Assembly (NCBI GenBank): GCA_964019135.1
Contig: OZ025256.1
Coordinates: forward strand, 14,639,911 to 14,703,910
Direction: 5' to 3'
From: Arenicola marina
Lineage: Eukaryota; Annelida; Polychaeta; Arenicolidae
Length of the DNA stretch: 64,000 bases
Part shown: positions 1-64,000 of the stretch, piece by piece
How the letters are laid out: every line of letters starts with the position of its first letter
How positions within the stretch are numbered: the stretch's first letter is position 1
Program-made: the position numbers and the translations under genes
The notes under the pieces: model-generated
Database searches by the model: none
Seen by the model: the letters and a program-made list of their open reading frames with translations, nothing else
Told to the model about the DNA's origin: nothing

Positions 1-1724
1 TTTGGTATGCTTTACTTACTTGAATACTGTTTGAATTTGCAGGTATGTACACTACATAGGGGTATGTACACTACAATCTAACTTCATGTGTGCATATCTA
101 GGGAATATAACAATATTGAAGTCAATCTTTTTCATGGATAATGACATCATTATAGAATAAAACAGAGGCCATAATGAAAAAAAATTACTTCATTTATCTT
201 GCAAATTCAGGAGGGGTTACGTACACTACATAATTTTCAGCATATTTTGGTTATTGTCCTCAAAGTGGATTTTTATATTAATGAAGACTTTGCTTGATAT
301 TACTCATTTATAATGGCTATTTTGCTTGTAATAGTAGATTCTGATAATTTTTTTCTTTAATACAATGTCTTTATTATATTTATATCACCCAATTACAAAT
401 CATTGTGGTAAATGGGTGTTTTCATAACAAATGGATACTTTTTTAGAAATGTCATAGCTAATAAATGACCTAACACCTGTTCACTTAAGCCAATTATAAA
501 TTGATTTAATGCATTATTAGATAAATAAACATCATTATTTCACTATTGCATCAATATTAATACTAAAAATATACAGACTGAACATTAAGATACTTAAAAT
601 GAACATTCGTAACAATGGAATTTCATCCATTTTAGATAATTTATTACTCTTCGCCCCCCACCCGCTTGTCTCGCCACGTTCACTTGAAATCAGCAAAAGG
701 CCCTATTTAAAGCTTCACCCTGACTTGTGACTCAAACCTGGAAAGTAGAACCTCCGACTTCCTAATATAAGCCGAGACTTCAAATAGGCAGTTCCCTGTA
801 CATAAAATCAGTATACAGTATACTATATGACTGAAACAGTCACATACTTGTAGGAGGCTAAAACTAAATCCTAGCAAATGTTGTCATGTCATGATTGCAT
901 CACCTTATATTGGATAGACAGATCTAGTAATGGTGCCTCACAATCTCAGTGATACTGACCCTGTGATACAGGATTTGTCTGAGGCTGCACCATGTAGAGG
1001 TGCAATATTTTACACCAGCGCTCCAGTCATGTGCCCACAAAAATAAAGTAAGCTTAGGAGATCTAGATTTCTGCAGCAATTAGGTCTATACCTAAAAATA
1101 TGAATATTTTGATAATGACAAATATGGAACCTAAGCCGAACTCTAACACAAGTCACTACAGCCTATATCATGTAGGCCACAGTACTATAGTAAGGATATA
1201 TATTAAATACACAGTATATAAGCATTCAGATTCTGAATACTTGTCAGGGAGAGACATAACTGACTGCCTGGTACAGTTGAATTACACGGTCAGATAGGTC
1301 AGAATACTAGTTGTATGCCGACAGGGCAGGTGAAGATTTAGACTGCAATCTCTCACTATTCACCACTAATTATTTAGCAGTTATACATGTTCTGAGCCAA
1401 CATTGCAACAACCTGCGTGTACTGACCAATGCGAATAATATCTGTATGGTAGCTTTCGTTTTTTGGATCCAACAATATACAGGCGACATCCAAAATTGAT
1501 AACTGTCCCTGCTTGTGTTACTATACTCAGATACTACTGTCAGTGTTATTTATCAGCGTTTATGATTGCTCTGACTCACTGTCTCAGAGCCGTCATACTG
1601 TACAATGTGACTGAATGTCAATGGCATAGCCAATTTAATGGGTGCATTTCTTTGGGCCAGGTTCGGTATCCCGCCCCGGGCCTGTAACACGTGACAGGAA
1701 ACTTCCGAGTATGCCGATAGGGAT

Positions 1725-2003
1725 ATGCCTATTCCAATGAAATGCACACACCGTTCACATCCGGTGCACATTAAGGCACTGGAACCAACCTACTCTTCAT
1801 CACCTTTCAATCAGCCGCCATCTACTCCCGAATGCCCTGTGCTGTTTAGAACGGGGCACATCGGCATACCGAATTCATGCGCTCGCATCCATACCTGGGT
1901 GAAAGAAGTGTCGGGCGGTGAACCGATGCGTAATGTGCGTATTCGGTTCACCGTAGATACACCCGGGGTACCAAAGGAATGCGCCCAATGCGGGCAATGG
2001 TGA
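1725..2003 (+). other. Small open frame of unknown nature containing a perfect hairpin
   Basis: A 92-codon ATG-initiated frame with a Cys-x-x-Cys near its C-terminus (ECAQCGQW). The local composition is more GC-rich than the flanks. Within it, CGGTGAACCGA (about 1917-1927) and TCGGTTCACCG (about 1943-1953) form an 11-bp perfect inverted repeat. The opposite strand is also open, so coding status is unproven. It could be a fragment of a mobile element. I do not recognise a family. Confidence 0.2.
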
Positions 2004-3059
2004 CAATGCATGGTCGATTACGCAAATGTAAAAAAAAAGGTTCAGTCACCAACTTCTATTAACGGACAGCACATTCAGAGTAACATCTTGGGACCGCCTC
2101 TCACACACATGTTTACAGACTTACCATTCTTTTTGTAAATTTGTCAAGAATTAACAACAGGCCAATGTGACAACACTGTCTAAACGCATGGCCAAAAGCA
2201 AAGACTGTTTATATTTTCACTGGTCATATGACAAGTTTCACAATATGGAGGTAACTGCATGTTGAACTACGTGCTGTATTACGTTCAATGAATACTCATT
2301 TGTAAATGAACAGGAGCTACCACAGAGTAAGTATTATCATACCTACTCTGTGGAGCTACGCACCCCACATGATGAACTGCATTTAGGTTGCAACCAATAG
2401 TGTCAATAAACATCAGTTTTGAAAACAATGATAAGGTTATATCAAATATATATGATAGCATGCACTCACAAAATTTAAAAGTAGATCTAACATATATAAG
2501 CTTGTATACACAAAACATATATCAAAATACATGACTCCATGGCTTAAGACTTTTGTCTTTGTAAATCTTTTACTGGGCAGTATTCATCAAAACGGTATAA
2601 AATTGTAAAGTTTTACGTATAACAAAACCGTTATGATTTAATAGAAACATTATTTCATTGCTACTGCGTACAACCCCGACATAACTCGATTACCTCTACC
2701 AGTCGATCTCTCTCGAACTACGGAGTTGCACACGGGACATTATAAAAAAAATTCTTATAACTAATCAGATGTTACAGGTGACCGTACTTCGAATTTTTTT
2801 TACCTACCGCATTAAAAATTATCTCACATGTATAGCTTACCACATGTAAAAATGATTGACATAAGCCTGAAAATTATACGCACTTAAATATTATATGTGG
2901 TATGATCATTTTAAACTTGCTCAGCAAATTTCGCTCTAAAAATTCGTTCAATTTGTTTACATGGAAATCTACTATTTAGGTAAGTAACTACAAATATGTA
3001 ATGCGCAATCGATAAAGAAACATATTTTAAAAAAAATCATTGGTGCATCTCGCGGTATT

Positions 3060-3150
3060 TCCCTGAGGTCGAGTGTGCTCCACTTGACCAGCCCAAGCAG
3101 CCGGTAACGTGCGTGGGTCGAATCCCACCTGTGCAAATTATGTCTATGTT
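3060..3150 (+). repeat. tRNA-derived SINE-like fragment
   Basis: The B-box-like GGGTCGAATCCCACCTG resembles the block GGGGTTCGAATCACACCTG at about 33945, inside a longer SINE-like copy. Only the promoter-proximal part is recognisable here. Confidence 0.35.
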
Positions 3151-4739
3151 TAGGATTCGTGTAAGTTTGCGTAACTTTCAACAAGGACATCATATTTTGG
3201 CCGATAGTTTATTTATTTTCTCTTGATAACATGAATGGCGACACGATATATAGTTTAAGACAAACTACCAACAAATACTGAAGGTAGATTACCGGATTTA
3301 CAGGCTACACGGTTCTAAAAAATATATCTATATACAACCGCCAGAGCAAACCACTTCGTCGAGCACTGGTATCTAACACCTGAATGATACTCAGATCTGA
3401 CAAGGCCTTACAGGGAATGTCGAGACTTATATACACTTTGAGACATGGGAATGGCTCTGTTTGACGATTCTCCAAGATACAACAATAATAGAATTGCAAG
3501 TCAAACTTATTATAATACTCCGACTGTTATTCTGATTGATGTAACTGTCAACACTCCCTTATTACTTATAAGAGACCCCAGGACCAAGGCCGGCTTGGGC
3601 CTCTACTCCAAAATATATACATGTGCGACATGCACCAACCACCCTTTCCCGCCATAACGACCACGCCCTCGTGGTCAAACGGCTGATCACCCGTCTGCTA
3701 ACTCCGAACACCCGCGGATGCCTGTGTACCGGCACCACTGTGATACATGTACCTGCGTTCGCCTCTTCTGAAACCTTGATTTCAACTGTCAACCCTCGGT
3801 TTATACGATAAATAATTAGGCAGTACCACACGACCAAGGAAAACTGGGTGGTTCTTCCAAGTAAGCCCATACTATTGTTCAACATAGCTCAGGCTATATT
3901 GATTAAATAATAGTTTTCGTGCAGACTGAAAACCGAAGACAGATCGGTAGCTCAGATCTTTGGCAGTAGCTGAAGGGGTGGGTAGGTGGGGGGATCGCCA
4001 TGCACCCCCGACCCCCCCCGACCCCCCACGATCCACCACGAAGGTGACGACGGCGAGTCAGTGACGGCGCAGGCCCCCATGGCCCCGGGCGAACAACCAC
4101 GTGGCACTCAAACATATGTAACATACAGTCACACACTCAACATATTTAACGTAATGAAAGTCGTATATATCTGTGCAAAGTTGGCTAGTTTCAGATATCC
4201 TGTAACAGATGTATAACAGATGAAAATGTATAACATACGTCCTACCTATCCCACACACATACTGTCAGTGTCAGCCATTCTAACCCCTCATAGTTCAGTC
4301 CGCATATCGCTGAACTGATATATGTACTCCATACCCTTGACACAAGGACATATACTGCTACATTCTAAAATATGCCAGCATTGTGATACCTGTCCAGTTC
4401 ACATATTGCTCATATTCTATATCTGCATCATGCCCCAGAATATTGATCACCTCTTAGAATTAGAATACCTGTTCGGTTCACATACCGTTCAAATACCATC
4501 TGCACTATGCCTTTGACAAGGGACAAATGCTGCAGTTCATGTTTGCTTAAGCTACGATATCCAGTTGTTCACACTGGCATCTGGCATGTAGGAAATAAAC
4601 ACACACAAGTTGATCAGCAGCGAGATAAAGAATCTATAGCTTGCCAATAGTTTGCAACATGTTGACAGGATAGAACTCAGATATATGGTCTCCGTTGACG
4701 AGTTAAAATAATTATATCCATACATCGACTGCTGCGCTT

Positions 4740-4920
4740 TTAGACAGCGAGAATGGCTGGACTACGAATACTTTTGTCAGGTTGAACACTAAGACAATCG
4801 CCATCGACTTGCGATAATTCTCGCGAGATTTCGCTGCGTCCGCCGTTTTGAGCACTGTTGACGTCAGGCGGTATGTCTTGTCTGTTGAGTAACACTCCCG
4901 CTGATTGGTTGATCATTATC
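4740..4920 (-). CDS. TMEM241: TMEM241 terminal coding exon 13
   Basis: Encodes a hydrophilic tail beginning IMINQSAGVLLNRQDIPPD and ending SPAILAV before TAA. The acceptor ttgttgcacgacag is good and the phase matches exon 12. An alternative short end after an acceptor at about 5195 (VICMVTMKS, stop) cannot be excluded. The exon holds a CCAAT box, a TGACGTCA and a TCTCGCGAGA palindrome within about 90 bases. Confidence 0.65.
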
Positions 4921-7900
4921 CTGTCGTGCAACAATACAAGAACAATATAGTTAATGCAGGACATGGTGATTTTGTCTATTCAGATATAAACGGTAAAAAT
5001 ATAAAGCGAACTATTCATAACTTTGGTACAATATATCGGTCCACCACTTACTGTGGACCAAATAGCGAATACCAGTAATATTAATCAACTGCCCGAAACC
5101 GAAATGACTCGTGTCCCAATGACTTCCCAGGCTTAAGAGGGTTTGTGTAGTAATAACTCACTGTCATGACTTCATCGTTACCATGCAAATCACCCTACGG
5201 AACGGAACAATCCACCCCGTTGGATTGTGGCTGGATTATCAAGGCCAATGCATACCTACCATAATACATTTCCTGTTGTCGCTGTGTACGGGAAGATCCA
5301 CATGGACAACACGGAGGCTAGCACCTAAGTAACGGTGAGGTAAATACGTGACCATGGTTTAGAAATCCACACCAAGATATACATAGTTGGTAGATGACAC
5401 GTGGGTTGCAAAAGAATGCGAGAGCAACACGAGATTACTCTAATATATAATTATATAAATGTGATTTAAGTAAGGCTCGATATCGGATAAATAGCATAAC
5501 ATATATTGCCTGCATATATATTTAACCAAAATATCTTGAATAGACTGTCGGTGACCTGCCTTACGTGACGATACGATACTATCGGTGACGCCAGGCAGCT
5601 TAGTTAGAACGTACAGTTAGCGCTAATCATCCAGTGCGCGCCCAGTTACCTTGGCAGAACATACAGTTTGCTCAACGCTGGAGGGCTGCTTCGACTGCTT
5701 GCAGCGGTATTTGTAGATTGTGACGAAAACGCCGCATACACCACTGATGGCACAAAGGTACAATAACTTATATAAGACTATCATAAGAACCATAGGATCA
5801 TCATTGTCGCTCGTACATCAAATATCACCAGTATTTACATGCTACAGTTTCCAACGCGCTACATGTATTTAAACCGGGAATATCTAGCTGGCCCAAGAAG
5901 TGGGCTTGTTACATAATATGGATAGGTGCTACCTAAAAAATGCGAGCGTATATTTATTAATTCAGATATTCCGAGGGGATACATCTAGATTAATATTAAA
6001 AAATAATCTCACTTCGGCTTGCCATAAAGAATATCTTTGGCGGGATGACGTATACCAGGCACGTGCTTGTGGCATATCATTCGGTTGCTTAGGAACTCTC
6101 ATTGTGACATCATGTTTATAACATTTTGTTGTCACAACTACTCACTATGACAGCAGCCGATGGGCGGTCACCAAGAGCGCCCTGCTTGGCAACAGACATT
6201 TAACCCGTCGCTTAGAAACTAACGTTAATTGGAAGTATACATCCATTGTGAACATTGAATAATGTATTCGTTAATTTTGTGGCGCAGCTGATTTAATTAT
6301 TAAAGACATGACGTCATAGGCTGCGACCTATCTTTGCTTGAATATATTTATGTACAGCTGATATTTACTCCGAATCCGAAAACGTCTCATCGGGGTTGTT
6401 ACGCGAAATGAAAGTCCTAAGCCTATATTCTTGAAATGGACTTTGAATATGCATGCATGTTACCTTAAGAGCTCGCTTGCGCTCGCCATTAGTAGAATTA
6501 GTTGATTGCATGAATATAATATTAACGAAAACCAATGAATTATCTCAATGTGAATATGAAGAAAAGCGAGTGCCCTCCACGTAAAACATAGTGGTCTTGT
6601 TGCAATTAAGATCAACGCGTCTTACCTTAAAACACAGCTGGCATAGAACTTGTAGTAATACCAGAACTGAAAGCGTTTGGCGGCCATGGCATCACCTGTC
6701 GTATGTATAACATTGGCTCTCTTCAATGATCATGCACATAAAGTTTAATATATATAAGGAAGTATAATTATATAATGCTAAGTCTATCGCCCGAAGCGTT
6801 CCCTGTTCAGTCATATCAGACCTCACACAGTGTATCGCACAACTGATAACCTTCCAATGACCATATTTGTCAATATATAAGCTGCGACAACACGATGATG
6901 GTGGTGAGGGGGAAAAACATCCTAATATTTAAACAAAAGAAATCGAATAGTATTCTCTTAAAAACTGAATCAAGTAAGAAGTGCGATATATTTCGATAAA
7001 TATAAATTAGGTATGTAATAGGAAACTGATTAAAAAAATCGTCATTAAGAATTTATACAGTAGGCTGCACCCAAAAGAAACGTAAAAAGCAGCTTAAACT
7101 GAACTTAGGACCAGAGAATTAATGCCGGAAAGGAGTGTGCCGAAGCGGCAAGGGACCAGTAAGCAGGTAGGGGGCTGGTTCACGTGGAAACAGTGTTCGA
7201 AATCAACGGGATACAAGACTCACCTAGGAAATATGTACAGGGCACCAGCACGGTCAAACTGAGGAAAAGTTAAAGCAATTGGATCAGTATCACAGAAGCG
7301 AGGTAGATCTACAACCCACATTCTAAGCGTCTTGTTCAAGCACACATGTATATTTACCGGTATAGCAATGTGGTAGTGTTCCATGTAACCTCTGCTACAT
7401 GTATTACCAAACGATGTTCAAGGTCTCATTTGCGAAAACACAGAAACGAATTATTGTTTACGACATACAAGTGGTTGAGAGAAGCATTGATTATAATACA
7501 CTAACCTGTACATGTAATTTAAATACATTTTGTCCAGTTCTCTGAAAATCCAAATAAACACAATCAATCAAACTCACCCCAAATGGTCAATATTACATGT
7601 TCTCTATATAACTCTATATGAAGTTGGGGTCTACGATATGGCAGCAATCTGCTTCTTCAATCACTCAAGTTGTGACTTGCTATTAATGATTGAATGATGC
7701 TCTGGTGAAGCTAGCCGTAGAAACATCAGCAATTCAAGGGAACCTACTACACAACGGCAACACAGTACAGTGACCCCATATGTTATATAAAGGACACCTC
7801 TAATACAAGACTCTCGCAGTTATTATCGCAGGACAGAACCAATTTGTGTACCTCGACGCGACTACTAGATGCATTAGGAAATAGTATTGTTTACACCAGG

Positions 7901-10900
7901 CATGGGGTAATCATAATCAGTAATCGTAATCGATTGTAATCGATTACATTTTCCAAGTATTGGTTTTAAAGGCAATGTAATCGTAATCGTAATCGATTAC
8001 ATTGCTAATGTAATCGTCATCATGATTACTTTGGATGAATACTTTACAATTTTCACCCGGGCTGTTTCAGTCTCAGAACTGACCTTCACACCTTCTATGT
8101 CGCCATAGAATATAATAAATAAAAACTGGCCACTGCAGTCCTCCTGTAGAGACGCCCCCCTCCCCCCCTCCCCCCCCTTCTGGTCCTTCCTGTCCCATCC
8201 TAGACAAAACCAGACATAACAATTAAGCTGGTTGGGTAACCGAAAGTGGACTCCCTCTTAATCCCATGCTAATCTTGTTTGCATTGGATAACTAGGGATG
8301 GTCCAGGGCCACCTGTGTTATTGGGAGTGGGTGGGTGGGCGCTTGATGGAATGGGGTTAGATGCTTGTGTTATTGTTCTCTGTGCAGATAAATTGGAAGG
8401 TGTTGTTATAAAACAAACTTGACTGGGTTCAGTACTGGGGTGCGGCAACGTATGGTATGGATATCCCCGTGTCCTATAGCATCGTGGTTTCCTTTATTAC
8501 CGGCCACTTTACATAGAGGACATAAGTTCTGTTACCCACCACACCTCCTTCTATGGAAGAAATAGAATATACGCCTCCCTCCCTTATACGACCTGGTTGG
8601 CCATTCATGCAGGGATGACTGCACTGTTAAAACAACATGGTTTTAAGTCACCGCCCTAACTTAAAGATACCCAGAAATAAATAATAGCGACGGTCATAAG
8701 TTACACAATAAACAATAAACTTCACTTACCCTAACTGTAAGCGGTATTTTGCCAATGTCTCATACATGGACAACAGCCCTGCAATGACAGTCGCACAATG
8801 TCAGAAGTTCCACCAAGATAGCTAGGTGCTAGTCATGTTGCATCTGGGCATATATGGGCTACAGAGGACTCAAAGGAGATTTTAACATTACTGAGATAGG
8901 TGTAAACTTTCCCAGGCTGAGATGAGGGTTTTAGGATCGCCTTCCGTTCCATTAAAGCTTAAGTCTGTTATCAGAAAATAAGAACATCGTAACATAATGT
9001 TTAACAGGGGCGAATCCAGGGGGGGGGGGGGTAGGGGGGTTGCAACCCCCCCCCCCCTTGGGAACCTGAACATACACCATTAAAGTCGGCTTCTCCGAGC
9101 AGCGTCCCCCCCCCACCCCCGGTCGCAAGTTTTTCAGTGAGCACACCCCCCTCCCCGCCCACAGTCGCAAGTTATAGCCAGAGAGCACCGCTCCCCGGTC
9201 GCAAGTTTTTCAGAGAGCAACCCCCCCCCCCCTTGGCAAATTCCTAGATACGCCCCTGTTTAATAAGGTAGATATGTATATTTTCTCACGCATAATCATG
9301 TATTCTAAACATGCATTTGTTAGAGACCTAACATGTTTGTGTTTCACGCCACTTTTGTACACATGAAGTTTAACTGGACCACGAAACGTTCCAGGACAAT
9401 ACACGACTTCGCAATTATACGCCATCTTGGAAAAAGCGTGACTGGCGCAAAGAGTTATGGGAAATATTTTGGTGTTATCTTGATTTTTTCAAGTTATTGG
9501 CAAGGCATTATAAAATTATGTCATGAGCATGTCTAACTTACATCCAGATTACGTAACTTTTCCGTTACAGAGATGACAATATTGCATGTTTAGGTGTTTA
9601 CAAAATACGTTGTCATGCGATGACGCCATCTTGACATCTCGCAAAGACGAAAATAATACTAAAAATGCATTGCACATGCAGTGGCGCCTCACCGTGGAAT
9701 AATCTGAACTATGATTTGCGTAGTGGTCTATGGAATGGGGTTGAGTGAACATGCCTCAGATGCAGGTGCCATGGCACTATTGTATCATGTGTTATATATC
9801 AGACCACCAATGAATATACATACCTATAGCTAAGATATGAATACACATCCAGAAATAGCCAATAGCATCATACTGTAAGAAAAAAACAAGACATAAACTC
9901 ATATATTAAAAATTCATTATACTACAAAACCATATCAAATAATTTAGGCCAATATTCAGAAAACATTATGCATATTCCGCTGACAAACTAAGCCCAAATT
10001 TCAACTAATTATTAACTTGCTGGCGCATTTAACCATGGTCGAGATGTATTGGCTATATTACTGATTCGCTGCTATAACACGATCAAATTTACTTCAACTA
10101 TCTCCTGATGTGCCCACTCCCACCGCCGTCGTAAGAATTTCGAATGCAAAGTGGACCCCTTCTTTCCAAACTCCGCAATCCGTTGTTTACTTACTAGTAA
10201 AGCCATACATTTTTTTGTCACTATAATACCAGTTCCCACCTTTGGATCAGTCCAGCTGATCAGGATAACTGTCACCAAGATAACCATGAGCAACAGGTAC
10301 CGTCGAGCCGTTATCATCTGGAAAGACCATTAAATATCTCTAATATATCAAAGAAATTGATAATAGCCTACATTTTATCGCTAAACGAAGTAAAAAATAG
10401 TGAACCAAACAAGCTGGTAAAGACTAAAAAAAATCCGACAGGCGTTGCTATTATAAAAAAAATATAAATTTACAATGATATTTTAAAATATATTTTTTTA
10501 CAAATATCTTCCACGTAAAAGAGATTAATTGAATATATATGAATACACACATGATACATGTGCCCGGAGTTAATGTATAATAATTTCGAATGCAGAAAGT
10601 CTAGTTGTGACTTACGGATCCTGACCCGATAACTTCTCCCGTTACAGTAAAGATGTAGATAACGTTGGTCAGCGACAAGTAAACTGGAACTGCCTACGAG
10701 AACGAAAATATATCTTTATCAGAATTGATTATCAGGGCGTCACACAATATTTTGCAATAGTTATTTTTTGCAATAGTTATTTTTACTTAAGTCGGTGATA
10801 CAACGTTGTAATAAGACACATCTAGAAGAAGCTGTACCTAGGGAGGGTATCAGTTTGGTTTTTAATGATCTCATGAAAGTGTTGATGGAGTGACGGATTT

Positions 10901-12342
10901 TTATTTTAGAGTGTATGTGCTCGGCCTTGTTGACTTTCATATATCGACGTTAAATAAACCTTTATCTTATCTCATCTTAAAGATTGTAAACCAACCAGTT
11001 TGGCGAGTGCCACCGACCCCGCATAGATTGCTACAAGGAATAGCATCATACCAGGCAACCACGGCACTATTGTTGACCTGAAACACAGGAGCGGAGGGAG
11101 ATCCACAGTTCACACATCTCTTAGGAAAGTGTACAACGCTTGATCTATAGCCATGGCTATCTATATCTTCCCAATAAAAACTGTAACTTTTAAATATAAG
11201 AAGCAGCGAAATCGGTGTTTAGGCCAACTTGCGGCATGCATGTATATAACACACGGTAGGTTGTTTGGTCATCAACTGCAAGATATGTAACACATTTTTG
11301 AGCTAGATCTGAAACCCTTTAATCGAGAACGGGTCTGTCTGTCTACTGAGTTTACTACCAACTACCAAAATATCTCGTTAAGTGGGGGGCGATCGCCCCC
11401 CCCCCTCTCCCCCATCCACCCACCCCCAATCCCACTCCCCCCGAGCTCCAGCCACGGTGGCTGGCCGTTGAAGAAATAAAGGTATATATTGGTACCTGTT
11501 TAGTGTAGTGAGGTCAACATCAACTTTCCCAGTTTGGATCAGGATCCTGAGCAAAATGGCGCCGACGAGAGTCTGCCATCTGTAACAAGGCAAAATATGT
11601 CAGATCGATGGTTTTAAATACGACGCTTGAACTTCTGTTCACAACTGTAGTGAATGGGAAGACTCAAGCAGAGCACACTCGACTATAGCCAAGCTTGCTA
11701 CCTACTAAGTTACAGGGTGACCCTCTGTCAAAATATGTCCGACACTAACACAACTTAATAAATATCATTGCTTATGTGTCCTTTAATTAAACTATGTGAC
11801 TTTCCATTGACATGTTGGACTCACCCTTGGAAAATAGTTGGGTATGTAAACTGAAGGACGGATAAAACATACTGCAATGTAAGAAAAATTACATATATCA
11901 GTAATGTTACATGTGATACACACAGAATAGAAATAAATACTAAGACCCTGGTATACAAATGATTTTACCATATTTACATTTCAGGTCCCGGGTATATATG
12001 GATATGATATACTGCATTACACATGACATTTCAGATACTTAAGATCAATTATTTCCTTAGCTGTCAGAACATTTAGAGTCAAACTAATTAACTCCTGTAT
12101 AATAGAAATAATTTACCGGTGAAGTATATATCTTTTTTAATAAGCAAATAGCCTGCCTAATGTAATTCAGCTTAGATTATTATTTAAATTCAATCCACAA
12201 TACTGTATAGTATTATATATTTAAAATATCATAGTCTCATAATTAATTTTAACAAAATATCAGTGCAAATTACCTTATTGATGAATGTTGTAGCTATAAA
12301 GAGACTAGTAAAGGCCAGTATATCTCCAGAGAAAACTCTCAT
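4740..12342 (-). CDS. TMEM241: TMEM241 (SLC35D4)-like nucleotide-sugar-transporter family protein, 13 coding exons
   Basis: This gene is reconstructed on the minus strand from thirteen GT/AG exons whose phases all agree, giving 981 nt: 326 residues plus a stop. Human TMEM241, as I remember it, is about 296 residues. The match runs in order over almost the whole protein: YVLSVLQFTYPTIFQG-WQTL near residues 24-43, VPWLPGMMLFLVAIYAGS in mid exon 4, VPVYLSLTN in exon 5, GYFWMCIH in exon 7, FWYYKFYASCVLSG across exons 10-11, and TATTG in exon 12. Many hydrophobic segments fit a polytopic membrane protein. TMEM241 belongs to the SLC35D group and is expected in Golgi-type membranes; the substrate cannot be read from the sequence. 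The C-terminal tail of about 55 residues is hydrophilic and longer than in human. The start matches the human N-terminus in length. A good acceptor just upstream of the ATG suggests a non-coding first exon. Orthology is strong; the weakest calls are exon 4's donor (GTTGGT), exon 8 and the terminal exon. Confidence 0.85.
5260..5324 (-). CDS. TMEM241: TMEM241 coding exon 12
   Basis: Encodes VLASVLSMWIFPYTATTG, then NVL and a split Trp codon: the last helices, with the conserved ATTG. Acceptor cgttacttag, donor gtaggt. Phases 0 in and 2 out. Confidence 0.82.
5650..5743 (-). CDS. TMEM241: TMEM241 coding exon 11
   Basis: Encodes (S)GVCGVFVTIYKYRCKQ and a polar stretch ending VCSAK, aligned with human SGFLGFF...FAK. 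The donor gtaact after AAG gives phase 0. Reading past this donor stays open only to 5623, where a stop ends the frame. Confidence 0.8.
6626..6695 (-). CDS. TMEM241: TMEM241 coding exon 10
   Basis: Encodes DAMAAKRFQFWYYKFYASC, then VL. It aligns with the human segment containing FLYFYRFHGSC. Donor gtaaga; phases 1 in and 2 out. Confidence 0.84.
7224..7258 (-). CDS. TMEM241: TMEM241 coding exon 9
   Basis: A 35-nt micro-exon encoding LTVLVPCTYFL between split codons. It has a long pyrimidine acceptor (aacttttcctcag) and donor gtgagt. It supplies the hydrophobic segment that human TMEM241 has before FLYFYRF. Confidence 0.78.
7915..8045. repeat. MITE-like repeat rich in TAATCGATTA palindromes
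   Basis: Several copies of the GTAATCGTAATCGATTAC type alternate in direct and inverted order. It lies in a TMEM241 intron. Ends and target duplication were not resolved. Confidence 0.4.
8730..8778 (-). CDS. TMEM241: TMEM241 coding exon 8
   Basis: Encodes LLSMYETLAKYRLQL between two split Gly codons, in the place of the human loop after the sixth helix. Similarity is modest, but the acceptor (tgtcattgcag), donor (gtaagt) and phases (1 in, 2 out) all fit. Confidence 0.75.
9005..9258. mobile_element. hAT-like MITE, 254 bp, with TTTAA target duplication
   Basis: The left end CAGGGGCGAATCCAGG and the right end CCTAGATACGCCCCTG are inverted copies. TTTAA flanks the element on both sides (9000-9004 and 9259-9263). 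The interior is G-runs then C-runs plus three GGTCGCAAG-type blocks; two carry TTTTTCAG and the middle one is divergent. CAGGGGCG-type ends are common in hAT elements. The 5-bp duplication suggests a hAT5-like group, which is inference. It sits in the TMEM241 intron between exons 7 and 8. Confidence 0.75.
9824..9872 (-). CDS. TMEM241: TMEM241 coding exon 7
   Basis: Encodes YDAIGYFWMCIHILAI plus one base, matching the human DGYFWAIIHLL block. The acceptor tttttcttacag is strong; donor gtatgt. Phases 0 in and 1 out. Confidence 0.87.
10240..10317 (-). CDS. TMEM241: TMEM241 coding exon 6
   Basis: 26 codons, phase 0 to 0. It encodes MITARRYLLLMVILV, TVILISW and TDPK: a helix followed by the conserved polar turn. 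The leading ATG is internal, because it directly follows the acceptor tctttccag. Donor gtggga. Confidence 0.82.
10616..10693 (-). CDS. TMEM241: TMEM241 coding exon 5
   Basis: 26 codons, phase 0 to 0. It starts AVPVYLSLTNVIYIF, which corresponds to the human AIPVFLTLHNV block typical of SLC35D-type transporters. Donor gtaagt. Confidence 0.88.
10996..11077 (-). CDS. TMEM241: TMEM241 coding exon 4
   Basis: Encodes the helix VPWLPGMMLFLVAIYAGS followed by VALAKL. The acceptor tgtttcag is strong. The donor gttggt is weak but is fixed by phase 0 and by the continuous match into exon 5. Confidence 0.83.
11496..11579 (-). CDS. TMEM241: TMEM241 coding exon 3
   Basis: Encodes (G)WQTLVGAILLRILIQTG and a polar stretch up to a split Arg codon. 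The GWQTL start is shared with human TMEM241. Donor gtacca; phases 2 in and 2 out. Confidence 0.88.
11825..11871 (-). CDS. TMEM241: TMEM241 coding exon 2
   Basis: Encodes YVLSVLQFTYPTIFQ plus two bases of a Gly codon, almost the same as the human segment. The acceptor is ttacattgcag and the donor gtgagt. Phases are 0 in and 2 out. Confidence 0.9.
12274..12342 (-). CDS. TMEM241: TMEM241 coding exon 1
   Basis: Encodes residues 1-23: MRVFSGDILAFTSLF, then IATTFINK, the first membrane helix. It ends in phase 0 at AAG before gtaatt. A pyrimidine-rich CCATCTCCCAG lies just upstream, so this may be the second transcribed exon. Confidence 0.8.
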
Positions 12343-13979
12343 CTCTCAGCTGGGAGATGGAAGTATAACCTGATGAAGTAACAGGGGTTACTGTTATGAT
12401 ATAGCGGTTTAATTGAAGTTCATGGTAACATTGTATATATGCATATATCATATCTTTAACTAATTATACCAGTAGTTAAGTAGTTAAAATCATATCAGCT
12501 TGAAGTTGCTACACAAGCTGGTCAATCATTTAAACAGTCTTTTTAAACTGGTTAATAATTCTGCTGTCTATAAGGGCCACCCCCTTAATGGTTATGGATT
12601 AAGTTTAGAATTGGGTTTAGGCATAAGGTTATAATTGTAAACATTATGTCAAAAATAAGCTTAGGCATAAAGCAGACCTGTGATTGACATTTCATGAAAA
12701 AGTGGAGATAAAGTAAGACAATTATAGAAAGATATATGTAGAGATACATATCTAACAAAAATAGCATATTCTATTCTCTCAAAGTGATCAGTCAATGAAA
12801 GACAAGTTCAATACTTGTGGAATTACTTTTTATCCTTTTGTTCGTAAAAAATTTATTGATAAGGGCAAAGAGCTAATATATAATGCATAGACACCTCTAC
12901 CAATTTCTGGTCTTATATGGGTTGAACTTTATAGCTCTCTCGCGCATATGCAAAGACAACAAAAATTTCTCCATGTGATGAATATTCTAATGTAATTGAG
13001 ACTACCAGAATGTAATTGTACATATAGGATGATGGTTGCCTTGCAGTAGTAGCTAGCATAGACCTACTTTGGGGCGGACTATTTGATTACCAATAGGGTT
13101 GGGGGGTTAATCAGTAAGGTATCATTTTGGTTAAAGTAAAAGGTAGATTTTTTGGGCTGATAGGAGAGTAAGTATTTTATGGGCTAATAGGAGAATAAGA
13201 ATTTTTTACTTAACTTAACTAGTAGATTTGGGAGCGGGGGGGGGGGGGGGAGAAATATAAGCCTATATATATAGGTCTAGGCTATATTTATTTCTAGAAA
13301 TTTTCAAGGCCATGTAGATCTTGGTTTTGAAAAAAGATGCCCCTCCCCCCCAGGATATCCAACTTACTGCCTTACTGCCCTTACCCTTAGCCTTGGCTTA
13401 GGCCTTAGCCTTAGGCTTAGCTTAGCCATACACTAGCCATGAATCCATGTTTCATGTGTTTCAGCCACACACAGCCTAGGGTTCTGGCTGAATTGTTGGC
13501 GATGATGTTGGTAAATATTTAGACTTTTTTAGTGGTGCCTGGTGCCAGTGGTGGTTCCAGGTGGGTACCACTAATTACAACTACCACTTCTCAAAAAACG
13601 ACACCCTACTGTATACAAACTGATATTAATAAACGTACACGACGTCAAAATGACATTATATGAGGCAAGAACTCATTTGTGACAACCACTGATGCAGCGA
13701 CACAAGTCACAAGTGTGTCCACGTTGGTTTGTTTGGAAAGGCCATCCACTCGGCAGATGGCGCTGGAACAAACTCAATCTTGCTCTTGCGGCGCCATCTA
13801 CTGACAGTGATTTGTGGACGGAAGCTGATAAGGGGTTGTAAAGTTGTAAAGTTTCAAGTTTCAAGCGCAGTTTCTCAAACCCGAATTCGTCGTTGCGGAC
13901 TGTCTATAGCGTCCTTATGGACTGTAAGATCCGCCCAAGAATTCGAATGGATGCCGAAAGTCTTAAAAAAGCATGCGAG

Positions 13980-14302
13980 TTTAGGGACGGATCTACAAAC
14001 TTGGAAAGGTGAGGGGGGGGGGGGGGGTAGTTCTCTGAGGGAGTAAAAATGATGTCCATTATTTTTTTTCTTTACGACTGGGGGGTGGGACTGGGGGTGG
14101 TGGTTTACACCTCAGGTGGCCTTTAGAACCCCTCCCCCCAACCCCTCTCATTATTTCCGTCACTGCATGGGTTGCATCTGCAAATTGTTACTTTGCGATG
14201 TATTTCTTCGGAAAGTCCGACTTTACAGTGTATGGTCGAATTGTCAAGGGGATGCAATCCCCCTAAGCCCCCCCCCCTCCTCCTCCCTAGATACTCCCCT
14301 GG
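13980..14302. mobile_element. Degenerate MITE of the CAGGGGCG type
   Basis: The left side AGGGACGGATCTA and right side CTAGATACTCCCCTG resemble the ends of the element at 9005. Its interior segment TTGCATCTGCAAA...CGATGTATTTC is shared with 23873-23960. No clear target duplication. Confidence 0.45.
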
Positions 14303-14561
14303 GGTTCGTCCATCTAGCTGAAGAATGTACTACAGGATTGTACGGCTGCTGTATCAAGGAAGTGCCTCCACAGCGTGAGCTTTTCCGCAGTTTTACGACA
14401 AACCAATCGCGCGTAAACACAACGCCTGCATGGCGCAGGCAGCCCCCCCAAAAAAAACATCCCAGTCCGGGAAATATCATAAACCTTTTTATCAGCATTT
14501 CTGGGAAAATTAACTGATTTACATCTTGAAAAAAAATAATGAATTGGATCATCGGCCGCCT

Positions 14562-14995
14562 GCCATGCATACAAGTAACATACAAATCCCACGTCTCATA
14601 GGATCTATATGTGACTTGTAGTAGGCGTTACGGATTTTATTACAACAGCCTGCACTGCACGTAAACCAGGCCAGACGTAGCCGCTGCATGTGGTTGGGAG
14701 TTAGCCCCACCTATGTCTAGGGGCACGGACATTTGAGATGAGAAAGACACCCCCCCCCCCCCCCAATAGAGCGGATATGCCATGCATACAAGTAACATAC
14801 AAATCCCACGTCTCATAGGATCTATATGTGACTTGTAGTAGGCGTTACGGATTTTATTACAACAGCCTGCACAGCACGTAAACTAGGCCAGACGTAGCCG
14901 CTGCATGTGGTTGGGAGTTAGCCCCACCTATGTCTAGGGGCACGGACATTTGAGATGAGAAAGACACCCCCCCCACCCAATAGAGCGGATATTTT
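14562..14995. repeat. Tandem duplication, period about 217 bp
   Basis: The block from CATGCATACAAGTAACAT to CAATAGAGCGGATAT occurs twice in a row, at 14564 and 14781, with few differences apart from the length of the internal C-run. Confidence 0.9.
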
Positions 14996-16333
14996 AAAGC
15001 TTGCGACCGGGGATGGGGGGCGGGGGGTGGAGAGGGACTCTAAAACCTGCGACCGGCGGGGGGTGGGGGGGGGGGGGGGGCTGGATGTGCGTTTTTCGAG
15101 CGGGTTTGCCGGGACAAAAAGAATTAACCGACCGGGTTTGCGTGGAACTGAGGCATAAAGCGGGTCAACAGAAAAACAATATCCCTTCCGAGCGGATTTT
15201 CGCGGCAAAACGCCCCTTCCGAGCGGATTTTAGAAGTGAAAAGGGGGGGCCTTTACCGCGGACCCCCAACCCCATCCCCAGCAATGTATTAAGTACCCAC
15301 CCCCCCTCCCACCCAGGAATGCAACCTGACTCCTTTCTCTGTACATTTTTTGTAATAGTCACTTTAAACAAGGATATATAGCCAATTGAAGTGCTGTGTG
15401 GGCGATATAATGTCAATGCCCCGACCCAATAAGGCAACGACCCGCCCCTCTTCCCCTCCTCCCCTCCTCTCTTCCTCCTCCCCTCCCTCCCTACCCCCCC
15501 CCCCCTCCCCACCCATCCCTGTACCTCTTCACAGCCCGGGGCCACATGATGTGTTACAGTGAACAGTTATTTTTTTAAACAGACAGCGGTTGGTCGTGCA
15601 CTAGACACGATCCCCGCAGGGTGGGTTCAGATCGGACATGATAACGTAAGAACCTTGTAACACTTTGAAAATAATGTATCTGCCCCCAACGCAAGCGAAA
15701 TTGCCTGGAGCAGGAAGAGAGGTTGGAAGGTTGGTATACGTAAAAACAAGCGAGAACATAAAAAAGGAAGCTGGCCAATACAGAGGACATCCCATATTAT
15801 GGTTTCCGAATAATAAACACAGTTTTTTTAGCTTTTTTATATGTATGTGTTATGGTCAGCCATAGAATTACATATTCGCTATTCAATCATTAATTAGCCA
15901 TATATATATATATATATTATATTGTTAAGTTAAACTGGCTGGACAACCGAACACAATGACAAAGCGTAGTGCCACTGGATAGCAATGACCTTTACCCTTT
16001 TGGCACGATCTTTGATTCCGGTAAAAATGTACATGTTTGCAACACATCGCACAAATATAGACGAGTGAGTTTAGAAACCTCACTTCTCATATCGAGGCAA
16101 ATGAATACCGAACCCGTTTCATGTTGTTATGGTCCATCGCTGGAGATCTCTCATGCTAAAGTGACACTGTATTGTGGGCATGTTAGTAGAGCCGAGTCTG
16201 CCGTCGTTATAATTCAAAACGTCAACGAGGAGTTTTTGTTCCGTAAGTTTATTCCATATCGTGTAAGTTTATGGTGAAGGATACACTTGAGGGATAAAGT
16301 ATGCGACTATAATATTATACCAAGAGCATTACA

Positions 16334-16622
16334 ATGGTGTGGAGCGTCATGCGAGCGGTCTTACTGGCAACGATTCTGATCGAATCGTTTGGGATCGTAC
16401 AGACCATTAGAGAGGAGGAAAATGAAATCCTGAAGTCAAATTTGATCGCTGGTAAAATTACGTCAAAACTGGACGACCTTGGGCGACACATGGCGTTGCT
16501 TCAGAAGCAAATGACGTCACTGATGCGCAGGTCAAAGGTGATCCTTGGCACTCTTCGAAGACGAAAAGGTGACGCTATGGCGAACGTTGAGTGTTTGACC
16601 CAAAGAAGTCAGTTTATCGAGG
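16334..16622 (+). CDS. C-type lectin exon 1 (signal peptide and neck)
   Basis: The ATG context is ACAATGG. The exon encodes the signal peptide and a coiled-coil-like region. It ends in phase 1 at a gtaagt donor. A Met seven codons in (MRAVLLATIL) is an alternative start. Confidence 0.88.
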
Positions 16623-18152
16623 GTAAGTGCTTCATTCTACAGTGACTGCATCATTTATCCGCAAATAAATTATGATGGCATTGTACTGAATGCACCGGAA
16701 CCCATGAGGGGGATCCTGGATTTGTGCAACGATTCCCATATCTTACCTAAAAAGAGCCATTTTGGCTCGATTTTCAACACCCATGCAATTCCCTTTTCGA
16801 GCAGTCACGTGTTCCAATGCACCATCCTCACCCTACCCCTCACCACCACTGGGTGACTTACAAACGTAACTAGCTGATCAAGGCCAACTACACCTTCTTG
16901 GCAATGTATTTGAGAGTTAAGTTACGAAGCAGTCAGTACCAACTCGATCTGCAACAATAAAGACAGAAAAAGAAAGGTGGCGCGAGGCCAAGTGCTCAAG
17001 CGAGGTCGACACTACACCAGTCAAATCGAATTGAAGTTAAGATTTCATGAGCACAATTTGCTAATTGCAATTATTTTTTCAATAATACTACGACTAAGTA
17101 TGAACGGTATAAAGTTATGTGAAATCGATCGTTTGCAGGAAGCCTTCATGCACAAGATGCCCCAGCACACTGCCCGTCAGGCTTCTCGCTGATTGGACAA
17201 CATTCCTGTTACCGGATGGAAGTGACGAGAGTCACGTGGGAGGCCGCACACGCCGCATGCGCACTGCTGCAGTCTCATATGGTGGCCATTGAGACAGAAG
17301 CGGAAGAAAACTTCCTCACCGAAACATTTCGAAAAAACCGAGGTTAGAAGATCGTTTTTTTGATTTGGGAGATTAAAATGAGTGAACATTTGTTTTACCC
17401 TTCATTTAGCATAACGCTAGACGAATTGCATCGCTGATATTAGCGGATAACATTAATCAATGTCTTTAAGATACATGTATATATATATACATATTTTCTT
17501 TATGGCAAACTCATTTTGTTAAGAGAACCCCGTTTTCGTATTTTATTTAAGATAAAGTCATTTTATCCAAGATAAAGTCATTTTATCTAAGATAAAGTCA
17601 TTTTATCTAAGATAAAGTCATTTTATTCAAGAAAAGTCCTTTTATTCAAGAAAAGTCATTTTATTCAAGAAAAGTCCTTTTATCTAAAACAAAGTAATTT
17701 TATCCAAGATAAAGTCATTTTATCTAAGATAAGGTCATTTTATCCAAGATAAAGTCATTTTATCCAAGATAAACTCATTGGCTATATCGGGCCAAATGGT
17801 TCTACTCCTACTCCGATTTCCTTCTACGTGTATCTTGTAATACTTTCCGTCGTACGATTCCCTGACACAGAAGTTATTAATAAAAATACGCATTCAATTT
17901 CTTGTTAAAACAGGTGCTCGTCAGTGCGATTTCTGGCTTGGCGCCACGGATCAGGTAACGGAAGCACGCTGGGTGTGGAACCATACCGGGCAACCACTGT
18001 CCCATAGCAACTGGTACAGCGGGGAACCAAACAACGGATATGGACAAGAACATTGTGCCTGGATGGATTGGTACTTCTCTTGGGCATGGAACGACGCCGT
18101 GTGCAACAGACCAAAGGCATGTTACGTCTGCGAAACCCATACCAGGCGGTGA
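16334..18152 (+). CDS. Secreted C-type lectin, one CTLD with coiled-coil neck, 3 exons
   Basis: Three exons (16334-16622, 17139-17342, 17914-18152), all joined in phase 1, give 243 residues. Residues 1-25 look like a signal peptide (VLLATILIESFGIV core). Residues 26-75 are charged with spaced Leu/Ile, as in a coiled-coil neck. The long-form C-type lectin domain runs from Cys108 (HCPSGF) to Cys237 (YVCE). Landmarks: Cys120, Cys137, FWLGATD at 171-177, EPN at 202-204, Cys212, WND at 223-225, and Cys228. EPN and WND are the calcium and sugar ligands of mannose-type lectins, so calcium-dependent binding of mannose-like glycans is expected; this is family knowledge, not shown here. An extra pair, Cys169 and Cys234, could form an additional disulfide. 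Lancelets have very many such lectins, so no orthologue is named. It stands alone, divergent from TMEM241. A short-leader TATA-like AT stretch precedes the ATG. Confidence 0.92.
17139..17342 (+). CDS. C-type lectin exon 2 (first half of CTLD)
   Basis: 204 nt, phase 1 to 1, acceptor gtttgcag. Encodes CPSGFSLIGQHSCYRM, then TWEAAHAAC and HMVAIETEAEENFL, the classic CTLD start. Confidence 0.92.
17550..17778 (+). repeat. Intronic minisatellite, 19-20 bp unit
   Basis: About 12 units of GATAAAGTCATTTTATCTAA in lectin intron 2. Most are 20 bp; a central block uses the 19-bp variant GAAAAGTCCTTTTATTCAA. Unlike the DCDC2 arrays it carries no donor-like GTAAG. Confidence 0.9.
17914..18152 (+). CDS. 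C-type lectin exon 3 (second half of CTLD, stop)
   Basis: Acceptor gttaaaacag, phase 1. Encodes FWLGATDQ, SNWYSGEPNNG, EHCAWMDW, WAWNDAVC and the final YVCETHTRR before TGA. Confidence 0.92.
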
Positions 18153-18328
18153 GCTTTTAAAGACGGTAAACTTAAGCAAAGACCTTTTATTAAGAGGCTC
18201 AGATCCCAGACTAATATACAAGTAGCAGATCGACCCTGCCTGCACCAGAATGTATCTTCTCGTCGCAAATGTGTCCAAATGGCCCTCTAAATGGAAACTT
18301 AATTCTTCAGCTATAACTACGAAAAGGC

Positions 18329-18870
18329 TCACCAGATGGCGCACTATATGCGTGATGTGCTGGTTGCTTGGGCTAGCTAATAAAGGGTTCGGATATGCGA
18401 TCGGAGTAATCGGCGCGGATATTTGGAGCATGCGGACTCACTCTTTCCGCTAACAGGCGTATCAATATTAACCGAACGCAAAATCTGCGGTCCGCGTGAA
18501 TGTTGCACTTGCTGGACTGCACAAATTTTGAAGATCGTTAAATAGCGCCATAAAATATATCAACGGATACGTATTGTGTTCATTATCTTATTCTCGTTGT
18601 TATAATATTATTCACAGATTTTTTGCAGGTCGCAATACTACTATATATATATTAAATGTATTGTGCGGCCTGGACGCCATGTTGGAAATCCTCGTGATCC
18701 TCCTCTGGGTGGGGAGTAAGGTCTGGGAGTAAAATGTACCACGTGACCGCCCTATCCGACCACAATCTCCGCGTTCGGTTATGCACTCCGCGGAGTCCGA
18801 CTACTCCGCTCGCATACCCGAACTCACCCAAAATTACGGACGAACAGTGTCGCCATCTGGTGAATGGCAG
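18329..18870. repeat. Inverted pair of a short dispersed repeat
   Basis: CACCAGATGGCG followed by GGGTTCGGATATGCGATCGGAGTA (18329-18500) recurs in inverted orientation at about 18745-18870 (reading CGCCATCTGGTG). The sequence lies directly downstream of the lectin stop and is AT-rich between the arms. Confidence 0.5.
18379..18384 (+). other. Candidate poly(A) signal of the lectin gene
   Basis: AATAAA about 230 bases after the stop codon. It lies inside a repeat-like segment, so its use is uncertain. Confidence 0.35.
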
Positions 18871-21800
18871 AAACTCGAAAAAAAGAGTTAGCTTCGTTCC
18901 ACGTCCAAAGTTCGCGTGAAATAATGCTTCAGAGAAGTAATACAAATCAACGCTGAAGTACATAGCAGTAAAAACTACTCCAAAGCATCAACCATACATG
19001 TCAGGACGGAACTTGTGATGAAACTCTGTGTGAAGTGTATTTCTGTCCTATTTCTGTCCTCCCTTTCCCCAATCATAGAGAAGATTGCTTTTGTTATAAG
19101 AAGCATGCACTAGACAAATTCAGTTTAACATTAATTATTCTAGTGTTTTATTGTTTTATGATGTTTATTAAAATTATTCATATTATTCAACTGTGTCGAG
19201 TCCCGGCGACGGGATCTGCATGTCAACCCGCAGGAAATTAACCACGCAAAAACATATGACAGACAAAAATGACATTTGGTTTCAATATACCTTTCTGTTA
19301 TCGGGATATCGATCGCCAATCAGCGTACGAGCTGTATTTAGCAACTAGTGTAAACATGCCTTTATTTACCTAGATCTTTGTGTAGACTGCATAACCCGGG
19401 GGCGGTTTACCACACCCGAGCGCGCTAAGTGCCAGGGACATCACTGAAGATCAAAGCAGGGCTTTGTCGGTGATAACCAATGGTGACGCGTATGTCGTGT
19501 TTGTCAACTAAAATCTTGTTTTTCATGATTGTTGTTTACAGCTGTGTAATAACATCTAGTATAATATATACATTTCCAGTGTGTTGCTGCGGCTGTGAAC
19601 AGTGGTGTTTGAATGCGATGATGTAAGCATTATTAATTCAATAACAGCTTAAGGGTGCTGATTTTTTCTGTCCGGGAGACAGAGTTAGTGGGGGCGGGGC
19701 ACTTCAAAGTTAAATTGGGTAAAAAAAACTGCCGAGATAAGGAAATGGAGTTTGGTGAAACATGTCCCGGGGTTCGAACCCATGACCTGATACAGGGCTC
19801 CCCCAACCAGATCCAGCAACTCCTGAAATTGCACTGGCGTCAATCTGAAGTAAACTTAGGTCCGAAACCTCTCATTGTTTGCAATTTTTAGCTCCTGTAT
19901 GAGCCTGTGGTATTCTCCCAGTGCCAGTCTTCTTTGAAGAGTGCGATGAATCCAATACCTCTTCCTTTTGCGACGTCTTCCCGTTGCTAACAACATGAGT
20001 GCGTTCTCATCAGAAGAATCTCTCTTTCATTTGTTTCAAAATACCGCCAATATCTAAAATAGCCTAACCCGTTAATTCAGACAGCTGCTATACGGTCACT
20101 CACCGCGCGACAACCGCGTGCAGTGGGCTATAGCCACCGCGACCGAACCGCGCCGCCTCGGTTCCGTCGCCGCGTCAGTTCTGTCACCGCGCCGCGAACG
20201 CGTCCAGTGGGCGTCAGCACTAACGTAACCCGATGAGCAATTCTGTCATCAAAACTCTGGGTGTTTCTTGACCTACATAGATACGTTTGCGGGATCTGTT
20301 TACGGGACAACGTATAAATCACCTTTCTAACGTTTTGCCCGTACGTATCACAGCCCGAGGGAATGTCCTTCATATCATTTAATTTTTTGCCAATGCATGT
20401 CTCAGTTTTTGCAGTTATCGGTAGACAATACTTTACGGATGCTTATATATTGTAGTGAATGTCTTTAGACGAGGCAAAGCATAACAATTTGTGAAATGTA
20501 GGCTAAGTGGAAATTTTTTCGCTCGTCTGCAGTAGCCGTGGCCAGCGCAGTGGCCAGTTCACCCAGTGCACAATGCCGCACAAACCATTAACACTCGACC
20601 ACCAGGGTTGTTTGAAACATACATGTGTGTTTACATCTGCGACTAAGACTGACTGCACTATATAGAAAAAGAGACAATGGCCTGTCTACACCCGAATGTC
20701 TACACCAGTGGCAGTGATGGTGGGTTGCTTATAATTTCAGCAACTCAAGTTTCGTGTAAACATTTTCCTCGCAAAGAAGCATTACCAGTTGCAATTTCTT
20801 TGAAAAAAAATGATTAAACATAACAATATCATTTTTGTTATAGGACTTCCTCTTTAGATGCCCCAATGGAAACTGCATGTGCAAGACTTTTATACCCCCC
20901 CCCCCCCCCCCCATACTCCGAGCCATCCAAATCCGAAATAGCATTGATGTATTACTTTCATTTATTCAGGTGTAACCGTAATTTTAATTTTTTCACCGCT
21001 GCATTTAGAAATATTATTGGCCAGGCCAGATCCTGATTAGTGGTGATTGTTCAATGAAGATGCAAACTGTTTTGGTGGTTTCACATTTAATATATAAGTG
21101 TGGTTTCAATAAAAAAAATTCAACTTTAAATCTGTTTGTTGAGGAACTTGTTCCATGTGTTGCCGGGTAGACACATGTGAAAAAAACTTTTCACAAATGT
21201 AAGTGACAAATGCATGAAATTACCATGTTCAGAAGGTGTTTTTCTGGAAATGGCTACTTCATCATCTGTCTAAATCCATCACAGAATTAGTCCTAACCTG
21301 CTCTGTTACAGTTTGTGTTTTTGTTTGATTAGAGGTAAGATAGCGAAAGAAGTAATATAAATAGACATAACACTAAAACAGATGTTAACACTTTTAAACA
21401 AAATCGTTTAAACTATCTTTTCTATTCGTATTCAATTCTGCTTCTATTGTGGTTGCCTTCGTACATTATGAAGCACGCGGGCCGTCGACAGAATACCGAC
21501 TGCAATAACTCATTTGTGCGCCGCGCGAGAGTGAAAAACCGAAACGTAAACGTATCGGCGCTAACGGATCGGGATGCGTATCAGTGGCGCAGAAACGTAG
21601 TGCAATAACTCTCTAATCTGTCAGCCTGAACATGTGAATTTTATGTTATTCTTACTATTAGTTAATGTGGACTCCCTGTTCGGTTTGTTCCTATTCCGTT
21701 GATTTGCTTTCAGTATTTGTAAATTGTGTCGATGTGACCATTTACATGTGCATGCGTTTGTTGGAAACCTCATGAAATAAATGATGTTTACAAAAAAAGA

Positions 21801-22614
21801 GATAAGAAATAATTGATTTATAAGTGAGTTATAATTAACAAGATCACACAAAATGCTCAAAACCTTTTTCCAGGCTTAACGGGAAGCAAGAATAATGTAA
21901 TAGCATGATCCTCGCGGGAACGGTTATTTGTGTATAAGCTTACTCACATGGAGTAATCGATCATCCCCTCCTGGGCGGAAAATCGTGGTGAACATCCATT
22001 TCTCCGATCCATTATGTTCTAAATACGAGAACAGTGTCTGGTGTAGGCAGAAAAGCTGCATCCAGGAATGAAAGCATAGGCATACATCCAACCTGTTTAT
22101 ATATGTTTAGCAAGCAGGCGGGAATCTACTAATGTACATGATCGTTACTGCAAGTTCAAGAATGTTGAGAATTATGCTGCTTTTGTGCACACAATATCAA
22201 CACAATGGTTGAATGACAAATTCCATTCACCGACTTTAACTTTATCTGATATATGTCGTATCAAATACCTTAAACATTGACGCTTAGGAAAATCCTTCTT
22301 TTAGTATCCTGATCCATCGATAGTGCATTAAAGAAAGAACTTTTCAGTGACTGAACATTAGAGAACAAAAAATGAATTATTTCATTGAAATATGTAGGCC
22401 CAACACGTACACTGGAAAGGATATAATTGTGACTAAATTATGGATTGACAACCTATCATAAGGTTATATAACATTTGATTTGTAGAATCGCATATGATTT
22501 TGAAGCATTATGAACAATAGAAACGTCAACGGCGGACTAGTCGTTCAGAAGAGCGCATTAATCATTGAGCGTAATCCCAGCTCTAACGTTAGCTACCATC
22601 GGAATATAAAAAAT

Positions 22615-22890
22615 TTAACGTCCGAGAAAGGGAGTTGTCATGTGCGATTTTAAAATGCATACTTAAAAAATCTTCTTTTTTAAATGGTTCAACGTGTTCT
22701 TGTCATGGCATGTTATGCATAAATACTTCATCGTTGCTGCATGGACCATTAAACAAACCTTTCTTAACGGAAAGAGGCAGTAACGTCATGAGTTTGCACA
22801 CCAGTCGTCATTCCTCGTGTTGGGTGATGTGTTTGTGCGCGACCTTCCGCATATTCAGATCTCGTGTCAGCCCGTCATAACAGACACGTT
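22615..22890 (-). pseudogene. Degraded coding-like fragment of unknown family
   Basis: On the minus strand a single frame reads peptide-like for about 90 codons (for example RDLNMRKVAHKH, then GLFNGPCSNDEVFMHN and FLSMHFKIAHDN) but is interrupted. The composition looks coding rather than random. I do not recognise the family; it may be a retrocopy or part of a mobile element. Confidence 0.2.
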
Positions 22891-23589
22891 GGACACTTAC
22901 ATGCATCTTTTACTAGTTAAAACCATAAAGTGGATCAACCATAAAGTGGATCGCGGTAAAGCCCCACCCCCCTTTTTCCGGTCCGTCTTCCATGTTAGAA
23001 CCTATGAAATGTATTATTGTAGCAAACGTTAGGCGTGAGTAATAAGTGAGCTATGCTGAAACATTGGTTCGCCGTTCCTTACATGGAAGAACGACCCTTT
23101 TTCCCCTCCAAAATCCGCTCGGTTGGGGCGTTTTACCGCCAAAATCCGTTCTTCCGGAAAGGTATTCCCCCCTCCCCCCCGGTCACACTTTTGAAAATAT
23201 CCGCTCTATTGGGCTATCTTTTTCATCACAACATCTCATAAAGGCACCCGCGAAACCCCCCTCTCCCCACCAGATGTGTATAATAGTACCCCTCCCCCCA
23301 CCAGATGTGTATAATAGTACCCCCCCGCCCGCCCCCCCACCCCCCCCACTTGCGGGTTCACCGCCGAGAGCAGGCTGATCGATTACTCCATGTGCTTGCT
23401 ACCCTGGTTGTTTTCTTCACGTTGTTGAGCTATGCATTTACTGTTTACAGTAAATACATGTCAGGCAAGCCTTTCATGATCTTTCATGTCAGGTAAGCAA
23501 CTGGATAAAGTCGCATATATCGAGCTGACCGTTGCAATGGGTGCACCAAAATAAACTTTTAATACTTGAGTGACTAAATGGGTGTTTGT

Positions 23590-23975
23590 AGGGGGTGTGG
23601 GGGGGGGGGGGGCGGGGGCAAGGGGTCCGTTTCTCGGGAATGGCCTTTTCGATTATCGATTTTTTCTAGTTTTTTTTAATTTCCTGACCCGGTTACTAGA
23701 ATTTGTAAAAAGGGGGTGGGTGGGTTGCAAATGACCGCGGGTGTCCACCTTTGTATTTTACAACCGGGGGGGGGGCGGGGGTGAACAAAATTCGATTTGA
23801 ACAGCCCTTAACATCCGCTTGCTTGAGTGGGGTGGGTTTAAACACCCACCCCCCATCCTGGATCCACCTCTGGTTTGCATCTACAAAATGTAACTTTCCG
23901 ATGTATTTCGTCGGAAAGCCAGACTTTTACAGTGTTAGCTCCCAAGTTCCCAAGGCGGGGGGGGGGGGGGGGGAG
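23590..23975. repeat. MITE-like segment between G-runs and C-runs
   Basis: Contains TGGATCCACCTCTG, the inverted form of a CAGRGGNGGATCCA end, and TTTGCATCTACAAAATG...CGATGTATTTC shared with 14165-14250. The arrangement is composite and the ends are not resolved. Confidence 0.4.
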
Positions 23976-24439
23976 GCGGCAAGTTGATACATGATACATG
24001 ATACATGTGAGTCGTATGTAAGATATGATGACACAATGGTTCGCCCTAACATTTGACACGGAGGGGAGAGTTGCCTGTATAAGAATCGTTGAAATCAAGG
24101 TAGGCCTATATGTCTTTTTCGAAATACAAAAATAGCTCCATATTCCACGAACTAGATAATTAGCCAATGCCAGGGGAGTCGTACCTGAGCTATAATGACG
24201 CAATGGTTTGCACTGCCATGGACAAACGACCGAACAACAAGAGATATTCGACCATAGGTCGAGGACGAAAATACATAAGTACATTTGGAAGCTGTATTAA
24301 TGGCGACGTTACGAGTTGTCAGGGCCAATTTTGGCTAAAGGGCCTTATAGAGGCAATTTGGGCTAAATGCTGCCTTCGACAGGCAGTGTGGCACTGTAGG
24401 CGGAGCTTAATTGGACATCCAGTTTGAAGCCAAGGCGCT

Positions 24440-26860
24440 TCTCTTGAAGCAATATTAACGGTACTTTCGTATCTTTTATTTATTATGTCTTCGTGACTTC
24501 ACGAACTTCATTTGACGATCACGACAAATATTCGCGATGGCTTCTATTTTGTTAAGTATACCTACTTACGAAATCATGGGTGAACTCATGAATTTGTGGG
24601 TGATGGTCGCTATTGCCAAATTAGCTGAACATCAAGCAGGCCCAAACTTTCGTAGGAGCACGTAGACTATGACGTTGACGCACACTTAGCCAGCTCGCTA
24701 TAGGTGTCTCTGAAGACGCCGTGTTTAAGTGAACATGAAATGTTGTTCTCAAGAGCGATTGCTTGACTCATTATGAATGGCGCTACGAATTTTACTTTTT
24801 ATCTAATAATACGTCATCGTGACGTGACATGACGTCATTTGACGTTCGCGCAAATGCTCAAGATGGCTTCTATTTCTTTAATATGTCTACTTATCAACTC
24901 GGGTTATGACAGCTATTGCTAAAGTGGCCAAAAGTAAAGCAAACCCAACATTTCGTAGGGGCACGTTAGCTATGACGTCATTTTTGACGCATACATATCC
25001 CCTGCGCCAAAACAGTTACACACGGCACAAACTGTCCCTGAACACGACCTGCAACGTAAAGCGACCCGAAAGACGCCATACCTTATAATAGCTGAGTAAT
25101 AGCTTACGTGCGATGTGTGACGTCATGACGTCATAGTGACGTTATGACGTGACGCACGACAACGTCCAAGTGGCAATACGCCAAGGTTTACTGCCACAAC
25201 TTATTCGATTGAAGAGCTAGGCGATAGAAAGAATAGTCCTTCAGCTATGGCTTGACGAAATGGCCAAAAGTTGCATTAGTTAATCATAGCGGAGACACGG
25301 AGACCTAGGACAAGAACAAAGAACACTGCATGCGAAGTGATATAGCAACTTATTTGTTTCTTTGACTAGTTCTCTGCCGATCGATGGTCCCTACCATTTG
25401 GCGTAAAGATCACAGCTCTGGCATGTTTTTCTTAATTTTGACGTTGTTTTAAAGATAGACACAATCTCCATGCACTCATCATTGGTGGCCCCGCAAAGGT
25501 GTCGTCCCACTTTGAAGCACTCTAGCGCCATAACTGAGCAACATCCGCATGATTGAAGCATTAAGTGATCTGTAGATGCTTATTGGCAACTAGTTGGCGA
25601 AAAGAATGCAATTTTAGCATTTTTATCTGATTTTTGACGATTTTTCTTTCAATGGCAAGAATCTGTATGTTTATCATTAGGCCAGTGGCTTCGTTGCCAT
25701 GGGAACAAAAAGTAATACAGATATCGCCGTGTTTTTCTCATAACTTGCTTCAAGGTGATATTACCTCACTGTGTGGCGAAGGAGACTGAACTAGCTTGAT
25801 CGGAAGTAGGTCATATTCGATCAAGTTCATTTTTCCCCATAGGATCCCATGTTAAACGATTTCGACTATATACCGAAAAGTAATGTGGCTATGGAACCAT
25901 GTTGACAGATTATGACTCAGCTTAGTATTATCCATCCACAGGTGCAAGCATTGAGTGATGGCTTGAATAGGACACCCGTGGGAGCCTCTGCTAACACCCA
26001 AAAGCCGAATCTTTCACCATTGGCCAAATTTTAAAAAAATCCTGTGACGTCACTATTTGCTCCAATCGCATGCGATAAGCACTGAGGCTACTATGTATCA
26101 TGTTTAACTAAGAAAAAAATGCCGGTGTCGCTTGCTGGAGGCACTTGTGAAATACACGACAAAACATTTTTCCCAGCCTAAAGATACAGCGCTTTAACAT
26201 GGGAAGTCCCATAGAGAACTGCCGTCGGCCCTGGAACCGGAAGTAAGATAGGAACATATTATTTTTAGTTTGCAGCTATACGAGGCACTACGTTTCCTAC
26301 AATATGATGCTACTCACTCATTTTTGGAATTTTTTCCTGATTTTTGACGAATTTTTTTAATTACCAAAAGTGACGTCATCGTGACGTCACGTGACGCATC
26401 AGAGAACTCTAACATTCGACACAACTCATCTTAATTCATATTTCTATGGCATATTAGAACATCATAGCGATAGCTTGATGGCAAATGTGCCCAAAAGCGA
26501 GAAAACTGACAGAGGTCATTTAGTGCGTTTTCCGCCTAAAGTACGACCTCATTTGACTCGAAATGACTATTACGCATCAAAAAGTGAACAATACCCGAAA
26601 ACTGCGCCTTAAAGTGTAGCACATTTTGCAACTCACCCGGAATCTTTAGCTTTAATATTAACGGAGATATATGCATTCTTAGTTTTTTTTTCAAAAAATC
26701 GCTGTGACCTTGACCTTTGACCTTTTGACCTGGGTGACGACTATGTTCTAGCCCTACTGCGTGGCTATAAGGTACTGAAGACTGCGAACCGATGCATGCC
26801 GTTGTTAGGCCATAAGAAGACTTTCCGTTTTTGCGTGAAACAGACATACATACATACATA
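24440..26860. repeat. CRE-rich repeat with internal duplication and (CATA)n end
   Basis: Two related blocks of about 330 bp (24470-24790 and 24795-25040) share GATGGCTTCTATTT, a CTATTGCYAAA stretch and TTTCGTAGGRGCACGT. A looser third block lies near 26330-26500. About seven full TGACGTCA palindromes occur, two back to back at 25118-25133. The right end has tandem TGACCT half-sites and a CATACATACATA tail at about 26846. It has the look of a long non-autonomous mobile element; no coding frame was recognised. Confidence 0.45.
26705..26731 (-). promoter_or_regulatory. Cluster of four nuclear-receptor half-sites
   Basis: TGACCT occurs at 26705, 26711, 26718 and 26726, that is AGGTCA on the minus strand with spacings of 0, 1 and 2. 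The spacing-1 pair is a perfect DR1 (AGGTCAAAGGTCA), the RXR/HNF4-type site. It belongs to a repeat, so many genomic copies are expected. Confidence 0.5.
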
Positions 26861-28858
26861 TCAGACAATTTTTCAGCAACTGAAGAAGTCTTTGTGACGA
26901 AACCGGTCTTGCTGATTTCGGGCAGCGATTTTGCATTCTTTCACATATTTGTATTACTTGATTCGCATTTTGTCATCATTTACTTGCCGCATCATCATCT
27001 GGATTGACCATTCACTTTCATATTGGATTTCACTTTGGATCATTCATCCCGTTGGATATACGGCTTATTTCTCTGGATTCCATCAGGGTGGATTTTCACT
27101 CGTCATCAGGGTGGATTTTCACTCATCGTCATTGGACACTGGTCTTCCATCAGATAAGTCGTATTTATCTAATTTTATATTTTTCATTAATATTTGATTG
27201 TAGCATATTCACCTATTTATTTCTTTATTACATGCATTACTTGCTATTTGATGCTAGGAGAGTTAGTATTATTGGTACCGTATAATCCCCCACCCACCCC
27301 CCACAACTAGGACAGGTTGATTTGCTAGTATTATCGTAATCTGCAACGTGTTGATTACGACCCGTTCAGTAGACTAGAGAGAACCCATCGCTTTGTTGAG
27401 TCCTGAGCCCGAGCGTTTAATTCACCCATAATACATAATACATACATACATACATACATATATAGAAACAGACAAACAAACACGACCGACCGACATATGA
27501 CGACTTTACGTTCATATTCGAGGACGAAATTTCACCTATGGTAAGTGCGAATTGGTTTGAGGTTGGCTCTGGGCATATGCAGTCTATTGACATTCAGGCC
27601 AGTGTGTGTATCATGATGCCTAATCTAGGCCCTGATATGATAGTTATTGCCTGAATATCTTGTCAAGTTACCGGGAGTAGCATCTGTCAGAAGTACTCTT
27701 GTTAGCATCCAACTGTGAGCTACAAGTTGACTTCACCTTCCTTTTACAGTTAAGGTTCACCCACGGTTTTGACCATTCGACGCATTTTGGCTATTGGCTA
27801 GCCACGCGTACCTAAATTATTTGTGTGGGGTTCCCGTCATCCCATAGTCTGAGGCTCCGATCCAATAACGGACGGTATTTACCTGGTAAGTAAATAATAC
27901 GCCTCGCCTTCCATATTATCGCTACTTCGTCTGTAGTCGGTCCTTTGTTGACCGAGCGACTGCATTCAGTTTGAATTAGGAGTTGGCCCACCCGCCCCAT
28001 CCCAGCTTGTACATAACCATCGTTTTAGGCCTTATTCCTCACCGCGACCACTCCTTGGTTTGGCCTTCCATTTGCAGTTTTAGTTTTGCGTGCACAGAAC
28101 ACACGGTGGGTCGGTATAAAAGGCAGTAGCCTTCTTGGCGACTTCACTCGATGCCTCTGCCACGCCTCTGCCAGGTAACCAAGACTCTATAGGTTCACTG
28201 AACTAGGTATGGTTTTCTATACCGTTTCAGTATTTTCACCAAGCCTATTGCTATCAGAGTCTGGTAGATCGCTGTTGGGCCATTTCGCCGCCATGCTAGC
28301 TGATCGGGGCCGTCTTCTCGACTGGGGTTTGTTATGAATCCTATGTTGTGAGGCGGCGACTCGGTCGGCTAGTTTGGTGTACGATCAGAAACAGCGATGA
28401 GACGTGAACGGCCCCTGATGAAGACACGTCTTATTCGGTCCCCTGAAACCTTGGTTTCAGTGTTCATCTCATATTTACCCTCACGGGGTCTCCATTTTCA
28501 TTCATAAGTGTGCAATGTGGCAATTGTTCACGATTGTTCACTGTTGTTTTGGCCTATTTTTGATCTATTCTCGTTTTGGCCTGTTTTGATCCATTTCATT
28601 TTCCCCAGACCTGTTTTCATCTGTTATATGTTTTCCCCAGATCTGTTTTTGGCCTGTTTTTATCTATTATATTGTTATCCTGGACTTACCTACAGCTTGT
28701 GGTTTACCCTGTGCCCGTGCGTTTCTTTTTTACACACATACATACATACATATATAGAAACAGACAAACAAACACGACCGACCGACATGTGACGAAGATT
28801 GAAAATTTTCGTCATAACAACTTGAGATGGGCCGCGGTCCCATGAAAATCGCGAATTT
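26861..28858. other. Repeat-derived stretch with duplicated tail motif
   Basis: The block TATAGAAACAGACAAACAAA, preceded by (CATA)n and followed by CACGACCGACCGACAT, occurs at 27461 and again at 28753 in the same orientation. These look like 3' tails of retroposons. A short duplication of TCATCAGGGTGGATTTTCAC lies at about 27080-27130. No protein domain was recognised in either strand. Confidence 0.4.
28115..28123 (+). promoter_or_regulatory. TATA-box-like site
   Basis: TATAAAAGG, followed about 55 bases later by a donor-like CCAGGTAACC (28170-28180). It could be the promoter of a mobile element or of an unrecognised transcript. No coding exon was found downstream before the DCDC2 gene. Confidence 0.25.
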
Positions 28859-28959
28859 TATGGCAAGCCAAAGTGGAATTTAATAGAGTATTTGCACATA
28901 TGTGCAAATATTTGCACATATCTACAATTCATTTGGACATATGTGCAAATATTTGCACA

Positions 28960-29345
28960 TCCACCCCCACCCCCACCTCCACCCACCTCCACCCACCTCC
29001 ACCTCCACCTTCCCGTCCCCCTCCCCCTCCACCTTCGCCTCCACGCCAACCCCCACCTCCACCTCCACCCCACCCCCACCCTCACTCGCACCTCTACCTC
29101 CATTTTCCACCTCCACCTCCACCTCCACCGCCACCTCCTCGTCCACCTCCACCTCCGCCTCCTCCATCTCCACCTCCGCCTCCTCCACCTCCACCTTCAC
29201 CTCCACCTCCACCTCCACCTCACTCCCAACTCCACCTCCGCCTAATCCACCTCCTTCACCTTCACCTCCACATCACCCTTCCACCCCCACCTCACCCCCA
29301 CCTCCACCTCCACGACCTGCACCTACTCCAACTCCTCCACCTTCA
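28960..29345 (+). repeat. (CCACCT)n-rich pyrimidine tract inside the foldback element
   Basis: A nearly pure C/A/T tract of CCACCT-type hexamers. It keeps several frames open (Pro/His/Ser-rich), which explains long spurious reading frames here. Confidence 0.9.
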
Positions 29346-29419
29346 CCTCTTATTCGAATTAATGATAACATTAATTCATTTGAATTAATATCATTAATGC
29401 GAAGAAATGATAACATTAA

Positions 29420-29720
29420 TTTGGAATTGTACATATGTCCAATTCATTTGAATATATATGCAAATGAATTGGACATATGTACAATTGAATTGGACATATG
29501 GGCAATTCTTTTGGACATATGTCAAAATGATTTGGACATATGTCTAAATGATTTGGACATATGTCTAAATGATTTGCACATATGTCTAAATAGGGGTCTT
29601 TCAAGATATATGTAATTGAATTGAAGATATGTTGAATTCATTTGGACATATATGCAATTGAATTACACATGTGTAATTCATTTGTACACATGTGCAAATA
29701 TTTGAACATATGTGCAAATA
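29420..29720. repeat. 20-bp repeats centred on ACATATGT
   Basis: Units such as TTGGACATATGTCTAAATGA recur with a period near 20 bp and are nearly self-complementary. Together with the 28890-28960 units they make the foldback arms highly structured. Confidence 0.85.
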
Positions 29721-30297
29721 CTCTATTAAATTCCACTTTGGCTTGCCATAGAATTTGCCTACTTCAGTCAACGTCAAGTGATTACGACATTCGACAAAAT
29801 TATAACAGCTCAAGACAAGTATAATTAACCCGCGAAAGCTCAACAGCACTGCGGCAATGGAGCCCACCTTCGATCTGAACCACACCTGACATGCCTTATT
29901 CGTCATTGGGTTTTCGGCCGTCAGCCCGTGCCGTACGTCTGTGAGCGGACGTTGGCATGTTGTGCCCTTAGTGTAAAGCTGATACAATGGACCGTTACTT
30001 AACAGTTTTTCTTTTGAAGTTAGATAATCCCTAGCTGGCCGTGCAATAACGCGAACGACCGGCGTTCTCAAAACATGTTCGCAGTTTCCTGATCGATAAC
30101 ACCATTGTGGGCCAAATGGACCTCGACTAATCATGCCTAATCGGGCCGCAGTGCTGTGATCATTAATGCAGTTGGCCCAGGTCGCGCTTCAGACCTGTGC
30201 GCACTGGTTATATGTACCCCGGAAACCTCAGCAGTAGTTGGGTTAATGCCAGAAGGAGTGGAGTAACAAACCGCAGTCAGGTTGTCTAGCTTTCCTC

Positions 30298-30311
30298 GTC
30301 TCCGTAGTGAC
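30298..30311 (+). promoter_or_regulatory. RFX X-box in the DCDC2 promoter
   Basis: GTCTCC-GT-AGTGAC fits the X-box consensus RYYNYY-N(1-3)-RRNRAC exactly. It lies 190 bases upstream of the DCDC2 ATG. RFX factors bind such sites in promoters of ciliary genes, and human DCDC2 is reported to be RFX-regulated through X-boxes. Confidence 0.7.
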
Positions 30312-30312
30312 A

Positions 30313-30325
30313 GGGTCAGAGGTCA
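30313..30325 (+). promoter_or_regulatory. DR1 nuclear-receptor site next to the X-box
   Basis: GGGTCA-G-AGGTCA is a near-perfect direct repeat with one-base spacing. It starts two bases after the X-box. Function is inferred from the motif only. Confidence 0.45.
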
Positions 30326-30347
30326 ACGCAACAGAACAATACACAAA

Positions 30348-30358
30348 CCCACAATGCA
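30348..30358 (+). promoter_or_regulatory. ZNF143 (SBS)-like site in the DCDC2 promoter
   Basis: CCCACAATGCA matches the CCCAnnATGC core of SBS elements. The motif recurs on the minus strand at about 59993-60003, in a CpG-rich part of intron 2. Confidence 0.4.
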
Positions 30359-30500
30359 GTGGGCGTGACGCAAGTTACAGACCGTTAAAACAAGATCGAA
30401 GGCGAAGGAGATCTGAGCGATATGTGCGTTGTGCCTGTAGAAATGTAATTGAGTGTGGCTTTTTATAACTGAGCTTTGGATACATACTGCAAGTGGAAAC

Positions 30501-30769
30501 ATGGCTTTAGCGGAGGTCGAACGTGCAAAGAGATTTAAACTTTACAAAAACGGAGACAGAAAGTATTTGGGCAAAGAATTCGTGTTGAATAGACGCCGCA
30601 TAAGGACTTGGGATGCCTTCTTGCAAGCTGTGACATCGGACGTGAAAGCCAGTGAAGCAATCCGTTCCATTCGCACACCGAATGGTGGGACGAAAGTTGG
30701 AAATCTCGATGACCTCGAAGACAGTTGTACTTATGTTGCCGTTGGCGCTGGGACTTTTAAGAAGGCAGG
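30501..30769 (+). CDS. DCDC2: DCDC2 exon 1 (doublecortin domain 1)
   Basis: Encodes MALAEVERAKRF and most of the first doublecortin domain up to GTFKKAG. Donor gtaagt, phase 2 out. The frame is open upstream, but no in-frame ATG precedes this one closely. Confidence 0.9.
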
Positions 30770-33700
30770 GTAAGTATGGAAAAGCATTTAATTTGAAACC
30801 GGCATTGATACTTGATCTAATTCTAATGTAGGCTAATTGTCTGTCTCCAGTGTCAGTGACTGGCATAACGTTATGACTTAGAATTTACACTGATGTGTTA
30901 CCGGTATGTAAGACTATGCATGTCTATGGGAAATGTTGTAGGCTTCTGTGAAGACATATATATATATAAGCTTAGAAAAACTGGTCTATGAGTATGATGG
31001 AAGTGCTAGGACAGCCACATCATCTTAACAATTAATAATTAATAAATAAGCTTTCCGTGAAAAATCATTCCTTGGGCATTGGCATTTAGTGGAGTTAGGT
31101 CGATGGCAGTAACTCCAGAGTACAATAGTGATTTAGCAAGAGGCCTAGAATGACTATAGTCTAGATGGTGGGAAGCCTGGGGTTGCTGAGGAAGGGGGAT
31201 GGGGGGGGGGGGGGGGGTCAGTATAGCACATGGTCTGATTGTATTGTATAATCTCATATCCACTTCCCTGTACCAGTATATAATAATGGTTTCTGTAATT
31301 ATATTATTCAATTCACTTTGCCTTCACCATATCTATAAGTATTAACAAATTAATTAGGTTGACAGATGGGTTGATTGATTGATGAATTGGTGTTGTAAGT
31401 ATTCATGAGAATTTGAGATGAAAGGTATAATTCAATTGAATTTACATGTTTAACCTGATTAGAATGATTGTTTTAAAGAGTATATAACAATTAATATTTG
31501 TGATATATATGTACCAATTATTAACATGATTAATATATATATTTATAATATGGATACATACCACATTATAAATGTTATAGACAAACAGTAATTATAAAAG
31601 ATCCCATATTATTTATTTATTGCATATGCTAAAAATTAGAAAACAAGAATCATCCATATGCAATTTCGACAGGAGGAGTCACAAGCAGAAGTTTCTCTTA
31701 TCTATATCTACTGTTATCATTACATAATATTTGTATGGTATATACTTTTATGAACACGCATGTGGTCAAATATAGACTGCATGCATGTTCAGGCCAGCCA
31801 GAAGAGCAGGAACTACAATGGTAGAACAATTGACTTCTAACAGCCAGTGTGCTGTGAACCTTGTCCAATGCGGCCGCCCGTACTTGTTTATCGAATTAAA
31901 CGCAGACTGAACAACCTTCCATTCAGCTGTAACGTGCTATTACATCAGAAAATAATCCACTACCGGTGACAGGCACGTTATGGTATGCAGAGTGACAGAC
32001 TGGAAGGCCTGTCAAACCCCGATCAACTCGATTCATGTCCAAGCTTTTATGAGCGAACCTGCCCGGGAGGGAAAAACAATATACGTCTATATAACCTACA
32101 TGTTAGCTGTTAGTCAACATGCCAGTGTCCTAACCTGGGGAAATACGTCCTATCTCAGTATTATGGAAGGATATCCAAAACGGATCTGCCGTATCTCACC
32201 AGCTAAATATCACCCAAAGAGTATACAGTATTTGATGCACGCAAGGTTAATTACCGCCTCCGCTTACGCTCACGGCAACGGCTTGACTTGGTCGAGTCAT
32301 TGCATATGATAGCCCGTTAATTGTGAATGCATCATTGATAATTTATTGAGCATGTGGGTTAGATTCGTGATGCATCTCTTGGGATTCGTTAATTGACGGG
32401 CGTCGCGACATCTGTTCCGAAGTACACGTAGACATCTTCATATCGTTGAATAATTGTATGCATTTGTCCAAGGTATACACATGTATATATATATCCATGT
32501 ATATATGAATTAATATCGTTATCCAATAGAGTTCGACCCACCGAATGAGCATGTAGACCAATTTCTAATGTCTTATCCATCCGTTTGCGTGGTTGTCGTT
32601 AGCGCCACGTTTATCTGTCATATTCTTTTTTCTGTTCGTTGCCCCGCTGAACTGCTCCTCGATTTTAGGTATCCATTCGCTTACTTCCAAAAATATATAT
32701 GATAAAATGAAAATCAATAGGATATGCTCCCCCCCAGGTCTTTAGAGGTCCCATTTTCAGCCTAATTTCCAACCCACTGGTCAGAGCGTCGACTCGCGAA
32801 GGGACGTGTCTCCATGGCAACGACACGATGTGCGTGACCCGTCAGGGAGATCGTTTGACGGCGTTAGACATGTGCCAAGGCGACGAGAAGTGAGACTCGT
32901 TGGGTGCACTGTGCACCCGAGACTCCACGCCCCTTGTGTATAATGCCGTTCATCCTGTTCGCTTCCGAAAAGAATTGGGGGCGTATATATACACCATTTG
33001 TGTCTAGAGACTATATACATCGCATTTCTGAAATGTTGCACTTAGTGGAAAATTTGGGGAAGTGGGGGAAATTGACTATGAAGAAGGCACATCACTTGTC
33101 CATATGAGCATTATGAAATGATGTGACCTAATGTGTCCATGTGACCGTTTAATAGCGGACCTAACGAATTCATATGGCCGTTGAAGTGCGAGATAGTCGT
33201 GTTTTCGTATCTGGAAGCGACATAACGGACTTTAAAACTAGTTACATATGCGACCTTCCTAGCCAGCTCAATTTGTAAGCAGGCTGAGATGCAGATCAAC
33301 CGGTCGTGGGTACACACCCTGACACCTGCATGTGGGGAAAGTTCTTCCAACCCATTTCTGTATAAATGCCTGTGGAAGTTCCTGGCCGAATTTAGCCTTC
33401 ATGTGCGCAAAAGCGGCCTAAACGCCAAGATCTCGTTACATGTCATTTCACCTGAAACCAGTCCCCTTCTTGTACGGCTCATGAAGGATCAACCGTAACT
33501 CTAGTAAGAAGGGTTATAATTAACCTGGTAGTTGGCTAGTAACCAGGCGATGCTTCACACGATGTACCCTGGCAACGGGGGCAAATGCCTCCCCCCTAAT
33601 TTAAGACTGCCTGGTACACGTTACCGGTCTTTTAGCCCTGCCATGCTATCTATAAACCCCACGATACGTCTCTTATGGTATGAAGTGTTTTATGACATGA

Positions 33701-36700
33701 AGCTACCCATGGGGGGCACTTGACTGAGTCCTGTCAATTTTAACCCGCGGGTCGACTTTTTTTTAGCCTCTAGCGCTGCCTTAGTATATGTTTGATACAC
33801 CTGTCGCCGCCCAATAGGGCAAAGTTATTCACTCAAGTGTTTGCACCGTGGAACAGTTTGTCGGTTGGCTAGTTGGTTTTAGGTAGGAGCGTCCCACTGA
33901 AGGACAACATGCTCTGCCAGGCCAGCACACTCGACCGGTACGGGGTTCGAATCACACCTGTGGAAAAGGTCTATTTTATACAGGATAAAGATCGCGTGTC
34001 TTTTTTGCAAAACAGATGGGTACTCCCGGAGACATGACTCTTCTCAACCATTTGTAATTTCCATTGTCGCGATGTCACCTAAGCCATAAGCCAACAAGTC
34101 AGGTTGATCGCAAATATATGGGGCTATATCACTGAAAAGTGCATTTAGACCTCAGGTATATGGAGATACAGTAAGTTAAACAGGTATAAGTTGTTTGGAA
34201 ATTGAGTTACGTTCATTTACTGTTACTGATGGCATAGACCTCTTTATAGACCTCTGTGTCTCCTTGAAGCCGTGGCGTGGGGGAGTTTATTACAGCCCCT
34301 AGTGGTGACTTGCCTGGGCAATCAGACCTTCTTGGCGGGGCGACTGCAAAAGTGGTCTTCCATCGAGCCATATGGAGGCTCCAATCGGCGTTCGGCTTCT
34401 GCCATGAAGACCATGCCATGAAGACCATGCCATGAAGAAAGACCATGCTACAGAATGTGGCGTCTTGGCAAGCTGCCTGCATTGACCATTCCGCCGTTTG
34501 TTTATAACCTTGTTGCTATGTTACTGGCCAAGACTGGCGAGATTGCTGGGGAGGTGGGGGGGGGCGGGTGGAGGGGGCGAGGGGGAGGGGGTGGAGGGGG
34601 CGAGGGGCGGGGTAGGGGGGGGGGTGGCAGTGGAGGGAGGGGAGCTTGTTAAGCGCGGACTTGCGCTGTCTGCTCTTTAAAGCACCGTTTTTTTCTGCCA
34701 CCGGTCCCCCCCAACCATTTGATCGCTACCTGAGATCCAATTACGCAGTCCGGCGGTATGTTGGACGCGAACTGGGGCAAAGCGGATTGCCCGGGTAACA
34801 TGGGCGCAGGCAGGCCTGCCTCCCCGCCCGATACAGACATACATACATACATACGTGCATACACATGGTGTGGGTGGTAACTAGATCGTTGCCAGATGAG
34901 TAATGAGGGCCGTTTTACCTGAAGGATAGATAGAATAGGCCGCCAAGTCCTCAGTGAATGTGCCTATGGTATATCATGTGGCGCAAGGGTTGTTGGCGGA
35001 TCACCTGCGCGGTTAGTGACCACTTATGGTTGCTTAGAAGGAGCGCACAGACTCGGCCCGTCTTTAATGTTATTAAATTGAAGGTAGATAATGGATTATT
35101 GTAGTCAATGTGAGCGAGTCCTAGGTAAGTTAATTGTACCCTGAGTCATGGCTTTGTCCAAATATTGAAAAGGGACCCGCTCAATGCCCACTCCTTCTGC
35201 ACACCTCCTTCCAAGAAGGACGCCTGCTGATAAATCATAACCGTGTGATGCGTCTGGTGCACGCATTGACCCATTACTAACGATCACGTCAGTTTATGGC
35301 GGCTAGGGTCGGTCGGTCAGTTGATGGTGGCGGTGATGGTGATGGTGATGAAGGTGGCGGTGATGGTGGCATTGATGGTGATGGTAGTGACGATTGTGTG
35401 CGTGTGGGGGGGGGGGGGGGCTTAGAGTTAAAAGCATTCCCAAGTGAGTGAATAACAAGGTGCTTCTATTCATACCCAGCTGTCAATAGTCTGCCGCCCG
35501 ATGAGGGTGATTGGTGTGTGTGTGGGGGGGGGGGGGGGCTCGGGGGTAAGGAGGTAGGGAGGTAGGTAGGGAGGCGGTAATGAACGAGCGAATGAACGAG
35601 TGAATGAGGATGGATCTTCACGGAGGTCATTACGGCAATGCATTTGTGAGCCACAGATATTAGGCAACCCGTCATTTGTGAACGCCGGCCGCCACCATGG
35701 TTTGTGTAGGGTAGCCACTCCACTCCACAGATGGACACCACCACAAATGACCATTGTCGGGCGGGGAGATGCGCCCGTATTTTGATACTTATCAGGGATT
35801 CTCAGGTTTTGGAATATAGATAGATAGTTTAGTTTAGTTGGGGAATATGCAGCTGTGTGTAACACATGAGTCGGACAAGGCTTGAGAACAGGTTTGGTGT
35901 GTCTGCAGATGGATGACATCCCATACACCCACGTGAATGTGAGAAATATACATATGCATGTGAATGAGGTACGTTTCGGGGTGTAAATAACAAACAGGTT
36001 CGACCCCACTCTCTTGCCGTCGACTCACCCCGCTAGGGCTCCCGTTATATCTCTGTTGTCGCCTACTTCCTCAATGCATTTTTACACTCGCTCGCCAGGG
36101 CGGCGCTGCGCAAATTGATAGGAAAAATGCGCAGCGCATTTCTACAAATTAGTGCCGGGACCCAGCCTAATAACACAGCGTATCAGGTGATGAAAAGAAA
36201 GAGTTCAGTCATATTATAATTTTTCAAGGTGATACAAGATGCTTTTTGCTGTATTAAATACACAGAGCTCGTTATTTTTATGCTTTATTCCTAAAAATTA
36301 TCATGTTGCAAGAAATTACAACTGATTTGACCGTTCTTCAAGAATCTTAAAATTTGCCCCCGCCCGACAGCAGCGGTAAAAGCGGAGCTTGCGTAGCGCC
36401 ACCGTGCGGGAAGCTTGGTTCGACCCACCATGGGGGCCGGCCCGGTAGCTCAGCGGGTTAGAGCGCTCGCATTGAGTGCTCTGGCCACCTGAGAGCCTAA
36501 CGGCGCGTAGATCGATGGTCCGAGCCTTGCTGTGGCCATGTCTGTGTGGTTGCAGGATGAAGATCCCATGTTCTTCTTCGCAAAGAGTAGGGGGTTAGCC
36601 CGGGGACATGGCTCCAATCTCCCTTCCTTCTCTCATTGACGCGATATGACCAAAGTCCTTATCGCGTTCTAATTATACAACTAACCAACCAACTATGTGG

Positions 36701-39700
36701 GCAAAGTTGGCATAAAACACAAATATCATTCATAGTTATTTACCTTGCCACGAACCACATACCACAGTGATATTAGCGGACTAACTAAACAAACGCTTGC
36801 TGTTAGCTCTAGCCCCGCTCATATTCACCACGAAACGACGTCTTTTGCTCCAATTGGGGGGCCTCTTTGGTGTAGTGGTTAGCGCACTAGACCGTAGATC
36901 ATAAGGCTCTAGAGGCCTTCTTGGTGTAGTGGTTAGCGCACTGGGACGCAGATCAATAGGCCCTAGGGGCCTCGCAGGTGTAGTGGTTAGCGGACTAGAC
37001 CACAGATCAATAGGCCCTGAGGGTCGTCCTGGTGTAGTGGTTAGCGCACTAGACCGCAGATCAATATGTCCTGGCTCTTCTGTGCACAAAAACGGCATCA
37101 AACACCAATTCATGTCTTCCGCCCCCATTGAGGTAGCACTGGCGAATACACATGTTGATGCCAAATAAATAGATATTGATCGTCGTAGCTGAAAGCAGCA
37201 TACACAATGAAGACGATTTTTCAAATTGTTCAAAGTCCATGTTTGGTTTTCCACGTGTCGTATAGTATGTATGTCTATTAACAACTGTAATGGTTTCTCC
37301 CATGTGTCCCACAGGTGGTCTAATAACTGATATAGTTAGATCTATGTGACTGGTGGTACTGATTTTGCTTGTCGCTTCAGGTACTTGACTATAGAAGAGT
37401 CCTTGGCAAAACTACAGAAGTCCCCGAGAGCCCATCAAGGTCCTGGGGTAAGTGCAATAGAAACCCTGTATAGCTCACGTATTACTCACATCTCGATAAT
37501 GCGAAATTTTCAATTAATTAATATTTTTATTCATTCGATAATTAAAGACAACAGTCAGTTTTTGTTTAATTGTTGCACATTTGTGGTATCATGTTGGGTT
37601 GTTAAGACTTATTAGACTGCCTCGGGGTCCATCCATTGTAACGTTAGCCCTATGACATTGATTACGTGTATTGTAGTAATTACATGGTGTGTGTATTACG
37701 TGAGTGACTACTGGCGTCATGGTGCGCGATGACGTGGACGAACGACCCAGGAGCGTTGTAATGTCTCCACTGCCTCGCTGGCCAGGGTTCCACGTAATCA
37801 AGAGGGGCCTCCATGGTCTAGTGGTTTTGCGCACTAGGCCACAGAGGGTTCGGATTCGGGTCTGGGTACCGAGGGGCATGTTTCATCCATTCATCCGTCA
37901 TAGCCCCGGAAGCTTTATTGGCCCAGTTTAGTCCTCAGTTTGTGAACAGACTGAGGACTGAGCTGCAGATCACCAGGTTATGGGTTCGCGCCCTCGCAAC
38001 CGGCATCTGGGACATGTTACACTCAATCCCAGTTCATCGTCCCGGAATCATTTTTGATTTTTGATTCTTGATTCTTGATCAGACACCTACAAGATATTTA
38101 ATCAGAGTTGCATATGAACCGAAGTTATGCTACTGGTTCCGCGTATATATCGAGCGACATTGATTCAGAATCGCCATGTGATGCCACGATATTGGTGTAG
38201 TCATGGTTGACTACATGTGTTGACCTCTAGCCAGTGAGGAATGAAGAGTCTGGATCAATATGAGAGCCCGGGGTGAGAGCGCTTGCTCTCGTCCCAAGCA
38301 GCAAGGGGCCACTAGCTGTGTTCGAATGTACCCTGCTGGGCCAGCCCGTTGCCTGGTTCGATCGCCGCATGGGCAAATGGGGACGTTTGTCCAGGATTAT
38401 GATCCCGTATCACAGAAACTAGGTTTCTCCCGGAGACACGGTTTATCTTCGCCTTGACCCTTTCCATTGTGGCGAGATGACCCGCAGAGGATTTTACCAA
38501 CCACAATGCAACTGGGCAGTTGAGAGAACTGTCTGCTACCTGGCCAGCTTAACCCCTGGCCAGATGACGGTCGTATGCGCGTACAGTTTTCTCCAAGTGG
38601 AACGAGTAGACTCGGTGGCTCTTGCATAGTGGACAGTCATTTGACTTATTTGGGTTTTTTTGCTTTCTAAGAATTACTACCTTTTACCTTATATTCTGTT
38701 ATGACCCAAAATGAAATATTGCCAAAAATTGTCGGAAGAAAAGTGTATGAAACATTTTAACAGGAAACCAGCCTGTAGAGCTTTATGAGACCTACTATGG
38801 GTTGACTAGCTCACAACTGTCATCGAGCGGAGCATATATGTCACCATCTCTTGTGAGTGCATCGTTACCGTACTTCACATGACAAGGTGACGGTCAATGC
38901 CAGATAATTCCCCATCGCAGAAGTGTTATGTTATAAACCTGTGAAATATGGCTGGTTGTTTGAGCCAATCAGACTAATCTCCCCGCACGGTGGCGCTTCG
39001 CAAGCTCCGCTTTTACCGCTGCTGTCGGCCGGGGGCAAGTTTCAAGATTCTTAAATACGGTCAAGTCAGCTGTAATTTCTTGCAACATTATAATTTTGAA
39101 GAATAAAGCATAAAATAACGAGTATTTGAAAAAGTTCTAATTGAGTGTGAACTTTTCATCCCCTGACACCGTGTGTTATTAGGCTTAGGTCGGGCCCGCG
39201 TCACTAATTTGTAGAAATGCGCCGCGCTTTTTTCCTATCAATTTGCCTAGCGCCGCCCTGGCGAGCGGGCGTGAATATGCATTGAGGCAGTAAGCGACAA
39301 CAGAGATATAATGGAGCCCCAGCGGAGTGAGTCGAAGGCAGAGAGGGCCAATCAGGCATGTAGCAGTAGATGGACACCAGCCGACGCATCTTTTCCTTTG
39401 CTCTTTACTTTGGCCTTCGCTGAATTATTTGCCAGACAGGTTGATTCCCTGTTTTGTTCTCCTTAGTCTTACTGGGTTGATTTTTCCCCTCGTCCGTCAC
39501 TGTAATCACGGCCGGTGTCTATCTCGTTATGTGTGTTTACCTTCATCCGTGTTATGCCGGTTATTTTGGTTTGCCTTGTTATTCTTTTTGCAATGGATCG
39601 GTTTCTCTTTTTGTCCTACTTTTTCTTTACCTCAGCTTAGGGACGAGCCATTTGATATGCAGGGGTGGGGGGGGGGAGGGGTTCTATGTTTTAATCGTGT

Positions 39701-42700
39701 CCTCGTACTATTAACTGATCACATTTTGCAGTTCAAAAAATCAATCAAGCCGTCACAAGAACCTTTCCAAAAATGCATGCCCTTCCCACGGTAGAGACAA
39801 AATCAGCCCTCGTCAAACCTCAACAAATTTGTTTGGCCTCCACTCAAAAACCTCAGCCGCCCCCTGGATATCAAATAGTCTTCCCCTTAGATCACCTGTA
39901 TGTATGTTATCCAGTTCCACCAAGCCATGAATTTCGTTCAACACCGAGATGATACAGGAAAGGGTGTTGTGCGCCAGGTCCCAGACCACACGCCGAATCT
40001 TTCGCCTTATTTCTCGGCTTTTGTCTCCAGCGGTCATTAACACATCTTGTCATCTTGCCTTTTATGATCACCCTGCATCGCCCTTACCGACCACCGACAC
40101 CGTACGCCATGCCCCCACCCACACCCCTTTCGTATCCTCCGGCCCCCGCAGCTCCTCCCCCCCCCCCCACCCGCCCACTCCCGCTGCAGCTTCCCCAGGT
40201 AGTTCGTCATGCCGACCACACCTCTGTTGTGTGCCACTCACCTGCCCCACCCCCCACCGCCCCCCCACACACACACACCTTGGTCGCCCAAGCCCCGCAC
40301 TGAGCTCGCTGGGCCGGCTGATCAATAAGGAATATGTTACTATAGAAACGCCTCACGTGACGACGCCGAGGGACGTCTGGTGGCGCCACGTCCATAATCT
40401 GCATTAGGCGCGGCGGGGCGGCACTGCGGTTTCCCGCAACCGTTGCCTCGGTACCCGTCTGTCAACGCGGGCCGGTAGATATCCTTCATTATGGGCTCGC
40501 CGCGTCTCGGACCGAGTGGACCACCTGACCAGTGGGGGAGGGGGGGAGGGAGGTGGGAAGGTGGCCGGATGGACCACCTGACCAGGGAGAACCTGGGGGG
40601 GGGGGGAGGCAGGGAGGTGGGAAGGGGGGGGGGGTGGACCACCTGACCAGGGAGAACCTGGGGTGGGGAGGGAGGCAGGGAGGTGGGAAGGGGGGGGTGG
40701 ACCACGTGACCAGGGAGAACCTAGGGGGGGGGAGGCAGGGAGGTGAGAAGGGGGGGGGGAGGCAGGGAGGTGAGAAGGGGGGGGGGAGGCAGGGAGGTGG
40801 GAAGGGGGGGGGGGCAGGGAGGTGGGATGGGGGGGTGGACCACCTGACCAGGAAGAACCTGGTGGGGGGGGCAGGGAGGTGGGAGTGGGGGGGGGGGAGT
40901 GATGGGTAGAGAGGGAAGGATTGCAGGGGGCTGAGTGTTGGGGGTGGCAGGGTTAATGGGAAGGCATGCGGGAGAGCGGGAGGGGTGGGAGGGGGGCATA
41001 GGGTAAACGATGGGTGGAGAGGAGAGGGGCGGGGCCAGAGTGGAAGGCGAACCAGGCAAAGAGAGGTGATTACAGGGTATAAGGGAGAGCGGGAGTGGTG
41101 GGGGTAGCTGGGGCAGGGGTGGGCAAGGATAAATAGATAGAATGAAGGTAAGAAACAGAGGGGGGCGTGAGTGGACGTGTGAAGCCGGCTATAGCTACAA
41201 ATAGGGAAGCGGCATTGTCAACCGGGGAAAGACGAATGGATAAGTTAGGGGCAGGGGCAAGGGGCGGTGGGGGTGGGGGGGGGGGGGGGGTTGACGTGTC
41301 GGCATCGGAACCAGTTGGCGCTGGTGAGGCGGTGTCATTAAATCGGAGTTTGATGCCTGTTCCGAAGGGCACGCTGAAGGCAGGAGGGAAAAGCAGCGCT
41401 GACCCCCCCCCCCCCTCCCCCCCCCCGTACCCACCCATTATCCCTGGGGTGCTCTTCCATCGGCGAGAGTGAGATATACGCGCACGTAGCCCTTCCTCCT
41501 TCTCCTCCTCCTCCTCCTCCTCCTCCGTGGCCTGCCCTCAGCCCGCGCACCTTGCATCCCCGTATTATTCAGGCGACACTCTGGGACTGCGCCCGCAGAC
41601 TGCTTTCTGCTCCGCTCAAGGCCTGCTCATACTCTCTGCTCACACTCTGCTCATAGGCTGCTCATACTCTCTCATCATAGTCCGCTCATAGCAGTACTCA
41701 CTTTAAGCAGGCAACCTATCTGCGCATTGGCGCCGAACTGGTTCGGGGTCTGAGGTTCGAATCACTTGGGTGCCACCAGTGACCAGCACGTGCACGTACC
41801 GGGATTCAGTAGTCCGTAAAAACCCTTTGGACACCCGGGAAGGACGAACCGCCCAGGGAGAAGGTGACGCGGCCTGACTATGGTAAGTACTGCCGATGGA
41901 AATCTAGTAACATACCTATGGCCCATATATATATATACTGTATGGCTTATGCTGGATCTTCGTATCTTTTATTGGGTTGATCAGCAGCATCGCCATGTCA
42001 CGTGCTCTTGTCTCTCATCGTATAGCTCACGTATGACTCATGAAATTGCTGGTTCTCGATATACATAATAGTATGGCAAATGAGAAGAGAGTAGATCGAC
42101 CATCACAAATAGGATGTCAGATATACGCCTACCAAAATAGCGAAAACTAGGTGTTAAAACGCTTTGGCTTTTCCATATATACTCCTGAACAGCTTTAAAA
42201 AGTTTTCTTGCAAAGTTATGTCGGCGTTCCTGAAAAAAATTGTCACTTGTAATTTTCATTATACTTGGCAATAATGTGTCGCGTGAAATAGTATGCATCG
42301 GGCATCTTGGAAAATAGTTAGTGGTCTCCTCACGAGGGGCGCCACATATACATTGTTGATCATTGATTATACACACATCAAGAAAGATAAGGTTTCCATC
42401 TCATGACAACTGTCCCTGTCGTTGTCACATTTATAGCCTTTATCAGTGTCCATGACGCTAAAACCTACTAGACTTCTTTATTATCGTTACCCTGAATCAG
42501 AAGCACCTATTTGAGTTTTGGTCTCGATCATGTGTTCTGTACTAACAACGAGGTACATCTGTATATCCATGGTGGATCCCTGTCATTGTGTGGTCACGTG
42601 TACTGGGGCGATCGCCGGTATTTGCCATTCTACTCCTGTATTATTAAACTTAAGTGGCAAGCGAAACAATTCATGTCTATCATATGTTAGAATGCGCATA

Positions 42701-45700
42701 TTTTATTGATGGTTCCCTATCCCCGCCCCCCCCCCCCAACAAAAAAAACACACTCCCGCGTGGCTTGATCTAATAAGCGTGGGGGTGGTAATGGGAAGGG
42801 GGGGGGGGGGGGTTGACGTGTCGGCATCGGAACCAGTTGGCGCTGGTGAGGCGGTGTCATTAAATCGGAGTTTGATGCCAGTCTGTTCCGAAGGGCACGC
42901 TGAAGGCAGGAGGGAAAAGCAGCGCTGACCCCCCCCCCCCCCCATGTGTAATGGCCAGCGCACTAGACCGCAGACCAATGTCTGGGGTTCGAACCCAGGT
43001 TCGGCCACCTAATCTTGAGCTTGAGGTTCCTTGGTCGAGTTGAGCCCTTGTGTGCACAGAAATCCTAATATACCAATTCATTCGTTACTGATCGAATAAG
43101 TCGCGCCCGGTCGGCCATCGTGATGGAGTGCGGTGGTTCTCACACCACGCAACCGAGACCGTCAGTCACATGTGAGTCTGATGGTGCTTACATCATTGAC
43201 AAATTAAACATCCAAATCCATTCACCTTCGGAAGGAGTTTGGGTTTGAAGGGAGCCGGCAGCTTGGCATCTAATGCTGCTATACCTATTCATATATCACT
43301 GACCTTCGTAAGGTAGATGGATCACACTGACGGGGTGAAACATGACCCGTACGTAAGGTAGATGGATCACACTGACGGGGTGAAACATGACCCGTTCGTA
43401 AGGTAGATGGATCACACTCACGGGGAGAAACATGACCCGTTCGTAAGGTAGATGGATCACACTGACGGGGTGAAACATCACCAATTCGTAAGGTAGATGG
43501 ATCACACTGACGGGGTGAAACATGACCCGTACGTAAGGTAGATGGATCACACTGACGGGGTGAAACATGACCCGTTCGTAAGGTAGATGGATCACACTGA
43601 CGGGGTGAAACATGACCCGTACGTAAGGTAGATGGATCACACTGACGGGGTGAAACATGACCCGTACGTAAGGTAGATGGATCACACTGACGGGGTGAAA
43701 CATCACCAATTCGTAAGGTAGATGGATCACACTGACGGGGTGAAACATGACCCGTACGTAAGGTAGATGGATCACGCTGACGGGGGGAAACATGACCCGT
43801 ACGTAAGGTAGATGGATCACACTGACGGGGCGAAACATGACCCGTTCGTAAGGTAGATGGATCACACTGACGGGGTGAAACATGACCCGTACGTAAGGTA
43901 GATGGATCACGCTGACGGGGGGAAACATGACCCGTACGTAAGGTAGATGGATCACGCTGACGGGGGGAAACATGACCCGTACGTAAGGTAGATGGATCAC
44001 ACTGACGGGGCGAAACATGACCCGTTCGTAAGGTAGATGGATCACACTGACGGGGTGAAACATGACCCGTTCGTAAGGTAGATGGATCACACTGACGGGG
44101 TGAAACATCACCAATTCGTAAGGTAGATGGATCACACTGACGGGGGGAAACATGACCCGTTCGTAAGGTAGATGGATCACACTGACGGGGTGAAACATGA
44201 CCCGTTCGTAAGGTAGATGGATCACACTGACGGGGTGAAACATGACCCGTTCGTAAGGTAGATGGATCACACTGACGGGGTGAAACATCACCAGTTCGTA
44301 AGGTAGATGGATCACACTGACGGGGTGAAACATGACCCGTACGTAAGGTAGATGGATCACGCTGACGGGGGGAAACATGACCCGTACGTAAGGTAGATGG
44401 ATCACACTGACGGGGCGAAACATGACCCGTTCGTAAGGTAGATGGATCACACTGACGGGGTGAAACATGACCCGTACGTAAGGTAGATGGATCACGCTGA
44501 CGGGGGGAAACATGACCCGTACGTAAGGTAGATGGATCACGCTGACGGGGGGAAACATGACCCGTACGTAAGGTAGATGGATCACACTGACGGGGCGAAA
44601 CATGACCCGTTCGTAAGGTAGATGGATCACACTGACGGGGTGAAACATGACCCGTTCGTAAGGTAGATGGATCACACTGACGGGGTGAAACATCACCAAT
44701 TCGTAAGGTAGATGGATCACACTGACGGGGGGAAACATGACCCGTTCGTAAGGTAGATGGATCACACTGACGGGGTGAAACATGACCCGTTCGTAAGGTA
44801 GATGGATCACACTGACGGGGCGAAACATGACCCGTTCGTAAGGTAGATGGATCACACTGACGGGGGGAAACATGACCCGTACGTAAGGTAGATGGATCAC
44901 ACTGACGGGGGGAAACATGACCCGTACGTAAGGTAGATGGATCACACTGACGGGGCGAAACATGACCCGTTCGTAAGGTAGATGGATCACACTGACGGGG
45001 TGAAACATGACCCGTTCGTAAGGTAGATGGATCACACTGACGGGGCGAAACATGACCCGTTCGTAAGGTAGATGGATCACACTGACGGGGGGAAACATGA
45101 CCCGTACGTAAGGTAGATGGATCACACTGACGGGGGGAAACATGACCCGTACGTAAGGTAGATGGATCACACTGACGGGGCGAAACATGACCCGTTCGTA
45201 AGGTAGATGGATCACACTGACGGGGTGAAACATGACCCGTTCGTAAGGTAGATGGATCACACTGACGGGGTGAAACATGACCCATTCGTAAGGTAGATGG
45301 ATCACACTGACGGGGTGAAACATGACCCGTTCGTAAGGTAGATGGATCACACTGACGGGGTGAAACATGACCCGTTCGTAAGGTAGATGGATCACACTGA
45401 CGGGGTGAAACATCACCAATTCGTAAGGTAGATGGATCACACTGACGGGGTGAAACATGACCCATTCGTAAGGTAGATGGATCACACTCACGGGGTGAAA
45501 CATGACCCGTTCGTAAGGTAGATGGATCACACTGACGGGGTGAAACATGACCCGTTCCTAAGGTAGATGGATCACACTGAAGGGGTGAAACATGATCCGT
45601 TCGTAAGGTAGATGGATCACACTGAAGGGGTGAAACATGATCCGTTCGTAAGGTAGATGGATCACACTGACGGGGTGAAACATGACCCGTTCGTAAGGTA

Positions 45701-48700
45701 GATGGATCACACTGATGGGGTGAAACATGACCCGTTCGTAAGGTAGATGGATCACACTGACGGGGTGAAACATGACCCGTTCGTAAGGTAGATGGATCAC
45801 ACTGACGGGGTGAAACATGACCCGTTCGTAAGGTAGATGGATCACACTGACGGGGTGAAACATGACCCGTTCGTAAGGTAGATGGATCACACTGACGGGG
45901 TGAAACATGATCCGTTCGTAAGGTAGATGGATCACACTGACGGGGCGAAACATGACCCGTTCGTAAGGTAGATGGATCACACTGAAGGGGTGAAACATGA
46001 TCCGTTCGTAAGGTAGATGGATCACACTGAAGGGGTGAAACATGATCCGTTCGTAAGGTAGATGGATCACACTGACGGGGTGAAACATGACCCGTTCGTA
46101 AGGTAGATGGATCACACTGACGGGGTGAAACATGACCCGTTCGTAAGGTAGATGGATCACACTCACGGGGTGAAACATGACCCGTTCGTAAGGTAGATGG
46201 ATCACACTGACGGGGTGAAACATGACCCGTACGTAAGGTAGATGGATCACACTGACGGGGTGAAACATGACCCGTTCGTAAGGTAGATGGATCACACTGA
46301 CGGGGTGAAACATGACCCGTTCGTAAGGTAGATGGATCACACAGACGGGGTGAAACATGACCCGTTCGTAAGGTAGATGGATCACACTCACGGGGTGAAA
46401 CATGATCCGTTCGTAAGGTAGATGGATCACACTCACGGGGAGAAACATGACCCGTTCGTAAGGTAGATGGATCACACTGATGGGGTGAAACATGACCCGT
46501 TCGTAAGGTAGATGGATCACACTGACGGGGTGAAACATGACCCGTTCGTAAGGTAGATGGATCACGCTGACGGGGTGAAACGTGACCCGTTCGTAAGGTA
46601 GATGGATCACACTGACGGGGTGAAACATGACCCGTTCGTAAGGTAGATGGATCACACTGACGGGGTGAAACATGACCCGTTCGTAAGGTAGATGGATCAC
46701 ACTGACGGGGTGAAACATAACCCGTTCGTAAGGTAGATGGATCACACTGACGGGGTGAAACATGACCCGTTCGTAAGGTAGATGGATCACACTGATGGGG
46801 TGAAACATGACCCGTTCCTAAGGTAGATGGATCACACTGAAGGGGTGAAACATGATCCGTTCGTAAGGTAGATGGATCACACTGAAGGGGTGAAACATGA
46901 TCCGTTCGTAAGGTAGATGGATCACACTGACGGGGTGAAACATGACCCGTTCGTAAGGTAGATGGATCACACTGACGGGGTGAAACATGACCCGTTCGTA
47001 AGGTAGATGGATCACACTGACGGGGTGAAACATGACCCGTTCGTAAGGTAGATGGATCACACTGACGGGGTGAAACATGACCCGTTCGTAAGGTAGATGG
47101 ATCACACTGACGGGGTGAAACATGACCCGTTCGTAAGGTAGATGGATCACACTGACGGGGTGAAACATGATCCGTTCGTAAGGTAGATGGATCACACTGA
47201 CGGGGCGAAACATGACCCGTTCGTAAGGTAGATGGATCACACTGAAGGGGTGAAACATGATCCGTTCGTAAGGTAGATGGATCACACTGAAGGGGTGAAA
47301 CATGATCCGTTCGTAAGGTAGATGGATCACACTGACGGGGTGAAACATGACCCGTTCGTAAGGTAGATGGATCACACTGACGGGGTGAAACATGACCCGT
47401 TCGTAAGGTAGATGGATCACACTCACGGGGTGAAACATGACCCGTTCGTAAGGTAGATGGATCACACTGACGGGGTGAAACATGACCCGTACGTAAGGTA
47501 GATGGATCACACTGACGGGGTGAAACATGACCCGTTCGTAAGGTAGATGGATCACACTGACGGGGTGAAACATGACCCGTTCGTAAGGTAGATGGATCAC
47601 ACAGACGGGGTGAAACATGACCCGTTCGTAAGGTAGATGGATCACACTCACGGGGTGAAACATGATCCGTTCGTAAGGTAGATGGATCACACTCACGGGG
47701 AGAAACATGACCCGTTCGTAAGGTAGATGGATCACACTGATGGGGTGAAACATGACCCGTTCGTAAGGTAGATGGATCACACTGACGGGGTGAAACATGA
47801 CCCGTTCGTAAGGTAGATGGATCACGCTGACGGGGTGAAACGTGACCCGTTCGTAAGGTAGATGGATCACACTGACGGGGTGAAACATGACCAATTCGTA
47901 AGGTAGATGGATCACACTGACGGGGTGAAACATAACCCGTTCGTAAGGTAGATGGATCACACTGACGGGGTGAAACATGACCCGTTCGTAAGGTAGATGG
48001 ATCACACTGACGGGGAGAAACATGACCCGTTCGTAAGGTAGATGGATCACACAGACGGGGTGAAACATGACCCGTTCGTAAGGTAGATGGATCACACTCA
48101 CGGGGTGAAACATGATCCGTTCGTAAGGTAGATGGATCACACTCACGGGGAGAAACATGATCCGCTCGTAAGGTAGATGGATCACACTGACGGGGTGAAA
48201 CATGACCCGTTCGTAAGGTAGATGGATCACACTGACGGGGTGAAACATGACCCGTTCGTAAGGTAGATGGATCACACTCACGGGGTGAAACATGACCCGT
48301 TCGTAAGGTAGATGGATCACACTGACGGGGTGAAACATGACCCGTACGTAAGGTAGATGGATCACACTGACGGGGTGAAACATGACCCGTTCGTAAGGTA
48401 GATGGATCACACTGACGGGGTGAAACATGACCCGTTCGTAAGGTAGATGGATCACACAGACGGGGTGAAACATGACCCGTTCGTAAGGTAGATGGATCAC
48501 ACTCACGGGGTGAAACATGATCCGTTCGTAAGGTAGATGGATCACACTCACGGGGAGAAACATGACCCGTTCGTAAGGTACATGGATCACACTGACGGGG
48601 TGAAACATGACCCGTTCGTAAGGTAGATGGATCACACTGACGGGGCGAAACATGACCCGTTCGTAAGGTAGATGGATCACACTGAAGGGGTGAAACATGA

Positions 48701-51700
48701 TCCGTTCGTAAGGTAGATGGATCACACTGAAGGGGTGAAACATGATCCGTTCGTAAGGTAGATGGATCACACTGACGGGGTGAAACATGACCCGTTCGTA
48801 AGGTAGATGGATCACACTGACGGGGTGAAACATGACCCGTTCGTAAGGTAGATGGATCACACAGACGGGGTGAAACATGACCCGTTCGTAAGGTAGATGG
48901 ATCACACTCACGGGGTGAAACATGATCCGTTCGTAAGGTAGATGGATCACACTCACGGGGAGAAACATGACCCGTTCGTAAGGTAGATGGATCACACTGA
49001 CGGGGTGAAACATGACCCGTTCGTAAGGTAGATGGATCACACTGAAGGGGTGAAACATGATCCGTTCGTAAGGTAGATGGATCACACTGAAGGGGTGAAA
49101 CATGACCCGTTCGTAAGGTAGATGGATCACACTGACGGGGTGAAACATGACCCGTTCGTAAGGTAGATGGATCACACTGACGGGGTGAAACATGACCCGT
49201 TCGTAAGGTAGATGGATCACACTCACGGGGTGAAACATGATCCGTTCGTAAGGTAGATGGATCACACTGACGGGGTGAAACATGACCCGTTCGTAAGGTA
49301 GATGGATCACACTGATGGGGTGAAACATGACCCGTTCGTAAGGTAGATGGATCACACTGACGGGGTGAAACATGACCCGTTCGTAAGGTAGATGGATCAC
49401 GCTGACGGGGTGAAACGTGACTTGTTCGTAAGGTAGATGGATCACACTGACGGGGCGAAACATGACCCGTTCGTAAGGTAGATGGATCACACTGACGGGG
49501 GGAAACATGACCCGTACGTAAGGTAGATGGATCACACTGACGGGGGGAAACATGACCCGTACGTAAGGTAGATGGATCACACTGACGGGGCGAAACATGA
49601 CCCGTTCGTAAGGTAGATGGATCACACTGACGGGGTGAAACATGACCCGTTCGTAAGGTAGATGGATCACACTGACGGGGCGAAACATGACCCGTTCGTA
49701 AGGTAGATGGATCACACTGACGGGGGGAAACATGACCCGTACGTAAGGTAGATGGATCACACTGACGGGGGGAAACATGACCCGTACGTAAGGTAGATGG
49801 ATCACACTGACGGGGCGAAACATGACCCGTTCGTAAGGTAGATGGATCACACTGACGGGGTGAAACATGACCCGTTCGTAAGGTAGATGGATCACACTGA
49901 CGGGGTGAAACATGACCCATTCGTAAGGTAGATGGATCACACTGACGGGGTGAAACATGACCCGTTCGTAAGGTAGATGGATCACACTGACGGGGTGAAA
50001 CATGACCCGTTCGTAAGGTAGATGGATCACACTGACGGGGTGAAACATCACCAATTCGTAAGGTAGATGGATCACACTGACGGGGTGAAACATGACCCAT
50101 TCGTAAGGTAGATGGATCACACTCACGGGGTGAAACATGACCCGTTCGTAAGGTAGATGGATCACACTGACGGGGTGAAACATGACCCGTTCCTAAGGTA
50201 GATGGATCACACTGAAGGGGTGAAACATGATCCGTTCGTAAGGTAGATGGATCACACTGAAGGGGTGAAACATGATCCGTTCGTAAGGTAGATGGATCAC
50301 ACTGACGGGGTGAAACATGACCCGTTCGTAAGGTAGATGGATCACACTGATGGGGTGAAACATGACCCGTTCGTAAGGTAGATGGATCACACTGACGGGG
50401 TGAAACATGACCCGTTCGTAAGGTAGATGGATCACACTGACGGGGTGAAACATGACCCGTTCGTAAGGTAGATGGATCACACTGACGGGGTGAAACATGA
50501 CCCGTTCGTAAGGTAGATGGATCACACTGACGGGGTGAAACATGATCCGTTCGTAAGGTAGATGGATCACACTGACGGGGCGAAACATGACCCGTTCGTA
50601 AGGTAGATGGATCACACTGAAGGGGTGAAACATGATCCGTTCGTAAGGTAGATGGATCACACTGAAGGGGTGAAACATGATCCGTTCGTAAGGTAGATGG
50701 ATCACACTGACGGGGTGAAACATGACCCGTTCGTAAGGTAGATGGATCACACTGACGGGGTGAAACATGACCCGTTCGTAAGGTAGATGGATCACACTCA
50801 CGGGGTGAAACATGACCCGTTCGTAAGGTAGATGGATCACACTGACGGGGTGAAACATGACCCGTACGTAAGGTAGATGGATCACACTGACGGGGTGAAA
50901 CATGACCCGTTCGTAAGGTAGATGGATCACACTGACGGGGTGAAACATGACCCGTTCGTAAGGTAGATGGATCACACAGACGGGGTGAAACATGACCCGT
51001 TCGTAAGGTAGATGGATCACACTCACGGGGTGAAACATGATCCGTTCGTAAGGTAGATGGATCACACTCACGGGGAGAAACATGACCCGTTCGTAAGGTA
51101 GATGGATCACACTGATGGGGTGAAACATGACCCGTTCGTAAGGTAGATGGATCACACTGACGGGGTGAAACATGACCCGTTCGTAAGGTAGATGGATCAC
51201 GCTGACGGGGTGAAACGTGACCCGTTCGTAAGGTAGATGGATCACACTGACGGGGTGAAACATGACCCGTTCGTAAGGTAGATGGATCACACTGACGGGG
51301 TGAAACATGACCCGTTCGTAAGGTAGATGGATCACACTGACGGGGTGAAACATAACCCGTTCGTAAGGTAGATGGATCACACTGACGGGGTGAAACATGA
51401 CCCGTTCGTAAGGTAGATGGATCACACTGATGGGGTGAAACATGACCCGTTCCTAAGGTAGATGGATCACACTGAAGGGGTGAAACATGATCCGTTCGTA
51501 AGGTAGATGGATCACACTGAAGGGGTGAAACATGATCCGTTCGTAAGGTAGATGGATCACACTGACGGGGTGAAACATGACCCGTTCGTAAGGTAGATGG
51601 ATCACACTGACGGGGTGAAACATGACCCGTTCGTAAGGTAGATGGATCACACTGACGGGGTGAAACATGACCCGTTCGTAAGGTAGATGGATCACACTGA

Positions 51701-54700
51701 CGGGGTGAAACATGACCCGTTCGTAAGGTAGATGGATCACACTGACGGGGTGAAACATGACCCGTTCGTAAGGTAGATGGATCACACTGACGGGGTGAAA
51801 CATGATCCGTTCGTAAGGTAGATGGATCACACTGACGGGGCGAAACATGACCCGTTCGTAAGGTAGATGGATCACACTGAAGGGGTGAAACATGATCCGT
51901 TCGTAAGGTAGATGGATCACACTGAAGGGGTGAAACATGATCCGTTCGTAAGGTAGATGGATCACACTGACGGGGTGAAACATGACCCGTTCGTAAGGTA
52001 GATGGATCACACTGACGGGGTGAAACATGACCCGTTCGTAAGGTAGATGGATCACACTCACGGGGTGAAACATGACCCGTTCGTAAGGTAGATGGATCAC
52101 ACTGACGGGGTGAAACATGACCCGTACGTAAGGTAGATGGATCACACTGACGGGGTGAAACATGACCCGTTCGTAAGGTAGATGGATCACACTGACGGGG
52201 TGAAACATGACCCGTTCGTAAGGTAGATGGATCACACAGACGGGGTGAAACATGACCCGTTCGTAAGGTAGATGGATCACACTCACGGGGTGAAACATGA
52301 TCCGTTCGTAAGGTAGATGGATCACACTCACGGGGAGAAACATGACCCGTTCGTAAGGTAGATGGATCACACTGATGGGGTGAAACATGACCCGTTCGTA
52401 AGGTAGATGGATCACACTGACGGGGTGAAACATGACCCGTTCGTAAGGTAGATGGATCACGCTGACGGGGTGAAACGTGACCCGTTCGTAAGGTAGATGG
52501 ATCACACTGACGGGGTGAAACATGACCAATTCGTAAGGTAGATGGATCACACTGACGGGGTGAAACATAACCCGTTCGTAAGGTAGATGGATCACACTGA
52601 CGGGGTGAAACATGACCCGTTCGTAAGGTAGATGGATCACACTGACGGGGAGAAACATGACCCGTTCGTAAGGTAGATGGATCACACAGACGGGGTGAAA
52701 CATGACCCGTTCGTAAGGTAGATGGATCACACTCACGGGGTGAAACATGATCCGTTCGTAAGGTAGATGGATCACACTCACGGGGAGAAACATGATCCGC
52801 TCGTAAGGTAGATGGATCACACTGACGGGGTGAAACATGACCCGTTCGTAAGGTAGATGGATCACACTGACGGGGTGAAACATGACCCGTTCGTAAGGTA
52901 GATGGATCACACTCACGGGGTGAAACATGACCCGTTCGTAAGGTAGATGGATCACACTGACGGGGTGAAACATGACCCGTACGTAAGGTAGATGGATCAC
53001 ACTGACGGGGTGAAACATGACCCGTTCGTAAGGTAGATGGATCACACTGACGGGGTGAAACATGACCCGTTCGTAAGGTAGATGGATCACACAGACGGGG
53101 TGAAACATGACCCGTTCGTAAGGTAGATGGATCACACTCACGGGGTGAAACATGATCCGTTCGTAAGGTAGATGGATCACACTCACGGGGAGAAACATGA
53201 CCCGTTCGTAAGGTACATGGATCACACTGACGGGGTGAAACATGACCCGTTCGTAAGGTAGATGGATCACACTGACGGGGCGAAACATGACCCGTTCGTA
53301 AGGTAGATGGATCACACTGAAGGGGTGAAACATGATCCGTTCGTAAGGTAGATGGATCACACTGAAGGGGTGAAACATGATCCGTTCGTAAGGTAGATGG
53401 ATCACACTGACGGGGTGAAACATGACCCGTTCGTAAGGTAGATGGATCACACTGACGGGGTGAAACATGACCCGTTCGTAAGGTAGATGGATCACACAGA
53501 CGGGGTGAAACATGACCCGTTCGTAAGGTAGATGGATCACACTCACGGGGTGAAACATGATCCGTTCGTAAGGTAGATGGATCACACTCACGGGGAGAAA
53601 CATGACCCGTTCGTAAGGTAGATGGATCACACTGACGGGGTGAAACATGACCCGTTCGTAAGGTAGATGGATCACACTGAAGGGGTGAAACATGATCCGT
53701 TCGTAAGGTAGATGGATCACACTGAAGGGGTGAAACATGACCCGTTCGTAAGGTAGATGGATCACACTGACGGGGTGAAACATGACCCGTTCGTAAGGTA
53801 GATGGATCACACTGACGGGGTGAAACATGACCCGTTCGTAAGGTAGATGGATCACACTCACGGGGTGAAACATGATCCGTTCGTAAGGTAGATGGATCAC
53901 ACTGACGGGGTGAAACATGACCCGTTCGTAAGGTAGATGGATCACACTGATGGGGTGAAACATGACCCGTTCGTAAGGTAGATGGATCACACTGACGGGG
54001 TGAAACATGACCCGTTCGTAAGGTAGATGGATCACGCTGACGGGGTGAAACGTGACTTGTTCGTAAGGTAGATGGATCACACTGACGGGGTGAACATGAC
54101 CAATTCGTAAGGTAGATGGATCACACTGACGGGGTGAAACATGACCCGTTCGTAAGGTAGATGAATCACACTGATGGGGTGAAACATGACCCGTTCGTAA
54201 GGTAGATGGATCACACTGACGGGGTGAAACATGACCCGTTCGTAAGGTAGATGGATCACACTGATGGGGTGAAACATGACCCGTTCGTAAGGTAGATGGA
54301 TCACACTGACGGGGTGAAACATGACCCGTTCGTAAGGTAGATGGATCACGCTGACGGGGTGAAACATGACCCGTTCGTAAGGTAGATGGATCACACTGAT
54401 GGGGTGAAACATGACCCGTTCGTAAGGTAGATGGATCACACTGACGGGGTGAAACATGACCCGTTCGTAAGGTAGATGGATCACACTGACGGGGTGAAAC
54501 ATGACCCGTTCGTAAGGTAGATGGATCACACTGATGGGGTGAAACATGACCCGTTCGTAAGGTAGATGGATCACACTGACGGGGTGAAACATGACCCGTT
54601 CGTAAGGTAGATGGATCACACTGACGGGGTGAAACATGACCCGTTCGTAAGGTAGATGGATCACACTGACGGGGTGAAACATGACCCGTTCGTAAGGTAG

Positions 54701-57700
54701 ATGGATCACACTGATGGGGTGAAACATGACCCGTTCGTAAGGTAGATGGATCACACTGACGGGGTGAAACATGACCCGTTCGTAAGGTAGATGGCTCACG
54801 CTGACGGGGTGAAACATGACCCGTTCTTAAGGTAGATGGATCACCCTGACGGGGTGAAACATGACCCGTTCTTAAGGTACATGGGTCACAGTGACGGGGT
54901 GAAACATGACCCGTTCGTAAGGTACATGGGTCACACTGACGGGGTGAAACATGACTCGTTCGTAAGGTAGATGGATCACGCTGACGGAGGGAAACATGAC
55001 CCCTACGTAAGGTAGATGGATCACACTGACGGGGTGAAACATGACCCGTTCGTAAGGTAGATGCGCTGCGGAAAACTTAGATCTATAGTATGCCGGCGAT
55101 GTGGAGTCTAATGTCGAAGAGTATAGCTGAATGGGTTGGTGTGTCGGTCTTGGACCAGGTTGCAATAGGAGCCACATCGCTGCGGCTCCGGCAACGAGTG
55201 CGTTCAGAAAGCCAAACCCTCCTAATTAACAATGAGTGGGCAGGTGCGTGGCAGTACAGGCTCCGCCTGTGTGGGCTTTTACCCGTCATTGAGAATAGTA
55301 TGGCTCGCCTTACCGGGTCCATATAGACTGGGAACAGTTATTCCCAGCCAAGCTGTGCTTGCTCGCCCGCCAGCTTGATTTTTAGCGGAAGATGTAATAT
55401 ATACACATTGAAGTGGCACGCGATCACTGGGTCCCGACATTCAACGCTCAAACCTGAAACACCACAGTGTCCTGGGGCCGTATTCATAATCGCCACTTAG
55501 GCTACTACACCACCAGACTTAGCTCTAAGTGGAAGATTTGTCAAGTGATTATCGGGTTCAAAATACATCAGTAGTCACCCAAAACGTGGATTTTCTTAAT
55601 TAAGAGTTAAAATTATATTGAAGACGATTTCTTGATCATGTGCACCACCACAACGAGCGGGTGAGGCTAAGATGAAAACGCACTTTTCGTGCGTAACTTA
55701 CGAGGGGATTATGAATACGGCCCCTGAACTCGCTTGTGCCCTCGAACCCTGGTCCCGGCACCATTCGGAGTAAGTTCTCCCAAACCCACTTCATGGTCCG
55801 GAGAGATTTCTGAACCCTGTTGAACCTTCATGGGCACAAAAGTGGCCGCAGCCGGACGGAAAAACATTGTTAAGTAAGTGTTACTAATCCCAACTGAGTG
55901 TTAAGTGAACATACCAGACTGATACGGTGGACCCGACTTCCAGTCTGTTTCGTCTTTTTTCGACAGCCATTTCTGGAGGTCCTGCGGAGACTGTGAGTGG
56001 TATTCATTAGATAATTGACACCCTAGGTCTGCCCCCCCCCCCCCACACACACACACCTTCCCCAGCCACCTTCGTCCCAGCTGTACATTTAACGTAATGC
56101 AGTAGTTACCATAGCCTTAACGGACTCGCCAATAACAACCCTCAATATCGCCTTGTTTTTTGTACGTCTACTTAGGGGCGAGTGACGGCGACTTAATACA
56201 CAGACCATACCAGCCCATTTCTTTGGGTTCACTTTGTCGTTGAGTCTATGCAGATTGGCTGGGACAGGGCAAAAATGCCCGCCCCGCCCCCCCCCCCCCC
56301 CCTCGAGGAATTCACGCAAAGTGCCGTCGAGGACTAGCCTACGCAGGTCCTCGACGGCACTTTATATGTATAAATACATGGCAAGCACGCTAGGCATTGT
56401 TGCTTAGGCCCTGTCATGTCGATAATTTTGTGCGGATTACTAGAATAAGAAGCTAACGACTAAGCTTAATAGTCTTGGTTTCAAATCCCGGGCCCTCCGA
56501 GCCCTCTTTCGGTGGCATCTTTTTGCGGGAACCTCTCTATACTAGCTCGTGTGGTAAGCAGGCAGAGCGGGAACCTATCTATACCAGCTCAGGTGGTAAG
56601 CAGGCAGAGCGGGAACCTCCCTATACCAGCTCAAGTGGTAAGCTGGCAGAGCGGGAAACTCCCTATACCAGCTCAAGTGGTAAGCTGGCAGAGCGGGAAC
56701 CTCCCTATACCAGCCCAAGTGGTAAGCTGGCAGAGCGGGAACCTCCCTATACCAGCTCAAGTGGTAAGCTGGCAGAGCGGGAACCTCCCTATACCAGCCC
56801 AAGTGGTAAGCTGGCAGAGCGGGAACTTCCCTATACTAGCTCAAGTGGTAAGCAGGCAGAGCGGGAACCTCCCTATACCAGCCCGAGTGGTAAGCTGGCA
56901 GAGCGGGAACCTCCTTATACTAGCTCAAGTGGTAAGCAGGCAGAGCGGGAACCTCCCTATACCAGCCCAAGTGGTAAGCAGGCACAGCGGGAACCTCCCT
57001 ATACCAGCCCAAGTGGTAAGCTGGCAGAGCGGGAACCTCCTTATACTAGCTCAAGTGGTAAGCAGGCAGAGCGGGAACCTCCTTATACCAGCTCAAGTGG
57101 TAAGCTGGCAGAGCGGGAACCTCCTTATACTAGCTCAAGTGGTAAGCAGGCAGAGCGGGAACCTCCCTATACCAGCCCGAGTGGTAAGCTGGCAGAGCGG
57201 GAACCTCCTTATACCAGCCCAAGTGGTAAGCTGGCAGAGCGGGAACCTCCTTATACTAGCTCAAGTGGTAAGCAGGCAGAGCGGGAACCTCCCTATACCA
57301 GCTCACGTGGTGAGCTGGCAGAGCGGGAACCTCCCTATACCAGCTCACATGGTAAGCTGGCAGAGCGGGAACCTCCCTATACCAGCTCAAGTGGTAAGCT
57401 GGCAGAACGGGAACCTCCCTATACCAGCCCGAGTGGTAAGCTGGCAGAGCGGGAACCTCCTTATACTAGCTCAAGTGGTAAGCAGGCAGAGCGGGAACCT
57501 CCCTATACCAGCCCAAGTGGTAAGCAGGCACAGCGGGAACCTCCCTATACCAGCCCAAGTGGTAAGCTGGCAGAGCGGGAACCTCCTTATACTAGCTCAA
57601 GTGGTAAGCAGGCAGAGCGGGAACCTCCCTATACCAGCTCACGTGGTGAGCTGGCAGAGCGGGAACCTCCCTATACCAGCTCACATGGTAAGCTGGCAGA

Positions 57701-60700
57701 GCGGGAACCTCCCTATACCAGCTCAAGTGGTAAGCAGGCAGAGCGGGAACCTCTCTATACCAGCTCAAGTGGTAAGCAGGCAGAGCGGGAACCTCCTTAT
57801 ACCAGCTCAAGTGGTAAGCAGGCAGAGCGGGAACCTCCTTATACCAGATCACGTGGTAAGCAGGCAGAGCGGGAACCTCTCTATACCAGCCCAAGTGGTA
57901 AGCTGGCAGAGCGGGACCTCCTTATACCAGCTCAAGTGGTAAGCAGGCAGAGCGGGAACCTCCTTATACCAGCCCAAGTGGTTAGCAGGCAGAGCGGGAA
58001 CCTCCTTATACCAGCCCAAGTGGTAAGCAGGCAGAGCGGGAACCTCCCCATACCAGCTCAAGGGGCCACGCCTCGCTTTTTTGTCAATAAAACCAGAATC
58101 TAGGAAATAAAATCTAGGAAATAAGGGAATCAGACTTGTTCGTGCAAAGTTCCACCACAAGTTAATTACAGTGATGCCGTCGACGTCCAAAAAAATGCCA
58201 TGTTACAGTTTATTGGCTTAATTCCCATTCCTTTAGTCTGCTTCGTCCGTGCGTCTATACTGTGATCGCCACCGCTACACCCTCCCCATAGGGTAGGCTT
58301 ATAGAATTTTGGCCTGTCATTATATTTTTGCTGTGCTGGATCGATGAGATCTATCATCATTATTCACCTCTCTCCTCCCGCTATCCTCCCCCCCCCCCCT
58401 CCTCCCTCGCCACCCTTGGTCCTCTCCTTCCTTCTCACGCACATCACTCTCTCCCCTACCTCTTCCCCACCATCTTCACCCCGCCTACCCCCCTTTACCC
58501 CCCACCCCCACCCTCCCTCCCGCCTCGTCCTCTCACCCCACATCCACCCCCATTCTGCCCCGAGCTGTAAGAGCCGCACATGGATCTCTCAGTGTCAATT
58601 GACAAGGGGGGGGGGGGGTGATGATGGTAGGGTAGAGGTGGGGGTGGGGTGGGGGGGCGGGTTTCTTGAGAACTTCTGGCTTCCGCTTGTGACGTCATCT
58701 TTTGTCGCCCCGCGGTGTACGCCCTGAGGTAGGAGAACGAGACACGTCTTGACGCTTTCGGAGGACAGGGGACGGAAGTGGGCGCGGGGGGGGGGGGGGG
58801 GGGGGGTACACGGGGAGGGGATGCGGATTAGGGCGATGGGAGCTTGCGAGTGCTGGGTGTTCGCGATGGCGGGTGGTTGGAAGCAAGTTGGCAAAGATGG
58901 AGAGAGTGGATGTGAATAGAGGGGGGTTGGGGGGATCATCCCACCCCGGGTGGGGGGTGGGGGAGGGGATCATCCCATCCCTTACTGCAGTGGTGGAGGG
59001 GTGTCGATGGAGCGGGACCTATATATGACATGTGGACATTGTGTTATGACATGTTTATGCGGATTGGGGGGGGGGAGGTGGGGGGGAGGTTGGTGTTAAT
59101 ATATACAGTTAGCATAGTTTCGTATTATGTGCAAGGGTTGATCCCTATCCGTGACTCCCCCTGAGCGACAGATACACGATACGAGACCCCGGGCCGATGT
59201 TAAACTTACCATCCCCCCGCCCTCCCCCCCCCCCCCACTCCCCTCATCATTCCGCCACTCCGGCCGCCTTGTCAACCCTTCGCGAGACCACCACCCCTTT
59301 AGTACCCTCAGCTATTCTGGGATCGTTTTACTGTGGCCATGCGTGTCGTTGCCATGGTATCGTGGGTCGGTGGGCGGGGGAGCGGTGTATGGAATGTTCC
59401 CGGCGAAACTTCTGGAGTTTTATACAGATTTGTCTTGTATTACTTGTAGTCAAGTTATTTTTTTTTTATTATTATTCATAACAGGTCATTTCCTCGCTAT
59501 GTCTGCTCATCCTTCTGATGTGGTATTTTTTAATCAATTCATTAATGAATCAACGACGTAAGAAATGACGTTGTCCATGTCGCCATTCCAAGCCACCCCG
59601 GTCATGGCGCCTCAGCGTTATTGACAACGGCACTCGCGCGCTGTCGCGTTGCTAGGCGCTCGGCGTCTTGTTGCTAGGATACATACCCGGCGCCAGCTGA
59701 ACCCACCCCAGGGCCAGCGGGGATCAATGACTACCAGCTGATACCCCGGGCTGTGTAACCTGTGATCTATGATACAGGGAATGACAGGTCTTCCTCCTTC
59801 CTTACCTGTGTGTCTTGCCCCTGATATGGAGATTACAGCCTGGGTCTCATCAGCGCCTCCAGCCACAGGCGTTACACGAGCCTCTGTAAAGATTTGACGG
59901 CAGGGGGTGCACGTGACTTTAGGGGCGCGGCGAGGGGCCATTGTGTTCGCCATTGTCGCTGTGGCCAATAAGGGATAGTGTTTGTCTCGCTGTGCATTGT
60001 GGGAGACGCGCCGAATACTGGGACCCGTGACAAACCGCGTAAACTTGCAACTTTGGCGTGTTGCGGCGGCACCCAATTTTTGTCCATGGCGCTTTGCTTT
60101 GTGGAGGAATCCTTGCCCACCTCTGGCCCCCGGTTAACCACGCCACTGGCTGGCTGGTTGTGTACAACGAACGGGCTGCTGGAATAGTTAGTCGTTTTAT
60201 AGCTACTTGTCTGGTGATGCAGCCAGACATCTGGTTACGCTGGGAATTGGCTTGTCGCTTAGACACTGGATGTTATTTATAACTAACTGGGTTATCGTAT
60301 AGCTAACTGGATGTTAGCATAGCTATCTGGCTATTTATATGGCTATCTTGCTGATCGTGTAGATAACTGGCTGGTTATACACGTACGGCTAGCTAGCTGT
60401 TTGATTAGCTATACATGTATGCCTGGTTGTGTATCCAACATGGTGGTTGTATAGCTAATAGGCTACTTCTGTAGATAACAGGCTCGCTGCACAGCTAACT
60501 GACTCGTTTGAGAACCACAGTTTTAAGGCAAGATGAACCACGTGGAATATTGGGATCACCAGAGTCTGTCGGTGAGGAGGCACGGGGGCCTCAATTTCAA
60601 CAACACGGCCGTTCTGCAGTTGAACGGGACTCTCCGAAGACGCTCGAATCGACCACCCCCTGTAAGGGTGCAGCAGAGTATACCTGAATTTGTGTCAGTT

Positions 60701-63632
60701 TTTTAGGAAGTATTCTTCCTCCTCCGTGGCAGATAGCATCTGTTTGGGGGGGTGGGGGGGTGGGGGGGGATCTTTCAGGTGGAAAAAAGTGGGTGGAAAA
60801 AAGTGCCGTTCTGGTGTTCTATAGGTCATCAAACTCCGGGTATCATCGACGCAATTGCCAGAAACCCGAATCATATACTGAGCCGTCAACCGACATTGCT
60901 CCTGTAGTTCATGGGGTTTCTGGGATGGTACTAAACGCATCTCTCATGGCCATCATGCCGGCCATGTGTGCGTTAAAGTCGCCTAAAACCCCCATTCCAT
61001 AGATCCGCCCATCTGTCCTTCGTTCCGCTGCTCGGGGAATGAATTATTGATAACGCGCTTTGTGAGCAATCCACCTTATATAACGACGATGCCAGTGGCT
61101 CGTTAGGGTCGTCGTCAGAACCTATGTATGCATGTTGTATGTAAACTACATCGCATGTACATGTCATTATAATACAGGTGCGACCCCTGGAACACCGCCG
61201 ACTGCAAGTGTCCGGCCGTATCCGCAAAGTGCCTGTAGATGTCATCAGCATATTGTAAGTACCGAACACCCATTCGTTGTAGTCATTGGATTTAGTCTGC
61301 TACCGCGTCTAAGTTTTATTATTATCATTAATGTTGTTATCAGTAGTATTATCTTAAATAATATTATTACTATTGTTTATATTATTATTATTATTGCGTT
61401 TATCATTATTTTTATGATTGTGATAATAATAATAATAATCATCATCATTATTGTTAATACTATTATTATTGCGTATTCTAATATTTTCTAATGATTATTA
61501 TTATTATTATTATTGTATTACTAATATTAATATGATGATTATTGCTGGACAAATGGTCGAATTCCCGGGCGGCCGCTGTCGCAGATTCTCATGAAATACA
61601 CATGATCCAGTTAGAAACTCGTACTGCGATATGGTCGTTAGAATTATTCGGTGCCACACGATTGAGCGTGTGACGATAGCAGCGAATGCTGGTTTTAACT
61701 CTTAATCTCTATCCTCGTGTTTACGGCATGTCATTATGCCCTAAGAACACTCGAATTATTTTTATGTCTATTAATTATTCATAGCGTTTGTCATGACTCA
61801 TTGAAACAAATGTCTGGGAAAACCAATATGTTGGTTGCAATCAGACAAGCCTACACCTGGTAACTGTCTGCATTGGCGTACTCTGGGGTATTATTTGGTC
61901 CACTGGCGTACACGTGTTTACATTGGCGTACACTTGTTTACACTGGTGTACACTTGTTTACACTGGCGTACACTTGTTTACGCTGGCGTACACTTCTTTA
62001 CACTGGCGTACACTTCTTTACGCTGACATACACTGTCTGGTGTAGACTGAAGTACACTGGACTACGCTGGGCTACGCTAACACATGTACAATGGCACACG
62101 CAGCCGCGCACTGACATACACTGGCATACGGTGACGTACACGGACATACACTGACGGACACTGACATTCAATGACGTACACTGACATTCAATGACGTACA
62201 CTAACATACAATGACGTACACTGACATACAATGACGTACACTGACATACAATGACGTACAGTGACACACAATGACGTACACTGACATACACTGACGTATA
62301 CTGACATACAATGACGTACAGTGACATACAATAACGTACACTGACATACAATGACGTACAGTGACACACAATGACGTATACTGACATACAATGACGTACA
62401 GTGACGTACAATGACGGACACTGACATTCAATGCCGTACACTGACATACAATGACGTACAGTGACGTACAATGACGTACAGTGACGTACAATGACGGACA
62501 CTGACATTCAATGCCGTACACTGACATACAATGACGTACAGTGACGTACAATGACGTACACTGATATACAATGCCGTACACCATCATACAACGCCGTACA
62601 CTGTCGTACACTCCCTGTCGTTGCAGTGTGTACGCCAACGGCAAGGAGCTGGAGCCGGCCCGCCGGGTGACCTTGACCCGCTCCATGCTGCGCAGCTGGG
62701 AATCGATCCTCGGACAAATCACGGAGAAGGTTAACCTGACCTCTGGCGCCGCCAGGCGGTAAGTTGAAAGCGGCGTGTCCCTCGTGGTCTTCTGTGCTTC
62801 ATGTGCAGCCTGAAGGCTGAGTTTAGGGGCCTCCTTGGTGTAGTGGTTAGCGTACTAGATCCTCGGGCCTCCCTGGTGTAGTGGTTAGCGCACTAGACCG
62901 CAGATCAATAGGTCCTGGGGGCCTCCCTGTTGTAGTGGTTAGCGCACTAGATCCTCGGGCCTCCCTGTTGTAGTGGTTAGCGTACTAGATCCTCGGGCCT
63001 CCTTGGTGTAGTGGTTAGCGCACTAGACCGCAGATCAATAGGTCCTGGGGGCCTCCCTGTTGTAGTGGTTAGCGTACTAGATCCTCGGGCCTCCTTGGTG
63101 TAGTGGTTAGCGTACTAGACCGCAGATCAATAGGTCCTGGGGGCCTCCCTGGTGTAGTGGTTAGCGCACTTGACCGTACATCAATAGGTCCTGGTGGCCT
63201 CCCTGGTGTAGTGGTTAGCGCACTAGACCGCAGATCAAGCCTCCCATCATTTATCGTCCGCCGCGATTCCTTCGCCCAGCTTATAATATAGCCCTGAAGT
63301 AGTGCACAAGTGCGACCTAAACACCCAACTCCTTTCATGTCGAAGCATTGATTTGGTACATACTGACAACCAATGTGATATGACGGTGGTTCCTTGTGCA
63401 AAAGTTGCCTTAAACACCATTTCTTGGCACACACAACTATGGCGTAAACCCGGAGCATGCCTTCGTGTCCTTGCAGGCTGTACACAGTGGAGGGACATCT
63501 GGTGGCCGACCCCAGCCTGCTCAAGACCAGTGACCACTACGTGGCGGTCGGGGCCGACGTAGGGGGCTTCAAGCGACTCGAGTATGGCGTCCAGAAACCG
63601 GCCTTCAACAGCTCACCCAAGCAACCGCGCAG
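30501..63632 (+). CDS. DCDC2: DCDC2-like doublecortin-domain protein, 5' six exons (gene continues beyond window)
   Basis: Six exons (30501-30769, 37381-37447, 60533-60661, 61178-61254, 62627-62758, 63477-63632) join with matching phases to give 276 complete codons; the last donor is phase 2, so more exons lie to the right. Doublecortin domain 1 covers about residues 8-95 (YKNGDRKYLGKEFVLNRR, YVAVGAGTFKK, YLTIEE). Domain 2 covers about 178-268 (VYANGKELEPARRVTL, ILGQITEKVNLTSGAARR, LYTVEGHLV, HYVAVGAD, FKRLEYG). The ITEKxxLxSGAxxRLYTxEG stretch and the spacing of the domains match human DCDC2 rather than doublecortin itself. Doublecortin domains bind microtubules; DCDC2 localises to primary cilia, and the X-box upstream agrees. 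The ATG has a good context (AACATGG). Intron 2 is about 23 kb and is mostly tandem repeat. Exon 3 is the least certain. Confidence 0.88.
31203..31218. repeat. Poly(dG) tract
   Basis: A long G-run (about 15 bases) in DCDC2 intron 1. The rest of intron 1 from 30770 to 33880 is AT-rich with no recognised gene. Confidence 0.6.
33880..34110 (+). repeat. tRNA-derived SINE-like copy
   Basis: B-box-like GGGGTTCGAATCACACC, followed by a body with CCCGGAGACATG and CCATTGTCGCGATGTCACC. The same body signature occurs in the copies at about 36430 and 38265, so the three form one family. Confidence 0.5.
34545..34645 (+). repeat. G-rich tract with quadruplex potential
   Basis: A nearly pure G/A stretch with many G-runs of four or more, in DCDC2 intron 1. 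Confidence 0.7.
35322..35385 (+). repeat. (GGTGAT)n microsatellite
   Basis: Imperfect GGTGAT/GGTGGC hexamers, followed by a G-run at 35407 and a second G-run at 35525. Confidence 0.8.
36011..36410 (+). repeat. Dispersed repeat, copy A of inverted pair
   Basis: Runs from CTCTTGCCGTCGACTCAC to CCACCGTGCGGG. It is about 400 bp and is found inverted at 38982-39345. Its interior includes GCCAGGGCGGCGCTGCGC and AGCAGCGGTAAAAGCGGAGC. It lies in intron 1, upstream of DCDC2 exon 2. Confidence 0.85.
36430..36690 (+). repeat. tRNA-derived SINE
   Basis: The head CCGGTAGCTCAGCGGGTTAG is a near-perfect tRNA A-box region. The body holds CGGGGACATGGCTCC and a GCGATATGACC block. The tail is AACTAACCAACCAAC. 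It belongs to the same family as 33880 and 38265. Confidence 0.7.
36855..37075 (+). repeat. Tandem array of tRNA-like 5' halves (4 units of about 54 bp)
   Basis: Each unit reads GCCTCnnTGGTGTAGTGGTT, then AGCGCACTAGACCGCAGATC and a GGCCCT-type end. The A-box-like TGGTGTAGTGGTTAGCGC is intact in all units, but no unit carries a B-box. It lies in intron 1 just upstream of exon 2. Confidence 0.85.
37381..37447 (+). CDS. DCDC2: DCDC2 exon 2
   Basis: A 67-nt exon with acceptor gtcgcttcag and donor gtaagt, phases 2 in and 0 out. It encodes YLTIEESLAKLQKSPRAHQ and GPG. The start corresponds to the human KKLNYLDIGEI junction. It is flanked by inverted copies of a roughly 400-bp repeat. Confidence 0.85.
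37800..37875 (+). repeat. Single tRNA-like SINE head
   Basis: GGCCTCCATGGTCTAGTGG followed by GGGTTCGGATTCGGGTC. It is related to the tandem tRNA-like units but keeps a B-box-like part. Confidence 0.55.
38265..38520 (+). repeat. SINE-like copy
   Basis: Contains GGTTCGATCGCCGCATGGGC, TCTCCCGGAGACACGG and CCATTGTGGCGAGATGACC, the body signature of the family at 33880 and 36430. Confidence 0.5.
38982..39345 (-). repeat. Dispersed repeat, copy B (inverted relative to copy A)
   Basis: The reverse complement matches 36011-36410 from end to end with scattered differences. It lies in intron 2, downstream of DCDC2 exon 2, about 2.6 kb from copy A. Confidence 0.85.
39813..40037 (-). other. Unassigned minus-strand open frame
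   Basis: About 74 codons from an ATG at 40037, with coding-like peptide (RRKIRRVVWDLAHNTLSC, then LVELDNIHTGDLRGRLF) ending in FVEV. The composition is less biased than the neighbouring G/C tracts. No family recognised. It lies inside DCDC2 intron 2 on the opposite strand and could be a mobile-element or gene fragment. Confidence 0.25.
40525..40905 (+). repeat. G-rich VNTR with GGACCACCTGACCAGG blocks
   Basis: Irregular units of TGGACCACCTGACCAGGGAG and AACCTGGGGGG, followed by GGCAGGGAGGTGGGAAGG. The unit length varies because of G-run length. Quadruplex-prone. Confidence 0.85.
41275..41420. repeat. Short repeat bounded by a G-run and a C-run, copy 1
   Basis: A core of about 111 bp (TTGACGTGTCGGCATCGGAA to AGCAGCGCTGAC) lies between a dG tract and a dC tract. 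A second copy lies at 42798-42942. Confidence 0.85.
42038..42376 (-). mobile_element. Non-LTR retrotransposon (LINE) ORF2 C-terminal fragment
   Basis: A 112-codon minus-strand frame contains CICGAPREETTNYFPRCPMH, followed by SRDTLLPSI. This is the C-x-C-G-A-x-x-E-T ... C-P ... R-x-x-L-L pattern found near the C-terminus of many LINE reverse-transcriptase proteins. No reverse transcriptase or endonuclease domain lies upstream in the window, so it is a 5'-truncated copy. The exact clade is not assigned. Confidence 0.7.
42798..42942. repeat. Short repeat bounded by a G-run and a C-run, copy 2
   Basis: Same core as 41291-41401, in the same orientation, differing mainly by a 4-base insertion after GATGCC. 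It is directly followed by a tRNA-like segment. Confidence 0.85.
42943..43015 (+). repeat. tRNA-like SINE head with B-box
   Basis: AGCGCACTAGACCGCAGACC followed by GGGGTTCGAACCCAGG. It resembles the tandem 54-bp units but keeps the B-box region. Confidence 0.55.
44805..49439 (+). repeat. Higher-order copy 1 (4635 bp = 103 units) within the 45-bp array
   Basis: Diagnostic variants, such as the rare TTCCTAAGG units at about 45555 and 46815 and the ACTTG variant at its right end, recur exactly 4635 bp later. Confidence 0.85.
49440..54074 (+). repeat. Higher-order copy 2 (4635 bp = 103 units) within the 45-bp array
   Basis: It repeats the variant order of 44805-49439 in every diagnostic position I compared. 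Inside each copy there is also a 1260-bp (28-unit) sub-repeat, for example 45558 versus 46818. Confidence 0.85.
55064..56520. other. Intron-2 spacer between the two large arrays
   Basis: No gene recognised. It holds the Harbinger-like MITE at 55475-55723, dC tracts at 56034 and 56287, and a short inverted repeat of GTGCCGTCGAGGAC / GTCCTCGACGGCAC at about 56321 and 56347. Confidence 0.5.
55475..55723. mobile_element. PIF/Harbinger-like MITE, 249 bp, with CTG target duplication
   Basis: The ends GGGCCGTATTCATAATC and GATTATGAATACGGCCC are perfect 17-bp inverted repeats. CTG flanks both sides (55472-55474 and 55724-55726). The 3-bp duplication and GGGCC-type ends suit PIF/Harbinger. No coding capacity. 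Confidence 0.85.
56527..58062 (+). repeat. 1.5-kb minisatellite array, 42-bp unit, about 36 copies
   Basis: The unit is GGGAACCTCCCTATACCAGC followed by TCAAGTGGTAAGCTGGCAGA and GC. It is open in several frames (for example REPPYTSSSGKLAE) because 42 is divisible by three. Register slips near 57915. Each unit carries GTGGTAAGC on the sense strand. It lies in DCDC2 intron 2. Confidence 0.97.
58100..59560. other. Intron-2 sequence with C/T- and G-rich tracts
   Basis: Pyrimidine-rich 58380-58560, G-runs at 58605, 58790 and 59065, and a C-run at 59218. No exon recognised. A near X-box, GTTGCCATGGTATC, lies at about 59348-59361. Confidence 0.5.
59580..60130. promoter_or_regulatory. CpG-rich segment, possible internal promoter of DCDC2
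   Basis: GC- and CpG-rich compared with its surroundings. It has two GTTGCTAGG half X-box motifs (about 59647 and 59669), a GGCCAATAAGG CCAAT-type site (about 59963) and, on the minus strand, a ZNF143-like CCCACAATGCAC. It lies 0.4-1 kb upstream of exon 3, which begins exactly with ATG. Promoter function is inference. Confidence 0.35.
60275..60515 (+). repeat. Degenerate TAGCTAACTGG tandem repeat
   Basis: Imperfect units of about 25-30 bp built on TATAGCTAACTGG / TAGATAACTGGC, directly upstream of DCDC2 exon 3. Confidence 0.7.
60533..60661 (+). CDS. DCDC2: DCDC2 exon 3 (interdomain linker)
   Basis: 43 codons, phase 0 to 0, encoding MNHVEYWDHQSLSVRRHGG and a basic Asn/Arg/Pro-rich linker. 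Donor gtaagg. The acceptor TTTTAAGGCAAG is pyrimidine-poor, and the exon starts exactly at ATG. It may therefore instead be the first coding exon of a short isoform made from an internal promoter. Confidence 0.65.
61178..61254 (+). CDS. DCDC2: DCDC2 exon 4
   Basis: Encodes VRPLEHRRLQVSGRIRKV, then PVDVISI, corresponding to the human stretch before the second domain (INVSARFRKPLQ). Acceptor ataatacag, donor gtaagt. Phases 0 in and 2 out. Confidence 0.8.
61312..61545 (+). repeat. (ATT)n/(ATC)n microsatellite
   Basis: Long imperfect ATT/ATC trinucleotide tract just after DCDC2 exon 4. Confidence 0.9.
61873..62040 (+). repeat. Minisatellite, 20-bp unit TGGCGTACACTTGTTTACAC
   Basis: About eight units in DCDC2 intron 4. 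It grades into the TGACGTACA array that follows, so both probably share an origin. Confidence 0.9.
62041..62618 (+). repeat. Minisatellite with 10-bp core TGACGTACAC
   Basis: Units of TGACATACAATGACGTACAC alternate in 10- and 20-bp steps for nearly 580 bp and stop about 8 bp before the acceptor of exon 5. The unit contains TGACG, a CREB/ATF half-site, dozens of times. Confidence 0.95.
62627..62758 (+). CDS. DCDC2: DCDC2 exon 5 (doublecortin domain 2, first half)
   Basis: Encodes VYANGKELEPARRVTLTR and the following helix up to SGAARR. Acceptor ctgtcgttgcag, donor gtaagt, phases 2 and 2. The acceptor directly follows the TGACGTACA repeat array. Confidence 0.93.
62828..63237 (+). repeat. Tandem array of tRNA-like 5' halves (9 units, two lengths)
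   Basis: Units start GCCTCCYTGKTGTAGTGGTT and come in a long form (about 54 bp, through ATCAATAGGTCCTGGGG) and a short form (about 38 bp, ending TAGATCCTCGG). The A-box-like part is kept in all nine and no B-box is present. It lies in DCDC2 intron 5 and is related to 36855-37075. Confidence 0.92.
63477..63632 (+). CDS. DCDC2: DCDC2 exon 6 (doublecortin domain 2, second half)
   Basis: Encodes LYTVEGHLVADPSLLK, HYVAVGADVGGFKRLEYG and a tail ending SSPKQPR. Donor CGCAG|gtaaga, phase 2 out. This donor is the first copy of a 33-bp tandem array. Confidence 0.92.
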
Positions 63633-63920
63633 GTAAGAGGGCAATCACCATGGCAACCGCGCAGGTAAGAGCGCAATCACCCCTGGCAACCGCGCAGGTA
63701 AGAGCGCAATCACCCATGGCAACCGCGCAGGTAAGAGCGCAATCACCCCTGGCAACCGCGCAGGTAAGAGCGCAATCACCCATGGCAACCACGCAGGTAA
63801 GAGCGCAATCACCCATGGCAACCACGCAGGTAAGAGCGCAATCACCCATGGCAACCACGCAGGTAAGAGCGCAATCACCCATGGCAACCGCGCAGGTAAG
63901 AGCGCAATCACCGCTAGCAA
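63622..63920 (+). repeat. 33-bp minisatellite that includes the exon 6 donor site (9 units)
   Basis: The unit CAACCGCGCAGGTAAGAG, plus a 15-base remainder, starts inside exon 6 and repeats at 63622, 63654, 63687, 63720, 63753, 63786, 63819, 63852 and 63885. Each has the donor CGCAG|GTAAGAG (the 63786, 63819 and 63852 units have CACGCAG). The first unit is 32 bp, the rest 33 bp. Confidence 0.97.
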
Positions 63921-64000
63921 CCGCACTAATAAGCACGGCACTGCACAGCAACCGGCTTTGATGCAAAACAGATTCCAGTTCCCTGTCTGCGTGTGTGAGT

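Follow-up and report, generated by a model that had tools for sequence, protein, structure and literature searches.

Amphioxus and a few individual human genes provide the closest described counterparts of the structure reported here. In the accounts available, amphioxus mirages (Adh3, troponin C, the globins BflGb6 and BflGb9, and PGBD5) are boundary-spanning tandem repeats with repeated splice signals, the Adh3 units measuring 10-72 bp. The 25-bp VNTR of human ABCA7 intron 18 is described as opening with the exon 18 donor and holding at least 12 unit repeats, while the notation of the 31-bp human CBS VNTR, c.1444_1467+7(16_21), stands for 24 exonic and 7 intronic nt in 16-21 repeats. Tandem copies with AG/GT (a slash marks the exon-intron junction) also feature in published outlines of AGGT intron gain, with related cases described in yeasts and plants. 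No annelid report of splice-junction minisatellites was found in the literature searched.

In the window (the whole 64,000-nucleotide stretch that was analysed) we find a minisatellite of this kind at the end of an exon of a DCDC2-like gene. The initial annotation had likened it to the amphioxus mirages and proposed it as a new member, and the junction-spanning layout bears out the likeness: unit 1 joins 20 nt of exon to 12 nt of intron (13 nt in later units), and the splice signal recurs as nine exact donors before being lost in copy 10. The human VNTRs are equally close, however, CBS having nearly the same layout, and the locus is one of many such arrays in the genome. As far as the sources go, mirages also differ in being cephalochordate, in their globin units of 150-160 bp, in being known on both donor and acceptor sides, and in their reported length and somatic instability, whereas the DCDC2 array is known here from one assembly. 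The ABCA7 VNTR is described from its GT on, the account at hand leaving any exonic part unstated; it is polymorphic, and RNA data point to changes in splicing. CBS is likewise a human locus, with measured polymorphism. In the outlined AGGT route the array turns into a whole new intron, whereas the DCDC2 array appears to lengthen one intron end.

An amphioxus origin of the DNA was rejected, and with it the strict sense of mirage, which takes a cephalochordate host, as the mitochondrial tRNA order and a globin match look annelid-like. The mitochondrial contig (15,942 bp) gave 25 tRNA matches, three taken as spurious, in the order F E P T C M V L A S L I K S N D Y G Q W R H, which we take to be the Lumbricus, or annelid, order. 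The closest matches of a globin exon of the genome are extracellular haemoglobins, presumably those of annelids.

Four exons were placed for the DCDC2-like gene, covering part of it; the number 6 that the initial annotation gave to the array-bearing exon is therefore provisional. The features that matter here are as follows.

30501..30769, + strand: first DCX-domain exon of the DCDC2-like gene, with a start inferred at ATG 30501 and donor CAGG/GTAAGT (Pfam DCX 1.8e-15; PDB doublecortin 1.4e-12; sequence)
62112..62603, + strand: 20-bp minisatellite ending 23 nt upstream of the next exon, the acceptor being absent from its unit (TRF, sequence)
62627..62758, + strand: exon for the second DCX domain's first half; its donor is GCG/GTAAGT, in phase 2 (sequence, in-silico joining)
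63477..63632, + strand: exon of 156 nt for the second DCX domain's latter half, ending in phase 2; the exonic portion of unit 1 is its final 20 nt (Pfam, PDB, sequence)
63613..63924, + strand: 33-bp minisatellite spanning the exon-intron junction (TRF)
63633..63638, + strand: donor 1, GTAAGA, the sole member of the nine that leaves the reading frame open (sequence)
63665..63901, + strand: eight further identical donors, each putting AGG-TAA into the mRNA if used (sequence)
about 63909..63930 (end approximate), + strand: decayed tenth copy, donor lost (CGCACTAATAAG) (sequence)

The array-bearing exon opens with the acceptor TTGCAG/G at 63477, and is predicted from its matches (Pfam DCX 2e-5; human DCDC2 2dnf, E = 0.0037) to encode the closing part of a DCDC2-like protein's second DCX domain. 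Joined in silico to the exon at 62627-62758, it reads as a single DCX domain.

Nine consecutive identical donors had been claimed for the end of this exon, on a repeat unit crossing the junction itself, and both points hold. There are nine exact copies of CGCAGGTAAGAG, each a CGCAG/GTAAGAG donor and the first being the exon's own, with junctions after 63632, 63664, 63697, 63730, 63763, 63796, 63829, 63862 and 63895 (spacing +32, then +33 each); TRF calls the repeat at 33 bp x 9.5 copies, 95% matches and a score of 540. Of the 31 occurrences of the donor 12-mer in 867 Mb, nine fall inside 275 bp at this exon, which excludes a chance origin of the array. The computed duplex energy with the U1 5' end is identical for all nine donors (-11.0 kcal/mol). 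Unit 1 differs from the later units in the exonic AAGC/TGGC stretch (here the slash separates the two variants) and at intron position +8. Divergence is greatest in the first and last copies, the pattern that tandem turnover predicts. The assembly contains one copy of this junction.

The reading frame distinguishes between the nine sites. At the sequence level, DCX/DCDC2 homology extends up to the first junction, and 2 nt beyond it the frame is closed by a stop, both strong indications that the coding exon ends there. A stretch resembling the DCDC2 C-terminus lies at about 70743-70898 (window plus L041, continuous coordinates; the query was a human sequence). The closed frame and this distant stretch indicate that only donor 1 could yield the full-length protein. 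The prediction that use of a downstream donor would add an in-frame stop proved right for all eight (intron starts 63665, 63698, 63731, 63764, 63797, 63830, 63863 and 63896), the stop falling at the same AGG-TAA each time. No special design is implied, as any phase-2 exon followed by GTAAG reads AG/G-TAA. A search with the human protein recognised no exon directly after the array, the next recognised stretch lying about 7 kb on, and the intron appears to run some 7 kb.

The DCDC2 array is one of many in this genome, and its layout recurs at other genes. The 5' ends of 42 other tandem-donor arrays were fetched, and 11 of these arrays start on a Pfam-domain exon, the families including ATP synthase gamma, UDPGP, ALDH, PLU-1 and a nicotinic-type receptor, among others. 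Seventeen reversed-motif arrays, found with AGAATGGAC, were chosen as intended exon-free controls; one started on a Pfam-domain exon, so that the donor arrays show no significant excess (11/42 vs 1/17, Fisher P = 0.15). That one control, L083 (FAT, 1.4e-11), proves to be a GTGAGT donor array, which means that the layout is not bound to one motif and that the reversed-motif set is no clean null. A further control, L070, resembles a donor array, its TECR_N match (0.0029) falling below the cut-off. Control matches to Aa-Ago_N (9e-5) and DUF6551 (8e-4) were treated as repeat artefacts, as were DUF7324, EGF_LRP2, DUF7410, DUF4915, Parecho_VpG and others in the test set, among the matches listed (25 of the 40 Pfam families matching that set). 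Cohesin_HEAT (2.8e-6) matched one test frame, and the L089 frame had no match.

At 11 of the 12 other Pfam-supported exons a second copy lay within the fetched stretch, and in these 11 the repeat includes 14-35 exonic nt. Nine of 13 Pfam-supported cases are phase 0 (L052, L058, L061, L083, L087, L088, L099, L101 and L108), and five of these nine have open-reading units divisible by three, a count that leaves an in-frame rule unsupported (chance of at least five, P = 0.14). Two units were read from listings (L088, 45; L083, 40), the automatic procedure having given no second copy for the former and a double period for the latter. Peptides were first cut at the donor, and a match running to the peptide end then says that homology reaches the donor and no more. 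When downstream copies were added, the Pfam match ended 1-3 residues past donor 1 in the phase-0 cases L061, L099, L101 and L108; in L088 it stayed within the exon as before. It overran donor 1 by 20 residues in L052 (+3.6 bits) and by 8 in L058 (+2.5 bits), so Pfam alone cannot fix the exon end in those two. By eye, the unit of the ATP synthase gamma case is almost wholly exon-like.

The array at the ALDH exon, with at least 86 units, retains AGGTAAG at 69 of 85 junctions. Its donor columns show no better preservation than the remaining non-CpG columns (Mann-Whitney P = 0.35 over the 83 units, of 86, that are full-length; a weak test on one array), and selection on the donors was rejected for this array on that comparison. 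The last exonic G, one of the donor columns, is altered in 11 of 83 units.

The account we consider probable is that tandem duplications across the junctions grew into the introns and were tolerated because the first donor is used. A tandem duplication would have copied the exon tail with its donor, with breakpoints about 20 nt inside the exon 3' end and about 13 nt inside the intron, and slippage or unequal exchange would then have grown the copies into the intron. The 5'-most copy would stay an intact exon tail with an intact donor, which is why the array should be largely tolerated: splicing there would leave the protein unchanged, the additional copies going out as intron. Other exon ends in this minisatellite-rich genome have undergone the same. 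Full neutrality is not assured, because in human ABCA7 the donor one unit into the array is reported, in the account available, to be used at times.

That precedent bears on a different reading, rather unlikely in our judgement, which makes the array a regulator whose effect depends on its length: leaky downstream donors would give stop-containing DCDC2 transcripts, either degraded or translated into a protein truncated behind the second DCX domain, with more copies meaning less productive mRNA. The eight extra donors equal the real one in U1 5'-end pairing and all bring a stop, length-dependent unproductive splicing is reported for ABCA7, and a cited title gives reduced activity for the CBS junction VNTR. 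The stop, however, comes automatically with a phase-2 exon and GTAAG, the donors of the only long array tested (ALDH) lack excess conservation, and the amphioxus papers, as far as available, suggest that mirages leave normal splicing undisturbed. We regard as doubtful the broader proposition that donor-spanning minisatellites are a regular gene-structure feature, probably at dozens to hundreds of conserved-gene exons, giving heritable length-variable splicing control in which phase-2 sites yield stop-bearing transcripts and phase-0 sites with units divisible by three yield in-frame peptide repeats.

Intron gain in progress, with the donors arising when an exonic AGGT segment was duplicated in tandem (the Rogers model), has the nearly all exon-like ATP synthase gamma unit in its favour, and the outlines available cite such duplication as a route to new introns, also proposed for the amphioxus mirages. 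At DCDC2 it is very unlikely: the array stands at the start of an intron of apparently ~7 kb, with no exon recognised right after it in that search, and the unit includes about 13 non-exon nt. An assembly or annotation artefact, which dependence on a single assembly might suggest, is scarcely credible given that the units vary among themselves in an ordered way and that differently sequenced arrays at other genes share the layout.

The nine equal donors at DCDC2 and the at least 86 units at ALDH offer a natural test of spliceosomal choice between equivalent 5' splice sites, for across such arrays donor strength is nearly constant while location changes. Invariable use of the first site would mean that position or transcription order decides; otherwise these genes would hold length-variable switches comparable to that reported for ABCA7 in humans. 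Recurrence in an annelid widens a structure described, in the sources available, from amphioxus and single human genes.

Elsewhere in the window, the array at 56525-58062 (unit with GTGGTAAGC) was rejected as an exon case, the array being judged by eye, from its left flank, to be SINE-derived. The 104 kb surrounding the DCDC2 locus contain 29 minisatellite arrays, covering 27.5 kb.

Two features meet at the junction considered here:

63477-63632: DCDC2-like coding exon, with TTGCAG directly 5'
63613-63924: tandem array of a 33-bp unit (9.5 copies at 95% matches)

Within this repeat CGCAGGTAAGAG occurs nine times exactly, with junctions at 63632, 63664, 63697, 63730, 63763, 63796, 63829, 63862 and 63895, which bears out the initial annotation of nine identical consecutive donors at the end of the exon. 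A tenth copy has decayed and its donor is gone. Of the 31 occurrences of this 12-mer across the 867 Mb of the genome, nine fall in this array, and all nine donors are predicted to pair with the U1 5' end at equal energy. The exonic share of the repeat unit is 12 nt in an ungapped comparison and ~20 nt if a one-base gap is allowed.

Joined in silico, exons 62627-62758 and 63477-63632 read as one doublecortin domain. The open frame across the second exon matches Pfam DCX (2e-5), and human DCDC2 (2dnf, 0.0037) is its only PDB match with E ≤ 1. A further DCX exon lies near 30.5 kb of the window, and a stretch resembling the DCDC2 C-terminus, found with a human query sequence, lies ~7 kb downstream of the array. 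Separately, a 20-bp minisatellite (62112-62603) stops just short of the acceptor at 62627, where the DCX exon before this one begins.

Exon 63477-63632 ends in phase 2, and the genomic frame therefore reads AGG-TAA immediately 3' of the junction. On this frame reading all eight later donors would leave an in-frame TAA in the mRNA, as had been proposed. Among the nine donors, full protein can come from the first only, and this is presumably the one used. The stop is no special device: GTAAG, a common donor, reads AG|G-TAA after any phase-2 exon. The 13 Pfam-supported cases, counting DCDC2, comprise nine phase-0 and four phase-2 exons.

Similar arrays were sought across the genome by exact search for two donors 12-42 nt apart, using four donor 9-mers, against the same pattern backwards.

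Donor pairs in the genome (forward versus backward)
CAGGTAAGT: 2516 versus 828
CAGGTAAGA: 1321 versus 548
AAGGTAAGT: 643 versus 329
CAGGTGAGT: 3547 versus 1074

Forward pairs outnumber backward pairs for all four 9-mers, with ratios that overstate independence because hits count copies rather than arrays. Counted as places, the matches listed comprise 10 CAGGTAAGA arrays (8 units) over ~114 Mb and 17 arrays of its reverse over ~354 Mb. The 5' boundaries were fetched for 42 donor arrays among the matches listed, leaving out one simple repeat, two copies of arrays already included and the arrays of the CAGGTGAGT search, and for 17 arrays found with the motif reversed. A Pfam-domain exon above its curated cut-off stands at the start of 11 of the 42.

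Exons at the start of donor arrays (L numbers denote fetched stretches)
L052: Aldedh
L058: PLU-1
L059: ATP synthase gamma
L061: sugar transporter family
L063 and L064: nicotinic-type ligand-binding domain, same repeat unit, 7.6 kb apart
L087: OSR1_C
L088: C2H2
L099: 7tm_1
L101: RING
L108: UDPGP

For OSR1_C, exon and array meet several units 5' of the searched pair, at the donor ATG|GTAAGT. The Pfam match ends within 3 residues of the array's first donor in 10/11 cases, a figure that shows only that homology reaches the donor, as we had cut the peptides there. Seven phase-0 cases were re-tested with downstream copies added. The match then ended 1-3 residues beyond the first donor in L061, L099, L101 and L108, and overran it in L058 (by 8 residues) and L052 (by 20) for slightly higher scores; it was unchanged in L088, where the C2H2 fingers finish within the exon. 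In phase-2 cases the frame closes immediately past the donor. L097 matched E3_binding under its cut-off (0.0014), and eight boundaries that look exon-like by eye (L057, L065, L066, L067, L089, L092, L106, L107) gave no Pfam match at 0.01. The others are non-coding, within larger arrays or not assignable.

In the reversed-motif set one boundary of 17 (L083) falls on an exon encoding a FAT domain, whose GTGAGT donor is repeated, and L070 resembles a TECR exon (0.0029). The difference in exon share, 11/42 versus 1/17, is not significant (Fisher P = 0.15). Extrapolation from the Pfam-supported cases and megabases covered for three AGGTAAG-type 9-mers only would give ~75 such exons genome-wide, from small counts (1, 5 and 5 cases over 39.5, 114 and 270 Mb, respectively).

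The Pfam-supported cases share an anatomy, with the array on the intron side of the junction. In an ungapped comparison, 11 of the 12 cases besides DCDC2 whose fetched stretch contained a second copy have 14-35 exonic nt, plus the intron start, inside the repeat unit; the RING exon shows this best, its unit having 24 nt of exon and 6 of intron. For ATP synthase gamma, AAGATCATCTG is common to exon and intron, which would fit a duplication begun by short homology. The array at the ALDH exon (L010, L032 and L052; contig C1:605784-609128 and on) has at least 86 units, mostly of 39 bp, and exact donor pairs run on to 612276; conservation of its donor columns does not exceed that of the remaining columns.

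For the DCDC2 array and similar cases, the most likely route is a tandem duplication that would start within the exon tail and end in the intron. The first copy would thereby retain both the whole exon end and its donor, gene function would be kept provided that donor is used, and later copies would accumulate on the intron side. Such repeats abound near the locus, with 29 arrays in 104 kb (units of 15-120 bp, at least 2.5 copies). If this density held genome-wide, a back-of-envelope estimate assuming two hundred thousand donors, each exposing about 20 exonic nt, has about a thousand junctions hit by chance, so that repeats need not be drawn to splice sites. It was also suggested that array length tunes productive versus unproductive DCDC2 splicing; this idea has a human precedent, and we give it a low probability. 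The 25-bp VNTR of human ABCA7 is described as beginning with the exon 18 donor, and its length is said to affect splicing, the donor one unit in being sometimes used with an out-of-frame product. The 31-bp VNTR of human CBS, c.1444_1467+7(16_21), is given as 24 exonic and 7 intronic nt in 16-21 repeats, and the title of a cited paper reports reduced activity.

Amphioxus 'mirages', named in the initial annotation for Adh, are indeed on record: published work describes tandem repeats over exon-intron boundaries in Adh3, troponin C, globins and PGBD5, and suggests that they are harmless to splicing. For annelids, the one paper found reports minisatellites in metallothionein introns, its available parts describing no junction-spanning units. 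The DCDC2 array is thus a further case of known junction-spanning repeats, and what is added is recurrence at conserved genes within one annelid genome. The simple reading as another amphioxus mirage falls away, since the host appears to be an annelid. The mitochondrial contig C762 carries its tRNAs on one strand, save two hits taken as spurious, in what we take to be the order of Lumbricus and other annelids. A globin-cluster exon on contig C14 matches extracellular haemoglobins of annelid kind, the entries presumably being annelid.

Other repeats were seen around the gene. Between two of its DCX exons sits an 11.8-kb array (43305-55063; 45-bp unit, about 261 copies, 96% matches) whose minus strand is open for up to 3611 codons. 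At 36860-37066 and 62827-63238 a tRNA-like element, GGTGTAGTGGTTAGCGCACTAGA, is repeated in tandem and looks by eye like a tRNA-derived SINE fragment multiplied in place. Beyond the window, a 30/60-bp array (about 1707-2173 of stretch L043, or 85707-86173 in the continuous numbering of the window with L041-L044) translates as the acidic protein repeat QSEAEVQADG, in a region weakly like the DCDC2 tail. Elsewhere in the assembly (G000), small contigs (C232, C330, C443, C465, C497, C504, C609, C652, C684) carry kinase genes whose frames contain TAA, TAG or both and possibly represent a contaminant or symbiont; some ciliates read TAA/TAG as glutamine. On contig C3, 14.5-57.1 Mb holds 70 of the 122 kinase-domain matches among those listed, mostly of similar length and without internal stop: a large family, possibly of retrocopies.
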